NCBI RefSeq assembly: GCF_003002055.1
Contig: NZ_PVZF01000003.1
Span: 310,001-374,000 of the forward strand
Direction of reading: 5' to 3'
From: Kineococcus rhizosphaerae
GTDB lineage: Bacteria; Actinomycetota; Actinomycetes; Actinomycetales; Kineococcaceae
Length of the DNA: 64,000 nucleotides
Part shown: positions 1-64,000 of the stretch, piece by piece
Numbering within the stretch: the first letter of the stretch is position 1
How the letters are laid out: every line of letters begins with the position of its first letter
Notes under the pieces: model-generated
The model's input: only the letters and a program-made list of their open reading frames with translations
What the model was told of the DNA's origin: nothing
The model's database searches: none
Translations under genes and position numbers: made by a program

Positions 1-1
1 C

Positions 2-1060
2 GACAAGTGGCGGGCCATCGGCCGCATCGCGACCCTCGCCCGCCGGCAGGCGCTGGCCGGTTCCGCCGCGCAGGAGATGCTGGGTGACCGGCAGGCCGTC
101 ACCACCGTCGTCACCGAGATCGGGCGGGCCGCCGACGAGGCGGCTGCGGTCCGCACCGCGCTGGAGACGGTCCGCACGGCGTTCGGCTGGGCCTACGGAT
201 CCTTCTGGGGCCGCGACGAGACCGACGACGTGCTGCGCTTCAGCCTCGAGTCCGGCTCGGCGGGCGAGGAGTTCCGCCGGGTCACGCTCGCGGCCTCCTT
301 CGCCGAGGGCGTCGGGTTGTCGGGGCGGGCCTGGCGGGCGCGCGACCTCGTGTTCGTGCGCGACCTCGCCGAGGTGACCGACTGCGTCCGGGCCCCCGCG
401 GCGCAGCGGGCCGGTGTCCGTTCGGGCGTGTGCTTCCCGATCCTCGACGGCGACCACGTCGTGGGCACGATGGACTTCTTCACCACCGACACCATCGAGC
501 TGTCGGACTCGCGCGCCGAGGCCCTGCGCAACGTGGCCCAGCTGGTGTCGCAGCGGATGTCGGTGCTGCGCCGCACCGCGTCGGACGCCCGCAACGCGCA
601 GCTGCTGCTGGACACCGTGGCGCAGCTGCGGGAGGCCACGTTCGACGCGGGGCGCGTCGCGCAGGAGGCGACCGAGCGCTCGGCCGCGATGATCTCGGAC
701 GTGGCGCAGCTCGGGAGCGCGTCCAGCGCCGTGGGTGACGTCATCGGGATCATCTCGAAGATCGCGGGCCAGACGAACCTGCTGGCCCTCAACGCCACGA
801 TCGAGGCGGCGCGCGCCGGCGAACTCGGCCGGGGTTTCGCGGTCGTCGCCGACGAGGTCAAGGAGCTGGCCCGCGAGACCGCCGCAGCCACCCAGCAGGT
901 GGTCGAGCACATCTCCGGGATCCAGACCAGCAGCGAGTCCGTGAGCACGGGGATCCACGCCACCAGCGACATCATCGGCCAGCTGGACACGGTGCAGGCG
1001 CAGATCAACGACGTGCTGGAGAAGCAGGTCCACATGGCGGAACTCTTCGAGCGCCGCTGA
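2..1060 (+). CDS. Soluble GAF / methyl-accepting chemotaxis-type signalling protein (5' end outside window)
   Basis: The reading frame is open from base 2, so the protein is cut by the window edge; 353 codons including the stop are visible. A GAF-type sensor region (centre [13 protein letters not shown]) is followed by an MCP signalling domain with the conserved hairpin tip ([20 protein letters not shown]) and no membrane segment or HAMP domain. Family knowledge says such proteins feed chemotaxis arrays or other CheA-type kinases from the cytoplasm. It is closely similar to the complete gene at 54433-55977 on the other strand; the first visible residues (DKWRAIGRI) match EKWRAIGRV there, so roughly 160 N-terminal residues are probably missing. 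The sensed ligand is unknown. Confidence 0.9.
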
Positions 1061-1069
1061 GGCGCCGGT

Positions 1070-2587
1070 TCAGCGGGTGCGCCGCTCCAGCGCCGACAAC
1101 TGGTGCTGCAGTTCCGCGGTCGCCTCGTGCAACCGCCGGTACGTCGGGTACAGCTCGGCGTAGACCTCGGCGGCGACCGGGTCCGGTTCGGTCGCGGACT
1201 CGACGCGGTTCCACGTCGCGTCGACGTCGACGACCCCCAGGGCCACGGCCGCGAACTTCGCGTCGCCCAGCGAGGCGCCGATGCGCTCGGCGGGCAGTTC
1301 CTGCCGCAGGCCCGTCACGTCGGAGACGATCTGCGGCCACAACGCCGACCCCGTCCCGCCACCGACGGCGACGACGCGGCGGACGTCGACCCCGGCGGCG
1401 CGGATCTCGTCGAGGTTGTGCCGCACCCCGAAGGCGGTCGCCTCCAGCAGCGCGCGGTCCACCTCACCGCGGGTGCTGCGCAACGTCAGCCCCAGCAGCG
1501 CGCCGCGGGCGTCGGCGTCGGCGAACGGCGTGCGTTCCCCGGCGAAGTAGGGCAGCGCCACGAGCCCGTTGGCCCCGGGCGGCGCGGCGGCGGCCTCGGC
1601 GACGAGTTCGGCGACGTCGGGGGACCCGATGGTCTCGCGCCACCACTCCACGGCGCTGCCCGAGCTCGCCATGCCCGCGGCCAGGGTGTTCTGCCCCGGC
1701 CTGACCCCGGCCGTTCCCCACAACGACGGGTGGAACCGCGGGCCGTCGGTGACGGCGATGAAGAACGTCGTCGACCCGTACATGACCATCAGGTCCCCGG
1801 GCCGCCCCACGTCGACGCTCTCGGCCTCGGCCCACGCGTCGCACGTCCCCGCCGCGACGGGGGTCCCGGCGGGGATGCCGGTCTGCGCCGCCGCCTCGGC
1901 CGTCACCGCGCCGACGCGTTCGGAGGGCCACACGAGCCGCGGCATCGGCAGGCCCGGGGCGATCTCGGCGCACCGGTCCTCGATCCACGCGGCGGTGTGC
2001 CGGTCGTACAGCGGTGTGCTCTGGCTGGCCGAGTGCTGGTCGAGGACGTACTCCCCCGTCAGCCGGAAGGCGAGGTAGGAGTTGGCCATGAAGAAGTGGC
2101 GGGCGCGGGCGAACACGTCGGGTTCGTGGCGGCGCAGCCACTCCAGCTTCCCGCCGGCGGCCTGCGTGGACATCGTCGAACCGCACCGGCGCAGGAGGTC
2201 GTCGGCGCCGTAGCGCGCTTCGAGCTCGGCGGCCTCGGCGACCGAGCGGGTGTCGACCCCGTAGAGGACCGCCGGCCGCAGCGGCCGGCCGTGCCCGTCG
2301 GCGAGCAGCACGGTCGGCCCGATGCCGCTGGCGCCGACGGCGACGACGCGGCCGTGGGCGGCGTCGTCCGGGTCGCCGGCGCGGTCGGTGAGCTCACGCG
2401 CGATGGCGCAGAAGTCCGCCCACCAGACGGCGTCGGCGTCGTGCTCGACGTAGCCCGGGCGGGGGTTGTCGGTCCGGTGCCTGCGGGAGGCGCGGGCCAG
2501 GACCCTGCCGTCGAGGGTCGTCAGGACCCCCTTGCTGCTCCCGGTGCCGATGTCGACGCCGAGCAACAGCTCCCGAACCCCACCCAC
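1070..2587 (-). CDS. FGGY-family carbohydrate kinase (xylulokinase/gluconokinase-like)
   Basis: This 505-residue protein has the normal FGGY length and the two-domain actin-like fold signatures: the N-terminal phosphate loop DIGTGSSKG near residue 11, the substrate-side GTCDAWAEAES carrying the expected catalytic Asp, and the C-terminal adenosine motif GGGTGSALWPQIVSD. It would phosphorylate a sugar or polyol with ATP. It ends only 9 bp from the convergent GAF/MCP gene. An RpiB-type isomerase lies 79 bp upstream on the same strand, so the two probably act in one pentose, tetrose or polyol route. The substrate cannot be read from the sequence. Confidence 0.92.
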   Translation of the reverse strand: MGGVRELLLGVDIGTGSSKGVLTTLDGRVLARASRRHRTDNPRPGYVEHDADAVWWADFCAIARELTDRAGDPDDAAHGRVVAVGASGIGPTVLLADGHGRPLRPAVLYGVDTRSVAEAAELEARYGADDLLRRCGSTMSTQAAGGKLEWLRRHEPDVFARARHFFMANSYLAFRLTGEYVLDQHSASQSTPLYDRHTAAWIEDRCAEIAPGLPMPRLVWPSERVGAVTAEAAAQTGIPAGTPVAAGTCDAWAEAESVDVGRPGDLMVMYGSTTFFIAVTDGPRFHPSLWGTAGVRPGQNTLAAGMASSGSAVEWWRETIGSPDVAELVAEAAAAPPGANGLVALPYFAGERTPFADADARGALLGLTLRSTRGEVDRALLEATAFGVRHNLDEIRAAGVDVRRVVAVGGGTGSALWPQIVSDVTGLRQELPAERIGASLGDAKFAAVALGVVDVDATWNRVESATEPDPVAAEVYAELYPTYRRLHEATAELQHQLSALERRTR

Positions 2588-2666
2588 GCCCGCCTCCTCG
2601 CGCCGATCCTGCGCCGCATCCTGTCACGGGCGCAGGACCGGTCCAGCAAGGGTCCGTCGCAGGGGT

Positions 2667-3167
2667 TCAGCAGGAGGACGCGGAGGTCTCCCCGTCCGTG
2701 GCGGCGGTCTCGTACCCGGTGATGGCGTCGACCTTGGCCGCCGACGCGGACGTCTCGTCGAACGTGTAGCCCAAGAACTCCTTCGCCAGCCGACGGGCCA
2801 GCTCCTTGCCGATGACGCGCTCACCCAACGTCAGCACCTGGCCGTTGTTCGACAGGACCAGCCGCTCCACCGAGAACGAGTCGTGCGCCACCGACGCCCG
2901 GATGCCCGGCACCTTGTTCGCCGCGATCGCCACCCCCATGCCCGTCCCGCACACGAAGATCCCCCGGTCGGCCTCCCCCGCGGCGATCTTGCGCGCCCCG
3001 GCCACCGCCACGTGCGGGTAGGCCGTCTTGTCGGTGTCGGAGTTCACCCCGACGTCCAGGACCTCCTTGACCCGCGGGTCCTTCAGCAGGTCCGCCTTGA
3101 TCGCATCCTTGTACGAGACACCGGCCTCGTCGGCGGCCAGCACCACGCGCCACTGCAGATCAGTCAT
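2667..3167 (-). CDS. RpiB/LacAB-family sugar-phosphate isomerase
   Basis: This 166-residue protein carries the RpiB fold markers: DEAG near residue 13 and the phosphate/active-site loop [13 protein letters not shown] with Cys73 as the likely base. The family interconverts ribose-5-P and ribulose-5-P. Several actinobacterial members instead isomerise erythrulose-4-P, and the FGGY kinase next door leaves that open. The start ATG overlaps the stop of a short upstream frame as ATGA, the usual mark of translational coupling, yet no intact gene lies there (see 3164-3298). The C-terminal tail is Ser/Thr-rich and probably not structural. Confidence 0.9.
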
Positions 3168-3298
3168 GTTCGAGCCTCTCGGAGCTGTTCGGCGATGGTC
3201 CGGGTGACCAGGGCCAGGGAGATCGCGCCCACGGTCGGGGTGACCAGGTGGCCTTCGCGGTGGAGGCGGCGGCAGCCCGTCGGCTCACGCTCGACCCC
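3164..3298 (-). pseudogene. Possible 3' remnant of a gene once coupled to the RpiB-like isomerase
   Basis: A 44-codon frame between stops ends with protein-like sequence ([15 protein letters not shown], then [13 protein letters not shown]) and its TGA overlaps the isomerase ATG as ATGA. It has no start codon with a ribosome-binding site and is bounded upstream by a stop and then by the BTAD-regulator gene. The overlap geometry and non-random C-terminal sequence suggest the tail of a truncated upstream partner. I do not recognise the family, and it could be chance in high-GC DNA. Confidence 0.25.
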
Positions 3299-3320
3299 TC
3301 ACCCGCGCCCACCCGGGCGC

Positions 3321-5174
3321 TCACCTCCCCTGCACGGGGTTCAACGCGTCGAGCGACGTCTTGTTCCCGCGCCGCGCTCCACCGGGCCCTGATCCGTCGT
3401 CGCCCAGGGCCGCCGCCCGCGCGAGGAGAGCAGGGTCCTCCACACCCCTCGCGCAGTCGCGCGCGAGGTCCCGCCGGTCCCGGTCCCCGGCCTCCACCTG
3501 GTGGACGAGGGCCCAGGCGACGAACTCCGGCAGGTCCGCGCGGACGGCCTGCTCCTCCAGCCGGCGCGCCGCGACGAGCACCGCCCCGCGCCCGCCGGCC
3601 GCGGCGACCTCCACCTCGGCCAGGCCGACGTAGGCCGACACCCAGACGTAGCGGTCCGGCACCCGGTCGCAGCGCCGGCGGGCGTCGGCCACCCAGGACG
3701 CCGCGAGCTCGTGCTGTCCGCGGTGCAGGGCCGCGACCCCCAGCGCCCGGGCCGCCATCCCCTCCCAGCACGGGTCCCCCAGCGAGCAGGCCGCGGCGAA
3801 GGCCTCCTCGAGCTCCTCCCCCACGGCCGCCCAGCCCTGGATCGCCGCCACGGCCTGCGCGGCGATGACCTGGGGCCAGGGGACGAACGCCGTCCACGAC
3901 TGGCGGCGGGCCAGGTGCAGGCTGGTGCGCGCCGCCCGGCGGGCCTGCTCGGCGTCGCCCGACAGCAGTGCCGAGCGCGCGAGGACCCCCAGGGACCACG
4001 ACCGCTGACGGTCGTCACCGACGGTCGCGGCCAGCCGCGCGGACTCCCGCAGGAGGTCGACCGCCTGCCGGTGCCGTCCCTGGTCGGCGGAGTTCATCCC
4101 CTGCATGGCGAGGACCGCCGCGCGCCGGCCGTCGTCGCCGGCCTGCCGCAGCGCCCGCGCCAGTGCGCGCGCCGCCGACCGGTGCCGCCCGGCCTGCACG
4201 TCGACGAAACCGCTCTCCCGCAGGACGTCCGAGGCCAGGTCGGGGCGCCCGGCGGTCGCGGCCGCCCGCAGCGCCTGGTGCAGGACGAGAGCACCCTCCC
4301 CGTCGGCACCCCGCACGGCGTGGACGAGGGCCCGTCCGAGCTCGAGCAGGGCCCCGGCCTGCAACCCCGCGTCGCCGGAACCCCGGGCCTCGGCGAGAGC
4401 CTGCCGCAGCGTCCCCACCCCCGCGTCGGGGGCGCCGGCCCCGCACGCGGCCACCCCCGCGGCGAGCAGGGCCCGTGCTGCCGCGGCCGAGCGCACCGCC
4501 GGGCGCACCGGCACGGCGGTGCGGGCCGCGTCCCGCAGCGCCGGCGACGGGGTGATCCCCGCGCGGACGAGCCGGGCCTCGCAGGCCCCGAGGTGGGCCA
4601 GCGCCTGCGCGGGCAGGCCGGCGGCGACCAGGGCGCGCACGAGGAGTTCCTGCGCCTCCTCGTCGAGGACGTCCAGCGCCGCGGCCCGGGTCGCCAACGG
4701 CAGCGCCGCGTCCACGTCGTCGCGGCCGAGCGCCGCGACGGCGCGCGAGTGCAGTTCCTCCCGGGTCCGGGCGGCGCACCGGGCGCGGGCCAGGAGCAGC
4801 CAGGCGTCGAACCCGGGGCAGTCGCGGACCTCCACCCCCTCCAGCAGCGTCCCGCCGAGGTCGTCGTCGGGCAGCGTCCCGGCGTCGAGGTCGGCGGCGT
4901 CGCACGCCAGGTCGGGCGGCACCCCGGGCGGGTCGCCGCGCAGGGCGTCCGGTGCCTCCAGGGCCCGGCGCAGTTCGGCCAGCGACCAGCGCAGGGCGGC
5001 CAGCGGGTCGTCGGCGGTGCCGAACAACTCCTCCGCCAGGTCCCGCCGCGACGGGGGCCGGTCGCCGACGAGGACCCGGGCCAGCACCGCCCACGACTTC
5101 CGGCTCACCGGGTGCGGACCCGGCCGCGCGCCCGGCGTCAGCGACGGCGGGCCGAGCAACCTGATCCGCACCAC
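3321..5174 (-). CDS. BTAD-domain transcriptional regulator with TPR-like C-terminus
   Basis: A 617-residue protein beginning MVRIRLLGPPSL, the typical start of the winged-helix/BTAD regulator class (AfsR/SARP-like and DndR-like). Residues about 1-95 resemble the DNA-binding winged helix and about 100-240 the bacterial transcriptional activator domain (AALDVLDEEAQELLVRALVAAG). The remaining 370 residues are Ala/Leu-rich helical repeats of TPR type. No NB-ARC ATPase P-loop is visible, so it is the short SARP-plus-TPR architecture. It lies downstream of the tautomerase-like gene and the two unknown paralogues on the same strand and may control them. The double GTG start is the first possible one. 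Confidence 0.8.
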   Translation of the reverse strand: MVRIRLLGPPSLTPGARPGPHPVSRKSWAVLARVLVGDRPPSRRDLAEELFGTADDPLAALRWSLAELRRALEAPDALRGDPPGVPPDLACDAADLDAGTLPDDDLGGTLLEGVEVRDCPGFDAWLLLARARCAARTREELHSRAVAALGRDDVDAALPLATRAAALDVLDEEAQELLVRALVAAGLPAQALAHLGACEARLVRAGITPSPALRDAARTAVPVRPAVRSAAAARALLAAGVAACGAGAPDAGVGTLRQALAEARGSGDAGLQAGALLELGRALVHAVRGADGEGALVLHQALRAAATAGRPDLASDVLRESGFVDVQAGRHRSAARALARALRQAGDDGRRAAVLAMQGMNSADQGRHRQAVDLLRESARLAATVGDDRQRSWSLGVLARSALLSGDAEQARRAARTSLHLARRQSWTAFVPWPQVIAAQAVAAIQGWAAVGEELEEAFAAACSLGDPCWEGMAARALGVAALHRGQHELAASWVADARRRCDRVPDRYVWVSAYVGLAEVEVAAAGGRGAVLVAARRLEEQAVRADLPEFVAWALVHQVEAGDRDRRDLARDCARGVEDPALLARAAALGDDGSGPGGARRGNKTSLDALNPVQGR

Positions 5175-5187
5175 GGTCTCCCGGTTC

Positions 5188-5418
5188 TCAGTGCGGGACC
5201 GGGACGCGGCCCTGCAACGACTGGACGTCGGTCGTCGTGAGCCCCGTTCCCCCGATCCCCCAGAGGCCGCTGTCGACCTCCTCCACGAGGACCCAGGTGA
5301 CGGGGCGCAGGGCCTCGCCCTCGACGTCCACCACCGCGTCGGTGATGCGCGAGATCATCTCCTTCTTCTGCTCGGTCGTGAAGACCCCTTCGACGACCTT
5401 GACGGTGACGAGCGGCAC
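5188..5418 (-). CDS. 4-oxalocrotonate tautomerase family protein
   Basis: The GTG at 5418 is chosen because a strong GAGGAGG site lies just upstream and because it places proline directly after the initiator (MPLVTVKV). Members of this superfamily use that N-terminal Pro1 as catalytic base. The 76-residue length is right for a single-domain 4-OT, and VEGVFTTEQKKEMISRITDAV matches the family helix. Substrate unknown; members act on 2-hydroxymuconate and similar enols. It sits 13 bp from the BTAD regulator and 77 bp downstream of the unknown paralogue at 5496. Confidence 0.85.
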   Translation of the reverse strand: MPLVTVKVVEGVFTTEQKKEMISRITDAVVDVEGEALRPVTWVLVEEVDSGLWGIGGTGLTTTDVQSLQGRVPVPH

Positions 5419-5495
5419 GGTTCCTCCTCGGTCGGTCCGGTACTGGTGAGGACGAGCGTGCGGGGCCGCCGTGTGAACGGGCGTGTGAACTCCGG

Positions 5496-6716
5496 TCACG
5501 GCACGTTCCGGCCGCGCAGCAGGAACTCCAGCGCCTCACGCGGCTCGCGGGGCACGTGCAGGGCGATCCCGAACAGGTCCCCACCCACCCGGCGGCCCCA
5601 GCCGATCCGCGTCACACCCCCCTCGAACCGCTGCACGCCGATCCGGGTGCCGCCGACGCTCACCCCCGTGTGCCCACCGGCGGCGCTCGTGAAGTCCGTC
5701 GTGCGGTCCTCCGGTTCGTCCCGCTGCCGCCACGGCGTCCAGCTGAGGTAGCCCTGCACGTACCCGTCCTGCGGGGCGTGGTGCAGGACGAGGTGGTCCA
5801 GGTCCACGTCCGGCGCCACCCAGAGCAGGTCGACGTGGACCTGGAGGGGTTCGCCGTCGGGCAGGGTGGTCCCGCGCCGCGGCAGCGGGCCGGGCTCGAG
5901 GGTGAAGCAGCGCAGCACGGCGGGAACCAGGTCGTCGAACTCCGGCAACGGGGCGCCCAGCCACTCCTCGACGTCGGCCACGGGCAGCTCGTGGCGGGTC
6001 GCCCGGACCCCGGGGTCGTCCGGCCAGCGCATCCGGGCCAGGCCCGCACCGCGCATGCCCGCGACGTCCGCCGGCCTCAGGTGCCGCAGGACCCGCAGCA
6101 CGTGGTCGTCCAGGGGCAGGCCCACCTCCGGGTAGGGGTTCGCGAGCGCCGCGGCCAGCGCGGCGGTCTCCTCCTCGGCGGCCGGCCAGAGCGACAGGGT
6201 TCCCTGGCCGGGGGCGGGTCCGGGAGGTGTCTCGGGCCACGGGAACAGCGGCGGGCGGAACACCGTGCCCGACCAGCCCGACGGTCTGCCGTCCGGGAGC
6301 AGCCGCTCGTAGCTGTCGTAGTGCGACTGCGTGGAGGCGCCGATCGCCGCGAGCACGAGCGCCGTGGTGGGCCGGTCGAGCATGTTCAGTTCGGTGTGCA
6401 GGTCGATCTGGAGCACCCCCAGGAGGCTGAGCGCGATCCGCACCACGGACTCGTCGCGCCGGCGCCCGTGCGGCCCGGTGAACCGTCCGCCGCGTTCCAC
6501 CCCGGCCACGACCTCGGGCCAGTCGATGCGCGCGCGGGGGTTGTGGTCCGGGTCCTCCGGGTGCGGCGGCAGGACCTGCACGAGCCCGGCGGCGTCGATC
6601 TCCGCGAGCAGGGTGCTCGCCCGGTGCAGGAGCCGGATCCCGGCGTCCTTGCCGATCTCCACGTGCGCGCGTTCGAGGACGTCGGCCAGTTCCTCGCGCG
6701 ACAACCCGGAACTCAC
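5496..6716 (-). CDS. Unrecognised protein, paralogue B of a tandem pair
   Basis: A 406-residue protein starting SSGLSREELADVLERAH. No known domain, signal peptide or membrane segment is evident. It contains a Leu-rich helical part (DDHVLRVLRHLRPADV) and a C-terminal part rich in Trp, Asp and beta-type strands ending REALEFLLRGRNVP. It is homologous over its full length to the gene at 6713-7887. The GTG start overlaps the stop of that gene (GTGA), so the pair is translationally coupled. The family appears soluble; its function is not inferable from sequence alone. Confidence 0.75.
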   Translation of the reverse strand: MSSGLSREELADVLERAHVEIGKDAGIRLLHRASTLLAEIDAAGLVQVLPPHPEDPDHNPRARIDWPEVVAGVERGGRFTGPHGRRRDESVVRIALSLLGVLQIDLHTELNMLDRPTTALVLAAIGASTQSHYDSYERLLPDGRPSGWSGTVFRPPLFPWPETPPGPAPGQGTLSLWPAAEEETAALAAALANPYPEVGLPLDDHVLRVLRHLRPADVAGMRGAGLARMRWPDDPGVRATRHELPVADVEEWLGAPLPEFDDLVPAVLRCFTLEPGPLPRRGTTLPDGEPLQVHVDLLWVAPDVDLDHLVLHHAPQDGYVQGYLSWTPWRQRDEPEDRTTDFTSAAGGHTGVSVGGTRIGVQRFEGGVTRIGWGRRVGGDLFGIALHVPREPREALEFLLRGRNVP

Positions 6717-7887
6717 GGCGCGTCCCGGCCGCGCAGCAGGAACTCCAGGGCCTGCCGGGGTTCGTGCGGGACGTGCAGGGCGACCGTGAACTCGTCGTCG
6801 CCGACGTCGCGTCCCCAGGCGATGCGGGTGAGTTCCGGGTCGACGCGTTGGACGCCGACCTGCGTGCCCCCGACGGTGACGGACGTGTGGCCGCCGGCGG
6901 GGTTCGTGAAGTGGGTCGTGAGCACCCGGTGGTCCGGCCTGGACCGGCCGGGCTGCCAGTTCACCGTGCCCTGCAGGAGCCCGTCCCCGCGCCGCAGGAC
7001 GAGGCGGTCCAGGTCGACGTCGGGCGCGACCCACAGCAGGGCGACGCGGACGCAGAAGGGTTCCCCGTTGGGCATCAGGGACCCCCTGCGCGGCAGCGGA
7101 CCCGGTTCTCGGCGCAGGCACACCAGGCGGGCCGGGGCCAGGTCGGGGAACTCGGGGAGCGCGAACCCCAGCCAGGCCTCGACGTCCGCGCGCGGCAGTT
7201 CGTGCGCTGTGGCGCCGACGCTCGGCGCGTCGGGCCGTTCCCGGCGGCGACGTCCGAGCGTGGCCGGCCGCAGGTGCCGCAGGACGCGCAGCACGTGCTC
7301 GTCGAGGGGCAGAGCCACCTCGGGGTGCGGGTTCGCCAGGGCCGCGGCCAGGGTGTCGGCCTCCTCCTCGGCCTGCGGCCGCAGCGCGAGGGTCCCCTGG
7401 TCGCCGGGAGGAGCGGGGGGTTCCTCGGGCCGGGGGTGCAGCGGCCCCTGCCGGGTCATCGCCGCCCGGCCCGACGGCCCGCCGTGCGGCAGGAGCGGTT
7501 CGGAGAACAGGGTGTGCGCCTGCGTCGAGTCGCCGACCGCGGCGAGCACGAACGCCGTCGTCCGCCGGTCGAGCTGCCCGAGGGCCGTGCGCAGGTCGAC
7601 CTCGACCGCGCCCGCCAGGCTCGCCGCCAGCGGCAGCAGGTGCCGGTCGCGTCCCCAGCCGAAGCGGTCGTGGTCGGCCGGGGCCGCCGCCCGGTCGACG
7701 CGGGCGCGCGGGTTCTGCTCCGGGTCGCCCGGGTGCGGGGGCAGGAGCTCGATCCACCCCGCCTCGTCGAGCGTCTGCAGGACGGTGCCCGTCTCGTGCA
7801 GGAGCCGGACCGCGGGCGTGGTCCCCCCTCGGACGTGGCCCTGCGCAGGACCTCGGACAACTCCTCGCGGGACAGCCCGGACCCCAT
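6713..7887 (-). pseudogene. Unrecognised protein, paralogue A of the tandem pair, frameshifted near its 5' end
   Basis: The ATG at 7887 has a good GGAGGGAGG site and begins MGSGLSREELSEVLRRA, matching paralogue B. After about 22 codons the homologous frame jumps: the continuation (TPAVRLLHETGTVL onward) is in another frame all the way to the stop at 6713. The break coincides with a run of six C at 7823-7828 on the plus strand. One extra C restores a protein of about 391 residues collinear with paralogue B. It could be a real lesion, a slippage-controlled gene, or a sequencing error in a homopolymer. Confidence 0.75.
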
Positions 7888-8000
7888 GCGTCCTCCCTCC
7901 GTCGCGGACGCCGGAGGTCGAACGTACCCGTGCCCCGGACGGTCGACCAGCCCCCGTCGAGGGGTGCGGGAACGGTCGGGCCGGGGACGTTCGCCGCCGG

Positions 8001-8019
8001 TCAGGTATGGTCAGCCTGC
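8001..8019. promoter_or_regulatory. Weak DtxR/IdeR-type iron box candidate
   Basis: The 19-mer TCAGGTATGGTCAGCCTGC lies 44 bp before the siderophore-binding protein start. It agrees at about 11-12 of 19 positions with the actinobacterial iron-box consensus TTAGGTTAGGCTAACCTAA, keeping the AGGT and CCT cores. Position and gene function fit iron repression, but the match is partial. Confidence 0.4.
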
Positions 8020-8062
8020 CCTCAGTCCGTGCGGGCTGGCCTGACCCCGATCGGAGACCGAC

Positions 8063-9058
8063 GTGCCCCTCCCGTCCCGCCGCGCCCTGCTCACCGGCAC
8101 GATCGTCGCCGGCGTCGGCGCCGTCCTCACCGCCTGCAGCGGTTCCGACGACGGCTCCGCCGGGGCGGGAGGGACCGCGTCCGCGTCCGGCGCGACGATC
8201 GACACCCTCTTCGGGGAGGTCCAGGTCCCCGCGGACCCGCGCACCCTCATCGCCCTCGGCTGGGGCGACGCGGAAACCGTTTTGGCCCTCGGCGGCCAGG
8301 TCGTCGCGACGTCCGACTGGCTGGGTTTCGGCGGCGACGGGGTCGGTCCGTGGGCGCAGGACCTCGTGACGCGCGAACCCGAGCAGCTCGGGACCCAGGA
8401 ACTCAGCTACGAGAAGATCGCGGCGCTGGAACCCGACGTCATCCTCAACACCCGGCAGTCCAACGCCGAGGCCGTGCAGGCGGAACTGACGAAGATCGCC
8501 CCGACCGTGGGCCCGCCGCCCGGGCTGAAGACCAGCTACGGCACCCCGTGGCGCGACCAGGTGCACCTCGTCGCCGCCGCCCTCGGGAAGCAGGACGAGG
8601 GCGCGAAGCTCGTCTCCGACCTGGAGGCGGAGTTCACGCGGGTGGCCGCGGCGAACCCGGCCTTCGCCGGCAGGACGGTGGCGGTCGCGGCGTTCTACTC
8701 CGGGAAGTTCGGGGCCTACGTCACGGGTGACGGCCGCGTGGACTTCATGACCGAACTCGGTTTCACGCAGAGCCCGAAGGTGCAGGCGCTGGCCAAGGAC
8801 GACAGCTTCTACGTGGAGCTGTCGGACGAGCAGCTCGACCAGCTCGACGCCGACCTCGTCGTGGTGTTCCCCATCGGGGCCACCGCGGCCGAGATCACCG
8901 CGAACCCGGGCATCCAGAACCTGCCGGCGACGAAGGACGGGCGCATCGTGGTCTTCGACGACACCACGCTGAGCAACGCCTTCTCGTCCGGCACGACCCT
9001 CGGCCTGGGGTACGCCCTCGACCACGCGGTGCCGTTGTTCGCCCAGGCCCTCGCCTGA
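8063..9058 (+). CDS. Iron-siderophore ABC transporter substrate-binding lipoprotein
   Basis: A 331-residue protein with an N-terminal signal starting PSRRALLTG and ending in the lipobox LTAC (Cys at about 28), then a Ser/Gly linker and a class III (FecB/FhuD-type) binding fold, marked by PRTLIALGWGDAETVLALG and LEPDVILNTR. It would sit on the outer face of the membrane and deliver a ferric siderophore to a permease. No permease or ATPase gene is adjacent, so it relies on components encoded elsewhere. A weak iron box lies upstream. Confidence 0.9.
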   Translation: MPLPSRRALLTGTIVAGVGAVLTACSGSDDGSAGAGGTASASGATIDTLFGEVQVPADPRTLIALGWGDAETVLALGGQVVATSDWLGFGGDGVGPWAQDLVTREPEQLGTQELSYEKIAALEPDVILNTRQSNAEAVQAELTKIAPTVGPPPGLKTSYGTPWRDQVHLVAAALGKQDEGAKLVSDLEAEFTRVAAANPAFAGRTVAVAAFYSGKFGAYVTGDGRVDFMTELGFTQSPKVQALAKDDSFYVELSDEQLDQLDADLVVVFPIGATAAEITANPGIQNLPATKDGRIVVFDDTTLSNAFSSGTTLGLGYALDHAVPLFAQALA

Positions 9059-9067
9059 CGGGGCCGC

Positions 9068-10195
9068 TCAGCGCGACCGCGTCCGCCGGGGCAGGACGGG
9101 GGCGTCCGAGCCCCACGCCGTGACGGCGGCCTCGAACACGGCCGCCGCCCCGTTCGTGCTCAGCAGCGTCGCGGCGGACCCGTCGAGCGGCTGCCGCCAC
9201 AGCTGCGTGTCCTGGTACGCCCCGTCCGCGGAGGGCAGCGAGCGGCCCGCGACGACCACGGACGCCCGGTCGGTGGAGGCGACGAGCTGCTCGACGAACT
9301 CCGGTGGTGCGCCGAGGTCGCGCACGACGTTCGCGGTCCGGTCCAGCATGACCAGCCGGCGGTCGGTGGCGGTGGTCCGCACGGCCGCGAGGTCGGTCCC
9401 GTCGCCGACGAACACGGCGGACGTCTCCCCCGCCGCGTCGGTCACGACCTGCCGCGCGGTGCGGGCGGCGAGGTCGACGAGGACGACGTCCCCGCCCTCG
9501 GGGGTCGCCCGGGTCACGGCGAGCGCGGTGGAGTCCGGGGAGAACGCCAGCCCCGTCGTGTCCTGCGCCCCCGCCACGACGGTCCGTCGGCCGCTGGCGA
9601 CGTCGGCGACGACGAGCTCGCCGGGCGCCTGGGCGCACACGTCCGGGCCGCTCTCGCGCCACACGACGGTCGTGCCGTCGGGCGAGAACGTCAGGTCGCT
9701 CGCCGTGGGCGCCACGTCGCCCAGCGCGCGGCGCGCGCCGTCCGGGGTCTGCAGCACGAACGCGGGGCGGACCAGCCGGTCGTCGGTGGTGCAGTCGGTC
9801 GGGGCCCAGGCCGAGCGGTGGAACCACGCGAGCGTGCCGCGGCTGCTCCAGGCCAGGGACCGCGAGTCCCCGTCCCCGTCGACCTGGCGGCGGTCGCTGC
9901 CGTCGGCGGCCGCGACCTGGACGTGGCCGAGGTCGTCCGCGTCGTAGGCGATCCAGGCGAGGCGGGAACCGTCCGGGGACCAGCTCGCGTCGACGGCCAG
10001 CCCGTCCGCGACGTGCCACTGCCGGCCCGTGCCGCTGTCGACGGCGTACAGGCCCCACGCGTGGTCCGCGCTCACGCCGGAGTAGGCCACGACGGGCCCG
10101 CCCGGGGCGGCGGACGCCGACCCCGCCAGCAGACCGGTGGCCAGCACGGCCACCCCCAGCGTCCCCGCCGCGCTGCGCACTGCCCTGGTCCCCAC
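9068..10195 (-). CDS. Secreted TolB/WD40-like beta-propeller protein
   Basis: The GTG at 10195 gives a 375-residue protein with a classic signal peptide (basic start, hydrophobic core TLGVAVLATGLLAG, cleavage near ASA-AP). The mature part shows repeated propeller blades of the form SPDGSRLAWIAYD, SPDGTTVVWRE and SPDSTALAVTRA, at least four of which are recognisable. No catalytic residues are evident. TolB-like propellers in actinobacteria are usually secreted binding or scaffold proteins. It converges on the binding-protein gene with 9 bp between them. Confidence 0.8.
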   Translation of the reverse strand: MGTRAVRSAAGTLGVAVLATGLLAGSASAAPGGPVVAYSGVSADHAWGLYAVDSGTGRQWHVADGLAVDASWSPDGSRLAWIAYDADDLGHVQVAAADGSDRRQVDGDGDSRSLAWSSRGTLAWFHRSAWAPTDCTTDDRLVRPAFVLQTPDGARRALGDVAPTASDLTFSPDGTTVVWRESGPDVCAQAPGELVVADVASGRRTVVAGAQDTTGLAFSPDSTALAVTRATPEGGDVVLVDLAARTARQVVTDAAGETSAVFVGDGTDLAAVRTTATDRRLVMLDRTANVVRDLGAPPEFVEQLVASTDRASVVVAGRSLPSADGAYQDTQLWRQPLDGSAATLLSTNGAAAVFEAAVTAWGSDAPVLPRRTRSR

Positions 10196-10283
10196 CCGAA
10201 ACCCCCTCGGTCCTGCTCGGTCCCCCCGGAGCGAGCACCTCCATCCCACCAGGTCCCGGCCCCGTCCGCGGGGATTCGGCCGA

Positions 10284-11051
10284 TCAGCCGCCGATCGCGT
10301 CCTGGAACAGCGGGCGGTTGGCCTGCACGTGCGCGACGTCGGAGCGGTACAGCGCGTCGTGGCCGTCGGCGATGTGCGAGGCGAACGCCGCGACGCCCGC
10401 GGCGGCCTGCTCGTGCATGTGGCGGACGAGACCGTCCAGGTGCTCGATGACGGCGTCGAGGAGCCCGGCCCGGTCCGCGTCGTCGAGGCCGTAGGCGGCG
10501 CAGAACCGGGCGAGCCGGGCCGCCTGCTCCTGCGTCGCGGGCACACCCGGGTTCCGGGGGTCGGACACCTGCGCCCACCGGTACACCGCTCCCCCGAGGT
10601 CGGTGAGCCGCGGACCGGGCCGGGCGGTGTCGAAGTCGATGAGCGCCACGACGCGCTCGCCGTCGAGGACGCAGTTGTGGGGGGCGTAGTCGCCGTGGCA
10701 GACGACCTCGACGGGGTCGGCGACGGGGAACATCCACCCGTCCCGGGGCAGTTCCCGCGCGAACCCCGCGGTGGCGTCGTGGAACCGGCGCAGGAACTCC
10801 GCCGCGCTCACCAGGGCCGTCACCGAGGCGGCGGCGGGGGTCAGCGGGTAGTTCGACACCTGCCCCGGCAGGAAGTCGAGGACCTCGACACCCGCTGCAG
10901 CCGAGTGCACCCGCGGGATCCCGGCGAACCCCTCGAGCCGGCGCAGGAGGTCGTGCACGCGCGGGGAGTGCGGGCCGGTGGGCCGGCGCACGGTGGCCCC
11001 GACGCGCACGACCTCGTTGACGCCCCCGCCGGTCAGGATCTCCTCGTCCAC
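10284..11051 (-). CDS. Aminoglycoside-phosphotransferase-family kinase (APH fold)
   Basis: A 255-residue protein with the APH/choline-kinase catalytic loop HGDYAPHN and the metal-binding segment IDFDTARPGPRLTDL. The N-lobe is short and lacks an obvious glycine-rich loop, as is common in this family. Substrates range from antibiotics to small metabolites, so no resistance function can be claimed. It stands alone between two propeller-type genes on the same strand. Confidence 0.85.
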   Translation of the reverse strand: MDEEILTGGGVNEVVRVGATVRRPTGPHSPRVHDLLRRLEGFAGIPRVHSAAAGVEVLDFLPGQVSNYPLTPAAASVTALVSAAEFLRRFHDATAGFARELPRDGWMFPVADPVEVVCHGDYAPHNCVLDGERVVALIDFDTARPGPRLTDLGGAVYRWAQVSDPRNPGVPATQEQAARLARFCAAYGLDDADRAGLLDAVIEHLDGLVRHMHEQAAAGVAAFASHIADGHDALYRSDVAHVQANRPLFQDAIGG

Positions 11052-11133
11052 CCCTGCAGCCTGCCGGGCCGGCGGGCGCGCGGCCAGCGGTTTCCGCGGG
11101 CGCCCGGGCTCACGACGAGGCTCACGACGAGGC

Positions 11134-12126
11134 TCACAGGGGCACGACGCAGGCCGGCGACCCGATCTCGGCGACGGACCGGTCGACGACCGTGAGGTCG
11201 TCGTCGAGGGCCAGGTGCACGACCCGGTCGGAGTCCTGCGCCGAGACGTAGAGGTGGCGGCCGACGACCGCGACGTGGCGGGGGTTCACCCCGCCGATCT
11301 CCAGGTCGCGCACCGGGCGGGCGATCCCGTCGACGACCTCGTGCACCGTGACGACCTCGGCGCGCCGGTTCGCGACGACGAGCCCCCAGGGGGCGACGGC
11401 GATCTCGGAGGGGTACACGCGCCGGTCGGCGGGGACGGCGGTCGCGGACGCCACGACGGGGTCGAGGAGGTCGTCGCCGTGGACGGCGAAGGAGGTGACG
11501 GTGGCGTCCAGCTCGGCCGCGACGAAGAACCGGTCCCCGACGGTGACGGCGTGCCGCGGTCCCGTCCCCGGCGCCAGCGCGACCGTCCGCAGGGGTTCGG
11601 CGCTCAGCCCGCCGCTCGTGGTCGCGTGGACGCGGATCTCGTCGGTGCCGAGGTCCAGCACCGCCAGGTGGTCCCCGAACCGCCGGGTCGAGTGCGGGTG
11701 CGAGGACTCCTGCCGGTCCGGGTCGGGGCCGGACCCGGTGCCGCGCAGCGTCTGCCGCAGCTGCGACACGGCACCCCCGGCGAGCTCGACGACCCCGACC
11801 CCGCCGCCGTAGTTCGCGACGACGAGGAACCCCGGCAGGACGGTGAGGTGGCAGGGCGACGAACCGCCGCTGGGGGCCTCCCCGAGCAGTTCCCAGCCGC
11901 CGGCACCCGGGCGGCGGGAGGAGACGAACCCCTCGTCGACCTCGTGGGCGGCGTGGACGACACCCCCCTCGCCGACCGCGAGGAACGACGGGGAGGGGCA
12001 GTCCGCGACGGCCCCGACCGCCCCGAGGCGGCCGGTGGCCGGGTCCCGGTCGACGAGCGCGATCCCGGGGCCGCGACCCCCGGTCGCGGCGGTGTAGGAA
12101 CCGACGGCGAGCACGTGTGCGTCCAC
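11134..12126 (-). CDS. Lactonase-family (YbhE-type) seven-bladed beta-propeller protein
   Basis: A 330-residue protein without a signal peptide. It starts MDAHVLAVGSYTA, as 6-phosphogluconolactonase-like propellers do, and has the signature QESSHPHS and the blade ends TGPRHAVTVGD and VNPRHVAVVGRHLYV. The family includes cytoplasmic 6-phosphogluconolactonase (YbhE) and muconate-cycloisomerising relatives; the exact substrate cannot be fixed. The MFS exporter gene starts its own unit 7 bp downstream on the same strand. Confidence 0.85.
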   Translation of the reverse strand: MDAHVLAVGSYTAATGGRGPGIALVDRDPATGRLGAVGAVADCPSPSFLAVGEGGVVHAAHEVDEGFVSSRRPGAGGWELLGEAPSGGSSPCHLTVLPGFLVVANYGGGVGVVELAGGAVSQLRQTLRGTGSGPDPDRQESSHPHSTRRFGDHLAVLDLGTDEIRVHATTSGGLSAEPLRTVALAPGTGPRHAVTVGDRFFVAAELDATVTSFAVHGDDLLDPVVASATAVPADRRVYPSEIAVAPWGLVVANRRAEVVTVHEVVDGIARPVRDLEIGGVNPRHVAVVGRHLYVSAQDSDRVVHLALDDDLTVVDRSVAEIGSPACVVPL

Positions 12127-12133
12127 GTCCCGA

Positions 12134-13573
12134 TCAGACCACGGGGGTCAGCCGCCGGCCCACCACGGTCACGACCGCGACCCCGAGGGCCAGCACGGAC
12201 AGGACGGCGAACGCGGTCGTGAAGCCGGACTCGACGGGGACCCCGGAGGCCTGCACGTGGGCGGTGACGATGCTCGTGGTGAGGACGGCGCCCAGGGCCC
12301 CGCCGATGGTGCGGGTGTTGGCGTTGACGCCGCTGGCCGCACCGGTCTGGTGGGCGGGGACGGCCCGGACGACGATGTTCGTCATGGCCGCGTAGGCCAG
12401 GCCCACGCCGATCCCGAACGCGCCGCCCTCGAGGGCGACGACCCAGGTGCTGGTGTGGTCCAGGGCGAGGGCCACCGCGGCGACCGCGCAGACGACGGCG
12501 CCGGCGAGCAGTTGCGCGGCGGCGGGGAACCTCGCCTCGAGACGGCCCCCGACGACGCCGGCGGCGAACATGGCGACGGGCAGCGGGAGCATGAGCAGCC
12601 CGGCGCCGGTGGCGTCCAGGCCGAACCCGTACCCGGCGGCGGTCGGGACCTGCGCGAGCTGAGGCAGGTAGATGAAGACCCCGAACATCGCGGCCCCGAA
12701 CAGCAGCGCCGCGAGGTGGGTCGTCCAGACGGCCGGGACGCGCAGCGTGCTCATGTCGACCAGCGGTGCGGCCGAACGGTTCTCGACCCGGACCCAGGCC
12801 ACGGCGGCGAGCACCGCGACGGCCAGGGGGACGATCGTGGCCGGGCTGGACCAGCCCCAGACCGCGGCCTGGCTGACGGGGACGAGGAGCCCGACGAGGG
12901 CGACGGCGAGCAGTCCGGCGGCCAGCGGGTTCACGCGGGCGGGTTCGCGGGTGGCGGCGCGGGGCAGGACGCGCAGCGCGGCCGCGGCGGCCACCAGGAC
13001 GGGCAGGGCCGGCAGCCCGAGCAGGACGTGGGTGCCGAACGTGGACATCACCGGGCCCGCGACGACGACGCCGAGCCCGCTGCCGGCGGCCACGAGCGCG
13101 GAGACGGTGCCGATCGCCGGGGCGAGCCGGTGCGGCGGCAGGGTCTCGCGCAGGATGCCGAAGGCGAGCGGGAGCGCGGCACCGCCGACGCCCTGCACGA
13201 CGCGGGCGAACAGCAGGAACTCGACGTTCGGGGCGAGCGCGGCCAGCAGGCAGCCGACGCCGAGCGCGGTCATCACCGCGACGAACACGGGCCGGCGTCC
13301 GACGGCGTCGCCGACGCGGCCCAGCACGGGGGTGAAGACGGCCGCCGAGAGCAGGTACGCCGTCAGGACCCACGTGATCGACGTCGAACCGGCGTGCAGC
13401 TCGCGCTGCAGGGTCGACAGGGCCGGGGAGTAGAGCGACTGCAGCAGGGAGAAGCTGGCGGCGGCGACGGACAGCACGAGCAGGACACCGCGGGTGGCCG
13501 GCGGGGCCGCCACGTGGCGCGCGGACGGTCGCCGCGGGGCGGGCAGGTGCGTGACGGAGCGGAGGGTGGGCAC
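12134..13573 (-). CDS. MFS transporter, DHA2-type (about 14 membrane segments)
   Basis: A 479-residue integral membrane protein. Motif A occurs as LGRVGDAVGRRPVFV after helix 2, and motif C-like glycine-rich stretches (GSGLGVVVAGPVMS) mark an exporter of the drug:H+ antiporter type. Its length and helix count fit the 14-TM DHA2 group. It is divergent from a TetR regulator at 13696 and the shared 122-bp spacer holds two palindromic operators, so it is probably a repressed efflux pump induced by its substrate. Confidence 0.9.
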   Translation of the reverse strand: MPTLRSVTHLPAPRRPSARHVAAPPATRGVLLVLSVAAASFSLLQSLYSPALSTLQRELHAGSTSITWVLTAYLLSAAVFTPVLGRVGDAVGRRPVFVAVMTALGVGCLLAALAPNVEFLLFARVVQGVGGAALPLAFGILRETLPPHRLAPAIGTVSALVAAGSGLGVVVAGPVMSTFGTHVLLGLPALPVLVAAAAALRVLPRAATREPARVNPLAAGLLAVALVGLLVPVSQAAVWGWSSPATIVPLAVAVLAAVAWVRVENRSAAPLVDMSTLRVPAVWTTHLAALLFGAAMFGVFIYLPQLAQVPTAAGYGFGLDATGAGLLMLPLPVAMFAAGVVGGRLEARFPAAAQLLAGAVVCAVAAVALALDHTSTWVVALEGGAFGIGVGLAYAAMTNIVVRAVPAHQTGAASGVNANTRTIGGALGAVLTTSIVTAHVQASGVPVESGFTTAFAVLSVLALGVAVVTVVGRRLTPVV

Positions 13574-13637
13574 GACGGAACTCCTCGAGACGAGGACGAG
13601 TGGTGGGGCGCTGGCCTCCCGCGACGTGTCGTCGTAG

Positions 13638-13680
13638 AGTGGAGGCTGCCTCCGGTACGTTAGCGGAGGCAGCCTCCACT
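13638..13680. promoter_or_regulatory. Twin palindromic operators between MFS exporter and TetR genes
   Basis: A perfect 17-bp inverted repeat (13638-13654 and 13664-13680) is separated by 9 bp. Each arm contains its own palindrome, GGAGGCTGCCTCC or GGAGGCAGCCTCC. Two self-palindromic half-sites whose centres are 26 bp apart are the layout expected for two TetR-family dimers controlling divergent promoters. Confidence 0.85.
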
Positions 13681-13695
13681 TCGCAAGGGGACGTC

Positions 13696-14265
13696 ATGAC
13701 CGGGTCGGTGCTCCGACGCGAACCGCCCAGGCGGGCCGACGCGCGCCGCAACTACGAGGCGATCCTCGCGGCCGCGCGCGAGGCCTTCACGCAGGACGCT
13801 CCCCCGACGCTGGAAGACGTCGCCCGCACCGCCGGGGTCGGCATCGGCACCCTCTACCGCAACTTCCCCGACCGGTCCGCGCTGCTCGAGGCGGTCTACC
13901 TCGACGAGGTCCAGACGCTGTGCGACGTCGGCCGGGACCTGGCCGCCGCGCGCCCGCCGTGGGAGGCCCTGGCCGGCTGGCTGCACCGGTACGTGCAGTA
14001 CCTCGCGACCAAGCGCTCCCTCGCCGAGGAACTGCGCTCGGCGTTCGGCGCCGGCAACCCCGTCTTCGCGTCCTGCCGCACCGCCATCACCGAGGCCGGT
14101 GACCCGCTGCTGCGGGCCGCGCAGTCCGCGGGTGACGCGCGCGCCGACGTCGGGATCGACGACGTCGTCCGGCTCGTCTCGTCCATCTCCACGGGCAGCT
14201 ACTCCACGCCCGACCAGCTCGACCGCGTGCTCGGGATGGCGATCGACGGCCTGCGCGCCCGCTGA
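13696..14265 (+). CDS. TetR-family repressor
   Basis: A 189-residue protein from the ATG at 13696, which has AAGGGG 5 bp upstream; an earlier in-frame start would run through the operator. The N-terminal helix-turn-helix reads TLEDVARTAGVGIGTLYRNFPDR (residues about 38-60). The C-terminal ligand domain is of the SbtR-like short type. It is divergent from the MFS exporter and almost certainly binds the twin palindromes at 13638-13680, repressing both genes. Confidence 0.92.
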   Translation: MTGSVLRREPPRRADARRNYEAILAAAREAFTQDAPPTLEDVARTAGVGIGTLYRNFPDRSALLEAVYLDEVQTLCDVGRDLAAARPPWEALAGWLHRYVQYLATKRSLAEELRSAFGAGNPVFASCRTAITEAGDPLLRAAQSAGDARADVGIDDVVRLVSSISTGSYSTPDQLDRVLGMAIDGLRAR

Positions 14266-14949
14266 TCAGAGCAGCCGGAACTCGTTGCCGCTCGGGTCGA
14301 GCAGGTCGGATCCGTCGGCGCGCGCCCCGAGCGCGAGCAGCCGGTCGAGCTCGGCCCGCCGGTCGCCGCGCGCCCGCAGGTCCAGCCGCCAGCGGTTGCG
14401 CCCCCTCTTCGGCTCGACGGGGTCACCGCCCCAGGTGAACTTCGGCCCGCCGGCCGGTGACTGAACGGCCGTCTCGGTGCCCTCGCCCCACACCAGCGGC
14501 CAGCCCAGGGCGTCGCGCCAGAAGTACCCCGCGGCCTGCGACCCGTCGCCCGACAACGCCCCGATCGGCCCGCACCCGGCCAGGAACCGGTTCTCGGGCT
14601 CGATGACGCAGAACTCGTTCCCCTCCGGGTCGGCCAGCACCATGTGCCGTTCCTCCGGGAGCTGGCCCACGTCGAAGGGTCGCCCACCGGCGGCCAGCGC
14701 CCGGGCCACGATCGCGTCCTGGTCCTCCTGCGACGTGCTCGTCAGGTCCAGGTGGATCCGGTTGCGCCCCGACCCCGGCACCGTCGTCGGGACGAACCGG
14801 AGCCGGAACCCGGGGTCGTCGGCCGGGTCCAGGAAGGACCCGCCCTCCGGGTCGGGGACGACCGCTCCCCCGAGGACCACCGACCAGAACCGCGCGAGAC
14901 GTTCGGGGTCGAGGGCGTCGACGCACAGCGCCGCCACGTCGCAGGGCAT
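14266..14949 (-). CDS. VOC-family (glyoxalase/bleomycin-resistance fold) two-module protein
   Basis: A 227-residue protein made of two VOC modules. Module 1 (about 1-115) has WSVVLGGAVV, the strand RNRIHLDL and the end motif MVLADPEGNEFCVIE. Module 2 (about 116-227) has RDALGWPLVW, WRLDLRA and LLDPSGNEFRLL. The metal-ligand pattern His/Glu is intact in module 1 and weaker in module 2. Its function could be an enzyme or a small-molecule binding protein. It abuts the convergent TetR gene with no spacer. Confidence 0.85.
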   Translation of the reverse strand: MPCDVAALCVDALDPERLARFWSVVLGGAVVPDPEGGSFLDPADDPGFRLRFVPTTVPGSGRNRIHLDLTSTSQEDQDAIVARALAAGGRPFDVGQLPEERHMVLADPEGNEFCVIEPENRFLAGCGPIGALSGDGSQAAGYFWRDALGWPLVWGEGTETAVQSPAGGPKFTWGGDPVEPKRGRNRWRLDLRARGDRRAELDRLLALGARADGSDLLDPSGNEFRLL

Positions 14950-14999
14950 GGACCACGGTAACGCGCCCACCCGCCCCGGGGCAGCCCCCGGCGCCGGCC

Positions 15000-15842
15000 T
15001 CACGCCGTCGTGGACGCCCCCAGGACGGACAGCAGTTCCAGCTTCTCCTGGTCCTCGGTCCCGGGGACCGCGGTGTAGACCAGCAGCAGGTGGTTCTGCT
15101 GCGGATCCAGCAACGTCTGGCAGTGCAGCTCGATCCGGCCCACCGCCGGGTGCACGAACCGCTTGACCTCCTGCGGGCGCAGTCCGACCTCGTGCAGTTC
15201 CCACAACCGGCGCAGTTCCTCCGAGTTCGCCAGCGCCAGCTCGGCCAGTTCCGCGGCCCGCGACCCCGGCCCGCGCCGGGTGACGACTTCGCGCAGGCCC
15301 GAGGCGTACACCCGGGACAGGAACCCGTGGTCCTCCGGCGCGTACCCCGCCCGGGCCGCGGGGTCGGTGAACCAGCGGTACCCCAGGCTGCGGGCCGGCC
15401 CCGTCCACCGGTCGGCGGGGCCGGTCAGCGCGACGCCCACCGGCGTCTGGCGCAACGTCACCCCGAGTTCGGTGACGATCTCGGCGGGCGTGTCGACCAG
15501 CCGGTCCAGGATCCGCAGCAGGCCGGGGCCGACGTGCTCGCTGAGGGCACCCCGCGCCGGCGGTTGGTGCCCGGCCAGTCGGAACAGGTGGTCGCGCTCG
15601 TCCAGCCCCAGGTGCAGGCCCTGGGCGAGGGAGGCGATCATCTGCTCCGAGGGCCGGGGCCCGCGCTCGCGTTCCAGCCGTGCGTAGTAGTCGGTCGACA
15701 TGTGGGCCAGGGCGGCGACCTCCTCGCGCCGCAACCCGGCGGTGCGCCGCCGCTGCCCCCGGGGCAGGCCGACGTCCTGGGGCTGCAGGGCCTCGCGTCG
15801 TCGCCGCAGGAACTGCGCCAGTCCCGCCCTGTCGATGTCCAT
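15000..15842 (-). CDS. XRE-family regulator with MmyB-like ligand domain
   Basis: A 280-residue protein. The N-terminal helix-turn-helix (GLRREEVAALAHMSTDYYARLERERGP split over residues about 37-62) is followed by the MmyB-type PAS-like domain (LGYRWFTDPAAR, and HPAVGRIELHCQTLL near the C-terminus). Members bind fatty-acid-like ligands and usually control a divergent oxidoreductase gene. That is exactly the layout here, with an SDR at 16012 and a 10-bp perfect inverted repeat in the spacer. Confidence 0.92.
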   Translation of the reverse strand: MDIDRAGLAQFLRRRREALQPQDVGLPRGQRRRTAGLRREEVAALAHMSTDYYARLERERGPRPSEQMIASLAQGLHLGLDERDHLFRLAGHQPPARGALSEHVGPGLLRILDRLVDTPAEIVTELGVTLRQTPVGVALTGPADRWTGPARSLGYRWFTDPAARAGYAPEDHGFLSRVYASGLREVVTRRGPGSRAAELAELALANSEELRRLWELHEVGLRPQEVKRFVHPAVGRIELHCQTLLDPQQNHLLLVYTAVPGTEDQEKLELLSVLGASTTA

Positions 15843-15853
15843 CGTCCTCCCCC

Positions 15854-15900
15854 GCCGTGGTCCCCCCTTCCTACCGCCTGCGGTCGGGACGGACCACGGC
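15854..15900. promoter_or_regulatory. Inverted repeat in divergent XRE/SDR promoter region
   Basis: GCCGTGGTCC (15854-15863) and GGACCACGGC (15891-15900) form a perfect 10-bp inverted repeat with a 27-bp spacer, just upstream of the regulator start. It is a candidate operator for the MmyB-like regulator. The rest of the 168-bp spacer holds only the AGGAGGA ribosome-binding site of the SDR. Confidence 0.5.
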
Positions 15901-16011
15901 CTGGCGATCCCCCCTTCCGGCGGGGACCCCCAGGGGCGGATCGACGGGCCCTGGTTCGGAGCGCGGTCCCGGTCGAGGCTGGGGCCACCACCCCGACCCA
16001 GGAGGAACGTC

Positions 16012-16962
16012 GTGCCCCGAACCCCTCAGCTGTCCCTGCCCGACCTGTCCGGCCGGCGCGCCCTGGTCACCGGAGCCAGCGACGGCATCGGCCTCGGCAT
16101 CGCCGCCCGGCTGGCCGCCGCCGGGGCCCAGGTGCTCCTGCCGGTCCGCAACCGCACCAAGGGGCAGGCGGCGCTGGACCGTCTGCGCGCCCGGCACCCC
16201 GGGGCCCAGGTGGTCCTGCACGACCTGGACCTGTCCTCGCTGTCCTCGGTCGCCGCCCTCGGGCAGCGGCTGCGGGACGAGGGTGACCCGATCCACCTGC
16301 TCGTCGCCAACGCGGGGGTGATGACCCCGCCGCACCGGCAGACCACCGCCGACGGGCTGGAACTGCAGCTGGGCACCAACCACCTCGGCCACGTCGCCCT
16401 GGTGGCCCACCTGCTGCCCCTGCTGCGCGCCGGCCGGGCCCGGGTCACCTCCCAGATCAGCGTCGCGGCCCGCAGCGGTGCGGTGCACTGGGCCGACCTG
16501 AACTGGGAAAGCAGTTACCACGGCATGCGGGCCTACGGCTCCTCCAAGGTCGCCCTCGGCCTGTTCGGCCTCGAACTGGACCGCCGCAGCCGCGCCGGGG
16601 GGTGGGGCATCACCAGCAACCTGTCCCACCCCGGGGTCGCCCCCACCAGCCTGCTCGCCGCCCGCCCCGAACTGGAGCGTGAACGGAACACCCCCCAGAT
16701 CACCCTCATCCGCGCCCTCTCGCGCGCGGGCCTCCTGGTCGGCACCGCTGAGAGCGCCGCGCTGCCCGCGCTGCACGCGGTCGCCGACCCGAAGGCCGAG
16801 GGCGGACGGCTGTACGGGCCCACCGGGCCCGGTCACCTGGGGGGCGGCGCGGGTGAGCAGCCGCTGTACCGCCCGCTGCGCGACGAGGCCGAGGCGGCCC
16901 GGGTGTGGGAGGTGTCCCAGGAACTGGCCGGGGTGTCGTTCAGCGCCGTCGCCGCGGCCTGA
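16012..16962 (+). CDS. Short-chain dehydrogenase/reductase (retinol-dehydrogenase-like)
   Basis: A 316-residue classical-to-extended SDR from the GTG at 16012, which has AGGAGGA 6 bp upstream. The cofactor motif is TGASDGIG, with NAG (VANAGVM) and the active-site YGSSK. Arg after strand 2 (PVRNRTKG) favours NADP(H). Family members of this length reduce diverse carbonyls. Its divergent XRE/MmyB neighbour is its likely regulator. A strong hairpin terminator follows the stop. Confidence 0.9.
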   Translation: MPRTPQLSLPDLSGRRALVTGASDGIGLGIAARLAAAGAQVLLPVRNRTKGQAALDRLRARHPGAQVVLHDLDLSSLSSVAALGQRLRDEGDPIHLLVANAGVMTPPHRQTTADGLELQLGTNHLGHVALVAHLLPLLRAGRARVTSQISVAARSGAVHWADLNWESSYHGMRAYGSSKVALGLFGLELDRRSRAGGWGITSNLSHPGVAPTSLLAARPELERERNTPQITLIRALSRAGLLVGTAESAALPALHAVADPKAEGGRLYGPTGPGHLGGGAGEQPLYRPLRDEAEAARVWEVSQELAGVSFSAVAAA

Positions 16963-16971
16963 GCCCCTCGT

Positions 16972-16999
16972 GCACCCACCGGCCGGGGCCGGTGGGCGC
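16972..16999. terminator. Bidirectional hairpin between convergent SDR and permease genes
   Basis: A stem of 13 bp with one mismatch (GCACCCACCGGCC / GGCCGGTGGGCGC) and a tiny loop lies between the stops at 16962 and 17005. It has no T-tract, as is usual for actinobacterial terminators. Confidence 0.7.
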
Positions 17000-17004
17000 A
17001 CGGG

Positions 17005-17892
17005 TCACTTCAGGCCGGTGGCCGCGATCCCCTGGATGAAGTAGCGCTGCAGGAAGAGGAACAGCACGAGGACGGGCACGAGGATCGTCACCGACCCGGC
17101 GAGCAGCACGCCGTAGTCGGTGGTGTTCGCCGCGGCCGACGCCACCGACAGCCCGACCGGCAGCGTGTACGTGTCGGTGGACTGGGCGACGACGAGCGGC
17201 CAGAGGAAGTAGTTCCAGCTGTTGAGGAACGTGAAGATCGCCACGGTGGCGACCGCCGGTCCCAGCAGCGGCAGGACGACGCGGACGAAGACGCCCACGT
17301 CGCTGGCCCCGTCGAGGCGCGCCGCCTCCAGCAGCTCGTCCGGGACGGAGGTCGCGAACTGCCGCATGATGAAGACCGCGATGGGCATGACCAGCATCGG
17401 CAGGACGATCCCGGCCAGGGTGTCCACCAGCCCCAGCTGCACGACGATCACGAACTGCGGGACGAAGACGGCCACGTAGGGGATGGTCATGGCCAGGACG
17501 ACGGCGCCGAAGACCAGGCTGCGGCCGCGGAAGGGCACCTTGGCCAGCGCGTACCCGGCCATCGCGCTGAACAGGACGTTGGTCACGACCGTGACCCCCG
17601 ACACGATCGCGCTGTTGAGGAAGTAGCGCCCGAAACCCTTCTCGGTGAACAGCACGACGAAGTTGTGCACGTTGGTGAAGGAGTCCGGCAGCCACCCGCC
17701 GGGGTCCGAGGTGAACTCCCCCTGCGTCTTGAACGCGCCGAACACCACGAGGGCGAACGGGGCGAGCATGAGGAGGGACACCACGACGAGCAGCACGTAC
17801 ACGGCGACGGCCGCGGCCGGCCGCGTGCCGCCGGGCCCGGTCGGCGTGACCGTCACGGCGGTGGGGGTGGGGGTGGGGGTCTGGACGCTCAA
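17005..17892 (-). CDS. Carbohydrate ABC transporter permease, MalG/CUT1 type
   Basis: A 295-residue protein with about six membrane segments and the conserved cytoplasmic EAA loop (ELLEAARLDGASDVGVF) that docks the ATPase. The TTG start at 17892 overlaps the stop of the preceding permease gene as TTGA, implying coupling. The N-terminus is a Thr/Pro-rich stretch encoded by a (GTGGGG)-like simple repeat. Together with 17889-18869 it forms the heterodimeric channel for the binding protein at 18872. No ATPase is encoded locally, so a shared MsiK-type ATPase is likely. Confidence 0.9.
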   Translation of the reverse strand: MSVQTPTPTPTAVTVTPTGPGGTRPAAAVAVYVLLVVVSLLMLAPFALVVFGAFKTQGEFTSDPGGWLPDSFTNVHNFVVLFTEKGFGRYFLNSAIVSGVTVVTNVLFSAMAGYALAKVPFRGRSLVFGAVVLAMTIPYVAVFVPQFVIVVQLGLVDTLAGIVLPMLVMPIAVFIMRQFATSVPDELLEAARLDGASDVGVFVRVVLPLLGPAVATVAIFTFLNSWNYFLWPLVVAQSTDTYTLPVGLSVASAAANTTDYGVLLAGSVTILVPVLVLFLFLQRYFIQGIAATGLK

Positions 17893-18869
17893 TGCTTCGA
17901 CCTCAGCAGACGCACCTGGGCGGTGCTCACGACGAGCACCACGACGAGAAGGACCATCGAGCCGGCCATCGAGTCGGCGATCCGGCCGTAGCCGAACTGG
18001 TCGTAGACCCACTTCGCCACCGAGGTGGTCGCGCTCAGCGGCCCCCCGTTCGTCACGAGGTACGGCTCGTCGAAGATGTTGAGGAACGACACGCTCATGA
18101 GGACCGACACCAGCAACGTCGTGGGCCGCAGCAGCGGGACCGTCATCGCGGTGACCCGGCGCCAGTAGCCGGCCCCGTCCAGCGCGGCGGCCTCGTGCAC
18201 CTCCTCGGGCACCGACTGCAGACCGGCGAGGAACAGCACCATGCAGGTGCCGATGTTGCGCCACACGGTCAGCAGCAGCACCGCGACGACCGCCCACCCG
18301 GGCCGGCCCAGCCAGTTGGGTCCGTCGACACCGAGGGCGCCGAGGAACCCGTTGACCGGTCCCTGCTGGGTGAAGGCGTACTGCCACAGCACCGCCGCGG
18401 CGACCACGTTGGCGATGACGGGGACGTAGACGATCGCGCGGAAGACGCTGCGCATCCGCCGGATGCCGGAGTCCAGAGCGAGGGCCAGCACGAAACCCGC
18501 CCCCATGGTGACGGGGACGCCGACCACCACGAAAAGCGCGGTGTTCAGCATCGCCCGCTGGAAGTCCTCGCTGCCCAGGATGCTCGCGTAGTTCCCCAGC
18601 CCGACCACGTCCACCGCGAAGGGGCTGGTGAGGTCGCGGATCCCGATGTCGGTGAGGCTGAGGAACAGGGCCATGGCCGCGGGCACGACGCTGAAGACCA
18701 CGAAGACGACCACGAAGGGCAGGACGAAGCCCCAGCCCATGACGTCCAGGGAGGCGCGCCGTCCCCGCCCGGCTCGGCGCGGCGCAGGCCCGCGGGTCGT
18801 GCTCGGGGCGGGACCCGCCGTGGGGACCGACGCGGAGCTCGAGGTGGAGCTCGAGGTGGTGGGAGCCAC
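17889..18869 (-). CDS. Carbohydrate ABC transporter permease, MalF/CUT1 type
   Basis: A 326-residue protein. The GTG at 18869 follows the stop of the binding-protein gene by 2 bp. A Ser/Thr/Pro- and Arg-rich cytoplasmic leader of about 50 residues precedes six membrane helices. The EAA loop reads EVHEAAALDGAGYWRRV. It is the partner of the MalG-type permease and the middle gene of a tightly packed three-gene transporter unit. Confidence 0.9.
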   Translation of the reverse strand: MAPTTSSSTSSSASVPTAGPAPSTTRGPAPRRAGRGRRASLDVMGWGFVLPFVVVFVVFSVVPAAMALFLSLTDIGIRDLTSPFAVDVVGLGNYASILGSEDFQRAMLNTALFVVVGVPVTMGAGFVLALALDSGIRRMRSVFRAIVYVPVIANVVAAAVLWQYAFTQQGPVNGFLGALGVDGPNWLGRPGWAVVAVLLLTVWRNIGTCMVLFLAGLQSVPEEVHEAAALDGAGYWRRVTAMTVPLLRPTTLLVSVLMSVSFLNIFDEPYLVTNGGPLSATTSVAKWVYDQFGYGRIADSMAGSMVLLVVVLVVSTAQVRLLRSKH

Positions 18870-18871
18870 GG

Positions 18872-20188
18872 TCAGGCCCCGGTCCCCAGCGCCTCGGCCT
18901 GCTTCTGCGCCTCGTCCAGCGCCGCCTGAGCCGTCGACCCGCCCCGCACGACCTGCTCCATCTGCTTGCCGATGACGTCGGCGACCTGGCTCCAGGTGGC
19001 CGCCGTCGGAGCGCCGAAGGCGGTCGGGATGGCGTCGCGCACCGGGGCCAGCAGTTCGTCGTCGGCGATCGCCGGGTCGTCCCAGGCGGACTGGACGGCG
19101 GGCAGGTTGCCGAAGGTCTGGTACCACTGCACCTGCACCTGGGGCCGGGACAGGTACTCCACGAGCTTCCAGGCGGCCTGGGCGTTGCCGCCGCGGTCGA
19201 GGACGCCGAGGCTGCCGCCGCCCAGGGCGGCGGCCTTGGCCCCACCGGGACCGGCCGGTTGCGCGTAGACGCCGATGTTCTTCGCCACGTACCCCTCGCC
19301 GGCCGCCTCGTCGATCCAGCCCGGCAGCCACGGGCCGTTGGAGACGTTCACGACGTTCTTCCCGGACGTCAACCACGGGACGACGTCGAGGAAGGCCGGG
19401 CCGTCCGGGGAGGAGTACCCGGCGGTGAACAGCGAGGCGAAGTACTCCAGCGCCTGCACGTTGGCGGCGGCGTTGATCGCCCACCCCTTGCCGTCCTCGG
19501 TGGTGAGGGACGAGCCGTTCTGGTGCACGTACTCCGACAGCGCCTCCGCGGAGTACTCGTCCCACGCCACCGCCATGCCCAGAGGGATGGAGTGCCCCGC
19601 GGCCACGAGCTGCCGGCAGAAGGCCTCGTTCTCCTCCCAGGTGGTCGGCGGGGTCAGGCCCAGACCGTCCACGACGTCCTTGCGGTAGTAGTTCACCCGG
19701 GCGTAGGCGTACCACGGCACGGCCTTGTGCGCTCCGTCCGCGGTCGTGACCCCGGCCAGCGCGGGCTCGAAGAACGAACCCAGGTCCACCAGCCCCTCGG
19801 GCACGGTCTGGAACGCCCCGGTCGCCAGGATCGACGACTGGGTCTGCGAGTACAGGGACACGAGGTCGGGCACCCGGCCGGAGGCGATGGCCGCGGTGAG
19901 CTTGGTGTCGAACTCCGACGACGGGATCGTGGTGACGTTCACCGTGACGTCCGGGTTCTCCTTCTTGAACGCCGCGATGAAGGGGGGCAGCGAGTCGCCG
20001 TCCGGGGCCCCGGCCCAGAACTCGACGGTCCCGGTCGCCGGGCCGTCGGTGACGCTGATGGGTGCCGACGCGCGGGAGTCACCGGTACCGCTGCGCCCGC
20101 ACGCGGCCAGACCCGCGGTCAGGGCGGCCGCGGACGCGCCGGCGAGGACCGTGCGGCGGGACGTGGACCGGTCAGGACGGACGAGCAT
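18872..20188 (-). CDS. Extracellular carbohydrate-binding lipoprotein of a CUT1 ABC transporter
   Basis: A 438-residue family 1 solute-binding protein. The leader contains TSRRTVLAG, a twin-arginine motif, and ends with lipobox LAAC, so it is probably Tat-exported and lipid-anchored. Mature markers include VTVNVTTIPSSEFDTKL and TWEENEAFCRQLVAAGH. It would capture an oligosaccharide or glycoside for the two permeases that follow. The 196-bp upstream region is the promoter-sized gap of this transporter unit and separates it from the flavoprotein gene on the same strand. Confidence 0.93.
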   Translation of the reverse strand: MLVRPDRSTSRRTVLAGASAAALTAGLAACGRSGTGDSRASAPISVTDGPATGTVEFWAGAPDGDSLPPFIAAFKKENPDVTVNVTTIPSSEFDTKLTAAIASGRVPDLVSLYSQTQSSILATGAFQTVPEGLVDLGSFFEPALAGVTTADGAHKAVPWYAYARVNYYRKDVVDGLGLTPPTTWEENEAFCRQLVAAGHSIPLGMAVAWDEYSAEALSEYVHQNGSSLTTEDGKGWAINAAANVQALEYFASLFTAGYSSPDGPAFLDVVPWLTSGKNVVNVSNGPWLPGWIDEAAGEGYVAKNIGVYAQPAGPGGAKAAALGGGSLGVLDRGGNAQAAWKLVEYLSRPQVQVQWYQTFGNLPAVQSAWDDPAIADDELLAPVRDAIPTAFGAPTAATWSQVADVIGKQMEQVVRGGSTAQAALDEAQKQAEALGTGA

Positions 20189-20324
20189 GGTGGCCCCCTA
20201 GGGTCGGGTGGAGTGGGAGGAACGAGGGTGGAGCCGTTCGCTGGTGCTCACCGGACGGGAGCGACCGGGGGGCCGTGGTGACCCGACCCGGTGCACGCGA
20301 TCGCTTCTGCGACAACGGTACAAG

Positions 20325-20342
20325 AGTTTCCCGCAGTTTCCG
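20325..20342. promoter_or_regulatory. Direct repeats in the promoter region of the sugar-transporter unit
   Basis: AGTTTCCC (20325-20332) and AGTTTCCG (20335-20342) repeat at exactly 10 bp, one helical turn, in the 196-bp spacer between the flavoprotein stop and the binding-protein start. The spacer is noticeably less GC-rich than the flanking genes. These are candidate regulator half-sites; the factor is not identifiable. Confidence 0.4.
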
Positions 20343-20384
20343 TCGATCCCTGGAACTGTTTACCGGGACGAAACGCGGTGGTGC

Positions 20385-21920
20385 TCAGAGGGCGAGGGCA
20401 CCCACCTCCTGCTCGAGGTGTTCCAGGGTTCCACGGGCCGCCCGGACGGCGGTGACCATCGCGGTGAGCGTGGAGTTCGCGGTCACCGGGGTCGGGACCA
20501 CCGAACCCCCGGCGAGGTGCAGGTTGGAGAAACCCCACACCCGCCCCGACGGGTCGCACACGCAGGTCCCGTCGTCGGACCGGCCGCTGCGGGTGGTCCC
20601 CGTCCAGTGCAACGAGGAACCCGGCGCCAGCAGGGCCGAGTCGCGGTCCGGGTCGAAGTCGCCCAGGGCCTCGCACAGCCGCCGCTGGGTGGCGCGGCCC
20701 TCCGCGATGCGGGCGAGGTCGCCGGCCGTGTACCGGTACTCCACGCGCAACCGGGGCAGGCCCGCGGCGTCGACCTCGTCCTCGTCGAACACCAGCCGGT
20801 TGGCCGGGTCGACGTCCGTCGGGACGTACAGCGAGGCACCCGTCGAGTACGCCAGCCGCTCGCCGGCCGCGTCGACGAACAGGCGGTCCATGATCTGGCC
20901 GTGGAAGGGTTGCGCGGGGCCGCTGTGCGGCAGCCAGTGCGAACCGACGACCCACTCCCCCTCCAGCGGCAGCGGGACCGATCCCAGGTCCACCCCCAGT
21001 CGCGGCAGGTCGACGAGGACCTGCCCGGTGAGGAAGGCGTGCTCGTTGAGGTGGGCGCCCAGGGCGGTCGGCCGGATGCCGGAGGCGAACAGCAGTTGCG
21101 GGGTGCGGAAGGTGTCGGCCGCGACGACGACGGCGGCGGCGGCCACCGTGCGCTCCTCGCCGGTGCGGGTGTCGCGGACCTCGACCCCGGCGACCCGGGT
21201 GCCGTCGTGCACCAGGCGCAGGGCGACCGTCCCGGTGAGCACCTCGAAGTCGTCGCCGGGACCCTCCAGCAGGCGGGGCAGGACCACGGTGGGGCCGGTG
21301 CGCGCCAGCGGCCCGGTCCGGCCCGGGGCCACCGCCATGGGCATGGGCTGCGGGTGCCGGCCCGGGGCGCTGACGGGTCCGAACAGCCCGTCCAGCACCC
21401 GCAGGAGGCGGTCGCCGACCTCGGTGGGGGCGAACGGCCGGGCCTGCACGCGCAGCAACCGCTGCGCGGTCGCCAGGTCGGCGGCGAAGGCCTCGGCGTC
21501 GTCGTCGAAGACCTCCGAACCCCACGGCCACGGCGTCGCCGCCGTCCAGTGCACGCCCATGCCCCCGGCGTTGAGCCCGACGGCCGCGGCCGGCATGGCG
21601 GCGGCGTCGGAGCCGAAGGCGGACACGTTGTACATGCCCGGACGGGCGTCGCGGATGCTGCCCCCCAGGGAGGGCGTCGGGTCCGCGCCGAGGTACAGGG
21701 ACTGCACGCCCGGTTCGACCCGCTGCAGGTAGGTCTCACGCACGTCGGGTTCGGCGGAGTCGTGCAGGTGGGCGCCCGCGACCGTCCCGATCGGGCGGCC
21801 GGCGTCGACGATCACGATCCGCGTCCCGGGACGTGCCGCCCGGGCCTGCGCCGCGACCGCGGCCCCCATGAGTCCACCGCCGACGACGAGCAGGTCGGCG
21901 GGAGCGGTGTGCGAGTCCAT
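20385..21920 (-). CDS. GMC flavoprotein oxidoreductase, pyranose-2-oxidase / C-glycoside-3-oxidase-like
   Basis: A 511-residue protein with the FAD dinucleotide motif VVGGGLMGAAVA near residue 12. The flavin-proximal motif GGMGVHWTAATP (His124) corresponds to the GGMSTHWTCATP motif that I recall in fungal pyranose 2-oxidase, where that His bonds the flavin covalently. The catalytic pair appears as His438 (SLHWTGTTRSG) and Asn482 (TANSTLTAM), 44 residues apart, against 45 for His548/Asn593 of Trametes P2O. It is shorter than fungal P2O, like bacterial members. It would oxidise C2 or C3 of a free or glycosidic sugar. Neighbours are a ROK regulator, a sugar ABC transporter and a TIM-barrel isomerase. 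The exact substrate is unknown. Confidence 0.82.
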   Translation of the reverse strand: MDSHTAPADLLVVGGGLMGAAVAAQARAARPGTRIVIVDAGRPIGTVAGAHLHDSAEPDVRETYLQRVEPGVQSLYLGADPTPSLGGSIRDARPGMYNVSAFGSDAAAMPAAAVGLNAGGMGVHWTAATPWPWGSEVFDDDAEAFAADLATAQRLLRVQARPFAPTEVGDRLLRVLDGLFGPVSAPGRHPQPMPMAVAPGRTGPLARTGPTVVLPRLLEGPGDDFEVLTGTVALRLVHDGTRVAGVEVRDTRTGEERTVAAAAVVVAADTFRTPQLLFASGIRPTALGAHLNEHAFLTGQVLVDLPRLGVDLGSVPLPLEGEWVVGSHWLPHSGPAQPFHGQIMDRLFVDAAGERLAYSTGASLYVPTDVDPANRLVFDEDEVDAAGLPRLRVEYRYTAGDLARIAEGRATQRRLCEALGDFDPDRDSALLAPGSSLHWTGTTRSGRSDDGTCVCDPSGRVWGFSNLHLAGGSVVPTPVTANSTLTAMVTAVRAARGTLEHLEQEVGALAL

Positions 21921-21932
21921 CGGGCGGCCTCC

Positions 21933-21955
21933 AATGTGCGATGAAGTAGCACAAT
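21933..21955. promoter_or_regulatory. Palindrome upstream of the GMC flavoprotein
   Basis: AATGTGC (21933-21939) and GCACAAT (21949-21955) form an inverted repeat (6 of 7 bp) with a 9-bp spacer, in the 57-bp gap between the ROK stop and the flavoprotein start. The half-site GCACATTG recurs at the start of the TIM-barrel gene (23189-23196), suggesting one regulator for both. Confidence 0.5.
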
Positions 21956-21977
21956 AAGCGCGGCGCGCCCGTCCGGT

Positions 21978-23102
21978 CTAGGACTTGGCCCGGAGCAGCT
22001 CGTCGTCGACACTGGCCCGCGCCTCGTGCAGGGCCCCCAGCAGCACGGCGTCCCCACCGAGGGAGGTGGCCCGGATGGGTACCGCCGGCGCGCCCTCGGC
22101 GGCCAGGGCGGTCTCCAGCCGCGGCACGAGGACGTCGGCGGCCACCTCCAGACCGCCCCCGAGCACGACCAGCGGCGGCGCGATCGTCCACACCAGGGTG
22201 ACCAGCACCCGGGCCAGCGGGGCGGTGAACTCGTCGAGCAGGTCGGCGGCGTCACGGTCCCCGGAGCGGACCCGCTCGACGATCCGCTCGGCGCGTGCCC
22301 GCTCCTGCGGGTCGGGGTGGGTCAGGCCGCCGAGCGGGTGCTCGTGCAGTTCGGACATCCCCACCGCCGGGGCGCGCACGATCTCGCCCGCCGAACTGCG
22401 GAAACCCCGGTGGACCTCACCGCGGATGACGATCCCCGCACCGTTGCGGGCCCCCGCCAGCAACCACGTGAAACTGTCCAGGCCCTGCGCAGCGCCCTTC
22501 CACCGCTCCCCCACGGCCGCGAGGTTCGCGTCGTTGTCCCCGACGAAGGGGAACGGGAACGCTTGCGCCAGAACGGCTGAAGGCCGAACTCCCGTCCAGG
22601 TCGGGGCGTCGACCAGTCCGAGCACCAGTCCCTCGTCGTCGATCAGACCGGGCATCGCGACCGCCCCCGCCCGCACGACGCCCACCGGGCGCCCGGAGGC
22701 GACCAGCGCGGCGTTCAACGCGTCCACGGCCTGCTCCAGCGTCGTCGCCGGGTCGTAGTAGTCGCTCAGGACCCTGCGCTCGGACGAGAGCAACCGCCCG
22801 TGCGTGTCCGCGACGCCGGCGCGCACCGAGTGCGTGTCCACCTGGACCGCGGCGAACAGGGCGTTGTCCGGCTGGAACGCGAACGCCCGGGGCGGTCGCC
22901 CCACCCCGGTGGAACCGACCGCCACCTCCCGCACCCACCCGTCGGCGAGGAGGTCGGCGAGGATGAGCTCGACGGTCCGCCGGGACAGTTCCGTGCCCCG
23001 CGTGAGCTGGGCCATCGTCAGCGGGGCGTCCGCCTCGCGCAGGAGGCGGAACGTCAGGGCGGCGTTGAGGCGCCGCATGACGGCGGGGTCCACGGGTGGC
23101 AC
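21978..23102 (-). CDS. ROK-family transcriptional regulator
   Basis: A 374-residue protein. Residues about 8-75 form a winged helix (LTMAQLTRGTELSRRTVELILADL). The rest is a ROK sugar-binding domain (VGDNDANLAAVGERW, ARNGAGIVIRGEVHRG). The cysteine cluster CxCGxxGC that binds structural zinc in most ROK proteins is absent; its place is taken by the segment around VGMSELHEHPLGG. It is probably the sugar-responsive repressor of the flavoprotein/transporter genes downstream and of the divergent TIM-barrel gene. Confidence 0.9.
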   Translation of the reverse strand: MPPVDPAVMRRLNAALTFRLLREADAPLTMAQLTRGTELSRRTVELILADLLADGWVREVAVGSTGVGRPPRAFAFQPDNALFAAVQVDTHSVRAGVADTHGRLLSSERRVLSDYYDPATTLEQAVDALNAALVASGRPVGVVRAGAVAMPGLIDDEGLVLGLVDAPTWTGVRPSAVLAQAFPFPFVGDNDANLAAVGERWKGAAQGLDSFTWLLAGARNGAGIVIRGEVHRGFRSSAGEIVRAPAVGMSELHEHPLGGLTHPDPQERARAERIVERVRSGDRDAADLLDEFTAPLARVLVTLVWTIAPPLVVLGGGLEVAADVLVPRLETALAAEGAPAVPIRATSLGGDAVLLGALHEARASVDDELLRAKS

Positions 23103-23171
23103 AGCGGAAGCCTAGAGGGCCGCCCACCCGCCCCACGTCCCCGAGGTCTCCCGCTCACGGCGCCGTCGGGC

Positions 23172-23184
23172 TAATCTGCGGGGA
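23172..23184 (+). promoter_or_regulatory. Likely leaderless promoter of the TIM-barrel gene
   Basis: TAATCT at 23172-23177 is a good -10 hexamer and lies 6 bp before the ATG at 23184, so the transcript would begin at or next to the start codon. No Shine-Dalgarno sequence is needed or strong. Confidence 0.5.
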
Positions 23185-24134
23185 TGTCGCACATTGAATC
23201 CGAGCCGCAGTACGGCGTCGACCTCGTGACCTTCTACCACCCCGGTTTCTGGGGCGTGTCCACCGCGGAGGAGATGGTCGCCTGGTGCGCCGAGCACCCC
23301 CGCGAGATGTGGGACCGCATGCTCGACGCGCTCGCCGAGGCCGACGTGCCGTGGATCGAGCTGACCTTCCCGCCGTTGGACTTCCGCAGCGCGCTCGCCG
23401 CGTTCGGCTCCGTCGACGGGGTGCTGGAGGCGTTCGCCGCCCGGGGTGTGCGGGTCCTGTCGGGCTTCTGCAACGGCACGCACTGGGGCGGGCTCAGCCC
23501 GCAGGAGGCGGTGGCGGAGATGGCCGAGTACGCGGCCTTCCTGCGCGGCACCGGGGCGGGGATCCTCGTCCTGGGCACCCCGATGCTGGCCGGCGGCCCG
23601 GACGCGCCCGTGCAGGCGCTGTCCGCGGACGAGCACCGGCGGCTGCTGGAGCACCTCGCCCGGGTGTGCGACGCGGTCGGCGCCTCGCTGGCCGACACCG
23701 GGATCCGACTGGCGGTGCACACCGAGTCGCACTCGATCACCGTGGCCGCCGAGGACGTCCGGACGCTGATGGGGCTGACCGACCCCGCGCTGGTGGGTCT
23801 GTGCCCGGACTCGGCGCACATCACGCTGTCCGGCGGGGACCCGGTGGCCCTGGCCCGGGAGTTCGCCGACCGGGTGCTCGTCTCGCACTGGAAGGACGCC
23901 GCCGGCCCCTTCCCCGCCGACCTGGTCCTCGACGAGGACGTCCACGCGGTGCACCGGCGCTTCATGCGTCCCATGGGCGACGGCGTCGTGGACTGGCCGG
24001 CCTGGGCCGCCGTCATGGCCGGCACGCCGACGGCCGGGGTGCGGCTGCTGGAGCTGGACGCGGCGCCGGACCCGGTGGCCGAGCTGCGCGCGGCGCGGGC
24101 CGTGGCCGACGGGCTCGTGCCGGCCGCCGGCTGA
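23184..24134 (+). CDS. Sugar-phosphate isomerase/epimerase-type TIM barrel (AP endonuclease 2 superfamily)
   Basis: A 316-residue protein of the PF01261 type. Candidate metal ligands appear in order: WIELTF (Glu), VHTESHS (Glu and His), CPDSAHI (Asp/His), VSHWKDAAG (His) and LLELDAAPDP (Glu). Relatives include xylose isomerase-like IolE/IolI, 3-keto-sugar epimerases and lyases, and the large subunit of C-glycoside deglycosidases. The position next to a pyranose-oxidase-like flavoprotein and a glycoside transporter makes a 3-keto-glycoside substrate plausible. That is inference from context. A hairpin terminator follows. Confidence 0.85.
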   Translation: MSHIESEPQYGVDLVTFYHPGFWGVSTAEEMVAWCAEHPREMWDRMLDALAEADVPWIELTFPPLDFRSALAAFGSVDGVLEAFAARGVRVLSGFCNGTHWGGLSPQEAVAEMAEYAAFLRGTGAGILVLGTPMLAGGPDAPVQALSADEHRRLLEHLARVCDAVGASLADTGIRLAVHTESHSITVAAEDVRTLMGLTDPALVGLCPDSAHITLSGGDPVALAREFADRVLVSHWKDAAGPFPADLVLDEDVHAVHRRFMRPMGDGVVDWPAWAAVMAGTPTAGVRLLELDAAPDPVAELRAARAVADGLVPAAG

Positions 24135-24142
24135 CGCGACGT

Positions 24143-24172
24143 CACCCCGCCGCGCCCGGCCGCGGCGGGGTG
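24143..24172. terminator. Bidirectional hairpin between TIM-barrel and GntR genes
   Basis: Perfect 12-bp stem CACCCCGCCGCG / CGCGGCGGGGTG with a 6-nt loop, in the 44-bp gap between convergent stops. Confidence 0.8.
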
Positions 24173-24178
24173 GCCCCC

Positions 24179-24823
24179 TCAGCGGGCGGCGCGCCGCATC
24201 CGGACGGCCAGCGCGGCGACGTGGGCCCCGGCCCGGGCGCGGGCCGCCGCCACGTCCCCGGCCGCGACGGCCGCGACGATGCCGCGGTGCTCGGCGACGG
24301 CGAGTTCCCGGTGGCGCTGGTCGGCCCACAGGCCCGCGCCGAACAGGTGGGCGCGGACCTCCAGGCGACGCAGCGTCTCGGCGAGCGTGGCGTTGCCGGA
24401 CAGTTCGCGCAGCAGCGCGTGGAAGCGCAGGTCCAGCGCGGCGTCGCCGGCCGGGTCGACGGGTCCGCGCACCGCCCGCTCCCCCGCGTCCAGGAGTTCC
24501 TCCAGGCGGGTCAGGCCGTCGGCGTCGACGACCGCGGTCGCCTCCGCGGCGGCGAGGCCGTCGAGCACCTCCCGCACCCGCAGCACCTCGTCGAGGTCGG
24601 CCAGGCTCACCGTCGCCACCCGGGCCCCGGTGTGCGCAACCGTCACCGCGACACCCTCGGCGACCAGGCGCTGGACCGATTCGCGCACCGGGCTGCGGCT
24701 GACGCCGAGTTCGAGGGCGAGCGCCGGGACGCTGAGCGCCGAACCCGGCGCGAGCCGGCCGTCGACGATCCGGTCGAGCAACGTGGCGTAGACGCTGTCG
24801 ACGAGGAGTTCGACCTCGGTCAC
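24179..24823 (-). CDS. GntR-family regulator, FadR/FCD subtype
   Basis: A 214-residue protein with a winged helix (LELGVSRSPVRESVQRLVAEG, residues about 37-57) and an FCD ligand domain (LRVREVLDGLAAAEA; FHALLRELSGNATLAETLRRL; EHRGIVAAVAAGD). FCD domains bind metal and organic acids or related metabolites. It starts 5 bp after the stop of the oxygenase gene, so the two form an operon in which the regulator probably controls its own unit and the divergent amidohydrolase. Confidence 0.92.
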   Translation of the reverse strand: MTEVELLVDSVYATLLDRIVDGRLAPGSALSVPALALELGVSRSPVRESVQRLVAEGVAVTVAHTGARVATVSLADLDEVLRVREVLDGLAAAEATAVVDADGLTRLEELLDAGERAVRGPVDPAGDAALDLRFHALLRELSGNATLAETLRRLEVRAHLFGAGLWADQRHRELAVAEHRGIVAAVAAGDVAAARARAGAHVAALAVRMRRAAR

Positions 24824-24828
24824 CGGGC

Positions 24829-25821
24829 TCAGCCCTTCGGAGTGCCGTAGTTCGCGCGGATCCGCTCGGCGAGGTAGTCGGCCGCGGTGATCGGCGGGTA
24901 GGTCCCCCGTGGCGTCTCGATGAGCACCTCGCGGTTGGCCTGGGCGAAGAACGGCATGCTGTACCGCGCCCCGGTGTACTCCCCCTCACCGGGCATCCGC
25001 ACGCGGTGGAAGTTCGACAGGAGCTGGTCGTCGCTCCAGCGCATGAGCATGTCGCCGATGTTGCACGTGATGGCGTCGTCGGAGGGGACGACCGAGGTCC
25101 ACTCCGGCGCCTCGAGGTCGCGGCCCGGGCAGACCTGCAGACCGCCCTGCCCCGTGCGCTGGAAGAGCAGCGTGAGGCAGTCGAAGTCGGTGTGCGCCCC
25201 GGCCCGCCACACCCCCGGCTGGGCCGCGACGTCCGCCGGGAGCTCGGGGTAGTGCAGGATCCGCAGGGTCGACTGGTAGGTGTCGGAGGCCGGGTCGTGC
25301 GCGCGGGCGAAGAAGTGGCGGTCGAAACCCAGCCGGTCGGCGAAGCAGGACAGGACCCGCATCGCCAGTTCCCAGCAGCGCGTCTCGAAACCGAGCATGA
25401 ACTCGGCGAAGTCCGGCAACTGCTCCTGCGAGGGCAGCAGGCCGGACATGTGCGGGCGGGTGAGCTGGTAGGACTCCTTGCGGTCGGGGGTGCCGACCGA
25501 GGGGCGCACCTGGGTGCCCGACTCCCACCCGGAGTTCTTCGGCTTGTCCAGCGGGAACCGCTGCTTGACCTCGACGGGCAGGTCGAAGAACGCCTTCGCC
25601 ATGGCGAAGGCGCGGTCGACCTCGGCGGCCGGGATGCCGTGGTTGACGATCTGGAAGAACCCGACCTCGGTGGCGGCCGACCACAGCGCCTCGGTGATCT
25701 CGGCCCGGCGGGTCTCGAAGTCGGACAGGTCGATCTGCGGGATCTCGCGGTCGCGTTCGGCACCGAGCCCGCCCATGCGGGACTCGCGCTGCAACTCGGT
25801 CATCGGAGGGGTGGTTGTCAT
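24829..25821 (-). CDS. 2-oxoglutarate/Fe(II)-dependent dioxygenase, isopenicillin-N-synthase-like family
   Basis: A 330-residue protein from the ATG at 25821, with GGAG upstream. The DIOX-N region (PQIDLSDFETRR, FFQIVNHGIP) precedes the jelly-roll core. The iron triad is complete: His210 and Asp212 (GAHTDFD) and His272 (SNFHRVRMPG). The 2-oxoglutarate clamp RxS is Arg286/Ser288 (ARYSMPFF). This family includes thymine-7-hydroxylase and gibberellin or flavonoid oxygenases. With nucleobase-type deaminases next door, hydroxylation of a nucleobase or N-heterocycle is a reasonable guess. It overlaps nothing and is co-transcribed with GntR. Confidence 0.88.
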   Translation of the reverse strand: MTTTPPMTELQRESRMGGLGAERDREIPQIDLSDFETRRAEITEALWSAATEVGFFQIVNHGIPAAEVDRAFAMAKAFFDLPVEVKQRFPLDKPKNSGWESGTQVRPSVGTPDRKESYQLTRPHMSGLLPSQEQLPDFAEFMLGFETRCWELAMRVLSCFADRLGFDRHFFARAHDPASDTYQSTLRILHYPELPADVAAQPGVWRAGAHTDFDCLTLLFQRTGQGGLQVCPGRDLEAPEWTSVVPSDDAITCNIGDMLMRWSDDQLLSNFHRVRMPGEGEYTGARYSMPFFAQANREVLIETPRGTYPPITAADYLAERIRANYGTPKG

Positions 25822-25833
25822 GGCTCCATCGTG

Positions 25834-25892
25834 GTGTTGCATGCGATCGGTGCCAAGACCTGCCGTGTGAACACTGTGTTGCATGTAGTCGG
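25834..25892. promoter_or_regulatory. 17-bp direct repeats in the oxygenase/amidohydrolase divergent promoter
   Basis: GTGTTGCATGCGATCGG (25834-25850) and GTGTTGCATGTAGTCGG (25876-25892) agree at 14 of 17 positions and are 42 bp apart, four helical turns. They fill most of the 79-bp spacer between the two start codons and are candidate GntR operators acting on both genes. Confidence 0.6.
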
Positions 25893-25900
25893 GGGGTCTT

Positions 25901-27274
25901 GTGCCGGTGACGGGGACTGGGGAGAGTGCCGAGGTGCCGACCCTGCGACTGACCGCCGACAGCCCCGCCGCTCCACCGCCGCCGGCCGTCCTCGACGTGT
26001 CCGTGTGGACGGGATCGGGCTGGAGCGACCACCAGGACGTCCTGGTCGAGGACGGGACCGTCACCGCGGTCCGGGACCACCGCCCCGGTTCACCCGGTCT
26101 CGACGGCTCCGGCGCCCACCTCCTGCCGGGGTTCGTCAACACCCACACGCACCTGCTGCAGGCGACCTGCCGCGGGGTGGGCGAGGGCCAGCCGCTGCTG
26201 GCCTGGCTGCTGTCGGTGGGTGAGCACATGGCGTCCGTGACCCCGGAGTCGGCGTACCTGGCGACCGTCGCCGGCGCGCTGGAGGGGTTGCGCAGCGGGA
26301 CGACGACCCTCGTGGAACACCTGTGGCCCCACCCCTCGCGGGAGGTGCACGACGCCGTCCTGCAGGGGCTGGCGGACGTGGGGGTGCGGGCCCTGGTCGG
26401 GCGCGGGATCGCCGACCGGCCCGACCCCACCCGCCGCTGGGGTTTCGACCCGCGCCTCATGGAACCGCTGGACGACGTCCTGGCCCACGTCGACGACCTC
26501 GTCGCGCGCACGCGCGGTTCGCTCACCACACCCGCCCTGGCCGTGCCCAACCCCCGCAGCCTCACCCCCGACGGGCTGCGCACCGTCGCCGCGTTCGCCG
26601 CCGAGCGGGACCTGCGCACCTCGATCCACCTGCTGGAGACCGAGACCGACGACGTCATGTGCCGCGAGCACACCGGCCGCGGCGCCGTGCAGTACCTGGA
26701 CGAGGCCGGTTTCCTCAGCGACCGGGTCCTGGCCGTGCACGGGGTGGCGCTGGGCGAGGAGGACATCCGCGTGCTCGCCGACCGCGGTGTCGCGCTCTCC
26801 CACAACCCGGTCTCGAACATGCGGCTGGGCTCCGGGGTCGCGCCGGTCCCCGCGCTGCTCGCGGCGGGCGTGCCGGTGGGGCTGGGGGTCGACGGGGCCG
26901 CCTCCAACGACCGGCAGGACATGCTGGAGACGCTGCGCACCACGGCCTACGTGCAGCGCGCGACGCACCGCCGCGCCGACCTGCTGGGTTTCTCCGAGGT
27001 GGTGGCGATGGCCGTCGACGGGGCCGCCGGCGTCCTGGGACTGCCCCGCCGTCCCCGGGGCGGGGTCACGGTCGGCACCCCGGCGGACCTGACGCTGATC
27101 CGCTTCGACCGCGACTTCGGCTGCCTGCCGGTGCACGAACCCGGCGCCGCCCTGCTGACCACGGGCACCCCGCGCGTCGTCGACACCGTCCTGGTCGCCG
27201 GTGAGGTCGTGGTGCGCGACGGCCGCAGCACGCGCGTCGACGAGGACCGGCTGGTCGCGGCCCTGCGCGGCTGA
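25901..27274 (+). CDS. Amidohydrolase, ATZ/TRZ deaminase subfamily
   Basis: A 457-residue metal hydrolase. The ligand set is complete for a mononuclear deaminase: His82 and His84 (NTHTHLLQ), His243 with Glu246 (HLLETETD), His280 (LAVHGVALG) and Asp331 (GVDGAASND). SHNPVSNMRLGSG is the subfamily signature. Relatives deaminate 8-oxoguanine, guanine, cytosine or s-triazines. The first 30 residues are poorly conserved, and the GTG at 25901 (weak GGGGGG site) may not be the true start. It is divergent from the oxygenase-GntR unit. Confidence 0.9.
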   Translation: MPVTGTGESAEVPTLRLTADSPAAPPPPAVLDVSVWTGSGWSDHQDVLVEDGTVTAVRDHRPGSPGLDGSGAHLLPGFVNTHTHLLQATCRGVGEGQPLLAWLLSVGEHMASVTPESAYLATVAGALEGLRSGTTTLVEHLWPHPSREVHDAVLQGLADVGVRALVGRGIADRPDPTRRWGFDPRLMEPLDDVLAHVDDLVARTRGSLTTPALAVPNPRSLTPDGLRTVAAFAAERDLRTSIHLLETETDDVMCREHTGRGAVQYLDEAGFLSDRVLAVHGVALGEEDIRVLADRGVALSHNPVSNMRLGSGVAPVPALLAAGVPVGLGVDGAASNDRQDMLETLRTTAYVQRATHRRADLLGFSEVVAMAVDGAAGVLGLPRRPRGGVTVGTPADLTLIRFDRDFGCLPVHEPGAALLTTGTPRVVDTVLVAGEVVVRDGRSTRVDEDRLVAALRG

Positions 27275-27291
27275 CCGTCCTGTCGTCCCGT

Positions 27292-27319
27292 CGTCCCGGG
27301 GTCGCAGGACCCCGGGACG
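27292..27319. terminator. Bidirectional hairpin between amidohydrolase and deaminase genes
   Basis: Perfect 12-bp stem CGTCCCGGGGTC / GACCCCGGGACG with a 4-nt loop between convergent stops at 27274 and 27325. Confidence 0.8.
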
Positions 27320-27324
27320 CGCGC

Positions 27325-27783
27325 TCACTCGCCGATGTCCTCGAGCCACAGCTCGGGGCTGCGGGCGATGAACTCCGTCATGAGGTCGCGGCAGCGGGCG
27401 TCGTCGAGCACGGTGACGACCGTCCCGTGCTCGGCCAGCCAGTCGTGCCCCCCGGTGAACGTCGTGCTCTCCCCGATCACCAGGTGCCCGATCCGGAACT
27501 GGCGGGCCAGGCCGCTGCAGTACCAGCACGGCGACAACGTGGTGACCATGACGGTGTCGCGGTAGTGCCGTCGGCGCCCGGCGGCGCGGAACGCGTCGGT
27601 CTCGGCGTGCACCGAGGGGTCCTGCTGCTGCACCCGGCGGTTGCGGCCGGCGCCCAGCAGTTCCCCCTCGAGCGTGAACAGCGCCGCGCCGATCGGCACC
27701 CCGCCCTCGTCGCGCCCGGCGACCGCCTGTTCCAGCGCCGTCTCCAGCACCGTCCGCGGGTCGTAGCGCGTACTGTTCCCCAT
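27325..27783 (-). CDS. Cytosine-deaminase-like (CDA-fold) nucleoside/base deaminase
   Basis: A 152-residue protein from the ATG at 27783, with AAGG 8 bp upstream. The zinc site is His59-Ala-Glu61 (VHAETDAF) and Cys86/Cys89 (SPCWYC). The C-terminus LWLEDIGE closely resembles the end of yeast cytosine deaminase Fcy1, and the length matches. It would hydrolyse the amino group of cytosine or a related base. It is convergent with the amidohydrolase, strengthening a base-catabolism reading of this block. Confidence 0.88.
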   Translation of the reverse strand: MGNSTRYDPRTVLETALEQAVAGRDEGGVPIGAALFTLEGELLGAGRNRRVQQQDPSVHAETDAFRAAGRRRHYRDTVMVTTLSPCWYCSGLARQFRIGHLVIGESTTFTGGHDWLAEHGTVVTVLDDARCRDLMTEFIARSPELWLEDIGE

Positions 27784-27907
27784 GCTCGCCACCTTCTCTC
27801 GTCGTGCCGGGACCGGGCGGCACCCGGGCGCGCAGCGGGTTCCGGGAACCCTACCCGACGCCCCGGCCCGGCCCGGCCCGGGGAACTCCCCGCGACCCTC
27901 CGCGGGT

Positions 27908-28480
27908 TCAGGTCACCGCGCCGGAGCGCAACCCCCGGTCGACGAACTCCACCGCCCACGTGAAGCTGTCGTCGACGTCGGTGCTGAACTGGAAACCCCC
28001 GCCGGCCTCGAGCGTCGCGAAACCGTGCAGGGCGCTGCGCACCATCCGCAGGGCGTGGACCTCCTCGTGCGCCGCGACCCCGTACCCGCGCAGCACGACG
28101 GCGAGCGATTCCAGGACGCGGGCGGTGGCGGCGGCGTAGGCGTCGTCCGGTCCGGTGGGGCGGGCCCCCAGGGTGGCGGCGTACCGGCCGGGGTGGGCGA
28201 CGACGTAGCCGCGGAACGTGCGGGCGGCGGCGTGCAGGGCGTCGCGGCCGGACAGTCCCTGCAGGGCGTCGCGCAGGGCGTCGCCGAGTTCGACGGCGGC
28301 CAGCACGGCGATCCGCTGGGCGAGGTCGGCGAGGTTCTGCACGTGCTTGTACAGGGAGGGCGTCCGCACCCCGAGGCGTTCGGCGACCAGCCCCATGCTC
28401 AGCTGCTCGAACCCGAGGTCGTCGGCGAGGTCGGCCCCGGCGGCCGTGACGGTGGCGGCGTCGAGCCCGGCCCTAGGCAC
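27908..28480 (-). CDS. TetR-family regulator with WHG/TetR_C_33-type C-terminus
   Basis: A 190-residue protein from the GTG at 28480, which overlaps the last codons of the hydrolase gene by 8 bp. Helix-turn-helix: LSMGLVAERLGVRTPSLYKHV (residues about 26-46). The C-terminal region (TFRGYVVAHPGRYAATLGARP, GFATLEAGGGFQF) is the WHG-type ligand domain. It is the second gene of a two-gene unit with the alpha/beta hydrolase and very probably binds the nested palindrome upstream of that unit. Confidence 0.9.
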   Translation of the reverse strand: MPRAGLDAATVTAAGADLADDLGFEQLSMGLVAERLGVRTPSLYKHVQNLADLAQRIAVLAAVELGDALRDALQGLSGRDALHAAARTFRGYVVAHPGRYAATLGARPTGPDDAYAAATARVLESLAVVLRGYGVAAHEEVHALRMVRSALHGFATLEAGGGFQFSTDVDDSFTWAVEFVDRGLRSGAVT

Positions 28481-29309
28481 GCGCGGAGGTCTTCGCGAGG
28501 AACGGCAGGACGAGGGCGAGGAGTTCGTCGGGGGTCTGGGTGTGCGGGTAGTGGCCCGCGCCCTCGATGACGGCGAGCTCCCCGAGCCCGGCGGGCAGGT
28601 CGGCGACGACGCGTTCGCCCTCGGCCCGCGGGTCGGCCCAGTCCGGGTCGAGGGACCCCTCGACGACGAGGACCGGGCAGCGCACGTCCCCGAGCCGCGC
28701 ACCGGCGTCCTTCGGGGAGGAGTTCCCCATGCGCTGCAGCACCTTCATCCGCCCCGGCTCACGCAGGGTCCGCTCGATGCGGGCCAGTTCGGCGCCCCAG
28801 TCGGCGGGTTTGGCCGGGACGGCGAGGTCGAGGTAGCGCGTCCAGGCGCCCACGTCGCCGAAGGCCGCGGTCCGCCCGAGCCGGACCATCGCCTGTCGGT
28901 GCCGCTTCACCCGCAGCAACCCCCGCAGGTCGACGGACTGCGCGCGGGTGAAGGGCGCGAGTTCCACCAGACCCGTCACGAGGTCGGGGGCGGTGGCGGC
29001 GGCGATGGTCGCCGCTCCCCCGCTGATGGACTGCCCGACGACGACGGCGGGACCGCCGAGGTGGCGGACCAGCGCGAGGAGGTCACCGGCGATGTCGGTG
29101 CGGCTGTACCCGTCCCACCCCGTGCTGGACTCGCCGCAGCCGCGCAGGTCGGCGTTCGCGACGCGGTACCCGGCGGCCACCAGGGCGGGGACGACGAACC
29201 GGTAGGAGTGCCGGCTGTCGCCCATGCCGTGGGCCAGGACGACGAGCGGGCCGTCGCCGGCCACGTCGTAGGCGACGGTACCCCCGTCGATGTTCAGGTG
29301 CTCGGTCAT
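28473..29309 (-). CDS. Alpha/beta hydrolase
   Basis: A 278-residue protein with the oxyanion-hole HGMGDS, nucleophile elbow GQSISGG (Ser), acid residue in VEGSLDPDWADPR and catalytic His in EGAGHYPHTQ. No lid domain larger than usual and no signal peptide are seen. It is a typical cytoplasmic esterase or lactonase-type enzyme of unknown substrate. It is translated first in a unit with its TetR regulator. Confidence 0.9.
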   Translation of the reverse strand: MTEHLNIDGGTVAYDVAGDGPLVVLAHGMGDSRHSYRFVVPALVAAGYRVANADLRGCGESSTGWDGYSRTDIAGDLLALVRHLGGPAVVVGQSISGGAATIAAATAPDLVTGLVELAPFTRAQSVDLRGLLRVKRHRQAMVRLGRTAAFGDVGAWTRYLDLAVPAKPADWGAELARIERTLREPGRMKVLQRMGNSSPKDAGARLGDVRCPVLVVEGSLDPDWADPRAEGERVVADLPAGLGELAVIEGAGHYPHTQTPDELLALVLPFLAKTSARA

Positions 29310-29321
29310 GACGACCCCTCT

Positions 29322-29360
29322 CGGCTAATGGCGTTAGCTAAAAGCTAAGGCCATTAGCCG
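29322..29360. promoter_or_regulatory. Nested palindromic operator of the hydrolase-TetR unit
   Basis: The outer arms CGGCTAATGG (29322-29331) and CCATTAGCCG (29351-29360) form a perfect 10-bp inverted repeat. Inside them, TTAGCT (29334-29339) and AGCTAA (29343-29348) form a second one. TAGC/GCTA-type cores recur at all four arms. It lies 12 bp upstream of the hydrolase start and overlaps the stop codon of the phosphotransferase gene. Confidence 0.8.
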
Positions 29361-30190
29361 AACGCGTCAAGACCCGGGCCGACGCGCTCGTCGAGCAGGC
29401 GGCGCAGCCACTGCGCCGGGGCGTCCCGGAACTGCTCCGGCGGGTCGGCCCAGCCGGCCAGCGCGCGGTCCCAGCTGTCGGTGCGCGTGACGATCCCCAA
29501 CCGCACCCCCAGGTCCACGGCGCGCCGGGGAACCGTGGGCCACCGGGCCAGGTAGGCGGCCAGGGGTCCGGCCGAGCCGTCCCAGCCGATCAGCAGGCTC
29601 GTGAGGGGGTGGGCGACGCACGCGTCGCCCCAGTCGAAGACGCGGCCGTCGCGGGCGAAGACGTTCCCGTCGTGCAGGTCGTCGTGCTGGATCGTGGGCG
29701 CCGGACCCAGCTCGGAGAGTTCTGCGGCCTCGTCGGCGAGGCGGCCCAGCAGCGGCAGGACGTCCGGAGCCCAGCGCCGGGCCAGCCGCTCGAACGCGGC
29801 GGGCAGCAGCGCCGGCCGCAGGTCGGGGACGCCGAGGGCGACGAGCTCGTCGACGTGGGCCTCGGTCGCGCGCTGGGTCTGCGCGTACCCGGCGAGCACG
29901 GCCGCCCACGAGGGGCCGGGGGCCTCGCGCAACGTCGGCCCGCCGTCGGGCAGCAGGACGGTGCCGAGGTCCTCGTCGACGGCGAGGGGTTCCAGCACGT
30001 GCGGGACGGCCCACCGCGCCATCGCCCCCAGCAGGCGCACCTCGTGGCGGGTGCGCTCGGGGCAGTGCTTCAGCCAGACCGGGCCGGCCGGGGTGGGGAT
30101 CCTCCAGACCGTGGACCACGGACGGTGCTTGACGAGTTCGGGCGTCCCGGCGTCGGGCACCCGTTCCAGGGCCCACGTCACCGGGTCCAC
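29354..30190 (-). CDS. Aminoglycoside-phosphotransferase-family kinase (APH fold)
   Basis: A 278-residue protein with catalytic loop QHDDLHDGNV and metal motif FDWGDACVAHP. A Lys in VWLKHCPERTRHEVRLL fits the N-lobe nucleotide-binding site. It probably phosphorylates a small metabolite; no substrate can be assigned and it is not close to the paralogue at 10284. It is 3 bp downstream of hspR and may be read through from the heat-shock operon. Its stop lies inside the operator of the next unit. Confidence 0.85.
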   Translation of the reverse strand: MDPVTWALERVPDAGTPELVKHRPWSTVWRIPTPAGPVWLKHCPERTRHEVRLLGAMARWAVPHVLEPLAVDEDLGTVLLPDGGPTLREAPGPSWAAVLAGYAQTQRATEAHVDELVALGVPDLRPALLPAAFERLARRWAPDVLPLLGRLADEAAELSELGPAPTIQHDDLHDGNVFARDGRVFDWGDACVAHPLTSLLIGWDGSAGPLAAYLARWPTVPRRAVDLGVRLGIVTRTDSWDRALAGWADPPEQFRDAPAQWLRRLLDERVGPGLDAFG

Positions 30191-30193
30191 GTC

Positions 30194-30625
30194 TCAGCGT
30201 CCGGGTTTCCAGACGACCAGCGCGGTGGACCGCTGCTGCTCGGGCCGGCGACCCATCGGGGTCGCGACGATGTCCCCGGCCATCCCGGCCGCGAAGATGC
30301 GCCGGGCCTGCTGGCGCACGTGCGCGATCTCCGTCTCGAGCTCCTCGACGCGTTGACCGAGGGCGAGGACCTGGTTCTCCAGGTCCATGATGCGTTTGAT
30401 GCCCGCGAGGTTCACGCCGTCCTCCTGGGACAGCCGCTGCACCTCGCGCAGTTGCGCGATGTCGCGCGCGGAGTACCGCCGGCCGCGACCGCGGGCCCGG
30501 CTGGGCGAGACGAGACCGAGGCGGTCGTACTGCCGCAGCGTCTGCGGGTGCATCCCCGCGAGATCGGCCGCGACCGAGATCACGAACAACGCGGCGGTGT
30601 CCGCGTCGAAACCCTCGGTGTGCAA
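30194..30625 (-). CDS. hspR: Heat-shock repressor HspR (MerR family)
   Basis: A 143-residue MerR-type protein. The winged helix reads VISVAADLAGMHPQTLRQYDRLGLVSPSRARG, split at residues about 16-48, followed by the helix RYSARDIAQLREVQRLSQ and a coiled coil (LENQVLALGQRVEELE). HspR with DnaK as co-repressor binds HAIR sequences and silences the dnaK operon. It is the last chaperone-operon gene, the standard actinobacterial order. The likely start is a TTG behind a GA-rich ribosome-binding site. Confidence 0.95.
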   Translation of the reverse strand: MHTEGFDADTAALFVISVAADLAGMHPQTLRQYDRLGLVSPSRARGRGRRYSARDIAQLREVQRLSQEDGVNLAGIKRIMDLENQVLALGQRVEELETEIAHVRQQARRIFAAGMAGDIVATPMGRRPEQQRSTALVVWKPGR

Positions 30626-30663
30626 CTCCCTCTCCTCTCGTCTCGTCCCACCCGGTACCCGTC

Positions 30664-31701
30664 TCAGCTGCGGGCGCGCTCGGCCAGACCCGCGCGCGGG
30701 TCCTGCCCGGCGGTCGCCTTCGCGAACGCCTCGACAGCCTCGCGCACGGCCCCGTCGACCCGTTGCGGGACGACGACCTCGACCGTGACGAACAGGTCCC
30801 CCCGGTCGTCGGTGGACCGCGAGCGCTTCACGCCGCGGCCCTTGAGCCGCAACGACCGTCCCGACGGCGTCCCCTCGGCGATCTTCACCTTGACGGTGGA
30901 ACCGTCCAGGGTGGGGACCTCGACGGTCGCGCCGAGCACGGCCTCGTCGAAGGTCACCGGCAGGGTCATCCGCAGGTCGTCGCCGTCCCGGCGGAACACC
31001 GGGTGCGGTTCGACGTGGACGGTGACGAGCAGGTCACCCGTCCCGCCGGGCCCGCCCAGTCCCTTGCCGCGCAGACGGACCTTCTGCCCGTCGCGCACCC
31101 CCTGGGGGAGCCGGGCGTTGACCGTGCGGGCCGGGCCGCCGCGCGGGTCGGGGACCCGCAACGACACCGTCTTGCCCTCCAGGGCGTCGCGGAACGAGAC
31201 CCGCGCCGAGGCGTCGAGGTCCTGCCCGCGCGAGGGCGTCTGAGCCCCCCCGAACCCGCCGGGGAAACCCCCGGACGCCGCTCCGCCCTGGTTGAACAGA
31301 CCGCCGAGCAGGTCCTCGAACCCGCCACCGGCCCCGCCGGGCGTCCCGAACCGGGTGCCCCCCGGCGCCCGGCCACCCTGCCCGAACAACCCGCCGAGCA
31401 GGTCCTCGAACCCGGCCCCACCGCCGGCGGCGCCGGCTCCCCCGGAGGAGAACCGGGCGCCGCCACCGACCATGGCGCGGACGCCGTCGTACTGCTGGCG
31501 CTGCTCGGGGTCGGACAGGACCGCGTAGGCCTCGCCGACCTCCTTGAACTGCTGCTCAGCCTTGGCGTCACCCGGGTTGGCGTCCGGGTGCAACGTGCGG
31601 GCCTTCTTGCGGTAGGCCTTCTTGATCTCGGCCGCGTCGGCGTCGTGGGAGACGCCGAGGATCGCGTAGAAGTCCTTCTCGGCCCAGTCCTGCATGCTCA
31701 T
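30664..31701 (-). CDS. DnaJ-family co-chaperone lacking the zinc-finger domain
   Basis: A 345-residue protein. The J domain covers residues about 8-76 (FYAILGVSHDADAAEIKKAYRKK split, with the HPD tripeptide in LHPDANPGD). A Gly-rich linker contains a near-duplicate GFEDLLGGLFGQGG and GFEDLLGGLFNQGG. The C-terminal substrate domains follow without any CxxCxGxG repeats. It is therefore a type II (CbpA-like) J protein placed where dnaJ normally sits. It stimulates DnaK ATPase. A strong GGGAGGGGG site precedes the ATG. Confidence 0.93.
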   Translation of the reverse strand: MSMQDWAEKDFYAILGVSHDADAAEIKKAYRKKARTLHPDANPGDAKAEQQFKEVGEAYAVLSDPEQRQQYDGVRAMVGGGARFSSGGAGAAGGGAGFEDLLGGLFGQGGRAPGGTRFGTPGGAGGGFEDLLGGLFNQGGAASGGFPGGFGGAQTPSRGQDLDASARVSFRDALEGKTVSLRVPDPRGGPARTVNARLPQGVRDGQKVRLRGKGLGGPGGTGDLLVTVHVEPHPVFRRDGDDLRMTLPVTFDEAVLGATVEVPTLDGSTVKVKIAEGTPSGRSLRLKGRGVKRSRSTDDRGDLFVTVEVVVPQRVDGAVREAVEAFAKATAGQDPRAGLAERARS

Positions 31702-31744
31702 CGACGTCCCCCTCCCTCGAAACCGATGGGTGTACCGACGGGTG

Positions 31745-32319
31745 TCATCCCTGCGGGTCGGCCACCGCGACGCGGGCCGGCCGCAGGACGCGCTCGCCGA
31801 ACTTGTAACCCGGCTGCAGCACCTTCACGCACGTCGCCACCTCGTACTCGTCGGAGTGGCTGTGCATGAGCGCCTCGTGCACGGCGGGGTCGAACGGCTC
31901 GCCGTCCTGGCCGTAGCGCTCGAGACCGAACCGCGCGAGCGTCGCCTCGAGCTTGTCCGCGATCGCCACGAACGGGCCGGTGAGGTCACCGTGCTCGCGG
32001 GCGAGGTGGACGTCGTCGAGGACCGGCAGCAGGGCCTCGGCCACGCCCGCGAGCGCCGTGTTCTTGGCGACGTCGCGGTCGCGGTCGACGCGCTTCTTGT
32101 AGTTCACGTACTCGGCGTTCAGCCGCTGCAGCTCGTCGAGGCGCTGGGCGGCGAGGGCGTTGGCCTCGTCGACCTCGGTGTTGCCGCTGTAGGAGTCCGC
32201 GCCGTCGTCGGGACCGCCGACGGTGGGTTGCGCGGGCGCCTGCTCGCGCACCTCACCGGTCTCGGGGTCGATGCGGCGGTTGTCCCGGACGACGGCGGGC
32301 TCGGAGAACTCCTCCGCCA

Positions 32320-32320
<1 letters not shown>
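31745..32320 (-). CDS. grpE: Nucleotide exchange factor GrpE
   Basis: A 191-residue protein: acidic disordered N-terminus, long coiled coil (LQRLNAEYVNYKKRVDRDRD), and the C-terminal beta domain (FDPAVHEALMHSHSDEYEVATCV, then KFGERVLRPARVAVADP). The ATG at 32320 overlaps the dnaK stop as TGATG and has GAAGGA 6 bp upstream inside dnaK, which makes it preferable to the GTG one codon earlier. It releases ADP from DnaK. Confidence 0.96.
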
Positions 32321-34188
<1,868 letters not shown>

Positions 34189-34211
34189 GGTGATGCCCTC
34201 CCGAGCTGACT

Positions 34212-34232
34212 GTTGAGCGTTCCTCACTCAAG
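34212..34232 (-). promoter_or_regulatory. HAIR operator 1 (HspR site) of the dnaK operon
   Basis: Read on the minus strand this is CTTGAGT-N7-GCTCAAC, a close match to the HspR-associated inverted repeat CTTGAGT-N7-ACTCAAG, 24 bp upstream of the dnaK start. A TTGACA-like -35 lies just upstream of it on the minus strand. Confidence 0.9.
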
Positions 34233-34274
34233 TTCCCCGACGCCCGCCTGTGTGTCAAGCGGAAGGGGGTCGTA

Positions 34275-34295
34275 CTTGAGTCTGATGGGCTCAAC
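34275..34295 (+). promoter_or_regulatory. HAIR operator 2 (HspR site), opposite orientation
   Basis: CTTGAGT-N7-GCTCAAC on the plus strand, with arms identical to HAIR 1 but inverted. The two sites are 42 bp apart, so two HspR complexes could bracket the dnaK promoter. Confidence 0.88.
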
Positions 34296-34343
34296 TCCCG
34301 ATGGGGGGCTCTTGTTCCCGCCTCTCCGGCCTTCCCGCACCGA

Positions 34344-34457
34344 CCTCCCGCGCAGCGCACACGTCGGACCCCGTCCGGGCGCCCCGACGGGTCCGGAGCA
34401 CACCTCGGACCGCCCGCTCGGCCCGGGACGGGTCCGACGTGTGCGCTGCGCGGGAGG
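34344..34457. repeat. Long perfect inverted repeat (28-bp arms) between dnaK and ykoC
   Basis: Arms at 34344-34371 and 34430-34457 are exact reverse complements. The shared core reads CGCGCAGCGCACACGTCGG, with flanking CCTCC and ACCC. The 58-bp spacer contains a third, degenerate copy of the core near 34392-34411. The arms match those at 46524-46601 at about 25 of 28 positions. It lies 14 bp from the ykoC stop and could terminate that operon, but its size and the repeated arm sequence suggest a dispersed element. Confidence 0.85.
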
Positions 34458-34470
34458 GCCGGGCGGGGCG

Positions 34471-35334
34471 TCAGGCCGCGGGGAACGCGAGGCGCAGCAG
34501 CAGCGGGACGGCCGCGACGAGGGCGCCGACGACGAGCAGCACCGTGTCGGCCCGCCGCCACGGCGCGGGCAGCGCCCAGCTGCGCCGCGCCGCCGTGGCG
34601 CCCGCGAAACCGCGCGCGTCCATCGCCACCGAGACCCGCCCCGCGCGCCGGACGGCGTCGACGAGCAGCCCGAACGACGTCGAGGCCGCCCACCGCAGCC
34701 GGCTGACCGGCCCCCGGCCGGGCCCGAACCCGCGCACGCGCCGGGCGGCGGCGACCTGCTCCCAGGAGTCGGCGAGCGAGTCCAGGCGGCCCAGGGCGAC
34801 GACCGCGGCGACCACCACCCGCGCGGGCAGCCGCAGCCGCTGCGCGAGGTGGTCCCCCGCCTCCGCCGGGTCGATCCAGCCCAGCAGGAGCGAGCCCGGC
34901 AGGACGAGGACGACCAGCCGCAGGGCCGCCGCGAGCGCTGTCCACAGGGGTTCGGGGCTGTCCCCGGCCAGGACGGTCGACCACCCGACCGACAGCGCCG
35001 CGATCCCCAGCGGCAGCAGGCGGCGGGCGGCCACCCGGACGTCGGCGACCACCAGGGGCAGGCAGAGCGCCTGCACGGCAAGGGCTCCGGCGGCCTGCCA
35101 CCAGGCGTCGACGGCGAACGCGCCGAGGGTGCAGAGCAGTCCCACGGCCAGCAGGGGCAGCGGGCCGCAGTGCCGCACGAGGGGCCCGGGACCCCGCGAA
35201 CGCCGGGCGGCGGCGGTCTCGGGGACCGTGTCGTCCACACCTGCGGGGGTGGTACCCACAGGGCTGTCCACAGTGCTGTGCACAGAGCTGTGGACATCGC
35301 TGTGGACGGCGCCGGTCGTCGCGTCGCCCCTCAC
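34471..35334 (-). CDS. ykoC: ECF transporter transmembrane (T) component, CbiQ/YkoC type
   Basis: A 287-residue membrane protein. After an unusual cytoplasmic leader of four-residue VHSx repeats come about five to six hydrophobic helices and the coupling helices with the family A-R-G signature (VAAARRVRGFGPGRG; VAMDARGFAGATAA). It joins the ATPase and the S component into one importer. The GTG start overlaps the ATPase stop as GTGA. The position third after ykoE and ykoD under a TPP riboswitch supports the symbol. Confidence 0.9.
   Translation of the reverse strand: MRGDATTGAVHSDVHSSVHSTVDSPVGTTPAGVDDTVPETAAARRSRGPGPLVRHCGPLPLLAVGLLCTLGAFAVDAWWQAAGALAVQALCLPLVVADVRVAARRLLPLGIAALSVGWSTVLAGDSPEPLWTALAAALRLVVLVLPGSLLLGWIDPAEAGDHLAQRLRLPARVVVAAVVALGRLDSLADSWEQVAAARRVRGFGPGRGPVSRLRWAASTSFGLLVDAVRRAGRVSVAMDARGFAGATAARRSWALPAPWRRADTVLLVVGALVAAVPLLLRLAFPAA
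35231..35309. repeat. 12-bp tandem repeat with DnaA-box-like 9-mers inside ykoC
   Basis: About four 12-bp units (minus strand CAGCNCTGTGGA-like, roughly 35256-35308) encode V-H-S-x repeats. Five 9-mers resemble the actinobacterial DnaA box TTGTCCACA: TCGTCCACA at 35231, CTGTCCACA at 35264, CTGTGCACA at 35276, and on the minus strand ATGTCCACA ending at 35289 and CCGTCCACA ending at 35301. Confidence 0.6.
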
Positions 35335-36782
35335 GCGGCCACCCCCTGCGCCGTCCCGGACACCAGGTGGACGCGCTCGGCGGGCTCGAGCGCGTCGAGC
35401 AACCGCGCGTCGTGGGTGCTGACGACGACCGCCGCGCCGTCGCGCGCCGCCGCCCGCAGCAACCCCGCCACGGCCGACCACGTGCCCCGGTCCTGCCCGA
35501 CGCTCGGCTCGTCCGCCAGGACGAGGACGGGACCGGCGGCCAGGGCCCCGGCGAGCGCCAGCCGCCGCTGCTCGCCGCCGGAGAGCCGGAAGGGGTTGGC
35601 GTCGGCGCGGTCGGCCAGCCCGAGCAGCTCCAGCAGCGTCCGCGCGCGGGCGGGGTCGCGGCCCAGGACCCGGGCGGTGGCGGCGGCCTCGGCGGCGACG
35701 GTGGCGGCCAGGAACGTGTGCTCGGGGAACTGCGGCACCCAGCCGGTGCGCGCGGCCAGCTCGGTCGAGGTCCAGGTGTGCGGGGCCCGCCGGCCGCGGC
35801 GTCCCGCGAGCCCGGCGGCGGCGAGGAGGTCGCCGGTGGGCCGGGCCAGGCCCGCCAGGACCGCGAGCAGGCTCGACTTGCCGGCACCGCTGTCGCCCGT
35901 CAGGGCCGTGACGGCACCCGCGCGGACCGTGACGTCCACGTCGCGCAGGACCGTGGCCGCCGGCCGGGGCCGCAGCCCCCGGCGCGTGCGGACCAGTCCC
36001 AGCCCGCTGCCCCGCAACGCCGTCCCCTCGAGCGGCAGGGCGGGTTCGAGGAGGCCGACGGGGACGTCGAGGAGCTCGGGGGTGCCCGCCCCGGGGACCC
36101 ACAGGCCCAGCCCGGGGGTCAGGACCCGTCCGGGCGGCCCGTCCGCGGCGACGCGGCCGTCGACGCCGAGCAGCACGACGCGGTCGACGTGCGGCGCCCA
36201 CGCGGCGAGGTCGTGGTCGACGACGACGAGGCTGCGGCCCGCCGCGGCCTCCAGGACGGCCGCGCGCACGGCGTCGGCGGTGGCGGCGTCGAGCATGGCC
36301 GTCGGCTCGTCGAGCAGGAGGACGGCGGGGTCGGCCGCCAGGGTGCCCGCGAGCGCCAGCCGTTGCCGTTCCCCGCCGGACAGGGTCGCGACGAGCCGGT
36401 CGCGGCCGGCGGTGAAGCGGGCCGCGGCGTGGGCGCGCGCGACGCGCCGCCAGATCCCGGTGCGGTCCCGTCCCGCGTTCTCGGGCCCGAAGGCGGTGTC
36501 GCGCCCGGCGGTCTCGGCGACGACGGCGTCCAGCGGGTCCTGCACGAGCAGGCCGATCTCGCCGGGCACGGGCGCGCGCCCCGCCAGCCGCACGTCCCCG
36601 GTGGCCTCCACGTCGTCGTCGAGCAACCCCGCCAGGGCCCGCAGGACGGTCGACTTGCCCGCCCCGCTGGGCCCGGCGAGCAGCACCCGCTCGCCCGCGG
36701 CGACGTCGAGGTCGACGTCGCGCACGAGGGCGCGCCCCCCCGGGCCGGTGACCGTCAGACCTCGCAGCGCGAGGTCAGCCAC
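35331..36782 (-). CDS. ykoD: ECF transporter ATPase with two fused ABC domains (YkoD type)
   Basis: A 483-residue protein with two complete ABC cassettes: Walker A GPSGAGKST and GDSGAGKSS, signatures LSGGERQRLALAG and LSGGEQRRLALAG, and Walker B VLLLDEPTAM and VLVLADEPSVG (the second with Ala-Asp spacing). H-loops are VVDHD and VVSTHD. It powers the thiamine-precursor importer. The GTG at 36782 overlaps the ykoE stop by 8 bp, so translation is coupled. Confidence 0.93.
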   Translation of the reverse strand: MADLALRGLTVTGPGGRALVRDVDLDVAAGERVLLAGPSGAGKSTVLRALAGLLDDDVEATGDVRLAGRAPVPGEIGLLVQDPLDAVVAETAGRDTAFGPENAGRDRTGIWRRVARAHAAARFTAGRDRLVATLSGGERQRLALAGTLAADPAVLLLDEPTAMLDAATADAVRAAVLEAAAGRSLVVVDHDLAAWAPHVDRVVLLGVDGRVAADGPPGRVLTPGLGLWVPGAGTPELLDVPVGLLEPALPLEGTALRGSGLGLVRTRRGLRPRPAATVLRDVDVTVRAGAVTALTGDSGAGKSSLLAVLAGLARPTGDLLAAAGLAGRRGRRAPHTWTSTELAARTGWVPQFPEHTFLAATVAAEAAATARVLGRDPARARTLLELLGLADRADANPFRLSGGEQRRLALAGALAAGPVLVLADEPSVGQDRGTWSAVAGLLRAAARDGAAVVVSTHDARLLDALEPAERVHLVSGTAQGVAA

Positions 36783-37377
36783 GGTGCTCGCGGCCCGCGG
36801 CGAAGGCCGACAGGGCCCCGGTGCGGGCCAGCGCGCGCACCAGCGCCCACCCGCCGAGCCCGGCGACCACGGCGCCCGAGACCACGAAGCAGCCGACGTA
36901 GACCGCCTGGAAGGGCAGCGTCCACTCCCCCGCGTAGTAGGCGAACAGCTCGTAGACGCCCTCCAGGACGGCGGCCAGGACCCCGCCCAGGACCGCGACG
37001 CCCGGGCCGAACCGGCGCCAGGCGAACAGCGCGACCGCGATCTCCACACCCAGGCCCTGGATGGCGCCGGAGATCAGCACCGACGTGGCCCACTGGTTGC
37101 CCAGCAGCGCCTCGACGGACGCGGCCACGAGCTCGGCGAACAGCGCGGCCCCCGGCCGGCGCACCACGAGGGCGCCGACGACGGCCGGCAGCAGCCACAC
37201 CCCGGCCAGGACGCTCTGCACGAACGGGACCGCGGTGAAGACGGGCGAGACGGCCGCGTACAGCACGTCCCAACCCCAGAAGACGACGCCGAAGGCGACG
37301 CCGAGGACGGCGGCGGTCACGAGGTCGACGGTGCGCCAGTGCCGGGTGCCCCGGGTGCGGCTGACGGTGGTGCTCAT
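36775..37377 (-). CDS. ykoE: ECF transporter S component, YkoE type (thiamine/HMP uptake)
   Basis: A 200-residue protein with five to six membrane helices. Conserved polar positions lie in GLGVEIAVALFAWRRFG and EGVYELFAYYAGEW. The family binds thiamine or its hydroxymethylpyrimidine moiety. It is the first gene of ykoEDC and is preceded by a TPP riboswitch, which makes thiamine-related uptake nearly certain. Its ribosome-binding site (AGGAGG) lies in a hairpin that can hide it. Confidence 0.93.
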   Translation of the reverse strand: MSTTVSRTRGTRHWRTVDLVTAAVLGVAFGVVFWGWDVLYAAVSPVFTAVPFVQSVLAGVWLLPAVVGALVVRRPGAALFAELVAASVEALLGNQWATSVLISGAIQGLGVEIAVALFAWRRFGPGVAVLGGVLAAVLEGVYELFAYYAGEWTLPFQAVYVGCFVVSGAVVAGLGGWALVRALARTGALSAFAAGREHRG

Positions 37378-37381
37378 GGTT

Positions 37382-37399
37382 CCTCCTGGTCCCAGGAGG
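37382..37399 (-). promoter_or_regulatory. Ribosome-binding-site-sequestering hairpin of ykoE
   Basis: On the minus strand CCTCCTGG-GA-CCAGGAGG is a perfect 8-bp inverted repeat containing the ykoE Shine-Dalgarno sequence, ending 4 bp before the ATG. It is the probable expression platform of the TPP riboswitch, controlling translation initiation. Confidence 0.75.
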
Positions 37400-37437
37400 G
37401 GGACGCACGGCCACCGTGGCCCCGCGTCGAGGACGTC

Positions 37438-37523
37438 CCGACTCCCTACGCCGGTCTGAACCGGATCAGGTTCGAGGGTCTGCGGAAACCCGCACTCTCA
37501 GCGCCCCACGGCGCTCCCCTGTC
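37438..37523 (-). ncRNA. TPP riboswitch (THI element)
   Basis: The minus strand shows the conserved THI-box blocks in order: GGGGAGC, GCTGAGAGTGCGG, GACCCTCGAACCTGATC, CGGTTCAGACCGGCG and TAGGGA. This is a canonical thiamine-pyrophosphate aptamer with a short variable P3 arm. It lies 60 bp upstream of ykoE and represses uptake when TPP is plentiful. Confidence 0.97.
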
Positions 37524-37604
37524 GTGTGGCCCCGACCCTACCCCTGTCCTGCTCCCACCCCTGCGCGATCGGAGGGGGACGTGGGGGTGCGCGAGGATGG
37601 GGGC

Positions 37605-37745
37605 GTGCTGCGGATGATGCGAGGACCCGACGGCGGACCGTCCCGGGCGGTGAGGCTGATGACGCTGATCGTCGTGATCGCCGTCCTCGCGGGCAGCGCG
37701 GCCGCGCTCACCCCGGTCCTGGGCTGGCTCCTGGACCTGCTGTAG
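37605..37745 (+). CDS. Small single-pass membrane protein
   Basis: A 46-residue frame from the GTG at 37605: a short basic start followed by one hydrophobic helix (LMTLIVVIAVLAGSAAALTP) and LGWLLDLL at the end. Other in-frame starts exist at 37581 (closer to GGAGGGGG) and 37614. It ends 14 bp before the DUF4235 gene and is probably co-transcribed with it. Function unknown. Confidence 0.55.
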   Translation: MLRMMRGPDGGPSRAVRLMTLIVVIAVLAGSAAALTPVLGWLLDLL

Positions 37746-37759
37746 GGCAGGGTCGGCGC

Positions 37760-38062
37760 ATGAGCTCGATCGTCTGGAAGTTGGTCGGCCCGGGCGCCGG
37801 CATCCTCGCGACCGCGGTCGCGAGCCGTCTCACGAAGAAGATCTGGGTCACCGCGACCGGGTCCCCGCCCCCGGACAACCCGGAGGACCCGGACGTGGCG
37901 TGGAAGGAAGCCGTCGTGTGGGCGCTCGCGTCCGGGGCGATCATCGGTCTGACCCGTCTCGTCGTCGAGCGCCAGGCCGCGGTCTGGTACCGCAAGAGCT
38001 TCGGGGAGCTGCCGCCCGGCCTCGGCCCGGGCGACGACGGGGCGGTCGAGGCGAACTCCTGA
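37760..38062 (+). CDS. DUF4235-family membrane protein
   Basis: A 100-residue protein starting MSSIVWKLVGPGAGILATAVASRL, with a typical DUF4235 Gly/Ala helix, a conserved KKIWVTATGSPPPDNPED loop and a second helix (VVWALASGAIIGLTRLVV). The family is common in actinobacteria, two-pass and of unknown role. The following CsbD gene hints at stress association. Confidence 0.88.
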   Translation: MSSIVWKLVGPGAGILATAVASRLTKKIWVTATGSPPPDNPEDPDVAWKEAVVWALASGAIIGLTRLVVERQAAVWYRKSFGELPPGLGPGDDGAVEANS

Positions 38063-38223
38063 TCCCCCCGCGGCCGCTCACCCCGCCGGGGTGGGCGGTC
38101 GTCCCGGGACCTTCACCAACCCCCCTCCCCGGGGAGCTGATCTCCGGGTGCGGGTCGACTGCGGCGGTGCTGCAGTGGAGGTCCGCACCGGGAACCACCC
38201 GGGGCAGGGGAAGGAGCAGGACG

Positions 38224-38397
38224 ATGAGCGCCGCTGACAAGATCAAGAACGCCGCCGAGGACCTCGCCGGGAAGGCGAAGGAAGCCGTCGGAGGCGCCAA
38301 GGGCGACGAGGAACTGCGCCGCGAGGGTCAGAAGGACCAGGCCGCCGCCGACCTCAAGCAGCGCGGCGAGCACGTCAAGGACGCGTTCAAGGGCTGA
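38224..38397 (+). CDS. CsbD-family stress protein
   Basis: A 57-residue, highly charged helical protein (MSAADKIKNAAEDLAGKAKEA start, split here at the family repeat GKAKEAVGGAKGD). CsbD proteins are general-stress proteins with unknown biochemical function. GGGGAAGGAGC lies upstream of the ATG. It belongs to a run of small stress or envelope genes. Confidence 0.92.
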   Translation: MSAADKIKNAAEDLAGKAKEAVGGAKGDEELRREGQKDQAAADLKQRGEHVKDAFKG

Positions 38398-38406
38398 ACG
38401 CCGGCG

Positions 38407-39390
38407 TCAGCCGAACCGCTCCACCAGCCGGTCCTGCCAGGCGTCGACCTCCGGGTCGACGACCTGCAGGGCCGGGTTCGCGTCGTGGTGGGCGACGATC
38501 TCCCGGGCACCCTGCGCGAAGCTCGTCGTGGCCGCGAACCCCGGCACGAGGCGCTTGAGCTTGGTGTTGTCGAAGACCACCGAGTGCGCCTTGTCCCCCA
38601 GCAGCCCCGGCCCCCGGTCCGGTGCCTCCCGGGCGACGACCTCGCTCGGGACGTGCACGATGCGCGGGTCGTCCACCCCGGCCGCGCTGGCCAGCCGCCG
38701 CGCGATGCCGTCCCAGGTGAGGACCTCGTCGCTCGTCAGGTGCACGACGTCACCCGTCACGGCGGGTTCCCCGAGCAGCGGGACGAAACCCTGCGCGAAG
38801 TCCGCGTGGTGGGTGAGCACCCACGTCGAGGTGCCGTCGCCGTGCACCACGACGGGTTTGCCGCGCCGCATCCGGTCGATCGCCGTCCAGCCGTCGTCCA
38901 GCGGGACGCTCGTGCGGTCGTAGGTGTGGCTGGGCCGCACCACGAACGCCGGGAACCCGTTCTCGCGCCACTCGCGCGTGAGCAGTTCCTCGCAGGCGAT
39001 CTTGTCGCGGGAGTACGACCAGAACGGGTTGCGCAGGGGCGTCGACTCCGTGATCGGCAGGTGGCCCACGGGCTTGGCGTAGGCGCTCGCGCTGGAGACG
39101 AAGACGTACTGGCCGACCGCGCCGCGGAACTGCTCGACGTCCGCGGCGACGTGCTCGGGGGTGAAGGCCACGAAGTCGACGACGACGTCGAACTCGCTGT
39201 CCCCCAGCGCCTCCCGCACGGCGGAGGGGTCGCGGACGTCGGCGGTCAGGACCTTCGCGCCGGCGGGCAGCGGACGCTTGCCGGTCCCCCGGTTGAGCAC
39301 GGTCAGGTCGATCCCGCGGCGGACCGCCAGGTCGGCGCAGGCCGAGCTGATGATCCCGGTACCGCCGATGAACAGGACGCGCAACGCCAC
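38407..39390 (-). CDS. NAD-dependent epimerase/dehydratase-family protein (atypical SDR)
   Basis: A 327-residue protein from the GTG at 39390, preceded by GGAGGAG. The cofactor loop is GGTGIIS rather than GxxGxxG, and the active site is YSRDK. The strand-2 end VLNRGTGKRPLP suggests NADP preference. Similar proteins are annotated as sugar-nucleotide epimerase-like and related to chloroplast stem-loop-binding proteins. The substrate is unknown. Confidence 0.87.
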   Translation of the reverse strand: MALRVLFIGGTGIISSACADLAVRRGIDLTVLNRGTGKRPLPAGAKVLTADVRDPSAVREALGDSEFDVVVDFVAFTPEHVAADVEQFRGAVGQYVFVSSASAYAKPVGHLPITESTPLRNPFWSYSRDKIACEELLTREWRENGFPAFVVRPSHTYDRTSVPLDDGWTAIDRMRRGKPVVVHGDGTSTWVLTHHADFAQGFVPLLGEPAVTGDVVHLTSDEVLTWDGIARRLASAAGVDDPRIVHVPSEVVAREAPDRGPGLLGDKAHSVVFDNTKLKRLVPGFAATTSFAQGAREIVAHHDANPALQVVDPEVDAWQDRLVERFG

Positions 39391-39480
39391 TGGTGCTCCT
39401 CCGAGTAGGACCTCGTCGTCTCGCCGCGACCCTAGACCGCCCGACGCGCGCCCGCCCGGCCGGCACCCCACAGTGGGCGG

Positions 39481-39759
39481 GTGAGCGAACAGAGCAGCGA
39501 CCAGAGCACCGACCAGGTGGACGTGTACGACAACGCCGAGGTCCGCGCCGTGCAGGACGGCGGCAGCCGGGAGAACGCCCGCGCCTCCGACTCCGGCCCC
39601 GTGCCCAGCCCCGCCCGCGACCCGCAGGACCCGCTGGGCCTGCAGGACGACGTGGCCGACGGGACGGGTCAGGGCGACCCCACGGCGGGGGTGCGGATCT
39701 CCCCCGAGGACGCCGCGCAGGCCGTCCCGGCCGACGACGGGCCCGAGGGCACCCGCTGA
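39481..39759 (+). CDS. Hypothetical acidic, disordered 92-residue protein
   Basis: Starts MSEQSSDQSTDQVDVYDNAE. It is rich in Asp, Gln, Ser, Pro and Gly and has no hydrophobic core, so it is probably intrinsically disordered. The GTG start sits at the end of a short promoter-like region with no Shine-Dalgarno site, so it is probably leaderless. A strong terminator follows 16 bp after the stop. No family recognised. Confidence 0.65.
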   Translation: MSEQSSDQSTDQVDVYDNAEVRAVQDGGSRENARASDSGPVPSPARDPQDPLGLQDDVADGTGQGDPTAGVRISPEDAAQAVPADDGPEGTR

Positions 39760-39775
39760 GACGACCCCGACGGTG

Positions 39776-39805
39776 GAGGCCCCGGTCCGCTCGGACCGGG
39801 GCCTC
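39776..39805 (+). terminator. Perfect hairpin after the acidic protein gene
   Basis: 13-bp stem GAGGCCCCGGTCC / GGACCGGGGCCTC with a 4-nt loop. An almost identical stem recurs at 41703-41733. Confidence 0.9.
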
Positions 39806-39831
39806 GCTGCCGCGAGGGGCGGGCGGGGATC

Positions 39832-39882
39832 GGGTCGTTGACGCCTTGCGCCAAACCTATTGGCGCGAGGCGTCCACGACCC
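39832..39882. repeat. Long near-perfect intergenic palindrome (23-bp arms)
   Basis: Arms at 39832-39854 and 39860-39882 pair at 21 of 23 positions, with both exceptions G-T wobble-compatible in RNA, around a 5-nt loop. The inner core is TTGCGCCAA-ACCTA-TTGGCGCG. It lies between convergent genes and is followed at 39886-39916 by a second C/G-rich imperfect hairpin close to the next gene's stop. It could be a bidirectional terminator, but it is far longer than needed. Confidence 0.8.
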
Positions 39883-39919
39883 ACTCCCCCCGGGTGCCCT
39901 GACCCACCCCGGGGGGGCG

Positions 39920-41044
39920 TCAGGCGGGCAGCACCCGCGCCCGGCGGTAGCGGTCGACGAGCCCCAGCAGCGCCCGTTCGGTGCTGACGTACCCGGTGAA
40001 CCCGGCGAGCCGGCTGCGGGTCATGTCGGCGAGGACCTCGACGTCGCGGCCCAGGTCGCTGTCGCTGTGCCACCACGACGCGACCTTGGACAGGTCCGGC
40101 TCGACGAGCCCGTGCTCGTCGACCAGCCGGGCCCAGACGGGTTCGGCCTCGCGCATCTGCTCGGCCAGGGTGAGGGGTTCGTCGCCCGGCCCGGCCGGTT
40201 CGACGCCGAGGTGCCCGGCGAGGCGGGGCCACAGCCGGCGCCAGCGGACGACGTCGCCGTTGACGACGTTGAAGGCGGTGTCGGCCGCGGCGGGCGTGGT
40301 GGCGGCCCAGAGCTGGTGGTCGGCGAGCTGCCCCGCGTCGGTGAGGTCGACGACACCGTCCCACTGGGTGCGCGAGCCGGGGAACGTGAAGGGGCGGCCA
40401 GTGGCGCGCACGACGGCGGCGTAGGCCCCGAGGGTGGGCACGAGGTTCATGGCGTTGCCCACCGCGAAGCCGGTGACGGTGTGGGCCCGGTGGACCGACC
40501 AGCCGAAGCCGTGGCGGGCCGCGGCGGCGAACAGCTCGTCCTCCTGGGCGTAGTAGAAGTTCTCCACGTCCAGCCGGTCGGCGTCCTCCAGGAACGGGGT
40601 GTCGGGCAGGTTCCCCTGCCCGTACGCCTCGAAGGGCCCCAGGTAGTGCTTGAGGCCGGTGACCAGGGCGGCGTGCCGCAGCGACCCCTGCGGGCCCAGG
40701 ACGGCCAGCAGGTCGCGCACCATGGCGCCGTTGACGCGGACGTTCTCGGCCTCGGTGTCCTGGCGGGCCCAGGCGGTGATGAACACGTGGGTGGGGGCCA
40801 GGCCGGCGAGCTCGGCCTGCAGGCTCTCGCGGGAGAACAGGTCGGCCCGCACGTGCTCGACGCCCTCGACGGCCGGGGGGCGCCGGGACAGCCCGGAGGT
40901 GCGCCAGCCGGCGGCGACGAGCTGCTCGGCCAGGGCGGTGCCGGTGATGCCCGTGGCGCCCACCACGAGGGCGTGGGCCCCGGGGGGCGGGGTCCGCACG
41001 GGGGTGGGGGCGCGGTCGGGCAGCGGCGACGGGGAGTCGGTCAT
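39920..41044 (-). CDS. PRISE-like SDR oxidoreductase (progesterone 5-beta-reductase/iridoid synthase-like)
   Basis: A 374-residue protein. The NADP motif VVGATGITGTALAEQL is near residue 27, followed by SRRPP at the strand-2 end. The segment TGLKHYLGPFEAYG and the VENFYYAQED region correspond to the PRISE KxxxY-type active site, with Lys and Tyr present. AFNVVNGDVVRWRRLWP is the family C-terminal signature. Members reduce activated C=C bonds. It is divergent from the XRE-cupin regulator. Confidence 0.85.
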   Translation of the reverse strand: MTDSPSPLPDRAPTPVRTPPPGAHALVVGATGITGTALAEQLVAAGWRTSGLSRRPPAVEGVEHVRADLFSRESLQAELAGLAPTHVFITAWARQDTEAENVRVNGAMVRDLLAVLGPQGSLRHAALVTGLKHYLGPFEAYGQGNLPDTPFLEDADRLDVENFYYAQEDELFAAAARHGFGWSVHRAHTVTGFAVGNAMNLVPTLGAYAAVVRATGRPFTFPGSRTQWDGVVDLTDAGQLADHQLWAATTPAAADTAFNVVNGDVVRWRRLWPRLAGHLGVEPAGPGDEPLTLAEQMREAEPVWARLVDEHGLVEPDLSKVASWWHSDSDLGRDVEVLADMTRSRLAGFTGYVSTERALLGLVDRYRRARVLPA

Positions 41045-41095
41045 GACCACCACGGTAGGCACGAGGTGCCGCCGATCGCTCACTGGAGTGGTCAT
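41043..41095. promoter_or_regulatory. Inverted repeat in the PRISE/XRE-cupin divergent spacer
   Basis: ATGACCAC (41043-41050) and GTGGTCAT (41088-41095) are perfect 8-bp complements bracketing the 63-bp spacer, the first overlapping the PRISE start codon. It is a candidate operator for the XRE-cupin regulator, or chance. Confidence 0.4.
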
Positions 41096-41107
41096 TAGGC
41101 TGGGCGG

Positions 41108-41683
41108 GTGGACGACACCGGGAACGAGGGCTTCGCGGCCCGGCTCGCCCGCGAGCTGCGGGCGGCGCGCCTGCAGGCCCACCTGAGCACGGCCGCCCTC
41201 GCCGCGGCGACCGGCGTCTCGCGCGGGGCGGTGCTGAAGGTGGAGAGCGGGACGACGCAGCCGTCGGCCGCGCTGCTCGGCCGGCTCTGCGGGCCGCTGG
41301 GGCTGACGCTGTCGTCGCTGTTCGCGCGCGTCGAGGGCCCGGAGCGGCAGGACGAGCGCGTCGTGCGCGCCGCGCAGGCACCGGTGTGGACGGACCCGGC
41401 GACCGGGTACCGGCGCCGCTCCCTGTCACCGGCGGGCGAGGACCTCGAACTGACCGAGATCGAGCTGCCGGCCGGCTCGGCCGTGACCTACCCGGCGGCC
41501 GCGTACGCGCGGATCCACCAGCAGGTGTGGGTGCTCGAGGGGGTGCTCGCCCTCACCGAGGGCGCGACCGAGCACCTGCTCGGAGCCGGGGACTGCCTGG
41601 CGCTCGGCCCGGCGGCCGACTGCACCTTCCGGGGCCACGGGGACGGTCCGGCCCGCTACCTGGTGGTCACGGCCCCGGCGTAG
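41108..41683 (+). CDS. XRE-family regulator with C-terminal cupin domain
   Basis: A 191-residue protein. Helix-turn-helix: LAAATGVSRGAVLKVESG (residues about 31-48), followed by a small cupin (about 110-190) with HQQVWVLEGVLAL and GAGDCLALGPAADC. This architecture usually senses a small metabolite. GTG start without a Shine-Dalgarno sequence; TAGGCT 6 bp upstream is a likely -10 of a leaderless transcript. It probably controls the divergent PRISE gene. Confidence 0.88.
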   Translation: MDDTGNEGFAARLARELRAARLQAHLSTAALAAATGVSRGAVLKVESGTTQPSAALLGRLCGPLGLTLSSLFARVEGPERQDERVVRAAQAPVWTDPATGYRRRSLSPAGEDLELTEIELPAGSAVTYPAAAYARIHQQVWVLEGVLALTEGATEHLLGAGDCLALGPAADCTFRGHGDGPARYLVVTAPA

Positions 41684-41702
41684 CGCCCGGCCCGGGAACG
41701 AC

Positions 41703-41733
41703 GGAGGCCCCGGTCCACCGGACCGGGGCCTCC
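41703..41733. terminator. Perfect hairpin between XRE-cupin gene and tRNA-Gly
   Basis: 14-bp stem GGAGGCCCCGGTCC / GGACCGGGGCCTCC with a 3-nt loop, serving the regulator gene on one strand and the tRNA on the other. Confidence 0.9.
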
Positions 41734-41739
41734 ACGCTG

Positions 41740-41810
41740 AGCGGGTGACGAGAATCGAACTCGCACTATCAGCTTGGGAAGCTGAAGTTCTACCATTGAA
41801 CTACACCCGC
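41740..41810 (-). tRNA. tRNA-Gly (anticodon CCC)
   Basis: The minus strand folds as a 71-nt cloverleaf: acceptor GCGGGTG/CACCCGC with T discriminator, D-arm AGTTCAATGGTAGAACT, anticodon stem TCAGC/GCTGA with loop TTCCCAA, and T-arm GCGAGTTCGATTCTCGT. CCA is not encoded. It decodes GGG. Confidence 0.96.
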
Positions 41811-41884
41811 GCGCTCCCACGATCGGGAGCGAGACCACTGTAACGGACGCGGGCCCGTGCTCGCACCGGCGGTAGCCTCACGCC

Positions 41885-42460
41885 GTGCTGCTCTCCGACC
41901 GCGACATCCGCGCCCAGCTCGACTCCGGTCGCGTCGCCCTCGAGCCCTTCGACCCCTCGATGGTGCAGCCGAGCAGCGTGGACGTGCGCCTGGACCGCTT
42001 CTTCCGGTTGTTCGACAACCACAAGTACTCGGTCATCGACCCGGCGCAGGAGCAGCCGGACCTGACCCGCCTGGTGGAGGTGGCGCCGGAGGAGGCGTTC
42101 ATCCTGCACCCGGGCGAGTTCGTGCTGGGGTCGACCTACGAGGTCGTGACGCTGCCCGACGACGTCTCGGCGCGCCTGGAGGGCAAGAGCAGCCTGGGGC
42201 GGCTGGGGCTGCTGACCCACTCGACGGCCGGCTTCATCGACGCGGGCTTCTCCGGTCACGTGACGCTGGAGCTGTCGAACGTGGCGACGTTGCCGATCAC
42301 CCTGTGGCCGGGCATGAAGATCGGTCAGCTGTGCTTCTTCCAGCTGTCCTCCCCCGCCCTGAACCCCTACGGCAGCGACGCCTCGGGGTCGCGGTACCAG
42401 GGTCAGCGCGGCCCGACGCCGAGCCGGTCGGCGCAGAACTTCCACCGCACCCGCGTCTGA
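41885..42460 (+). CDS. dcd: dCTP deaminase
   Basis: A 191-residue protein with [13 protein letters not shown] and [17 protein letters not shown], the nucleotide-binding and catalytic segments (Glu in HVTLELSN). Actinobacterial Dcd proteins are often bifunctional, making dUMP directly from dCTP. The GTG at 41885 lies 7 bp after a TAGCCT -10-like hexamer, so the gene is probably leaderless. It supplies dUMP for thymidylate synthesis. Confidence 0.96.
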
Positions 42461-42577
42461 GGTCGCGCCGGGTCCCCCGTTCGGCGCACGATTCGGTGCC
42501 GACGGCTTCAGGTGGGCCACCGGCGAGCCGTTGGAACGGGTGTGGACCACACGGTGACGACGAACGGGGAGGCCGAC

Positions 42578-43876
42578 GTGCACTGGCCCTCCCCCGCGCC
42601 GTCGTCGCCGCCCGGTCCGTCCGGGTCGGGCGTCTTCGCGGCCTCCGAGGACCCCGCGGGGTCCATCGCCCCGGTCCGGGTGGGCCGGCAGGGCATCTAC
42701 GACGCCGACCGGCAGCTGGTCGCCTACGAGCTGCTGTTCCGCAACCACGGCCGGGCCTCGGCCGAGCTGGCGGAGGGCTCGGAGCAGGACCACGCGACGT
42801 CGCAGGTCATCAGCGCCACGTTCGGCGACTTCGGGGTGGAGCAGATCGCCGGCGACCGCCTCCTGTTCATCAACCTGACCCGCGGCTTCTTCACGGGTGA
42901 GCTGCCGATCCCCTGCTCGCCGTCCCAGGTCGTCCTGGAGCTGCTGGAGAACGTCGACGTCGACGAGGCCGTGATGGCCGGGCTGCACCGGCTGCGCGCG
43001 CAGGGGTACCGGATCGCGGTCGACGACTTCATCGGCGAGGAGCACCGGCTGCCCGCCGTCGCGCTGGCCGACTACGTCAAGATCGACGTCGAGGCCGCGG
43101 GGGACGACTTCGAGGCGGTCCTCGCGCTGGCCCGGGCGCACAACCCGACGGCGACGATCGTGGTGGAGCGCATCGAGGACGACGCGCTGTTCGCCCGCTG
43201 CCTGGCCGCGGGCGCGCAGCTCTTCCAGGGCTACGGCCTGCAGCGGCCGGTGACCCTGGAGGCGGTGAGCCTGACGCCGTCGCAGCTCGTGTGCCTGCGC
43301 CTGGTCCGGGCGCTGACGGGTGCGGACGCGCCGCTGCGCGAGATCGAGGACCTGGTCGCCTCGGACCCCGCGCTGAGCCTGCGGGTGCTGAAGACGGTGT
43401 CGTCGGCGGCCTTCGGCACCAAGACGGGCATCACGTCGCTGCGCCAGGCGATCGTCCTGCTGGGCCGTCAGCAGCTGTGCTCGTGGGTGGTGCTGATGCT
43501 GCTGGGCGGGGTGACGAGCGTCGACACCGAGGCCCTGACGATGGTCCTGACCCGCGCCGCGGCGTGCGCGCGACTGGCGGCCGGGCACGCCGACGAGGCG
43601 TACACGGTGGGTCTGCTGTCCGGGGTGGCGACGGTGCTGGGGATGCGTGACGCCGAGCTCGTCGAGACGACGGGGGTGGCGCACTCGGTGCGCGCGGCGC
43701 TGGTCGAGCGGACGGGTCCGGCGGGCAAGGCGCTGCGTGCCGTGCTCGCCTACGAGGAGGATGAACCGTTCGTCATCACGGACGCCGGGCACGCCGTCTA
43801 CGAGGTCTCCCGCGCCTACCTCGCTGCTCTCAGTGGCGCTATGGTCACCGTGAGTTCCGTTCTGGACCATCCCTGA
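42578..43876 (+). CDS. EAL-HDOD signalling protein (YuxH-like, degenerate EAL)
   Basis: A 432-residue protein. The GTG at 42578 is chosen for its GGGGAGG site 5 bp upstream; in-frame GTGs occur up to 42512. An EAL-fold domain (about 30-230) keeps YELLFRN, VVLELLENV, VDDFIGEE and YVKIDVE but lacks the canonical EAL tripeptide, so c-di-GMP hydrolysis is doubtful. An HDOD domain follows (IEDLVASDPALSLRVLKTVSSAAFG). Such proteins are signalling adaptors, sometimes linked to motility. Confidence 0.88.
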   Translation: MHWPSPAPSSPPGPSGSGVFAASEDPAGSIAPVRVGRQGIYDADRQLVAYELLFRNHGRASAELAEGSEQDHATSQVISATFGDFGVEQIAGDRLLFINLTRGFFTGELPIPCSPSQVVLELLENVDVDEAVMAGLHRLRAQGYRIAVDDFIGEEHRLPAVALADYVKIDVEAAGDDFEAVLALARAHNPTATIVVERIEDDALFARCLAAGAQLFQGYGLQRPVTLEAVSLTPSQLVCLRLVRALTGADAPLREIEDLVASDPALSLRVLKTVSSAAFGTKTGITSLRQAIVLLGRQQLCSWVVLMLLGGVTSVDTEALTMVLTRAAACARLAAGHADEAYTVGLLSGVATVLGMRDAELVETTGVAHSVRAALVERTGPAGKALRAVLAYEEDEPFVITDAGHAVYEVSRAYLAALSGAMVTVSSVLDHP

Positions 43877-43930
43877 GGCCGGACACCCCTCCGGGGTGAC
43901 GTGCCCGCACCCCGGACCTACGCTGACCGC

Positions 43931-44407
43931 GTGACCGAGAGCCGGGACGACACCCCCACCGGGGCGACGGGCGCCGTCCCCACCGGTCCCGTCGACGAGG
44001 GTGAGGAACGCGCCCTCGAACTGGCGCACCGCGTGTTCGAGCACGCCCGCAACGGCCGCGTGCGCGAGCTGTCCGGCTACCTCGACCTCGGCGTCCCGGT
44101 GAACTCCACCGACAGCGACGGCAACTCCCTGGTGATGCTCGCCGCCTACCACGGCCACCCCCGCACCGTCCTGGCCCTCCTGGAGCGCGGCGCCGACCCC
44201 GACCGGGCCAACAGCCGCGGTCAGACCCCACTGGCCGGTGCCGTCTTCAAGGGCGAGCGCGAGGTCGTCGCCGCCCTCGTCGCCGCCGACGCCGACCCCT
44301 ACCTCGGCTCCCCCAACGCCCTGGAGTCCGCGCGCTTCTTCGGCCGCGAGGACCTGCTCGAGCTCCTCGAGGTCCCCGAGGTCCCCGAGGTCCCCGAGGT
44401 CGACTGA
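43931..44407 (+). CDS. Ankyrin-repeat protein
   Basis: A 158-residue protein from the GTG at 43931, 6 bp after TACGCT and hence probably leaderless; an upstream in-frame GTG exists at 43901. Three ankyrin units are visible: GRVRELSGYLDLGVPVN, DGNSLVMLAAYHGHPRTVLA and RGQTPLAGAVFKGEREVVAA. The C-terminus is an EVP repeat from a 9-bp tandem repeat. Small bacterial ankyrin proteins mediate protein contacts; the partner is unknown. TrkH follows. Confidence 0.87.
   Translation: MTESRDDTPTGATGAVPTGPVDEGEERALELAHRVFEHARNGRVRELSGYLDLGVPVNSTDSDGNSLVMLAAYHGHPRTVLALLERGADPDRANSRGQTPLAGAVFKGEREVVAALVAADADPYLGSPNALESARFFGREDLLELLEVPEVPEVPEVD
44369..44402 (+). repeat. 9-bp tandem repeat encoding the EVP tail
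   Basis: GAGGTCCCC repeats three full times plus a partial copy at the 3' end of the ankyrin gene, giving E-V-P repeats just before the stop. Such a tract can change length by slippage without shifting the frame. Confidence 0.9.
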
Positions 44408-44489
44408 CCCGCGGGCCCGGATCGGTAGCCTGGGCCGGTCGGCGCGACCGCGGCGGCCGGGGAGCAGCAGACAGCGGCGGAGGCAGTTC

Positions 44490-45845
44490 GTGGTGGAGGC
44501 CAAGGCCCCCCGGAGACCGCGCGTCCTGCGCCACCCGGCCCAGGTCGTCGCCCTCGGCTTCGCCGCCGCCGTCGCCGTCGGGACCGCCCTGCTGTGGCTG
44601 CCCCCGGCCCGCCGCGGCGAAGGCTCCGCCACCTTCGTCGAAGCCCTCTTCACCGCCGTCAGCGCCCTGTGCGTCACCGGTCACGTCGTCGTCGACACCC
44701 GCGAGCACTGGTCGAGCCTCGGCCTCGTCGTCATCCTCGCCCTCGCCCAGGTCGGCGGGTTCGGGATCATGACCTCGGCCTCCCTGCTCGGCGTCTTCGC
44801 CTCCCGGCGCCTCGGGCTGCGCTCGCGGATGCTCACCGCGACCGAGTCGCGCGGGTTCGACCTCGGCGACGTGCGCACGGTCCTGCTGGGCGTCGTGCGC
44901 GTCTCCGTCGTCGTCGAGCTCGTCACCGCCGTCCTGCTGACCCTGCGCCTGCTCGTCGGGTACGACCGGCCCGTGGCCTCCGCGCTGTGGGAGGGCGTGT
45001 TCCTGGCCGTCTCCTCGTTCAACAACGCCGGCTTCGCCCTGCGCTCGGGGAGCATGACCGACTTCGTCTCCGACCCCTGGATGTGCCTGCCCGTGGTGGG
45101 CGCCTCGTTCCTCGGGGCCCTGGGTTTCCCGGTGCTGCTGGAGCTGCGCAAGCAGTTCCGGGCCCCCAAGCTGTGGTCGCTGCACACCAAGCTCACGCTG
45201 GCCACCACGATCCCGCTGCTGGTGGTCGGGACGTTCTTCCTGACCGTCAACGAGTGGCGCAACCCGGCGACCCTGGGCCACCTCGACTGGTGGGCCCGCC
45301 CCCTGGCCGGTCTCTTCCAGGCCGCCGCCACCCGCAGCTCGGGGTTCAACTCGATCGACGTCACGCAGATGAACGGCGGCTCGTGGCTCGTCATGGACGT
45401 GCTGATGTTCATCGGCGGCGGTTCCGCGTCGACCGCGGGCGGCATCAAGGTCACGACGTTCGCCCTCCTGGCGGTCGCCGTCCTCGCCGAGTTCCGCGGC
45501 GAGCCGACCGTCACGCTGTTCCACCGCAAGGTCGCCGACCGCGTGGTGCGCCAGGCCCTCACGGTCGCCCTGGCCTCCCTCGGCGTCGTCGTCGTGGCCA
45601 CCACCGTCCTCGTCGAGATGACCGGCGCCCCGCTGGACCAGGTCGTCTTCGAGGTCGTGTCCTCCTTCGCGACCGTCGGGCTCAGCTCCGGCCTGCTGCT
45701 GCAGCTGCCCGACACCGGCCAGGTCGTCCTGGCGCTGCTCATGTTCCTCGGCCGCATCGGGCCGATCACGCTCGGCGCCGCCCTGGCGCTGCGCGAACGC
45801 ACTCGGTTGTACGAGTACCCCGAAGGAAGGCCGATCATTGGGTAG
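44490..45845 (+). CDS. TrkH/KtrB-family potassium channel subunit
   Basis: A 451-residue membrane protein with four M1-P-M2 repeats. Selectivity-loop regions are SALCVTGHVVVD, SSFNNAGFALRSG, TRSSGFNSIDV and SSFATVGLSSGL, each with the key Gly. GGGSASTAGGIKVTTFA is the TrkH gating loop. The GTG at 44490 has CGGAGG 6 bp upstream. It imports K+ together with the regulator encoded next. Confidence 0.93.
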   Translation: MVEAKAPRRPRVLRHPAQVVALGFAAAVAVGTALLWLPPARRGEGSATFVEALFTAVSALCVTGHVVVDTREHWSSLGLVVILALAQVGGFGIMTSASLLGVFASRRLGLRSRMLTATESRGFDLGDVRTVLLGVVRVSVVVELVTAVLLTLRLLVGYDRPVASALWEGVFLAVSSFNNAGFALRSGSMTDFVSDPWMCLPVVGASFLGALGFPVLLELRKQFRAPKLWSLHTKLTLATTIPLLVVGTFFLTVNEWRNPATLGHLDWWARPLAGLFQAAATRSSGFNSIDVTQMNGGSWLVMDVLMFIGGGSASTAGGIKVTTFALLAVAVLAEFRGEPTVTLFHRKVADRVVRQALTVALASLGVVVVATTVLVEMTGAPLDQVVFEVVSSFATVGLSSGLLLQLPDTGQVVLALLMFLGRIGPITLGAALALRERTRLYEYPEGRPIIG

Positions 45846-46518
45846 CAGACGTTCGGCGCTCGCGAGCCCCCGCTCGGTCGTCGTCATCGGCCTCGGCCGG
45901 TTCGGGCGGTCCCTGGCCCTGGAACTCATGGAGGACGGGCAGGTCGACGTCCTCGGCATCGACAACGACCCCGCCCTCGTGGACGAGCTCGCGGGGTCGC
46001 TGACCCACGCGGTCGTGGCCGACTCCACCAAGGAGGAGGCGCTGCGGCAGTTGTCCGTGCACGAGTTCGACCGCGCCGTCGTGGGCATCGGCACGAACCT
46101 CGAGGCGAGCATCCTGACCGTCTCGGTGCTGCTGCAGTTCGGCATCCGCAACGTGTGGGCGAAGGCGATCAGCGAGTCGCACGCGCGCATCCTCACCCAG
46201 CTCGGGGCGCACAAGGTCATCCGTCCGGAGCACGAGATGGGGTTGCGCGTCGCCCACCTGGTCCGCGGGCGGATGCTGGACTACATCGAGTTCGACGACG
46301 GCTACGCCATGGTCAAGACGACCCCTCCGGCGCCCATCGTCGGCAAGAGCCTGGGCCAGGTGAAGCTGCGCAGCACCTACAAGGTCACGGTGGTCGCCCA
46401 CCACCGCGCCGGGGACGGGTTCACCTACGCGACGCCCGAGACCGTCCTCGCGGCCGACGACGTGATCATCGTGTCCGGCCAGATCCGCGACGTCGAGGCG
46501 TTCAGCGCCCTGTCCTGA
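45838..46518 (+). CDS. TrkA/KtrA-type potassium uptake regulator
   Basis: A 226-residue protein with the N-terminal RCK Rossmann motif VIGLGRFGRSLALEL and acidic IDNDPALVDEL (NAD/ATP ribose binding), and a C-terminal RCK_C domain (VGKSLGQVKLRSTYKVTVV, DDVIIVSGQ). The TTG start lies inside the last codons of the channel gene, with GAAGG upstream, so the two are translationally coupled. It gates the K+ channel in response to nucleotides. Confidence 0.94.
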   Translation: MGSRRSALASPRSVVVIGLGRFGRSLALELMEDGQVDVLGIDNDPALVDELAGSLTHAVVADSTKEEALRQLSVHEFDRAVVGIGTNLEASILTVSVLLQFGIRNVWAKAISESHARILTQLGAHKVIRPEHEMGLRVAHLVRGRMLDYIEFDDGYAMVKTTPPAPIVGKSLGQVKLRSTYKVTVVAHHRAGDGFTYATPETVLAADDVIIVSGQIRDVEAFSALS

Positions 46519-46523
46519 GGCCC

Positions 46524-46601
46524 CTCTTCCCGCGCATCGCACACGACGGACCCTCGAACGCGGGCGCTCGGGGGTCCGTCGTGTGCGATGCGCGGGAAGA
46601 G
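46524..46601. repeat. Long perfect inverted repeat (30-bp arms) after trkA
   Basis: Arms at 46524-46553 and 46572-46601 are exact reverse complements around an 18-nt loop. The core reads CCCGCGCATCGCACACGACG. The arm sequence is nearly the same as that of the repeat at 34344-34457. It lies between the convergent trkA and small minus-strand frame and could stop transcription both ways. Confidence 0.9.
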
Positions 46602-46605
46602 AGGG

Positions 46606-46773
46606 TCAGCGCTCCGCGTCGGCGGAGTCGTCGTTGTCGCGCCGGTCGACCCCGGGCAGCCGGCGGCGTTCGGGTTCGCCGCGCTCGACCCTGGTCAGGT
46701 CGATCGTGCTCCGCCGGTCCACGCGCCGCCGGCGCTCGTCCTCGGCGTGGTCAACCGCTGCCTCGTCACTCAC
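46606..46773 (-). CDS. Small hypothetical basic/acidic protein
   Basis: A 55-codon frame from a GTG at 46773 (VSDEAAVDHAED start), very rich in Arg and Asp/Glu, ending DNDDSADAER. No ribosome-binding site is evident. It fills the gap between the long inverted repeat and the MarR promoter. The composition resembles small actinobacterial hypotheticals, but coding status is uncertain. Confidence 0.45.
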   Translation of the reverse strand: MSDEAAVDHAEDERRRRVDRRSTIDLTRVERGEPERRRLPGVDRRDNDDSADAER

Positions 46774-46810
46774 AGCACAAGCTCACCACGCTGCGTGGAC
46801 CCCTGTCACG

Positions 46811-46852
46811 TTGCCGAGCGGCACACACCGACATATAGTGTCCCTATGCAAC
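46811..46852 (+). promoter_or_regulatory. Leaderless promoter and candidate operator of the MarR-MFS unit
   Basis: TTGCCG (46811-46816) and TATAGT (46834-46839) are separated by 17 bp and the ATG follows 6 bp after the -10. ATAG-N5-CTAT across 46835-46847 overlaps the -10 and start and is a plausible MarR autoregulatory site. Confidence 0.7.
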
Positions 46853-47298
46853 TTGATGAGCTGGCCGAGCGGCTGCTCCTCAGCTGCTCGGTCCTGACGC
46901 GCAGCGCCACCGCGGCGGCCCCCGGCACCAGCCTGTCCCTGACCCAGGCCCGCGTCCTGGGCAACCTGGACCGCCTCGGGCCCCAGCGGATCAGCCGGCT
47001 GGCCGAGCTCGAACGCTGCGCCCAGCCGTCCATGACGAGCCTCGTCACCCGCCTCGGGGACGCCGGCCACGTGCGCCGCACGGCCGACCCCCTCGACGCG
47101 CGGGCGGTCCTCGTCGAGCTCACCGCCACCGGACGCGCCGCGCTCGTGGCCGACCGGCAGCGGCTGTGCGCCCCGGTGGCGCGGACCCTGCACGACCTGC
47201 CGGTGGACACCGGCGACCTCGAACGACTGACCGGCCTGCTCGAGGAGATCACCCACCACCTCGAAACCGGGAGGACCACCCGTGTCGCAACGCTCTGA
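46846..47298 (+). CDS. MarR-family regulator
   Basis: A 150-residue protein. Winged helix: RISRLAELERCAQPSMTSLVTRLGDAGHVRRTADPLDARAVLVELT, shown here only as LAELERCAQPSMTSLV and the wing DPLDARAV. The ATG at 46846 is supported by the leaderless promoter. Its 3' end overlaps the MFS start by 17 bp, so regulator and transporter are coupled; the transporter is the likely target. Confidence 0.92.
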   Translation: MQLDELAERLLLSCSVLTRSATAAAPGTSLSLTQARVLGNLDRLGPQRISRLAELERCAQPSMTSLVTRLGDAGHVRRTADPLDARAVLVELTATGRAALVADRQRLCAPVARTLHDLPVDTGDLERLTGLLEEITHHLETGRTTRVATL

Positions 47299-48553
47299 CA
47301 CCGCCCCTGGCACCGCCACCAGCACCGCCCCCGATGCGAGGCCGCAGATCCTGAAGCAGCCCGTCGCCGTCTGGGCCGTCGCCTTCGCCGCCGTCGTGTC
47401 CTTCATGGGCATCGGCCTCGTCGACCCCATCCTGCCCGCCATCGCCGGCCAGCTCGGCGCGACCAAGGCCCAGACGCTCCTGCTGTTCACGTCCTACCTC
47501 GGCATCACGGGCCTGGCGATGCTGCTCACCGGCTGGGTGTCCAGCCGCGTCGGCGCCAAGAGGACGCTGATGGCCGGGCTCGTGCTCATCGTCGTGTTCG
47601 CCGCGCTCGCCGGCTCGTCGCACTCCATCGCGCAGATCGTCGGCTTCCGCGCCGGCTGGGGCCTGGGCAACTCGCTGTTCATCGCCACGGCCCTGGCGAC
47701 GATCGTCGGCGCCGCCAGCGGCGGCATGGCCAACGCGATCATCCTCTACGAGGCCGCCCTCGGCCTCGGCATCGCCACCGGCCCCCTGCTCGGCGGCCTG
47801 CTCGGCGAGGTCTCCTGGCGCGGGCCGTTCTTCGGGACCGCCGTGCTCATGGCGGTCGCGTTCATCGCCATCGTGACGATGCTGCCCGCCACCCCGAAGC
47901 CCGCCGTCCGCGCCTCGATCAAGGACCCGGTCCGCGCGCTGCGCCACCCCGGCCTGCGGACCGTCGCGGCCATGGCGTTCCTCTACAACTTCGGGTTCTT
48001 CACCCTGCTGGCCTACACGCCGTTCGCGCTGGAGATCTCCTCCCCCATCAAGCTCGGGCTCGTGTTCTTCGGCTGGGGCGTCTGCCTCGCCGTCGCCTCC
48101 GTCGCCCTGGCCCCGCGGCTGCAGCGCCGGTTCGGCACGGTCCCGGTCGTCTCGGCGATGCTGGCGCTGTTCGCGCTCGTCCTGCTCGTCGAGGCCGTGT
48201 TCGTGGAGACCAAGCCGGTGCTCGTCGTCGGGACGATCGTCGCCGGGGTCTTCCTGGGCGTGAACAACACCATCGTCACCGAACTCGTCATGGAGGTCTC
48301 CCCCGTCCAGCGCTCCACGGCGTCGGCGGCGTACTCCTTCGTCCGCTTCATCGGCGGCGCCATCGCCGCGTGGGCGGCCGGGGAGCTCGGGGAGGTCTTC
48401 ACCGACTGGTCGCCGTTCGTGCTCGGGGCGCTCGGCGTGCTCGTGGGGCTCCTCGTCCTGACCGCCGGCCGCCGCCACCTCGTGGTCGTGCACGGCGAAC
48501 CCGCCCCGCACTCGCCCGCCGAGGCGCAGGCCGTCACCGCCGGCGACGCCTGA
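47282..48553 (+). CDS. MFS exporter, DHA1-type (about 12 membrane segments)
   Basis: A 423-residue protein with motif A LTGWVSSRVGAKRTLMAG and motif C-like GLGIATGPLLGGLLGE, which identify drug:H+ antiporters. FMGIGLVDPILPAIA is the typical first helix of this family. It follows MarR in one unit and probably exports the compound that the regulator senses. Confidence 0.92.
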   Translation: MSQRSDTAPGTATSTAPDARPQILKQPVAVWAVAFAAVVSFMGIGLVDPILPAIAGQLGATKAQTLLLFTSYLGITGLAMLLTGWVSSRVGAKRTLMAGLVLIVVFAALAGSSHSIAQIVGFRAGWGLGNSLFIATALATIVGAASGGMANAIILYEAALGLGIATGPLLGGLLGEVSWRGPFFGTAVLMAVAFIAIVTMLPATPKPAVRASIKDPVRALRHPGLRTVAAMAFLYNFGFFTLLAYTPFALEISSPIKLGLVFFGWGVCLAVASVALAPRLQRRFGTVPVVSAMLALFALVLLVEAVFVETKPVLVVGTIVAGVFLGVNNTIVTELVMEVSPVQRSTASAAYSFVRFIGGAIAAWAAGELGEVFTDWSPFVLGALGVLVGLLVLTAGRRHLVVVHGEPAPHSPAEAQAVTAGDA

Positions 48554-48561
48554 GCTCGCCG

Positions 48562-48626
48562 GGGGAACGGCACGTTGCCTCCCCGGTCCCTTTCACCGGG
48601 ACCGAGGAGGCAACGTGCCGTTCCCC
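48562..48626. repeat. Compound long palindrome between MFS and thymidine kinase genes
   Basis: Outer arms (48562-48582 and 48606-48626) are perfect over 21 bp, with core GGAACGGCACGTTGCCTCC. Inside, CGGTCCC and GGGACCG pair over a 7-nt loop with one unpaired base on each side. The whole 65 nt can fold into one hairpin. The arm sequence is unrelated to the 34.3/46.5-kb pair. It begins 9 bp after the MFS stop. Confidence 0.9.
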
Positions 48627-48659
48627 TGCGACCGCGGACGTGCGGCAGGATGGACGCCC

Positions 48660-49316
48660 GTGGCCGAACTCGTGTTCTTCTCCGGGACGATGGACTGCGG
48701 GAAGTCGACGCTCGCGCTGCAGACCGACCACAACCACCGCGTCCAGGGCCGCCGGGGACTGCTGTTCACCCGGTTCGACCGCGCCGGCGAGGCGACGATC
48801 TCCAGCCGCATCGGGCTGGCCCGTCCCGCGCTGGAGGTCGGTGAGACCACCGACCTGTGGCGGGAGGTGAGCGACCGGCACGCGGCCGACCCCATCGACT
48901 ACGTCGTGTGCGACGAGGCGCAGTTCTACGCCCCCGAGCAGGTCGAGCAGCTCGCCCGGCTCGTCGACGACCTCGAGATCGACGTGTTCGCGTTCGGGAT
49001 CACCTCGGACTTCCGCACCCGGTTGTTCCCGGGGTCGGCGCGCTTCGTCGAACTCGCCGACCGCGTCCAGGTCCCCCAGGTGGAGGCGCTGTGCTGGTGC
49101 GGGCGGCGCGCCACCCACAACGCCCGCACGGTCGACGGCGTCATGGTCGTGGCCGGGGAGCAGGTCGTCGTCGGCGACGTCGGTCAGCCCGAGGGGACCC
49201 TGGACGTCGGCGACGTGGGCACCGTGGAGTACGAGGTGCTGTGCCGGCGGCACCACACGCGCCGGCAGACGAAGGCGTTCCGCGCGATCGACCTGCGCGA
49301 GCGTCAGCTCTCGTAG
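48660..49316 (+). CDS. tdk: Thymidine kinase (type II)
   Basis: A 218-residue protein with P-loop FSGTMDCGKST, Walker-B-like VVCDEAQFY and the zinc-binding cysteines CWCG...CRRHH. TVEYEVLC and the lasso loop fit type II enzymes. The GTG at 48660 gives the natural N-terminus (VAELVFFSGTMD); an earlier start would lie in the palindrome. It salvages thymidine to dTMP. Confidence 0.95.
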   Translation: MAELVFFSGTMDCGKSTLALQTDHNHRVQGRRGLLFTRFDRAGEATISSRIGLARPALEVGETTDLWREVSDRHAADPIDYVVCDEAQFYAPEQVEQLARLVDDLEIDVFAFGITSDFRTRLFPGSARFVELADRVQVPQVEALCWCGRRATHNARTVDGVMVVAGEQVVVGDVGQPEGTLDVGDVGTVEYEVLCRRHHTRRQTKAFRAIDLRERQLS

Positions 49317-49795
49317 CCCAGGGCCGTCGCCTCGGTGAGGTCGACGTCGCCGGCGGCGGCGGCGAACCGCGTGAAACCCTCGCGGACGTGGTCGCGGTCC
49401 TGCTCGTCGAGGCGCTCCAGCACCGCTTCGAACTCGGCGCGACGGCGCTCCAGCACGGCGTCGACGAGGACGCGCGCCTTGTCCGTCGGGGCGACGAGCA
49501 CCTCGCGCCGGGTGTCGGGGTTGTCCTCGCGCGTGACCCACCCGGCGGCGACCAGCCGGTCGACCGCCCGCGTGAAGGTCGAGGGGTGCACGCCGATCGC
49601 CGCCGCCAGCGCCCCGCTGCGCAGCGGCCCGCGCGCGCAGATGAGCACGAGGACGCGGTACTGCTGCAGCGTGAGGGACTCCAGGGCGTCCGCGAGGGAG
49701 CGGACGGAGATGCCGACGACGGCACGGGACCCCGCGAGCACGGCCTCGACGAGGTCGTCCTCGACGTCGTCGGCCTGTTCCTCGGGTGAGATCAC
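49304..49795 (-). CDS. MarR-family regulator
   Basis: A 163-residue protein with the MarR winged helix (LAAAIGVHPSTFTRAVDRLVAAGWVTRE split; wing DNPDTRREVLVAP). The GTG at 49795 follows TAGCAT by 7 bp, so a leaderless mRNA is likely. The gene converges on thymidine kinase and overlaps its end by 13 bp. The regulatory target is unknown. Confidence 0.9.
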   Translation of the reverse strand: MISPEEQADDVEDDLVEAVLAGSRAVVGISVRSLADALESLTLQQYRVLVLICARGPLRSGALAAAIGVHPSTFTRAVDRLVAAGWVTREDNPDTRREVLVAPTDKARVLVDAVLERRRAEFEAVLERLDEQDRDHVREGFTRFAAAAGDVDLTEATALGYES

Positions 49796-49906
49796 GCGTG
49801 GATGCTAGTAGTTCTGCAGCGGTCCGCGCGGCGAGTCGGCCGACCCCGCCCGCCCGGAGGGCACCCCCGCGTGCGGTCCACCCCGGGCACGGAGCACGAT
49901 GCGGGC

Positions 49907-50152
49907 ATGGACGAGCGCGACATCCACCACCAGATCACCGAGCTGGTCGCCACCGAGCACCGCCTGCGCGAAGCGCTGGCGGCCGGTGAGCTGACCGCCG
50001 ACGAGGAGCACGCCCAGCTGCGAGCCGCCGAGGAGGCCCTGGACCAGTGCTGGGACCTGCTGCGCCAGCGCGACGCGCGGCGGGCCGCGGGCCAGGACCC
50101 CGCGGGCGCCCAGGCCCGCCCGGTGAGCGAGGTCGAGCACTACCAGCAGTAA
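49907..50152 (+). CDS. DUF2630-family protein
   Basis: An 81-residue helical protein (IHHQITELVATEHRLREAL, LDQCWDLLRQRDARR, PVSEVEHYQQ) matching the actinobacterial DUF2630 pattern over its full length. It is probably a small coiled-coil protein; no function is established. No Shine-Dalgarno sequence lies close to the ATG, so it may be leaderless. Confidence 0.9.
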   Translation: MDERDIHHQITELVATEHRLREALAAGELTADEEHAQLRAAEEALDQCWDLLRQRDARRAAGQDPAGAQARPVSEVEHYQQ

Positions 50153-50165
50153 AGGGCTTGCGGGG

Positions 50166-50211
50166 CCACCGGTCGCGTCGGCCAGAGTGGACGGCATGAC
50201 GCGACCGGTGG
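50166..50211. repeat. Perfect 14-bp inverted repeat bracketing a leaderless start
   Basis: CCACCGGTCGCGTC (50166-50179) and GACGCGACCGGTGG (50198-50211) flank an 18-nt spacer that contains the presumed -10 and the first two bases of the SDR start ATG at 50196. It is either an operator over the promoter or a hairpin holding the start codon. Confidence 0.8.
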
Positions 50212-50951
50212 TGCTCGTGACGGGGGTCGGACGACGGGTCGGCATCGGCGCCGGCCTCGCAACCCGACTGGCCCACGACGGGTGGGACGTGGCGACGAGC
50301 CACTGGACGCCCTACGACGAGCGCATGCCGTGGGGACCGCAGCCCCACGACCCCGACGACGTGCACGCCGGGCTGCGGGCCGCGGGGGCCCGCACGGTCG
50401 CCGTCCCGGCGGACCTGAGCGACCCGGCCGTCCCCGCCCGGCTCTTCGAGACCGTCGAGGCCGAGCTCGGGCCCGTGACGGCCCTGGTCCTGAGCCACGC
50501 CGAGTCGGTGGACTCCTCGATCCTGGACACGACGGTGGAGAGCTTCGACCGGCACGTCGCGGTGAACGCCCGGGCCTCGTGGCTGCTCGTCGCGGAGTTC
50601 TCCCGCCGGTTCCGGGCCGTCCCCGGCAGCGGGCGCATCGTGGCGCTGACCAGCGACCACACGGTGCACAACCTGCCCTACGGCGCGAGCAAGGGGGCGC
50701 TGGACCGGATCGTGCTGGCCGCCGCCCGGGAACTGCAGGAGCAGCGCATCACGGCGAACGTCGTCAACCCCGGTCCGGTCGACACCGGGTGGATGGACGA
50801 CGACCTGCGCGCCTCCTGCCTGGAGCGCAACCCCCTGGGGCGGATGGGCACCCCCGCCGACACCGCCAACCTCGTCGCGTTCCTGCTCTCGGAGCAGGGC
50901 GGGTGGATCAACGGCCAGCTGCTGTTCTCCGACGGGGGCTGGAAGGCCTGA
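50196..50951 (+). CDS. Short-chain dehydrogenase/reductase
   Basis: A 251-residue SDR. The cofactor motif is the atypical [10 protein letters not shown], and the catalytic region is [19 protein letters not shown] with YxxxK. NAG is replaced by SHA (VLSHAESV). [10 protein letters not shown] and the C-terminus [15 protein letters not shown] are standard. The altered glycine loop resembles enzymes annotated as 3-ketoacyl-ACP reductase-like. ATG at 50196 preferred; an in-frame GTG lies at 50187. An IclR gene follows. Confidence 0.88.
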
Positions 50952-50990
50952 GGCGCGCACCCAGCGCACGGGCTCTGGCACACTGCGCCG

Positions 50991-51746
50991 GTGGGCGGGG
51001 TCGCGACGGTGGAGAGGACGCTCGCCGTCCTGGAGGTCGTCGCCGAGCGCGGTGGCGCCAGCGCCAGGGAGGTCTCCGACGTCCTGGGCCTGCCGCTGCC
51101 GACGACCTACCGGCTGCTGCAGGTCCTCGTGGGGCTGGACTACCTCGTCCACCTGCGCACCGAGAAGCGCTTCGAACTCGGGTACAAGCTCGACCGGCTC
51201 GGGGTCAGCCTGCACCGGCAGGTGGGGGTCCCCGCGAACGTCCGGGCGGAGGTCGGGCGGTTGCACGAGGTGGCCGGGGCCGCGGCGTACTTCGCCGTGT
51301 ACCGCGGCGCGGACGTCGTGGTCGCGCACGTGGCCGACTCGGCGCGGTTCCCCCGCATCACCCCCATGAACTTCGGGTTCCACGAGGCCGCGCACGCGAC
51401 CGCCTTCGGCAAGATCCTGCTCGCGGGGATGGCCGCGCCGGAGGCCGCCGAGTACCTCGACGCGCACGGCACCGCGCCGCTGACCCCCACGACGATCACC
51501 GACCGGGACGAGCTGGCCGCCCACCTGGCGGAGGTGTCCCGCCGCGGGGTCGCGTGGGAGCGCGAGGAGTTCGTGCCCGGGTTCGCCTGCGCGGCCGTCG
51601 CCGTCCACGACCCGGCGGGTTCGGTGGTCGGGGCGGTGGCCATCAGCACCCCGGACGGCACCGTCGACCGCAGGCGGGCGACGGAACTGGAGAAGGCGTT
51701 GCGGGAGAGCGCGAACCGGGTCAGCCGGTGGTTGCGCACCGGCTGA
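50991..51746 (+). CDS. IclR-family regulator
   Basis: A 251-residue protein: winged helix ([23 protein letters not shown], residues about 24-46) and the IclR effector domain ([35 protein letters not shown]). IclR members sense aromatic or organic acids. It converges on the SDR at 51758 and follows the SDR at 50196; either could be a target. Confidence 0.93.
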
Positions 51747-51757
51747 CCCGGACCTCT

Positions 51758-52543
51758 TCAGGAGAACTGGATCCCGCCGTCGACGAGCATCGTCTGCCCG
51801 GTGACGTAGTCGGAGTCGGGCGAGGCGAGGAAACTCACCATCTTCGCCACGTCGTCGGGGACCGAGACGCGGCCGAGCAGGATCGACTGGGCGTTCTCGG
51901 CGAGCGCCTCGCCCTTCTGCTGCCCGTGCTTGGCCGCCAGCTTCTCGTCGATGAGGTCCCACATGGCCGTCCCCACGATCCCGGGGCCGTACGCGTTGAC
52001 CGTGATCCCGTGCTCGGCCCACTCCATGGCCGCGGCCTGGGTGAGCCCGCGCACGGCCCACTTCGTCGCGGAGTAGGGCCCGAGCAGCGCGAAGGGGCGG
52101 AACGCGACGATGGAGGCGGCACCGACGATCTTCCCCCCGCCGCCCTGGGCGATGAACTGCTTCGCCGCGGCGCGGTAGCCGAAGAACACGCCCTTGACGT
52201 TCACGTCGAAGATCTTCTCGAAGTCGGCCGCGTCGTACTCGAGGAGTTCTTCGACCTGGGCGATGCCGGCGTTGGCGACGAAGACGTCGAGGCGGCCGCC
52301 GGCCTCGACGGCCGCGCGGACGAGGAGTTCGTTGGACTCCTCGCTGGTGACGTCGACCTCCGCCCCAGTGGCGGTGCCCCCGGCCTCCGTGATGGCCTGC
52401 ACGGTCTCGTCGATGCTCCCCTTCATGACGGGCAGGTCGGCGACGACGACGTGCAGACCGTCGCGCCCGAGCCGTTCGGCGATGCCGCGGCCGATGCCGC
52501 GGGCCGCTCCGGTGACGACGGCGACGCGGGTGTCCGTGCTCAT
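51758..52543 (-). CDS. SDR-family dehydrogenase, acetoin/butanediol-dehydrogenase-like
   Basis: A 261-residue classical [14 protein letters not shown] at the NAD-selecting strand 2 end, NAG, Ser in [13 protein letters not shown], and the end [17 protein letters not shown]. The extended [17 protein letters not shown] region and QKGEALAE resemble meso-2,3-butanediol/acetoin dehydrogenases, but many 3-hydroxyacyl or sugar dehydrogenases share this. The ATG at 52543 has GAGGAGGA upstream. Confidence 0.88.
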
Positions 52544-52742
52544 TCCAGTCCTCCTCGACCAGGTGGGGGGCTTTCCCTGCCCGCAGGGAACCCCGCTTTC
52601 CGGGACCGGGTCCACGATCGTTCTCACTTGGTGAGAAGGGGCGTGTTCGCCGGGAGGGGATCTCCTGCGGGCAGAAAGACCTTCCGCGCCGACGCGCACG
52701 GGCCGACGGTGGTCGTACCACCTCACGGAAGGAGCTCGGCGG
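52544..52742. promoter_or_regulatory. Divergent promoter region of SDR and clpP1 with three small palindromes
   Basis: The 199-bp spacer holds perfect inverted repeats TTCCCTG-CCCG-CAGGGAA (52573-52590), TTCTCAC-TTG-GTGAGAA (52621-52637) and GGTGGT-CGT-ACCACC (52708-52722). The last lies 20 bp before the clpP1 start, and GGAAGGAG is its ribosome-binding site. I see only a half-match (GTTCGC) to the ClgR box. Confidence 0.6.
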
Positions 52743-53345
52743 ATGTCCAGTCCCACCCTGATCGGTCCCTTCGACGACCAGTTGTCCCAGCGGTTGCTGT
52801 TCCAGCGCATCGTCGTCCTGGGCCAGGAGGTCGACGACGCGATCGCGAACCGCGTGGCGGCGCAACTCCTGCTGCTGTCGGCCGACGACCCGAGGAGCGA
52901 CATCGCGCTCTACGTCAACTCCCCCGGCGGTTCGGTCACCGCGGGCCTGGCGATCTACGACACCATGCAGCTCATCCCCAACGACGTCTCGACCCTGGTC
53001 ATGGGGATGGCCGCCAGCATGGGGCAGCTCCTGCTGTGCGCCGGGACGGCCGGCAAGCGCTTCGCCCTGCCGCACGCGCGGGTCATGATGCACCAGCCCT
53101 CGGGCGGGATCGGCGGCACCGCGGCCGACATCGCCATCCAGGCAGAGAACCTCGCGTACACCAAGCGGACGTTCCAGGCCCTGACCGCCCACCACACCGG
53201 GCAGGACGTCGAGACGATCGAGTTCGACTCCGAGCGCGACCGCTGGTTCACCGCCGAGCAGGCCCGCGACTACGGGCTCGTCGACCACGTCGTCACGGCG
53301 GTCTCCGACGTCCGGCTCGCCACCGACCGGAAGGTGGGGTTGTGA
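52743..53345 (+). CDS. clpP: ATP-dependent Clp protease proteolytic subunit (first of pair)
   Basis: A 200-residue serine peptidase. Ser92 (GMAASMGQ), His117 (MMHQPSGG) and the Asp in [11 protein letters not shown] form the triad; [19 protein letters not shown] is the substrate-strand region. No long propeptide. It assembles with the second ClpP into the mixed tetradecamer typical of actinobacteria and works with ClpX or ClpC. Its TGA overlaps the next ATG by one base. Confidence 0.96.
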
Positions 53346-53947
53346 TGAGCTACCCGATCCCCTACGTCGTGGAGTCCACCGCCCGCGGCGAGCGCACGTC
53401 GGACGTGTTCAGCCGGTTGCTGTCGGACCGCATCGTGTTCGTGCACGGGGAGATCGACGACGCCGTCGCCAACGTCGTCATCGCCCAGCTCGTGCACCTG
53501 GCCTCGGAGAGCCCGACGGCCGAGATCAACCTCTACGTGAACTCCCCCGGGGGTTCGGCGACGGCGCTCATGGCGGTCTACGACACGATGCAGTTCATCC
53601 GGCCGGACGTCGCGACGTTCTGCGTGGGGCAGGCCGCCTCCGCCGCGGCCGTGCTGCTGGCCGCCGGCGCCCCCGGGAAGCGGTCGGTGCTGGAGCACTC
53701 GCGGGTCCTGCTGCACCAGCCCTCCGGCGGCGCGCAGGGCACGGCCGCGGACCTGCAGATCCAGGCCCAGGAGGTGCTGCGGATCCGCTCGGAGATCGAG
53801 CAGGTCCTCGCCCGGCACACGGGGCACTCGGTGGAGGAGTTGCGGCGCGACCTCGACCGGGACCTGGTGCTGCCGGGCGCGGCGGCCGTCGCGTACGGCG
53901 TCGCGGACCAGGTCGTCTCCCCGGCCGCGCTCGTCGGGCGTCCTTGA
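53345..53947 (+). CDS. clpP: ATP-dependent Clp protease proteolytic subunit (second of pair)
   Basis: A 200-residue ClpP with Ser99 ([10 protein letters not shown]), His124 ([11 protein letters not shown]) and Asp in LDRDLVLPG. It is translationally coupled to the first subunit (TGATG). It differs clearly from it in sequence, as expected for heteromeric ClpP1P2 or ClpP3P4. The HisGlySerGly-type loops are intact. No trigger factor or clpX gene is adjacent, so this may be the accessory clpP3P4-like pair. Confidence 0.95.
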
Positions 53948-53977
53948 CCGCTGCCGGTGAGTCCTCGACCGCCGGGG

Positions 53978-54316
53978 TCAGGCGGCGAGGGACAGGGACA
54001 CCCGAGGGGCCGCGACGACGGGGGCATCCGTGCCGCGGGCGACCAGTGATCCGGTGCGGTGCAACAGGTCGACCAGCGTCAGGTCGAGCGCGCCGCACAC
54101 GGCGGCCAGCACCTCCGACGACGGTTCCTTGCGGCCGCGCTCGACCTCGGACAGGTACGGCAGCGAGACCCGGGCGCCGGCCGCGACGTCGGCCAGGGTC
54201 CGCCGCTGGGCGGTGCGCTCGGCCCGCAGCACGGCACCGACGGCCTCGCGCAGCAGCGGCGGGGGACCCGCGGGCGGACGCTCGGGTGGACGCGGCACCA
54301 GGGTCAGCTTCGGCAC
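53978..54316 (-). CDS. ClgR/PopR-like XRE regulator of Clp proteases
   Basis: A 112-residue protein from the GTG at 54316 (GGAGG upstream; the longer frame is less likely). The helix-turn-helix [22 protein letters not shown] and continuation [16 protein letters not shown] match the ClgR/PopR family nearly residue for residue by pattern. ClgR and PopR activate clpP operons and are themselves Clp substrates. Here the C-terminus ends SLSLAA, a di-alanine end that could serve as a degron. It converges on clpP with 30 bp between stops. Confidence 0.88.
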
Positions 54317-54432
54317 GGGAACCTCCAGCGGTCGGTTCCCGCCGAAGCTACGCCGGAACTGGGGCCGCCGCACCGCCGTCCGCTCTGGGCGGACGACGGT
54401 GCGGCGGGTTCGGGGGCCCGACCGGGGCGGGG

Positions 54433-55977
54433 TCAGTGCCGTTCGTAGGCGGTCGCCATCGCGACCTGCTCGTCGATGACCTCGGAGATGCGGGCCTGGA
54501 CGACGTCGAGCTCGCGGATGATGGCGGCGGTCTCGTTGATCCCGCCCGACACCGTGGAGCTGGAGGCCTGGATCCCCGCGATCTGCTGGGCGACGCGCTG
54601 GGTGGCGTCCGCGGTCTCGCGGGCGAGGTCCTTGACCTCGCTGGCGACGACGGCGAACCCGCGGCCGAGCTCCCCGGCGCGCGCGGCCTCGATGGTGGCG
54701 TTGAGGGCCAGCAGGTTCGTCTGGTCGGCGATGCCGGAGATGATCTTGATGACCTCACCGACCGCGGCCGAGGCTCCGGTCAGAGCGTCGACCTCGTTCG
54801 TCATGGTCGAGGCCTGCCCGACGGCGGCGTCGGCGACCCGGCCCGCGTCGTTGACGGCGTCGCGCAACCGGGACACGGTGTCGAGCAGGGCGTGCGAGCG
54901 CACGGCGTCACCGTCGCTGCGGCGCAGCACGTCCAGGCGCTGCGACAGCAGCTGCTGCACGTTGCGCAGCGAGGAGGCCCGCGACTCCGACAGCTCGATG
55001 CGTTCGGTGGTGAAGAAGTCCATCGTGCCCAGGACCTGCCCGTCGGACACGATCGGGAAGCACACGCCCGACTTCACCCCGGCGCGCTGGGCGGCGGGGG
55101 CGCGGACGCAGTCGGTCATCTCGGCGAGGTCGTGGACGAAGACGAGGTCGCGCTGGCGCCAGGCGCGCCCCGACAGCCCGACGCCCTCGGCGAAGCTCGC
55201 GGCGAGGGTGACGCGGCGGAACTCCTCACCGGCCGAGCCGGACTCGACCGTGAACTTCAGGGTGTTCGTCGCGGGGTCCAGCGCCCAGTACGACCCGTAG
55301 GCCCAGCCGAAGGCGTCGCGGACGGTCTCGAGGGTCCGGCGCAGCGCGGTGTCCTCGGTGGTGGCGATGCCGAGGCCGGTCACGACGGTCGTCACGGCGT
55401 TGCGGTCGTCGAGCGTCTCCTTCAGCGCGGCGGTGTCCAGGGCCCGGCGGCGGGCGTGGGCGGCGACGCGGCCGATGGCCCGCCACTTCTCGGCCCGGCC
55501 GCCGAAGAACGGCAGCGCCTGGGCGGCGTAGTACTCGTGGAGGGCGACGACCTTGCCGTTCTCCACGATCGGCACCTGGGCCCCGCTGCGAGCGCCCGCG
55601 GTGCGCGCCGCCTCCCACCGCTTGCACGTCGAGGAGTCGGTCGTCTCGTCGCACTGCACGGGCTCGCGGGTGGTGATCGCCCGGCCCCCGCAGCCGTCCT
55701 CGGTACCGACGACGAGGGTGCGGCTGGCCGCGAGGCCGGTGGCGAGGGGGCCGACCTCACCGGCGAGGCGGAACCGCCCGTCCGGGCCCGGCAGCCAGAC
55801 GCCGCCGTAGGTCAGGTCGAGGGCTCCGGCCAGGGCCGTGACGCAGGCGAGCTGCGCCTCGAGCTCGGTGGTGACCCCCGAGTCCAGGGCGGTCAGGACC
55901 GCCTCGAGCGCTTCCACGTCCCGCGGCATGGGGCCGGTGAACGCCGGACCGGCGGCGACCTTCTTGCGTCCGAACAC
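54433..55977 (-). CDS. Soluble double-GAF / MCP-type signalling protein
   Basis: A complete 514-residue paralogue of the gene at the window start. Two GAF-like modules (about 25-165 and 190-345; the second contains [19 protein letters not shown]) precede an MCP signalling domain (about 350-514; tip [20 protein letters not shown]). No membrane helix, no HAMP domain and no C-terminal CheR pentapeptide are present. Cys residues in DGCGG and STCKRW of GAF 1 could matter for ligand or cofactor binding. It is probably a cytoplasmic chemosensor. Confidence 0.92.
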
Positions 55978-56082
55978 GGCGGACCCCTTCGTCGGAGGAC
56001 GGGGCTCCCGGACGACGCATCTAGAAGCCTTGTGCCCCTACCTTCGGCCGGTCCGGCGCCGTCCTTGAGGAACCGTGCCCCG

Positions 56083-56589
56083 TCAGCGCGACAGGGCGCG
56101 CTGCAGGGCCTTCAGCCCGCGGTGCGCGTTGCTGCGCACCGTCCCGGTCGTGACGTCGAGCAGGTCGGCGATCTGCTCGTCGGTGCAGTCCTCGAAGTGG
56201 CGCAGCACGAGGACCGTCCGCTGCTTCGTCGGCAGGGTCCGCAGGGCCCGCAGGAGCTCGTCGCGATCGGCGAGCTGCCCGGTCCCGTCCGCGCAGACGT
56301 GCTCGGGCAGCTCACCGGTGGGCCGTTCGCGGCGGGCGGCGCGACGCCAGAACGACGTGCAGGCATTGACGACCATGCGGTTGACGTAGGCGGTGGGGTC
56401 GTCCGCGGCGCTGATGCGGCCCCACGTCAGCAGGGCCTTGGCCAGGACGTCCTGGACCACGTCCTCGGCGGCGTGCGGGTCCTTCAGCAGGCCGCGGGCC
56501 AACCGCACGAGGGCGGCGCCGCGCACGGCGGCGAACTCCTCGAAGGTCACCGCAGCGACCTCCCCGCGGGCGCGGTCCGTGACGATCAC
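56083..56589 (-). CDS. RNA polymerase sigma factor, SigE-type ECF subfamily
   Basis: A 168-residue sigma factor. Region 2 (LARGLLKDPHAAEDVVQDVLAKAL, YVNRMVVNACTSFWRR) and region 4 (LPTKQRTVLVLRHFEDCTDEQIADLL, then TTGTVRSNAHRGLKALQ) are typical of the actinobacterial SigE family. The GTG start at 56589 overlaps the stop of the membrane protein gene as GTGA, so the upstream partner is coupled and may act as its anti-sigma factor. Confidence 0.92.
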   Translation of the reverse strand: MIVTDRARGEVAAVTFEEFAAVRGAALVRLARGLLKDPHAAEDVVQDVLAKALLTWGRISAADDPTAYVNRMVVNACTSFWRRAARRERPTGELPEHVCADGTGQLADRDELLRALRTLPTKQRTVLVLRHFEDCTDEQIADLLDVTTGTVRSNAHRGLKALQRALSR

Positions 56590-57398
56590 CGGGCCGCACC
56601 CCCGGCCCGGGTGAACGCCGCCGCCTTCGCGAGGGCGCGGGTCGCCAGGGCCGAGGCCTGGCCGACGGCGGCCGCCGAGGTGGGCTGGTAGGTGTCGGTC
56701 GTGGCCCGGACGACGAGCTGGCCGCGGCGGGCCACGACGGTGACCCGCCACCGCGGGTCCGCCGTGTCGAGGGAGGACTGCGCGAACCCGGCGACGGTCT
56801 CGTCGGCGTCCACGCGGGGGTCGACGGGGCTCCAGGGGGCCGACTCCGGCGTCCCGGCCCGGCACGCGAGCGCGTCCTGCCGGGTGGCCGCCACGTAGTC
56901 CTGCGCGGCGTCGCCGCGGAAGACGACGACGTCGACGGCGACGGACTCGGGGAACGGGTGGCTCAGCACGTCGGTCGCGCCGCCCCAGCCCAGGGACCGG
57001 CTGTCGGCGACGGTGCGCGTCCCGTCGTAGGCCTCGTCCCGGCACAGCCCGGAGGTCACCGACGGGCTGACGTCGACCGGCGTGAGGTCGGGGACGACGG
57101 CGTCGACGTCCGCCGTGGTGAGCAGCGCGTCCGCCGTGAGCGAGGGCGCGAGGGTCGCGGTCGCCGGGGCCGACGGCGCCCGGGTGGTGTGCGGCCACTG
57201 CCAGATCCCGGCGGGCACGCCCAGGGCGAGCACCGCGACGGCACCGGCGACGCCCCGCCGGCGGCGCCGCAGGGTGCGGGCGCGCCCCCGCGCCCCCGCG
57301 AGGAGGGCGGGCACGTCGACCGGGGCGTCCGCGTGGCCCGCGCGCTGCAGCGCGCGGACGACGTCCGCCTCGTCGGCTCCCCCCCTGTGCCCGCTCAT
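56586..57398 (-). CDS. Single-pass membrane protein coupled to the sigma factor (possible anti-sigma)
   Basis: A 270-residue protein from the ATG at 57398 (AGGAGGGGG upstream). A short cytoplasmic N-terminus (about 48 residues, helical, DEADVVRALQRAGHAD) and an Arg-rich stop-transfer segment precede one membrane helix at about 49-67. About 200 extracytoplasmic residues follow, with two Cys (GLCRDEAYDG, DALACRAG) that could form a disulphide. Topology and coupling fit an anti-sigma factor, but no zinc HxxxCxxC motif is present, so the role is inferred. Confidence 0.8.
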   Translation of the reverse strand: MSGHRGGADEADVVRALQRAGHADAPVDVPALLAGARGRARTLRRRRRGVAGAVAVLALGVPAGIWQWPHTTRAPSAPATATLAPSLTADALLTTADVDAVVPDLTPVDVSPSVTSGLCRDEAYDGTRTVADSRSLGWGGATDVLSHPFPESVAVDVVVFRGDAAQDYVAATRQDALACRAGTPESAPWSPVDPRVDADETVAGFAQSSLDTADPRWRVTVVARRGQLVVRATTDTYQPTSAAAVGQASALATRALAKAAAFTRAGGAAR

Positions 57399-57440
57399 CG
57401 CGCTCCCCCTCCTGCGTGCCGCGCCGGACGTCCCGGCCCC

Positions 57441-57476
57441 GTGCAACAGACGCCGTGCGGGCGGCGTCCGTTGCAC
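57441..57476. repeat. 14-bp inverted repeat abutting the lipoprotein start
   Basis: GTGCAACAGACGCC (57441-57454) and GGCGTCCGTTGCAC (57463-57476) pair at 13 of 14 positions around an 8-nt loop, and the next base is the GTG start at 57477. It may be an operator or a 5' hairpin. Confidence 0.75.
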
Positions 57477-58208
57477 GTGGAGACCAGGAGATCGTTCGTG
57501 CTCGCGGCGGCCGCCGCCCTCGTGGGGGCGCTCGCGGCGTGCGGGGCCCCGCGGACCCCGGCGGCGGCCCCGCCGTCCAGCAGCACCCCGCCCGGCACCA
57601 GCCCGGCGGCCGGCGCCACCCCCGGGGTCACGGCCCCGACCCCCGCCCCGGCCGCGGCGCAGGCGCTGTCGGCCCTCGTGGCCCGCGAGGGCGCCCAGGC
57701 GTCGGCGCTGGCCCCGGCGGTCGGGCAGGACTCCCCGGACCTGGCCGTCCTGGCGCGCACGACGGACGGGGCCGGCACGCGGATCACGTTCTGGGCGTGG
57801 GACGGTGCGGCCTTCCGGCCCGCGGGGTCGGTCGAGGCCGGTGAACCCCTGCTCGCGCGGCGGGAGGGGGGAGCCGCGCAGTGGCGCTACCTGACGGGCG
57901 GGCGCTACCCCGACGCGGTCGTGCACCTGCGGGGCGGTTCGGTGAGCGGCGGGGTGCAGGCCGTCGTGGCCCAGCACCTGGACGACGGGACGTGGCGGTT
58001 CGTGCCCTTCGAGGGGCAGCACGACGGCATCGCCCCGCAGGACGACGTCTACGCCGACGACCCGCTGTTCGACGACGGGTTCCAGTTCGTGACGCGGGTC
58101 TCGGCCGGCGGGCAGGCGGTCGCGACGTACTGGCAGTACGCCGAGGACGACCGGCCGGGCCGGTTCGAGCGGATCGGCACCCCCGACCCGGGCGCGACGC
58201 GCGGCTGA
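57477..58208 (+). CDS. Secreted lipoprotein of unknown function
   Basis: A 243-residue protein: signal RRSFVLAAAAALVGALAAC with lipobox Cys at about 22, then a 40-residue Pro/Ala/Thr linker and a beta-rich domain (TWRFVPFEGQHDGIAPQ, FQFVTRVSAGGQAVATYWQ). No family recognised. It is divergent from the sigma-factor/membrane-protein unit, which places it as a candidate target of that system. Confidence 0.75.
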   Translation: METRRSFVLAAAAALVGALAACGAPRTPAAAPPSSSTPPGTSPAAGATPGVTAPTPAPAAAQALSALVAREGAQASALAPAVGQDSPDLAVLARTTDGAGTRITFWAWDGAAFRPAGSVEAGEPLLARREGGAAQWRYLTGGRYPDAVVHLRGGSVSGGVQAVVAQHLDDGTWRFVPFEGQHDGIAPQDDVYADDPLFDDGFQFVTRVSAGGQAVATYWQYAEDDRPGRFERIGTPDPGATRG

Positions 58209-58236
58209 CGCACGGGGGAGCGGCCCCGGGAACGAC

Positions 58237-58268
58237 GAAGGCTCCCGGTCCGTGGACCAGGAGCCTTC
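58237..58268 (-). terminator. Hairpin downstream of tRNA-Glu
   Basis: GAAGGCTCC / GGAGCCTTC outer stem with inner GGTCC / GGACC and a 2-nt apex, lying 5 bp after the tRNA 3' end on the minus strand and 29 bp after the lipoprotein stop on the plus strand. Confidence 0.85.
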
Positions 58269-58273
58269 CGACG

Positions 58274-58346
58274 TAGCCCCGACGGGATTCGAACCCGCGC
58301 TACCGCCGTGAGAGGGCGGCGTGCTGGGCCGCTACACAACGGGGCC
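58274..58346 (-). tRNA. tRNA-Glu (anticodon CTC)
   Basis: The minus strand gives a 73-nt cloverleaf: acceptor GGCCCCG/CGGGGCT with A discriminator, anticodon stem CCGCC/GGCGG with loop CTCTCAC, and T-arm GCGGGTTCGAATCCCGT. CCA is not encoded. It decodes GAG. Confidence 0.96.
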
Positions 58347-58414
58347 CCAGCGAGTGGTCCCGTCGCCGGGACCGCCAGGAGGAGTCTACCCGCTGTCGGG
58401 AGGTGCCCCGTCCC

Positions 58415-59290
58415 TCAGCGCGGTTCGTCGCGCGCGACGACGGAGAAGTCCTCGTCCCCGTGCCCGGCCCGCTGCGCGGCGAGCAGCCCCTGGGCGGCGA
58501 CGGTCAGCGCGGGCAGCGGGAACCGGGACGTGCCGAGCATGAGCCCGGTGTCCTTGAGCAGCAGGTCGGTGGAGAACTGGGTGTCGCCGAACTCCCCCGT
58601 GCGCAGGTTCTGGCCCTTCATCGCGGCGATGGGCCCCAGGCCCGTGCCCTTCAGGGTCGTCAGGACCTGCTCGAGGTCGAGCCCGCCCGAGGCGCCCAGT
58701 CGCACGGCCTCCACCAGGCCCTGGAAGGAGACGGCGAGGGCGAGGTTGGCGACGAGCTTGCCGGTCGCGGCGGCGGCGGCCTCGGGCAGCACCTGGAGGC
58801 GGTCGGGGTCGGCCCACAGCGCGACGAACGGGACGGCGCGCTCGGCGCGGGGCCCACCGGCCAGGACGCCGAGGGCCCGGTTCGCGGCGGGACCGAGCGA
58901 GCCGACGACGGGGGCGTGGACGTGGTCGACGCCGCGGGCGGCGGCCCAGGTGGCGTGCTCGGCGGCGTCGGCCGGGGAGATCGTGGTGATGTCGATCCAC
59001 AGCGTGCCCGCCGGCAGGTCGAGCCCGTCGAGGACGACCTCGCGGACGGCGTCGGGGCCGAAGAGGGCGGTGACGACGACCTCGGCGTCGCGGACCGCCT
59101 CGCCGGCGGTGGGCGCGGAGGTGGCGCCGGCGGCCACGAGGTCGCCGTCGCGGCCGGGGGTGCGGTTCCAGACGCGCAGGTCGTGGCCGGCCGCGAGGAG
59201 GTGGCCGGCGAGGACCCTGCCCATCCGGCCCAGCCCCAGGAAGGCGACGGACGTCGTGGTGGAGGGGGCGGGGTGCTGGTCGTCGGTCAC
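58415..59290 (-). CDS. 3-hydroxyisobutyrate-dehydrogenase-family NAD(P)-dependent oxidoreductase
   Basis: A 291-residue protein with the Rossmann motif FLGLGRMGRVLAGHL and WNRTPGR at strand 2 (Arg favours NADP). The catalytic-Lys helix appears as AAATGKLVANLALAVSFQGLVEA. The usual substrate loop (DAPVSGG) is altered to HAPVVGSLG. This beta-hydroxyacid dehydrogenase family also holds glyoxylate reductases and imine reductases. Single gene between tRNA-Glu and a two-component system. Confidence 0.9.
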   Translation of the reverse strand: MTDDQHPAPSTTTSVAFLGLGRMGRVLAGHLLAAGHDLRVWNRTPGRDGDLVAAGATSAPTAGEAVRDAEVVVTALFGPDAVREVVLDGLDLPAGTLWIDITTISPADAAEHATWAAARGVDHVHAPVVGSLGPAANRALGVLAGGPRAERAVPFVALWADPDRLQVLPEAAAAATGKLVANLALAVSFQGLVEAVRLGASGGLDLEQVLTTLKGTGLGPIAAMKGQNLRTGEFGDTQFSTDLLLKDTGLMLGTSRFPLPALTVAAQGLLAAQRAGHGDEDFSVVARDEPR

Positions 59291-59453
59291 GACGGGCTCC
59301 TGGGGATCGGGGGGGATCGGGGGACGGACTCGGCGCGGGATCGGCTACGGCTACGGCGGGATCGTACGGAGCCACCGTCTGCGACGGACGCGGGAGGCCG
59401 CGAGGGACGATCGGCGGACGACGGACGCTCAACCACCTCCCTACGCTGAGGCG

Positions 59454-60791
59454 GTGAACTCGGTCGCCCCTCCAGCAGACCCGTGGGTCAGCCGCTGGCG
59501 CTTCGCCCCCCGGGTGCGGGACGTCGTGGCGGTCGTGGTCGCCCTGTTCTTCGCCCTGGCCTGGTTGCACGCCGTCGTCGTGGGCCCGAGCAGCAGCTCC
59601 TCGGAGGGGCCGCCCGCACTGGCCGACGGCCTGGGCTGGCTGGCGGGCACCGGGGTCGGGGCCGCGGTCAGCGCGGCGGTGGTCGTGGCGAACAGCGTCG
59701 CGCTGTGGTGGCGACGCAGCCACCCGGTGCTGCTGTGCGTCGTCTCCCTCGCCGTCGCCTTCGTCCTGGGGTTCGACGGGGCCCTGTACTGGGCGCTGAT
59801 CACGCTGGCGGTGCGCCGCCGCGACCGCCTGCTCGTCCTGACCTCGGGCGTGGCCGTCGTGGCGTCGGTGGCGTCCTCGTCGCGCACCACGGTCGACGGT
59901 CTGGCCGTGGCGATCACGACGGGGCTCATCGGGGTGGCGCTGTGCGTGTTCGTCGGCGCCTTCGTCGGGGCCCGCCGGGACCTGGTGACGTCGTTGCGCG
60001 AGCGCGCCGAACGCGCCGAGCACGAGCAGGTGCTGCGCGCGGAGCAGGCGCGGCTGGCCGAGCGGACCCGGATCGCCCGGGAGATGCACGACGTCCTCGC
60101 GCACCGGATCTCGCTGGTGGCGCTGCACGCCGGCGGGCTGGAGGTCCGGCCCGACGTGGGGGCCGACCAGGTGGAGGCGACGGCGGCGACGATCCGCGAG
60201 ACGGCCCGCACGGCGCTGGAGGACCTGCGCCGCGTGCTGGGCGTCCTGCGGGCCCCGAGCACGGTGTCGGCGGCGAGCTCGGCCGCCGAACTGGCCCCCC
60301 AGCCCACGCTCGTCGACGTGCGCCGGCTCGTGGAGTCGACGCGGGAGGCCGGGGTGTCGGCCGAGTTCCGCACCGACGTCCCCGTGCACGCGGACGTGCC
60401 GGCCGAGCTGGGCCGCACCGTCTACCGGATCGTGCAGGAGGCGCTGACGAACGTGCACAAGCACGCGCCGTCGGCGGCGACGGTCGTCACGGTCTCGGGC
60501 GAGGTGGGCCGCGAGATGCTCGTCTCGGTGGTCAACGCGCGCCCGTCGGGGGTCTCGGCGGGGTTGCCGGGGGCGGGCTCGGGGCTGGTCGGGTTGTCCG
60601 AGCGCGTGGGGCTGGCCGACGGCACGCTGACGTCGGGTCCGGAGCCGGGCGGGGGTTTCGCGGTGCGGGCCCGGTTGCCGTGGGCGGCGCCCGACGGCCG
60701 GCCGCGGGCGGGCTCGGGCGCGGCGTGGACCCCGCCGGATGCGAGGATCGTGCGCACCCCGGCCGGGTCGGGGTCTTCTCAGGACGGGTGA
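59454..60791 (+). CDS. NarL-type sensor histidine kinase
   Basis: A 445-residue kinase with about four to five membrane helices in residues 20-175, a short coiled coil, the HisKA_3 phosphoacceptor His212 (REMHDVLAHRIS) and a HATPase domain (EALTNVHKHA; GSGLVGLSERV). The C-terminal tail beyond residue 420 is disordered. GTG start without a Shine-Dalgarno sequence; TACGCT lies 6 bp upstream, so leaderless. The signal is unknown. Confidence 0.93.
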   Translation: MNSVAPPADPWVSRWRFAPRVRDVVAVVVALFFALAWLHAVVVGPSSSSSEGPPALADGLGWLAGTGVGAAVSAAVVVANSVALWWRRSHPVLLCVVSLAVAFVLGFDGALYWALITLAVRRRDRLLVLTSGVAVVASVASSSRTTVDGLAVAITTGLIGVALCVFVGAFVGARRDLVTSLRERAERAEHEQVLRAEQARLAERTRIAREMHDVLAHRISLVALHAGGLEVRPDVGADQVEATAATIRETARTALEDLRRVLGVLRAPSTVSAASSAAELAPQPTLVDVRRLVESTREAGVSAEFRTDVPVHADVPAELGRTVYRIVQEALTNVHKHAPSAATVVTVSGEVGREMLVSVVNARPSGVSAGLPGAGSGLVGLSERVGLADGTLTSGPEPGGGFAVRARLPWAAPDGRPRAGSGAAWTPPDARIVRTPAGSGSSQDG

Positions 60792-60811
60792 ACGTGACGG
60801 AGGGAACGGGC

Positions 60812-61486
60812 GTGGACGAGCGGGCGAGGCCCACGAGGGTCCTGCTGGTGGACGACGACGCCCTCGTGCGGGCCGGGTTGCGGATGATCCTGTCCAGCGC
60901 CGACGACATCGAGGTCGTGGGCGAGGCCGAGAACGGCGCGCAGGCCGTGGAGGGCGTCGCGGCGCACCGTCCCGACGTCGTCCTCATGGACGTGCGGATG
61001 CCCGTGATGGACGGCCTGACCGCGGCGAAGGCCATCACCGAGCGCCCGCAGGCGCCCAGCGTCGTGATGCTCACGACGTTCGACCTCGACGAGTACGTGT
61101 TCCAGGCCCTGCAGGCCGGGGCGACGGGGTTCCTGCTGAAGGACACCCCGCCGCGCGAACTCGTCTCGGCCGTGCGGATCGTCGCGGCGGGTGAGGCGAT
61201 GCTGTCCCCGACCGTCACGCGCCGCCTCGTCGGGCACTACGCCGCCGACGCCGTGAACCCGCGGCGCCGGGAGGCCGCCGAGCGCCTGCAGACCCTGACC
61301 GACCGCGAGCGCGAGGTCCTCGGGGCCGTGGGCCGCGGGTTGTCGAACGCCGAGGTCGGCAAGGAGCTGTTCATGAGCGAGGCGACCGTCAAGACGCACG
61401 TGTCGCGCCTGCTCACCAAGCTCGGCGCCCACAACCGCGTGCAGGTCGCGATCGTCGCGCACGACGCGGGGCTGCTGGACGCCTGA
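60812..61486 (+). CDS. NarL/LuxR-family response regulator
   Basis: A 224-residue protein: receiver domain with DDD near residue 14, phospho-acceptor Asp60 (VVLMDVRMP) and Thr/Lys in MLTTFD and LLKDTPP; then a LuxR helix-turn-helix (LTDREREVLGAVGRGLSNAEV split, EATVKTHVSRLLTKL). The GTG at 60812 has GGAGGG 7 bp upstream; an alternative GTG at 60788 overlaps the kinase stop. It is the partner of the kinase. Confidence 0.94.
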   Translation: MDERARPTRVLLVDDDALVRAGLRMILSSADDIEVVGEAENGAQAVEGVAAHRPDVVLMDVRMPVMDGLTAAKAITERPQAPSVVMLTTFDLDEYVFQALQAGATGFLLKDTPPRELVSAVRIVAAGEAMLSPTVTRRLVGHYAADAVNPRRREAAERLQTLTDREREVLGAVGRGLSNAEVGKELFMSEATVKTHVSRLLTKLGAHNRVQVAIVAHDAGLLDA

Positions 61487-61500
61487 GGCGGCCGGCCGGC

Positions 61501-62403
61501 GTGTCCAGGGAGTTCACCCTCACGCAGCTGCGCTACTTCGCGGCCGTGGCGCAGGAGCAGAGCGTGACGGTGGCGGCGGCCCGGCTGCGGATCTCGCAGT
61601 CGGCGCTGTCGTCGGCGGTCGCCCAGCTGGAGGCGGCGATGGGCACCGCCCTGTTCCGGCGCGTGCCGCGCCGCGGAGTGGAGCTCACCGAGAGCGGCCT
61701 GCGACTGCTGCACGAGAGCCTGCCCCTGCTGGAGGCGGCCGAGGAGCTGCCGGCGCGGGTGCGCCAGGACCACCAGGCCCCGGCGGGCCGGCTGGTCGTG
61801 GGCGTGTACGAGCCGATCGCCTCGCTGCGCCTGCCCGAGATCGTCGCGGCCTTCGGCCGCCGGCACCCGGCGGTCGAGGTCTCGATCGTGGAGGGCGACC
61901 AGGAGTTCGTGCGCCAGTCGGTGCTGTCGGGCGGGTGCGAGATCGCGCTGCTCTACAGCATGGGCCTGGGGGCGGGGTTGCGCACCGAGGTGCTGGAGGA
62001 GCTGCCGCCGCACGTCATCGTGGGGGAACGGCACGCGCTGGCCACCCGGACGCGGCCGGTGAGCCTGCGGGAACTGGCCGACGAGCCGCTCGTGCTGCTG
62101 GACCTGCCGCACACGCGCGAGTACCTGCTGGGCCTGTTCGACGTCGTCGGGGTGGTCCCTCGGGTGCGGCACCGGCTGACGGGGTACGAGACGGTGCGCT
62201 CGTTCGTGGCCCACGACGGGTACGCGGTGCTGAACCGGCGGCTGCCGCACGGGACCACCCACACGCGGGGGCGGGTCGTGGCGCTGGACCTGGCCGAGCG
62301 CCTGCCCCCGGTGCAGGTCGTGCTGGCGCAGGCGCCGGACGCGCGCCCCACCCGGCGGGCGGCGGCCTTCGCCGACGTGTGCCGGCAGGTCGTGCGCGTG
62401 TAA
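61501..62403 (+). CDS. LysR-family regulator
   Basis: A 300-residue protein with the LysR helix-turn-helix (SVTVAAARLRISQSALSSAVAQLE split across residues 21-44) and an effector domain (GRLVVGVYEPIASLRLPEIVAAF). GTG start directly after the response-regulator gene. It precedes the NCS1 permease gene on the same strand with a 158-bp AT-richer spacer, and it likely regulates that gene. Confidence 0.92.
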   Translation: MSREFTLTQLRYFAAVAQEQSVTVAAARLRISQSALSSAVAQLEAAMGTALFRRVPRRGVELTESGLRLLHESLPLLEAAEELPARVRQDHQAPAGRLVVGVYEPIASLRLPEIVAAFGRRHPAVEVSIVEGDQEFVRQSVLSGGCEIALLYSMGLGAGLRTEVLEELPPHVIVGERHALATRTRPVSLRELADEPLVLLDLPHTREYLLGLFDVVGVVPRVRHRLTGYETVRSFVAHDGYAVLNRRLPHGTTHTRGRVVALDLAERLPPVQVVLAQAPDARPTRRAAAFADVCRQVVRV

Positions 62404-62415
62404 CGCAGACGTTTC

Positions 62416-62443
62416 GTCGATGTTTCCTGAATTTGACATCGAC
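62416..62443. promoter_or_regulatory. Inverted repeat in the LysR/NCS1 spacer
   Basis: GTCGATGT (62416-62423) and ACATCGAC (62436-62443) are perfect complements with a 12-bp spacer. TTGACA at 62433-62438 overlaps the right arm. A second small palindrome TTTCGTGAAA lies at 62455-62464. The spacer (62404-62561) is strikingly AT-richer than its surroundings and is a likely LysR-controlled promoter. Confidence 0.55.
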
Positions 62444-62561
62444 TGAATCGATGCTTTCGTGAAAAGTCCTGTTGGACACCGGGTTTCACGCTCAACACAC
62501 TGAGGTCACCTCCTGCTCCACCCGTCGGCGCCGCGGCGCCCAGCGGAAGGACCTCAGCCCC

Positions 62562-64000
62562 GTGAGCGCACCCGAGTCCGCCCCACCCACCCCCGCCGTC
62601 CGTCCCGCGCACTACAGCCCCCGGCTGTACAACGCCGACCTCGCCCCCCGGGGCAGCTCGGCCCCGTGGCGCACCTGGGACCTGTTCTGCTGGTGGATGT
62701 CCGCCTGGCACAGCCTGGGCAGCTACACCTTCGCCATCGGCCTGCTCGTGCTGGGCCTCACGGGCTGGCAGGTCGTGGCGGCCGTGTTCGGCGGCCTGCT
62801 CGTCCTGCTCGTCGGCTGCAACCTCATGGGGGTCGCCGGGCAGCGCGCCGGCGTCCCGTTCCCCGTCTTCGCCCGGCTCAGCTTCGGCGTCCACGGCGCC
62901 AACGTGCCGGCCCTGCTGCGCGCCGTCGTGGCCGTCGCCTGGTACGGCATCCAGACCTACCTCGCCAGCCTGGCCGTGGTGACGCTGGCCCTGAAGCTGT
63001 TCCCCGGCGCCGCCGGCCTGGCCGAGGCGCAGTTCCTCGGCATGTCGGGCCTGGGCTGGATCTGCTTCGGCGTCCTGTGGGTCGTCCAGCTCGCCGTCCT
63101 GAACCGCGGCATGGAGGCCGTCCGGAAGCTGTCCGACGTCGCCGGCCCGGTGCTGTGGATCGCGATCGCCGCCCTCGCCCTGTGGGTGCTCGGGCGCGCC
63201 GGGTGGAGCATCGACTGGAACTACCGCCAGGGCCCGGCCCTGGACGGCCCGCACACCGTCGGCGCGATCGTGTCCGGGGCGTTCCTGACGGTGGCGTTCC
63301 TGTCCGGCCCGATGCTGAACTTCGCCGACTTCTCGCGCAACTCCCCCGACGCCCGGTCCATCCGCCGGGGGAACAGCCTGGGCCTGCTCGTCAACGGCAC
63401 CGCGTTCGCCCTCGTCTCGGTGGTCATCGCGCTGGCCTCGGCGAAGCTGCACGGCGTCGCCGTCACCGACCCCGTGGAACTCGTCAAGGACATCGACAGC
63501 GTCACCCTGCTGCTCGTCGCCACGGTCGCCATCGCCGGGTCGGCGGTCGGGATCAACATCATCCTCAACTTCGTCTCCCCCGCCTACGACTTCGCCAACA
63601 CCGCCCCGTCGCGCATCAGCTTCCGCACCGGGGGGACCATCACCGCGGTCGTCTCCCTGCTCGTCATGCCCTGGAAGCTGTACTCCAGCCCCGTCGCGGT
63701 GAACTACTTCATCGGCGGCGTCGGCGCCCTCATCGGGCCGCTGTTCGGCATCATGGTCGTGGACTACTACCTGGTGCGCCGCGGCCACGTCGACGTCGAC
63801 GCGCTGTACTCCGCCGACCCCGCCGGCCGCTACCACTACCGCCGCGGGGTCAACCCGAACGCCGTGGGCGCGCTCGTCGCCGCGGGCGCCCTGACCCTGC
63901 TCGTCGCGTTCTGGCCGGCCCTGTCCGGCCTGGCCGCCTACTCCTGGCTCGTCGGCTGCATCGCCGGCGGCGCCCTGTACCTGCTGATCGAGAAGGTCCA
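62562..64000 (+). CDS. NCS1-family nucleobase/allantoin/hydantoin permease (3' end outside window)
   Basis: The frame is open from the GTG at 62562 (CGGAAGG upstream) to the window end, about 479 residues. N-terminal RLYNADLAP and WDLFCWWMSAWHSLGSYTFA are hallmark NCS1 segments, as are GQRAGVPFPVFARLSFGVHGANVPAL (split) and FSGPMLNFADFSRN-like sequence at about 250-260. The family imports uracil, cytosine, allantoin or hydantoins with Na+ or H+. Substrate unassigned; the LysR gene upstream is its likely regulator. Confidence 0.93.
   Translation, partial: MSAPESAPPTPAVRPAHYSPRLYNADLAPRGSSAPWRTWDLFCWWMSAWHSLGSYTFAIGLLVLGLTGWQVVAAVFGGLLVLLVGCNLMGVAGQRAGVPFPVFARLSFGVHGANVPALLRAVVAVAWYGIQTYLASLAVVTLALKLFPGAAGLAEAQFLGMSGLGWICFGVLWVVQLAVLNRGMEAVRKLSDVAGPVLWIAIAALALWVLGRAGWSIDWNYRQGPALDGPHTVGAIVSGAFLTVAFLSGPMLNFADFSRNSPDARSIRRGNSLGLLVNGTAFALVSVVIALASAKLHGVAVTDPVELVKDIDSVTLLLVATVAIAGSAVGINIILNFVSPAYDFANTAPSRISFRTGGTITAVVSLLVMPWKLYSSPVAVNYFIGGVGALIGPLFGIMVVDYYLVRRGHVDVDALYSADPAGRYHYRRGVNPNAVGALVAAGALTLLVAFWPALSGLAAYSWLVGCIAGGALYLLIEKV

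Follow-up and report, generated by a model that had tools for sequence, protein, structure and literature searches.

A conserved actinobacterial gene cassette with a clade III-type pyranose oxidase that may act on glycosides of guanine-like compounds

Introduction

Which compound is broken down by a gene block that joins a pyranose-oxidase-like flavoprotein to a sugar importer, a regulator and a TIM barrel? This question is raised by positions 17005-24134 of the window, by which we mean the whole 64,000-nucleotide stretch of Kineococcus rhizosphaerae DNA that was analysed. The oxidation of glycosides followed by elimination is already known, as in the CarA/CarBC and PurA/PurBC pathways where an FAD oxidase is followed by an eliminating enzyme (PMC12724307). 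ScPOx of Streptomyces canus, which is the one studied member of the clade III oxidases, has been reported to prefer puerarin (PMC9659204, PMC10807413). Its activity on this C-glycoside is 7.35 U/mg, puerarin being the best of the glycosides tried and the preferential substrate according to the authors, and its activity on free D-ribose is only 0.003 U/mg (PMC9659204). Other C-glycosides are likewise oxidised (PMC10807413). The Michaelis constants of ScPOx are molar, which its authors regard as a sign against simple sugars as the natural substrate (PMC9659204). What is new in this work is the cassette identified in 34 genomes and its link to a deaminase.

Gene organisation of the locus

According to the open reading frame calls and Pfam matches, 17005-24134 encodes a binding lipoprotein with two permeases of the CUT1 type, a flavoprotein resembling pyranose oxidases, a regulator of the ROK family, and, on a divergent gene, a TIM barrel of PF01261. 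Gene starts were set by a simple ORF caller. The MalG/UgpE-like permease (17005..17892, minus strand) matches PF00528 (2.4e-18, scanned as 17005-17886), and its top NCBIfam model is GlcU with 148 bits, below the cut-off of 340. The MalF/UgpA-like permease (17889..18869, minus strand) also matches PF00528 (1e-16) and scores 112.6 bits for the NCBIfam model UgpA, below the cut-off of 335. The extracellular solute-binding lipoprotein (SBP; 18872..20188, minus strand) matches PF13416 (4.2e-28) and PF01547, its top PDB match is the ABC sugar-binding protein 3uor (1.9e-37), and a twin-arginine motif and a LAAC lipobox were read by eye. The SBP and two MalF/MalG-type permeases expected of a CUT1 importer are hence all encoded in the block, and no ATPase subunit is encoded there. 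The ROK-family regulator (21978..23102, minus strand) matches PF00480 (3.7e-24) and scores 57.1 bits for NagC and 69.1 bits for ROK_glcA, each under its cut-off. Its alignment to NagC starts at residue 9, which indicates that the N-terminal DNA-binding part is present. Inverted repeats by the promoters of the ROK, SBP, and 2-oxoglutarate oxygenase genes were only short and unconvincing.

The gene set that had been described for this block in an earlier note is borne out by the reading frames, Pfam, and PDB matches. The same note had claimed that a DUF6379 (CGDB) subunit is absent, and a tblastn search of the window with one CGDB and one CarB-type protein agreed by returning only chance matches (best E 0.92).

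Family and clade of the oxidase

The flavoprotein (20385..21920, minus strand) is a GMC protein of the pyranose oxidase/C-glycoside 3-oxidase family that matches PF05199 (1.2e-18) and PF00732 (1.5e-9). Its top PDB matches are the pyranose oxidase 8qve (4.6e-71), 7qf8 (6.2e-71), and 7dve (4e-66), and the top choline oxidase entry scores 5.4e-15. These scores rule out a choline or cholesterol oxidase, and together with the placement among glycoside oxidases in the tree they uphold the pyranose-oxidase type that had been proposed. The TIGR02462 pyranose oxidase equivalog is not reached (117.9 bits against a cut-off of 544.9).

H124 in GGMGVHWT, H438, and N482 are found at the positions previously given for them. 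H438 and N482 are present in all 51 aligned oxidases, the window included, and correspond in the alignment to H440 and N484 of PsPOx, which form its catalytic His/Asn pair (PMC10807413, PMC10646112). The window oxidase shares with ScPOx this pair, the GVHW motif (with Thr as the next residue in the window), and a histidine at the places of both K55 and Q297. Its substrate loop is of a similar type but reads RLFVDAAGE where clade III has R(P/T)(F/Y)VDEDG(E/R). The window oxidase differs in the R94 place, for which Glu or Thr has been reported in clade III (PMC10807413). Arg occupies this place in the window and its congener, and E, T, A, P, S or M in the other core members, where core denotes at least 50% identity to the window oxidase, a threshold chosen after inspection of the data. 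The Streptomyces cassette oxidases mostly have a loop of the RTYVDExGR type. Judged from its sequence, the oxidase appears to be of the clade III type of actinobacterial POx/CGOx, with most published motifs matching; these motifs were taken from PMC10807413, and the tree does not include the ScPOx sequence itself. The oxidase is probably cytoplasmic since no signal peptide is evident by eye. Its predicted structure is poor at about residues 43-126 (mean pLDDT 71) and was left unused.

Fold and putative metal residues of the TIM barrel

The divergent gene (23184..24134, plus strand) matches PF01261 (4.9e-17) and encodes a TIM barrel with an IolE-like fold, a candidate 3-keto-glycoside beta-eliminase. 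IolE proteins are its closest matches in both sequence and fold. The predicted model reaches Z 28.6 to IolE and Z 23.9 to the 3-keto-beta-glucopyranoside-1,2-lyase AL1 (PDB 8tcr), to which its sequence identity is 16% and which xylose isomerases equal as fold matches.

H179, D209, H235, and E290 are invariant in the 36 barrels compared. By analogy with AtOGE of Agrobacterium, which also consists of one TIM barrel (PMC10628242), these four may be metal residues of the His/Asp/His/Glu kind; they were mapped onto AtOGE by strand order rather than by superposition. The AtOGE system differs in its oxidising enzyme, which is another dehydrogenase, GlycDH, and in its HxH motif where the window barrel has HxE (PMC10628242). 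The catalytic His of AtOGE lies two residues past the first metal His, a place taken in the window barrel by E181; Glu181 is found in all 26 window-type barrels, and His in 10/10 barrels of the other type. AtOGE is not among the listed fold matches, of which the nearest PDB entries are IolE.

Conservation of the cassette

A conserved cassette of oxidase, ROK regulator, and barrel, nearly always accompanied by the transporter, is shared by 34 genomes from the window genus, Streptomyces, and Microbacteriaceae. ROK and PF01261 barrel genes are found in 34/34 loci (the window and 33 others), an SBP in 32/34, and a carboxylesterase gene in 20/34. The recurrence of this unit strengthens the proposal that importer, regulator, oxidase, and barrel belong to one block.

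The node that unites the 34 core rows in the oxidase tree has a support of only 86/88, and long branches were flagged, L094 among them. This outgroup locus has a transporter, an oxidase, and a barrel, and its genome is without a deaminase of the NE0047 type described below. L092, L093 (48-50%), and L147 (49%) lie slightly under the core threshold and all lack the deaminase. In the order-wide search of 297 genomes, core-type oxidases were confined to 2/11 members of the window genus, with weaker matches in three more genomes. The phylum-wide search, in which three candidates were scored per genome, added one distant genome (G445) among 396. L006 and L007 (33-35% identity) and L041 (5 kb only) were left out of the counts, and no oxidase was called in L096, an intended control.

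CGDB and CarB-type genes are absent from all 33 relatives' cassette loci, and CGDB-type partners lie beside other oxidases of the family in 8/12 control loci. A C-glycoside operon of the known kind (CarBC/DgpBC) is ruled out, no CGDB or CarB-type gene being found in the window or the 33 relatives. Elsewhere, however, the window genome carries a C-glycoside-type locus that the earlier note had not foreseen, in which a CGDB gene (Pfam) adjoins a CarB-type barrel and the oxidase (L036) is placed toward PsG3Ox in the tree. In comparison with CarA/CarBC and PurA/PurBC (PMC12724307), the window locus lacks the CGDB subunit and the CarB-type barrel and its oxidase lies elsewhere in the tree; the cassette has a ROK regulator and a CUT1 importer instead, joined by a deaminase in the relatives.

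The deaminase linked to the cassette

In 29/34 cassette loci, which span two families, the oxidase gene is immediately followed by a co-directional gene for an NE0047-like deaminase, and 18 of these 29 deaminase genes have a 4-nt overlap with the barrel gene. The PDB search on one Rathayibacter and one Streptomyces copy gave 2g84 (3.5e-43) and 7c3s (8.7e-43) as top matches, of which 7c3s is the guanine deaminase NE0047 (PMC9739398). The operon deaminase is a homologue of this enzyme that retains the HAE and PCxxC zinc motifs in 28/29 linked copies, the L129 copy being partial. The identity of the deaminases was established by PDB homology for two copies, by Pfam for two, and for the rest by BLAST to these. 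With the partial copy omitted, the 28 linked deaminases are contained in a single 29-row clade with a support of 97/94.

Five of the 34 core genomes, the window genome included, have no linked deaminase, and all five carry an unlinked copy. The copy of the window genome is on another contig, and tblastn identified none of the NE0047 type within the window. Presence was searched directly in 18/34 core genomes and read from the gene neighbourhood in the other 16. The window and congener oxidases branch outside the 31-row clade that holds the linked deaminases, while L090 and L091 have the cassette without a linked deaminase and are nested among the linked ones.

Co-occurrence was assessed by Fisher tests. 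Among cassette-negative genomes, the deaminase was present in 7/71 tested, five of these seven in the window genus. Of the core-negative genomes, those that carry it are 2/35 Microbacteriaceae, 0/26 Streptomyces, and 5/9 of the window genus, so that its presence in the last genus says little. The deaminase was missing from every control locus (0/12); these loci carry other members of the oxidase family and were a convenience set rather than a random sample. Distant homologues (44-50% identity) are found in 15/296 genomes drawn from the phylum. Rathayibacter L171 retains the deaminase and has apparently lost the rest, which suggests that the deaminase has a use of its own.

We know of no report of an NE0047-type deaminase in a glycoside operon. 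No such operon was recognised by title or abstract among the matches listed for the literature on nucleoside oxidation and N-glycoside elimination, and the words "deaminase" and "nucleoside" are absent from the main text of PMC10807413 and PMC11673046.

Proposed pathway and alternatives

From the families, the catalytic residues, the conserved gene content, the operon linkage in relatives, and the co-occurrence observed, we infer the reactions, their regiochemistry and regulation, and the aglycone. The binding lipoprotein and the two permeases would take up an intact glycoside, with an ATPase assumed to be common to other importers. The cytoplasmic oxidase of the clade III type would convert a secondary sugar hydroxyl and O2 to a keto-glycoside and H2O2, by analogy at C3. 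The PF01261 barrel would take off the proton beside the keto group and expel the aglycone by beta-elimination. The guanine-deaminase-type protein would act next in relatives by deaminating the aglycone, and the window genome has its unlinked copy and other base-deaminase-type genes by the cassette. The ROK protein would be a repressor until the glycoside or its sugar is present.

The glycoside part of this reading is well supported. Taken as a whole, from import through oxidation and elimination to the deamination of a guanine-like aglycone, it has in our judgement an even chance of being correct. Several findings count against it: the window has no NE0047-type deaminase and its oxidase branches outside the clade with the linked copies; L090 and L091 lack a linked copy; the deaminase is also found in cassette-negative genomes of the window genus, in L171, and as distant homologues across the phylum; ScPOx works well on puerarin; L094 has transporter, oxidase, and barrel in a genome devoid of the deaminase; the window barrel has Glu at the place of the catalytic His of AtOGE and resembles xylose isomerases as much as AL1; and the pathway gives no role to the carboxylesterase. 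The aglycone is suggested mainly by the deaminase of the relatives; a guanine-deaminase-type partner makes a 2-amino-oxo-pyrimidine ring most likely (guanine, a vicine-type pyrimidine, or a pterin), and its sugar may be one that is poorly cut by ordinary nucleosidases. The compound may then be a sugar-bound guanine-like ring rather than one of the plant C-glycosides studied so far.

The most serious competitor is the catabolism of phenolic C- or O-glycosides as in CarA/PurA or AtOGE, with the deaminase as a metabolic passenger that scavenges nitrogen and is unrelated to the aglycone. The oxidase family does act on such glycosides, as the puerarin activity of ScPOx attests (PMC9659204), a single TIM barrel without a small subunit can be an O-glycoside eliminase (PMC10628242), and five cassettes lack the linked deaminase, L090 and L091 among them. 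We nevertheless consider it doubtful, since the deaminase is placed behind the oxidase in 29 loci of two families against none of the control loci, CGDB/CarB-type genes are missing from the relatives' cassettes, and the window genome already has a separate locus of that type. The earlier suggestion of an O-glycoside or a new variant holds insofar as the locus is not of the known CarBC/DgpBC kind, but a plain phenolic O-glycoside leaves the deaminase of the relatives unexplained. The oxidative cleavage of ordinary ribo- or deoxyribonucleosides, which would add a third route to those by hydrolysis and phosphorolysis, would account for the guanine-deaminase-type partner and for the nucleobase-type enzymes around the window cassette. 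It is improbable, however: PF01156 nucleoside hydrolases are present in 6/6 carriers tested, which would make such a route redundant and ordinary ribonucleosides unlikely substrates, the activity of ScPOx on D-ribose is minute (PMC9659204), and the importer belongs to the CUT1 sugar type.

An inositol or inositol-glycoside route, in which the flavoprotein would form an inosose to be dehydrated by the IolE-like barrel, is less probable again. IolE proteins are the top matches of the barrel, but its 65.4 bits fall far from the cut-off of 290 of the IolE family TIGR04379, none of the five other cassette genes matches an inositol family in Pfam or NCBIfam, and the oxidase groups with glycoside oxidases. 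Action on inositol, which the earlier note had set against its own proposal, is thus disfavoured by the score, although the fold stays nearest to IolE. The oxidation of free monosaccharides, as by fungal or clade I pyranose oxidase, has in its favour the same superfamily and the TIGR02462 score of the window oxidase, yet this score is well short of the cut-off and we regard such a role as highly improbable.

Returning to guanine-like aglycones, a bolder proposal, which we judge less likely than not, is that the clade III enzymes as a whole are specialised for oxidising guanine-like heterocycles bound to a sugar (glucosyl-purines, pyrimidine glucosides of the vicine type, or pterin glucosides). 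In such a bacterial route the base would be freed by oxidation and beta-elimination and would then lose its amino group to the enzyme encoded next in the operon. The operon points to a concrete and testable substrate class for these oxidases. If the proposal is true, the known range of oxidation with beta-elimination would extend to heterocycle glycosides, with a bearing on how vicine and other plant compounds are degraded in soil and feed, and the oxidase, eliminase, and deaminase would constitute a ready enzyme set.

Genes flanking the cassette

A block of nucleobase-type genes at 24179-27792 lies immediately beyond the cassette and outside the locus originally described. It consists of a GntR/FCD regulator (24179..24823, minus strand; PF07729, PF00392), a 2-oxoglutarate/Fe(II) oxygenase (24829..25821, minus strand; PF14226, PF03171) whose top PDB match is the thymine dioxygenase 5c3p (2.3e-30), an amidohydrolase of the nucleobase/triazine deaminase type (25901..27274, plus strand; PF01979, 5.1e-47; PDB 3hpa, 4v1x, 7ww2), and a cytosine-deaminase-type PF00383 protein (27325..27792, minus strand; 3e-16) that matches the cytosine deaminase 2o3k (3e-30). 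The amidohydrolase scores 255 bits for the NCBIfam 8-oxoguanine deaminase, below the cut-off of 532. The GntR/FCD regulator adjoins the cassette in the congener G008 as well (91% there), and base-deaminase-type genes adjoin the cassette in both the window and G008. An adenosine deaminase that is over its NCBIfam cut-off lies a few genes away from the cassette in Subtercola.

Organisation and distribution of the cassette

The cassette at window 17005-24134 is, judged by the family chemistry from which its reactions are deduced, a new variant of oxidative deglycosylation, a possibility raised in the earlier note, and falls outside the CarABC/DgpABC, TIGR02462 and IolE families. All six genes named by that note were found by ORF calling and Pfam searches. 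The two CUT1 permease genes, the SBP gene, the oxidase gene (20385-21920) and the ROK gene (21978-23102) are on the minus strand. The ROK gene and the PF01261 TIM-barrel gene (23184-24134, plus strand) are divergent and separated by 81 bases. The oxidase gene follows the ROK gene after 57 bases and precedes the SBP gene by 196 bases. The SBP gene ends 2 bases before the next permease gene, and the two permease genes overlap by 4 bases.

The core set consists of 34 genomes (two of the window genus, nine Microbacteriaceae and 23 Streptomyces) with an oxidase at least 50% identical to that of the window. Cassette counts cover the window and 33 loci around relatives, in which genes were called. 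All 34 core loci have both the ROK regulator and the PF01261 barrel beside the oxidase. The SBP is found in 32/34 core loci (exceptions: L008, cut by a contig end, and L002, which has none) and a carboxylesterase in 20/34. The core-type oxidase is uncommon: it was found in 7/199 Microbacteriaceae (hits above 800 bits), 23/295 Streptomyces (hits above 850 bits) and, among 297 genomes of the order, only in 2/11 window-genus genomes.

The CarABC/DgpABC-type pathway was rejected as an assignment since the cassette has no C-glycoside deglycosidase small subunit (CGDB, DUF6379), whose absence had already been remarked, and no CarB-type gene. Neither CGDB (0/33) nor the CarB-type barrel (0/33), so labelled here by resemblance to the barrel adjoining CGDB, was found in the cassette loci of the relatives. 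Of the 12 control loci, centred on different oxidases of this family, eight have CGDB and eight the CarB-type barrel.

The oxidase

The description of the oxidase as pyranose-oxidase-like is borne out by its best PDB matches, which are pyranose oxidase 8qve, GMC oxidoreductase PsG3Ox (7qf8) and MtCarA (7dve), with E values of 4.6e-71 to 4e-66 vs 5.4e-15 for choline oxidase. Its score is below the membership cut-off of the TIGR02462 equivalog family. The window oxidase is placed inside a 38-row set (support 100/100) of the 53-sequence tree, apart from the set that includes PsG3Ox, 8qve and the oxidases beside CGDB-type genes.

Actinobacterial pyranose and C-glycoside oxidases form four clades, each with its own motifs, in the available text of Kostelac et al. 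(PMC10807413). Of the clade III features described there, the window oxidase has the GVHW motif with Thr after it and a His at each of the K55 and Q297 places. The loop RLFVDAAGE is also close to that of clade III, whereas the R94 place has Arg and not the Glu or Thr reported in that text. ScPOx, a clade III enzyme, is most active on puerarin (7.35 U/mg); glucose gives 0.045 and ribose 0.003 U/mg. Preferential puerarin use is its authors' conclusion in the available text (PMC9659204). The shared motifs suggest that ScPOx and the cassette oxidases belong to one subgroup.

A further Streptomyces oxidase group (L150, L153 and L154) has GVHW followed by Ala, not Thr, and lies in a row of genes of similar sizes; its role is perhaps biosynthetic. 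The oxidases of L092 and L093 (48-50% identical to that of the window) lie near genes for PF01261 barrels, a PucR regulator and M20 peptidase-family proteins, the one in L092 being allantoate-amidohydrolase-like. Both loci are without the deaminase described below.

The TIM barrel

The predicted model of the window barrel is good (mean pLDDT 87). Its nearest fold among the matches listed is IolE (Z 28.6), and the 3-keto-beta-glucopyranoside-1,2-lyase AL1 (Z 23.9) is not above xylose isomerases. The barrel scores below the membership cut-off of the IolE equivalog family. Eight residues (H179, D209, H212, H235, K237, D238, E290 and D292) are invariant in 36 aligned barrels. Position 181 is Glu in 26/26 window-type barrels and His in 10/10 of the other type. 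The available text on AtOGE gives His132, Asp163, His189 and, weakly, Glu233 as metal residues and His134 as the catalytic base (PMC10628242). If the strands are paired in order with those of AtOGE, the candidate metal residues are H179, D209, H235 and E290, and the position of the base would be filled by E181. The two barrel subfamilies are 19-20% identical and occupy the same cassette slot, which fits a single chemical role.

The operon deaminase of the relatives

A deaminase gene lies directly behind the oxidase gene, on the same strand, in 29/34 core loci. These linked copies have 202-204 residues, except the partial copy of L129 (97 residues), and HAE and PCxxC are present in 28/29. The gap to the oxidase gene is -4 to 67 bases (L129 aside), and in 18/29 loci the deaminase and barrel genes share 4 bases. 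Two copies put to Pfam exhibit PF00383, and two put to the PDB have best matches to 2g84 (3.5e-43) and 7c3s (8.7e-43), the latter named guanine deaminase NE0047 in the available text of PMC9739398. No deaminase of this type was found by BLAST in the 12 control loci.

In the deaminase tree (45 sequences), 28 linked copies fall in one 29-row clade (support 97/94). The sole unlinked row of that clade is from L171 of Rathayibacter, where the rest of the cassette has apparently been lost between the same flanking genes. The sister group (joint support 93/92) holds 5/7 window-genus copies of the tree, including that of the window genome. The five core genomes without a linked copy (the window genome, its congener G008, Subtercola G448, G627 and G619) all have an unlinked one, 56-70% identical to the Rathayibacter copy.

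At E <= 1e-40, the deaminase is present in 7/71 core-negative genomes (Microbacteriaceae 2/35, Streptomyces 0/26, window genus 5/9 and another genus of the family 0/1). Fisher tests gave p 8e-8 for Microbacteriaceae (9/9 core), 2e-14 for Streptomyces (23/23 core) and 0.001 for Microbacteriaceae with an unlinked copy alone (3/3), though these are not independent trials because the genomes are related and linked copies are counted by position. The window genus exhibits no co-occurrence signal (2/2 vs 5/9, p 0.49). A phylum-wide draw of 296 genomes gave homologues in the window genome and 15 others, the latter at 44-50% identity and all from one other family. The main weakness is that evidence for the deaminase link is best among the relatives. 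The window lineage, whose branch lies outside theirs, gives no signal of its own.

The apparent remnant in L171 is the deaminase gene alone (9222-9833). L180, a second apparent remnant from a Rathayibacter genome (G497) with a full cassette elsewhere, retains an esterase gene and a deaminase fragment, its flanks being compared by gene size only. Two Streptomyces loci (L055 and L056) have a second deaminase copy that follows apparent genes for a binding protein and a transporter. A putative oxygenase/reductase pair, read by eye and from one weak NCBIfam hit, is close by. In the intervals L053 9717-16516 and L052 9661-11699, from the two window-genus carriers, the unlinked deaminase gene adjoins an NtaA/DmoA-type FMN monooxygenase gene. 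That of G008 is also near genes for an adenosine deaminase, a PucR regulator, a cytosine-deaminase-type protein and an NCS1 permease.

Proposed pathway and substrate

The cassette is proposed to work like C- and O-glycoside oxidase/eliminase systems. By family chemistry, the intact glycoside would be imported, a ring hydroxyl would be oxidised in the cytoplasm by the oxidase, which has no evident signal peptide, the barrel would expel the aglycone by beta-elimination, and the aglycone would be deaminated. Since the operon enzyme is of guanine-deaminase type, it points to a 2-amino-oxo-pyrimidine ring as the putative aglycone. PF01156 nucleoside hydrolases were found in 6/6 carriers tested, so plain ribonucleosides would not require the cassette route. 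The known substrates of this oxidase family are pyranosides. We take vicine, whose aglycone is divicine, glucosyl-purines and pterin glucosides to be candidate substrates.

Neighbouring genes and a second oxidase locus

Window 24179-27792, beside the cassette, encodes a GntR regulator, a 2OG oxygenase (best PDB match thymine dioxygenase, 2.3e-30), an amidohydrolase of nucleobase/triazine deaminase type and a cytosine-deaminase-type protein (3e-30). In G008 all of these but the last are conserved at 90-95%, and a further amidohydrolase/PF00383 pair stands at the opposite end of its cassette. Subtercola has adenosine deaminase and FMN monooxygenase genes a few genes from its cassette copy. These genes are neighbours and at most candidate members of the cassette. 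One Streptomyces cassette has a 2OG oxygenase gene (L131 6232-7266; 27% to that of the window) after its TIM-barrel gene.

Elsewhere in the window, 34471-37377 encodes an ECF-type transporter set of a PF09819 permease, a double ABC ATPase and a further apparently membrane-bound protein. The window genome also has a second POx/CGOx-type locus, of C-glycoside type (L036, G000:C8:55500-75000, at 7038-18311). Its GMC oxidase groups with PsG3Ox's side of the oxidase tree. The locus encodes both CGDB and a CarB-type barrel, besides two PF01261 barrels, a GH3 enzyme, a luciferase-like monooxygenase and an MFS sugar transporter.
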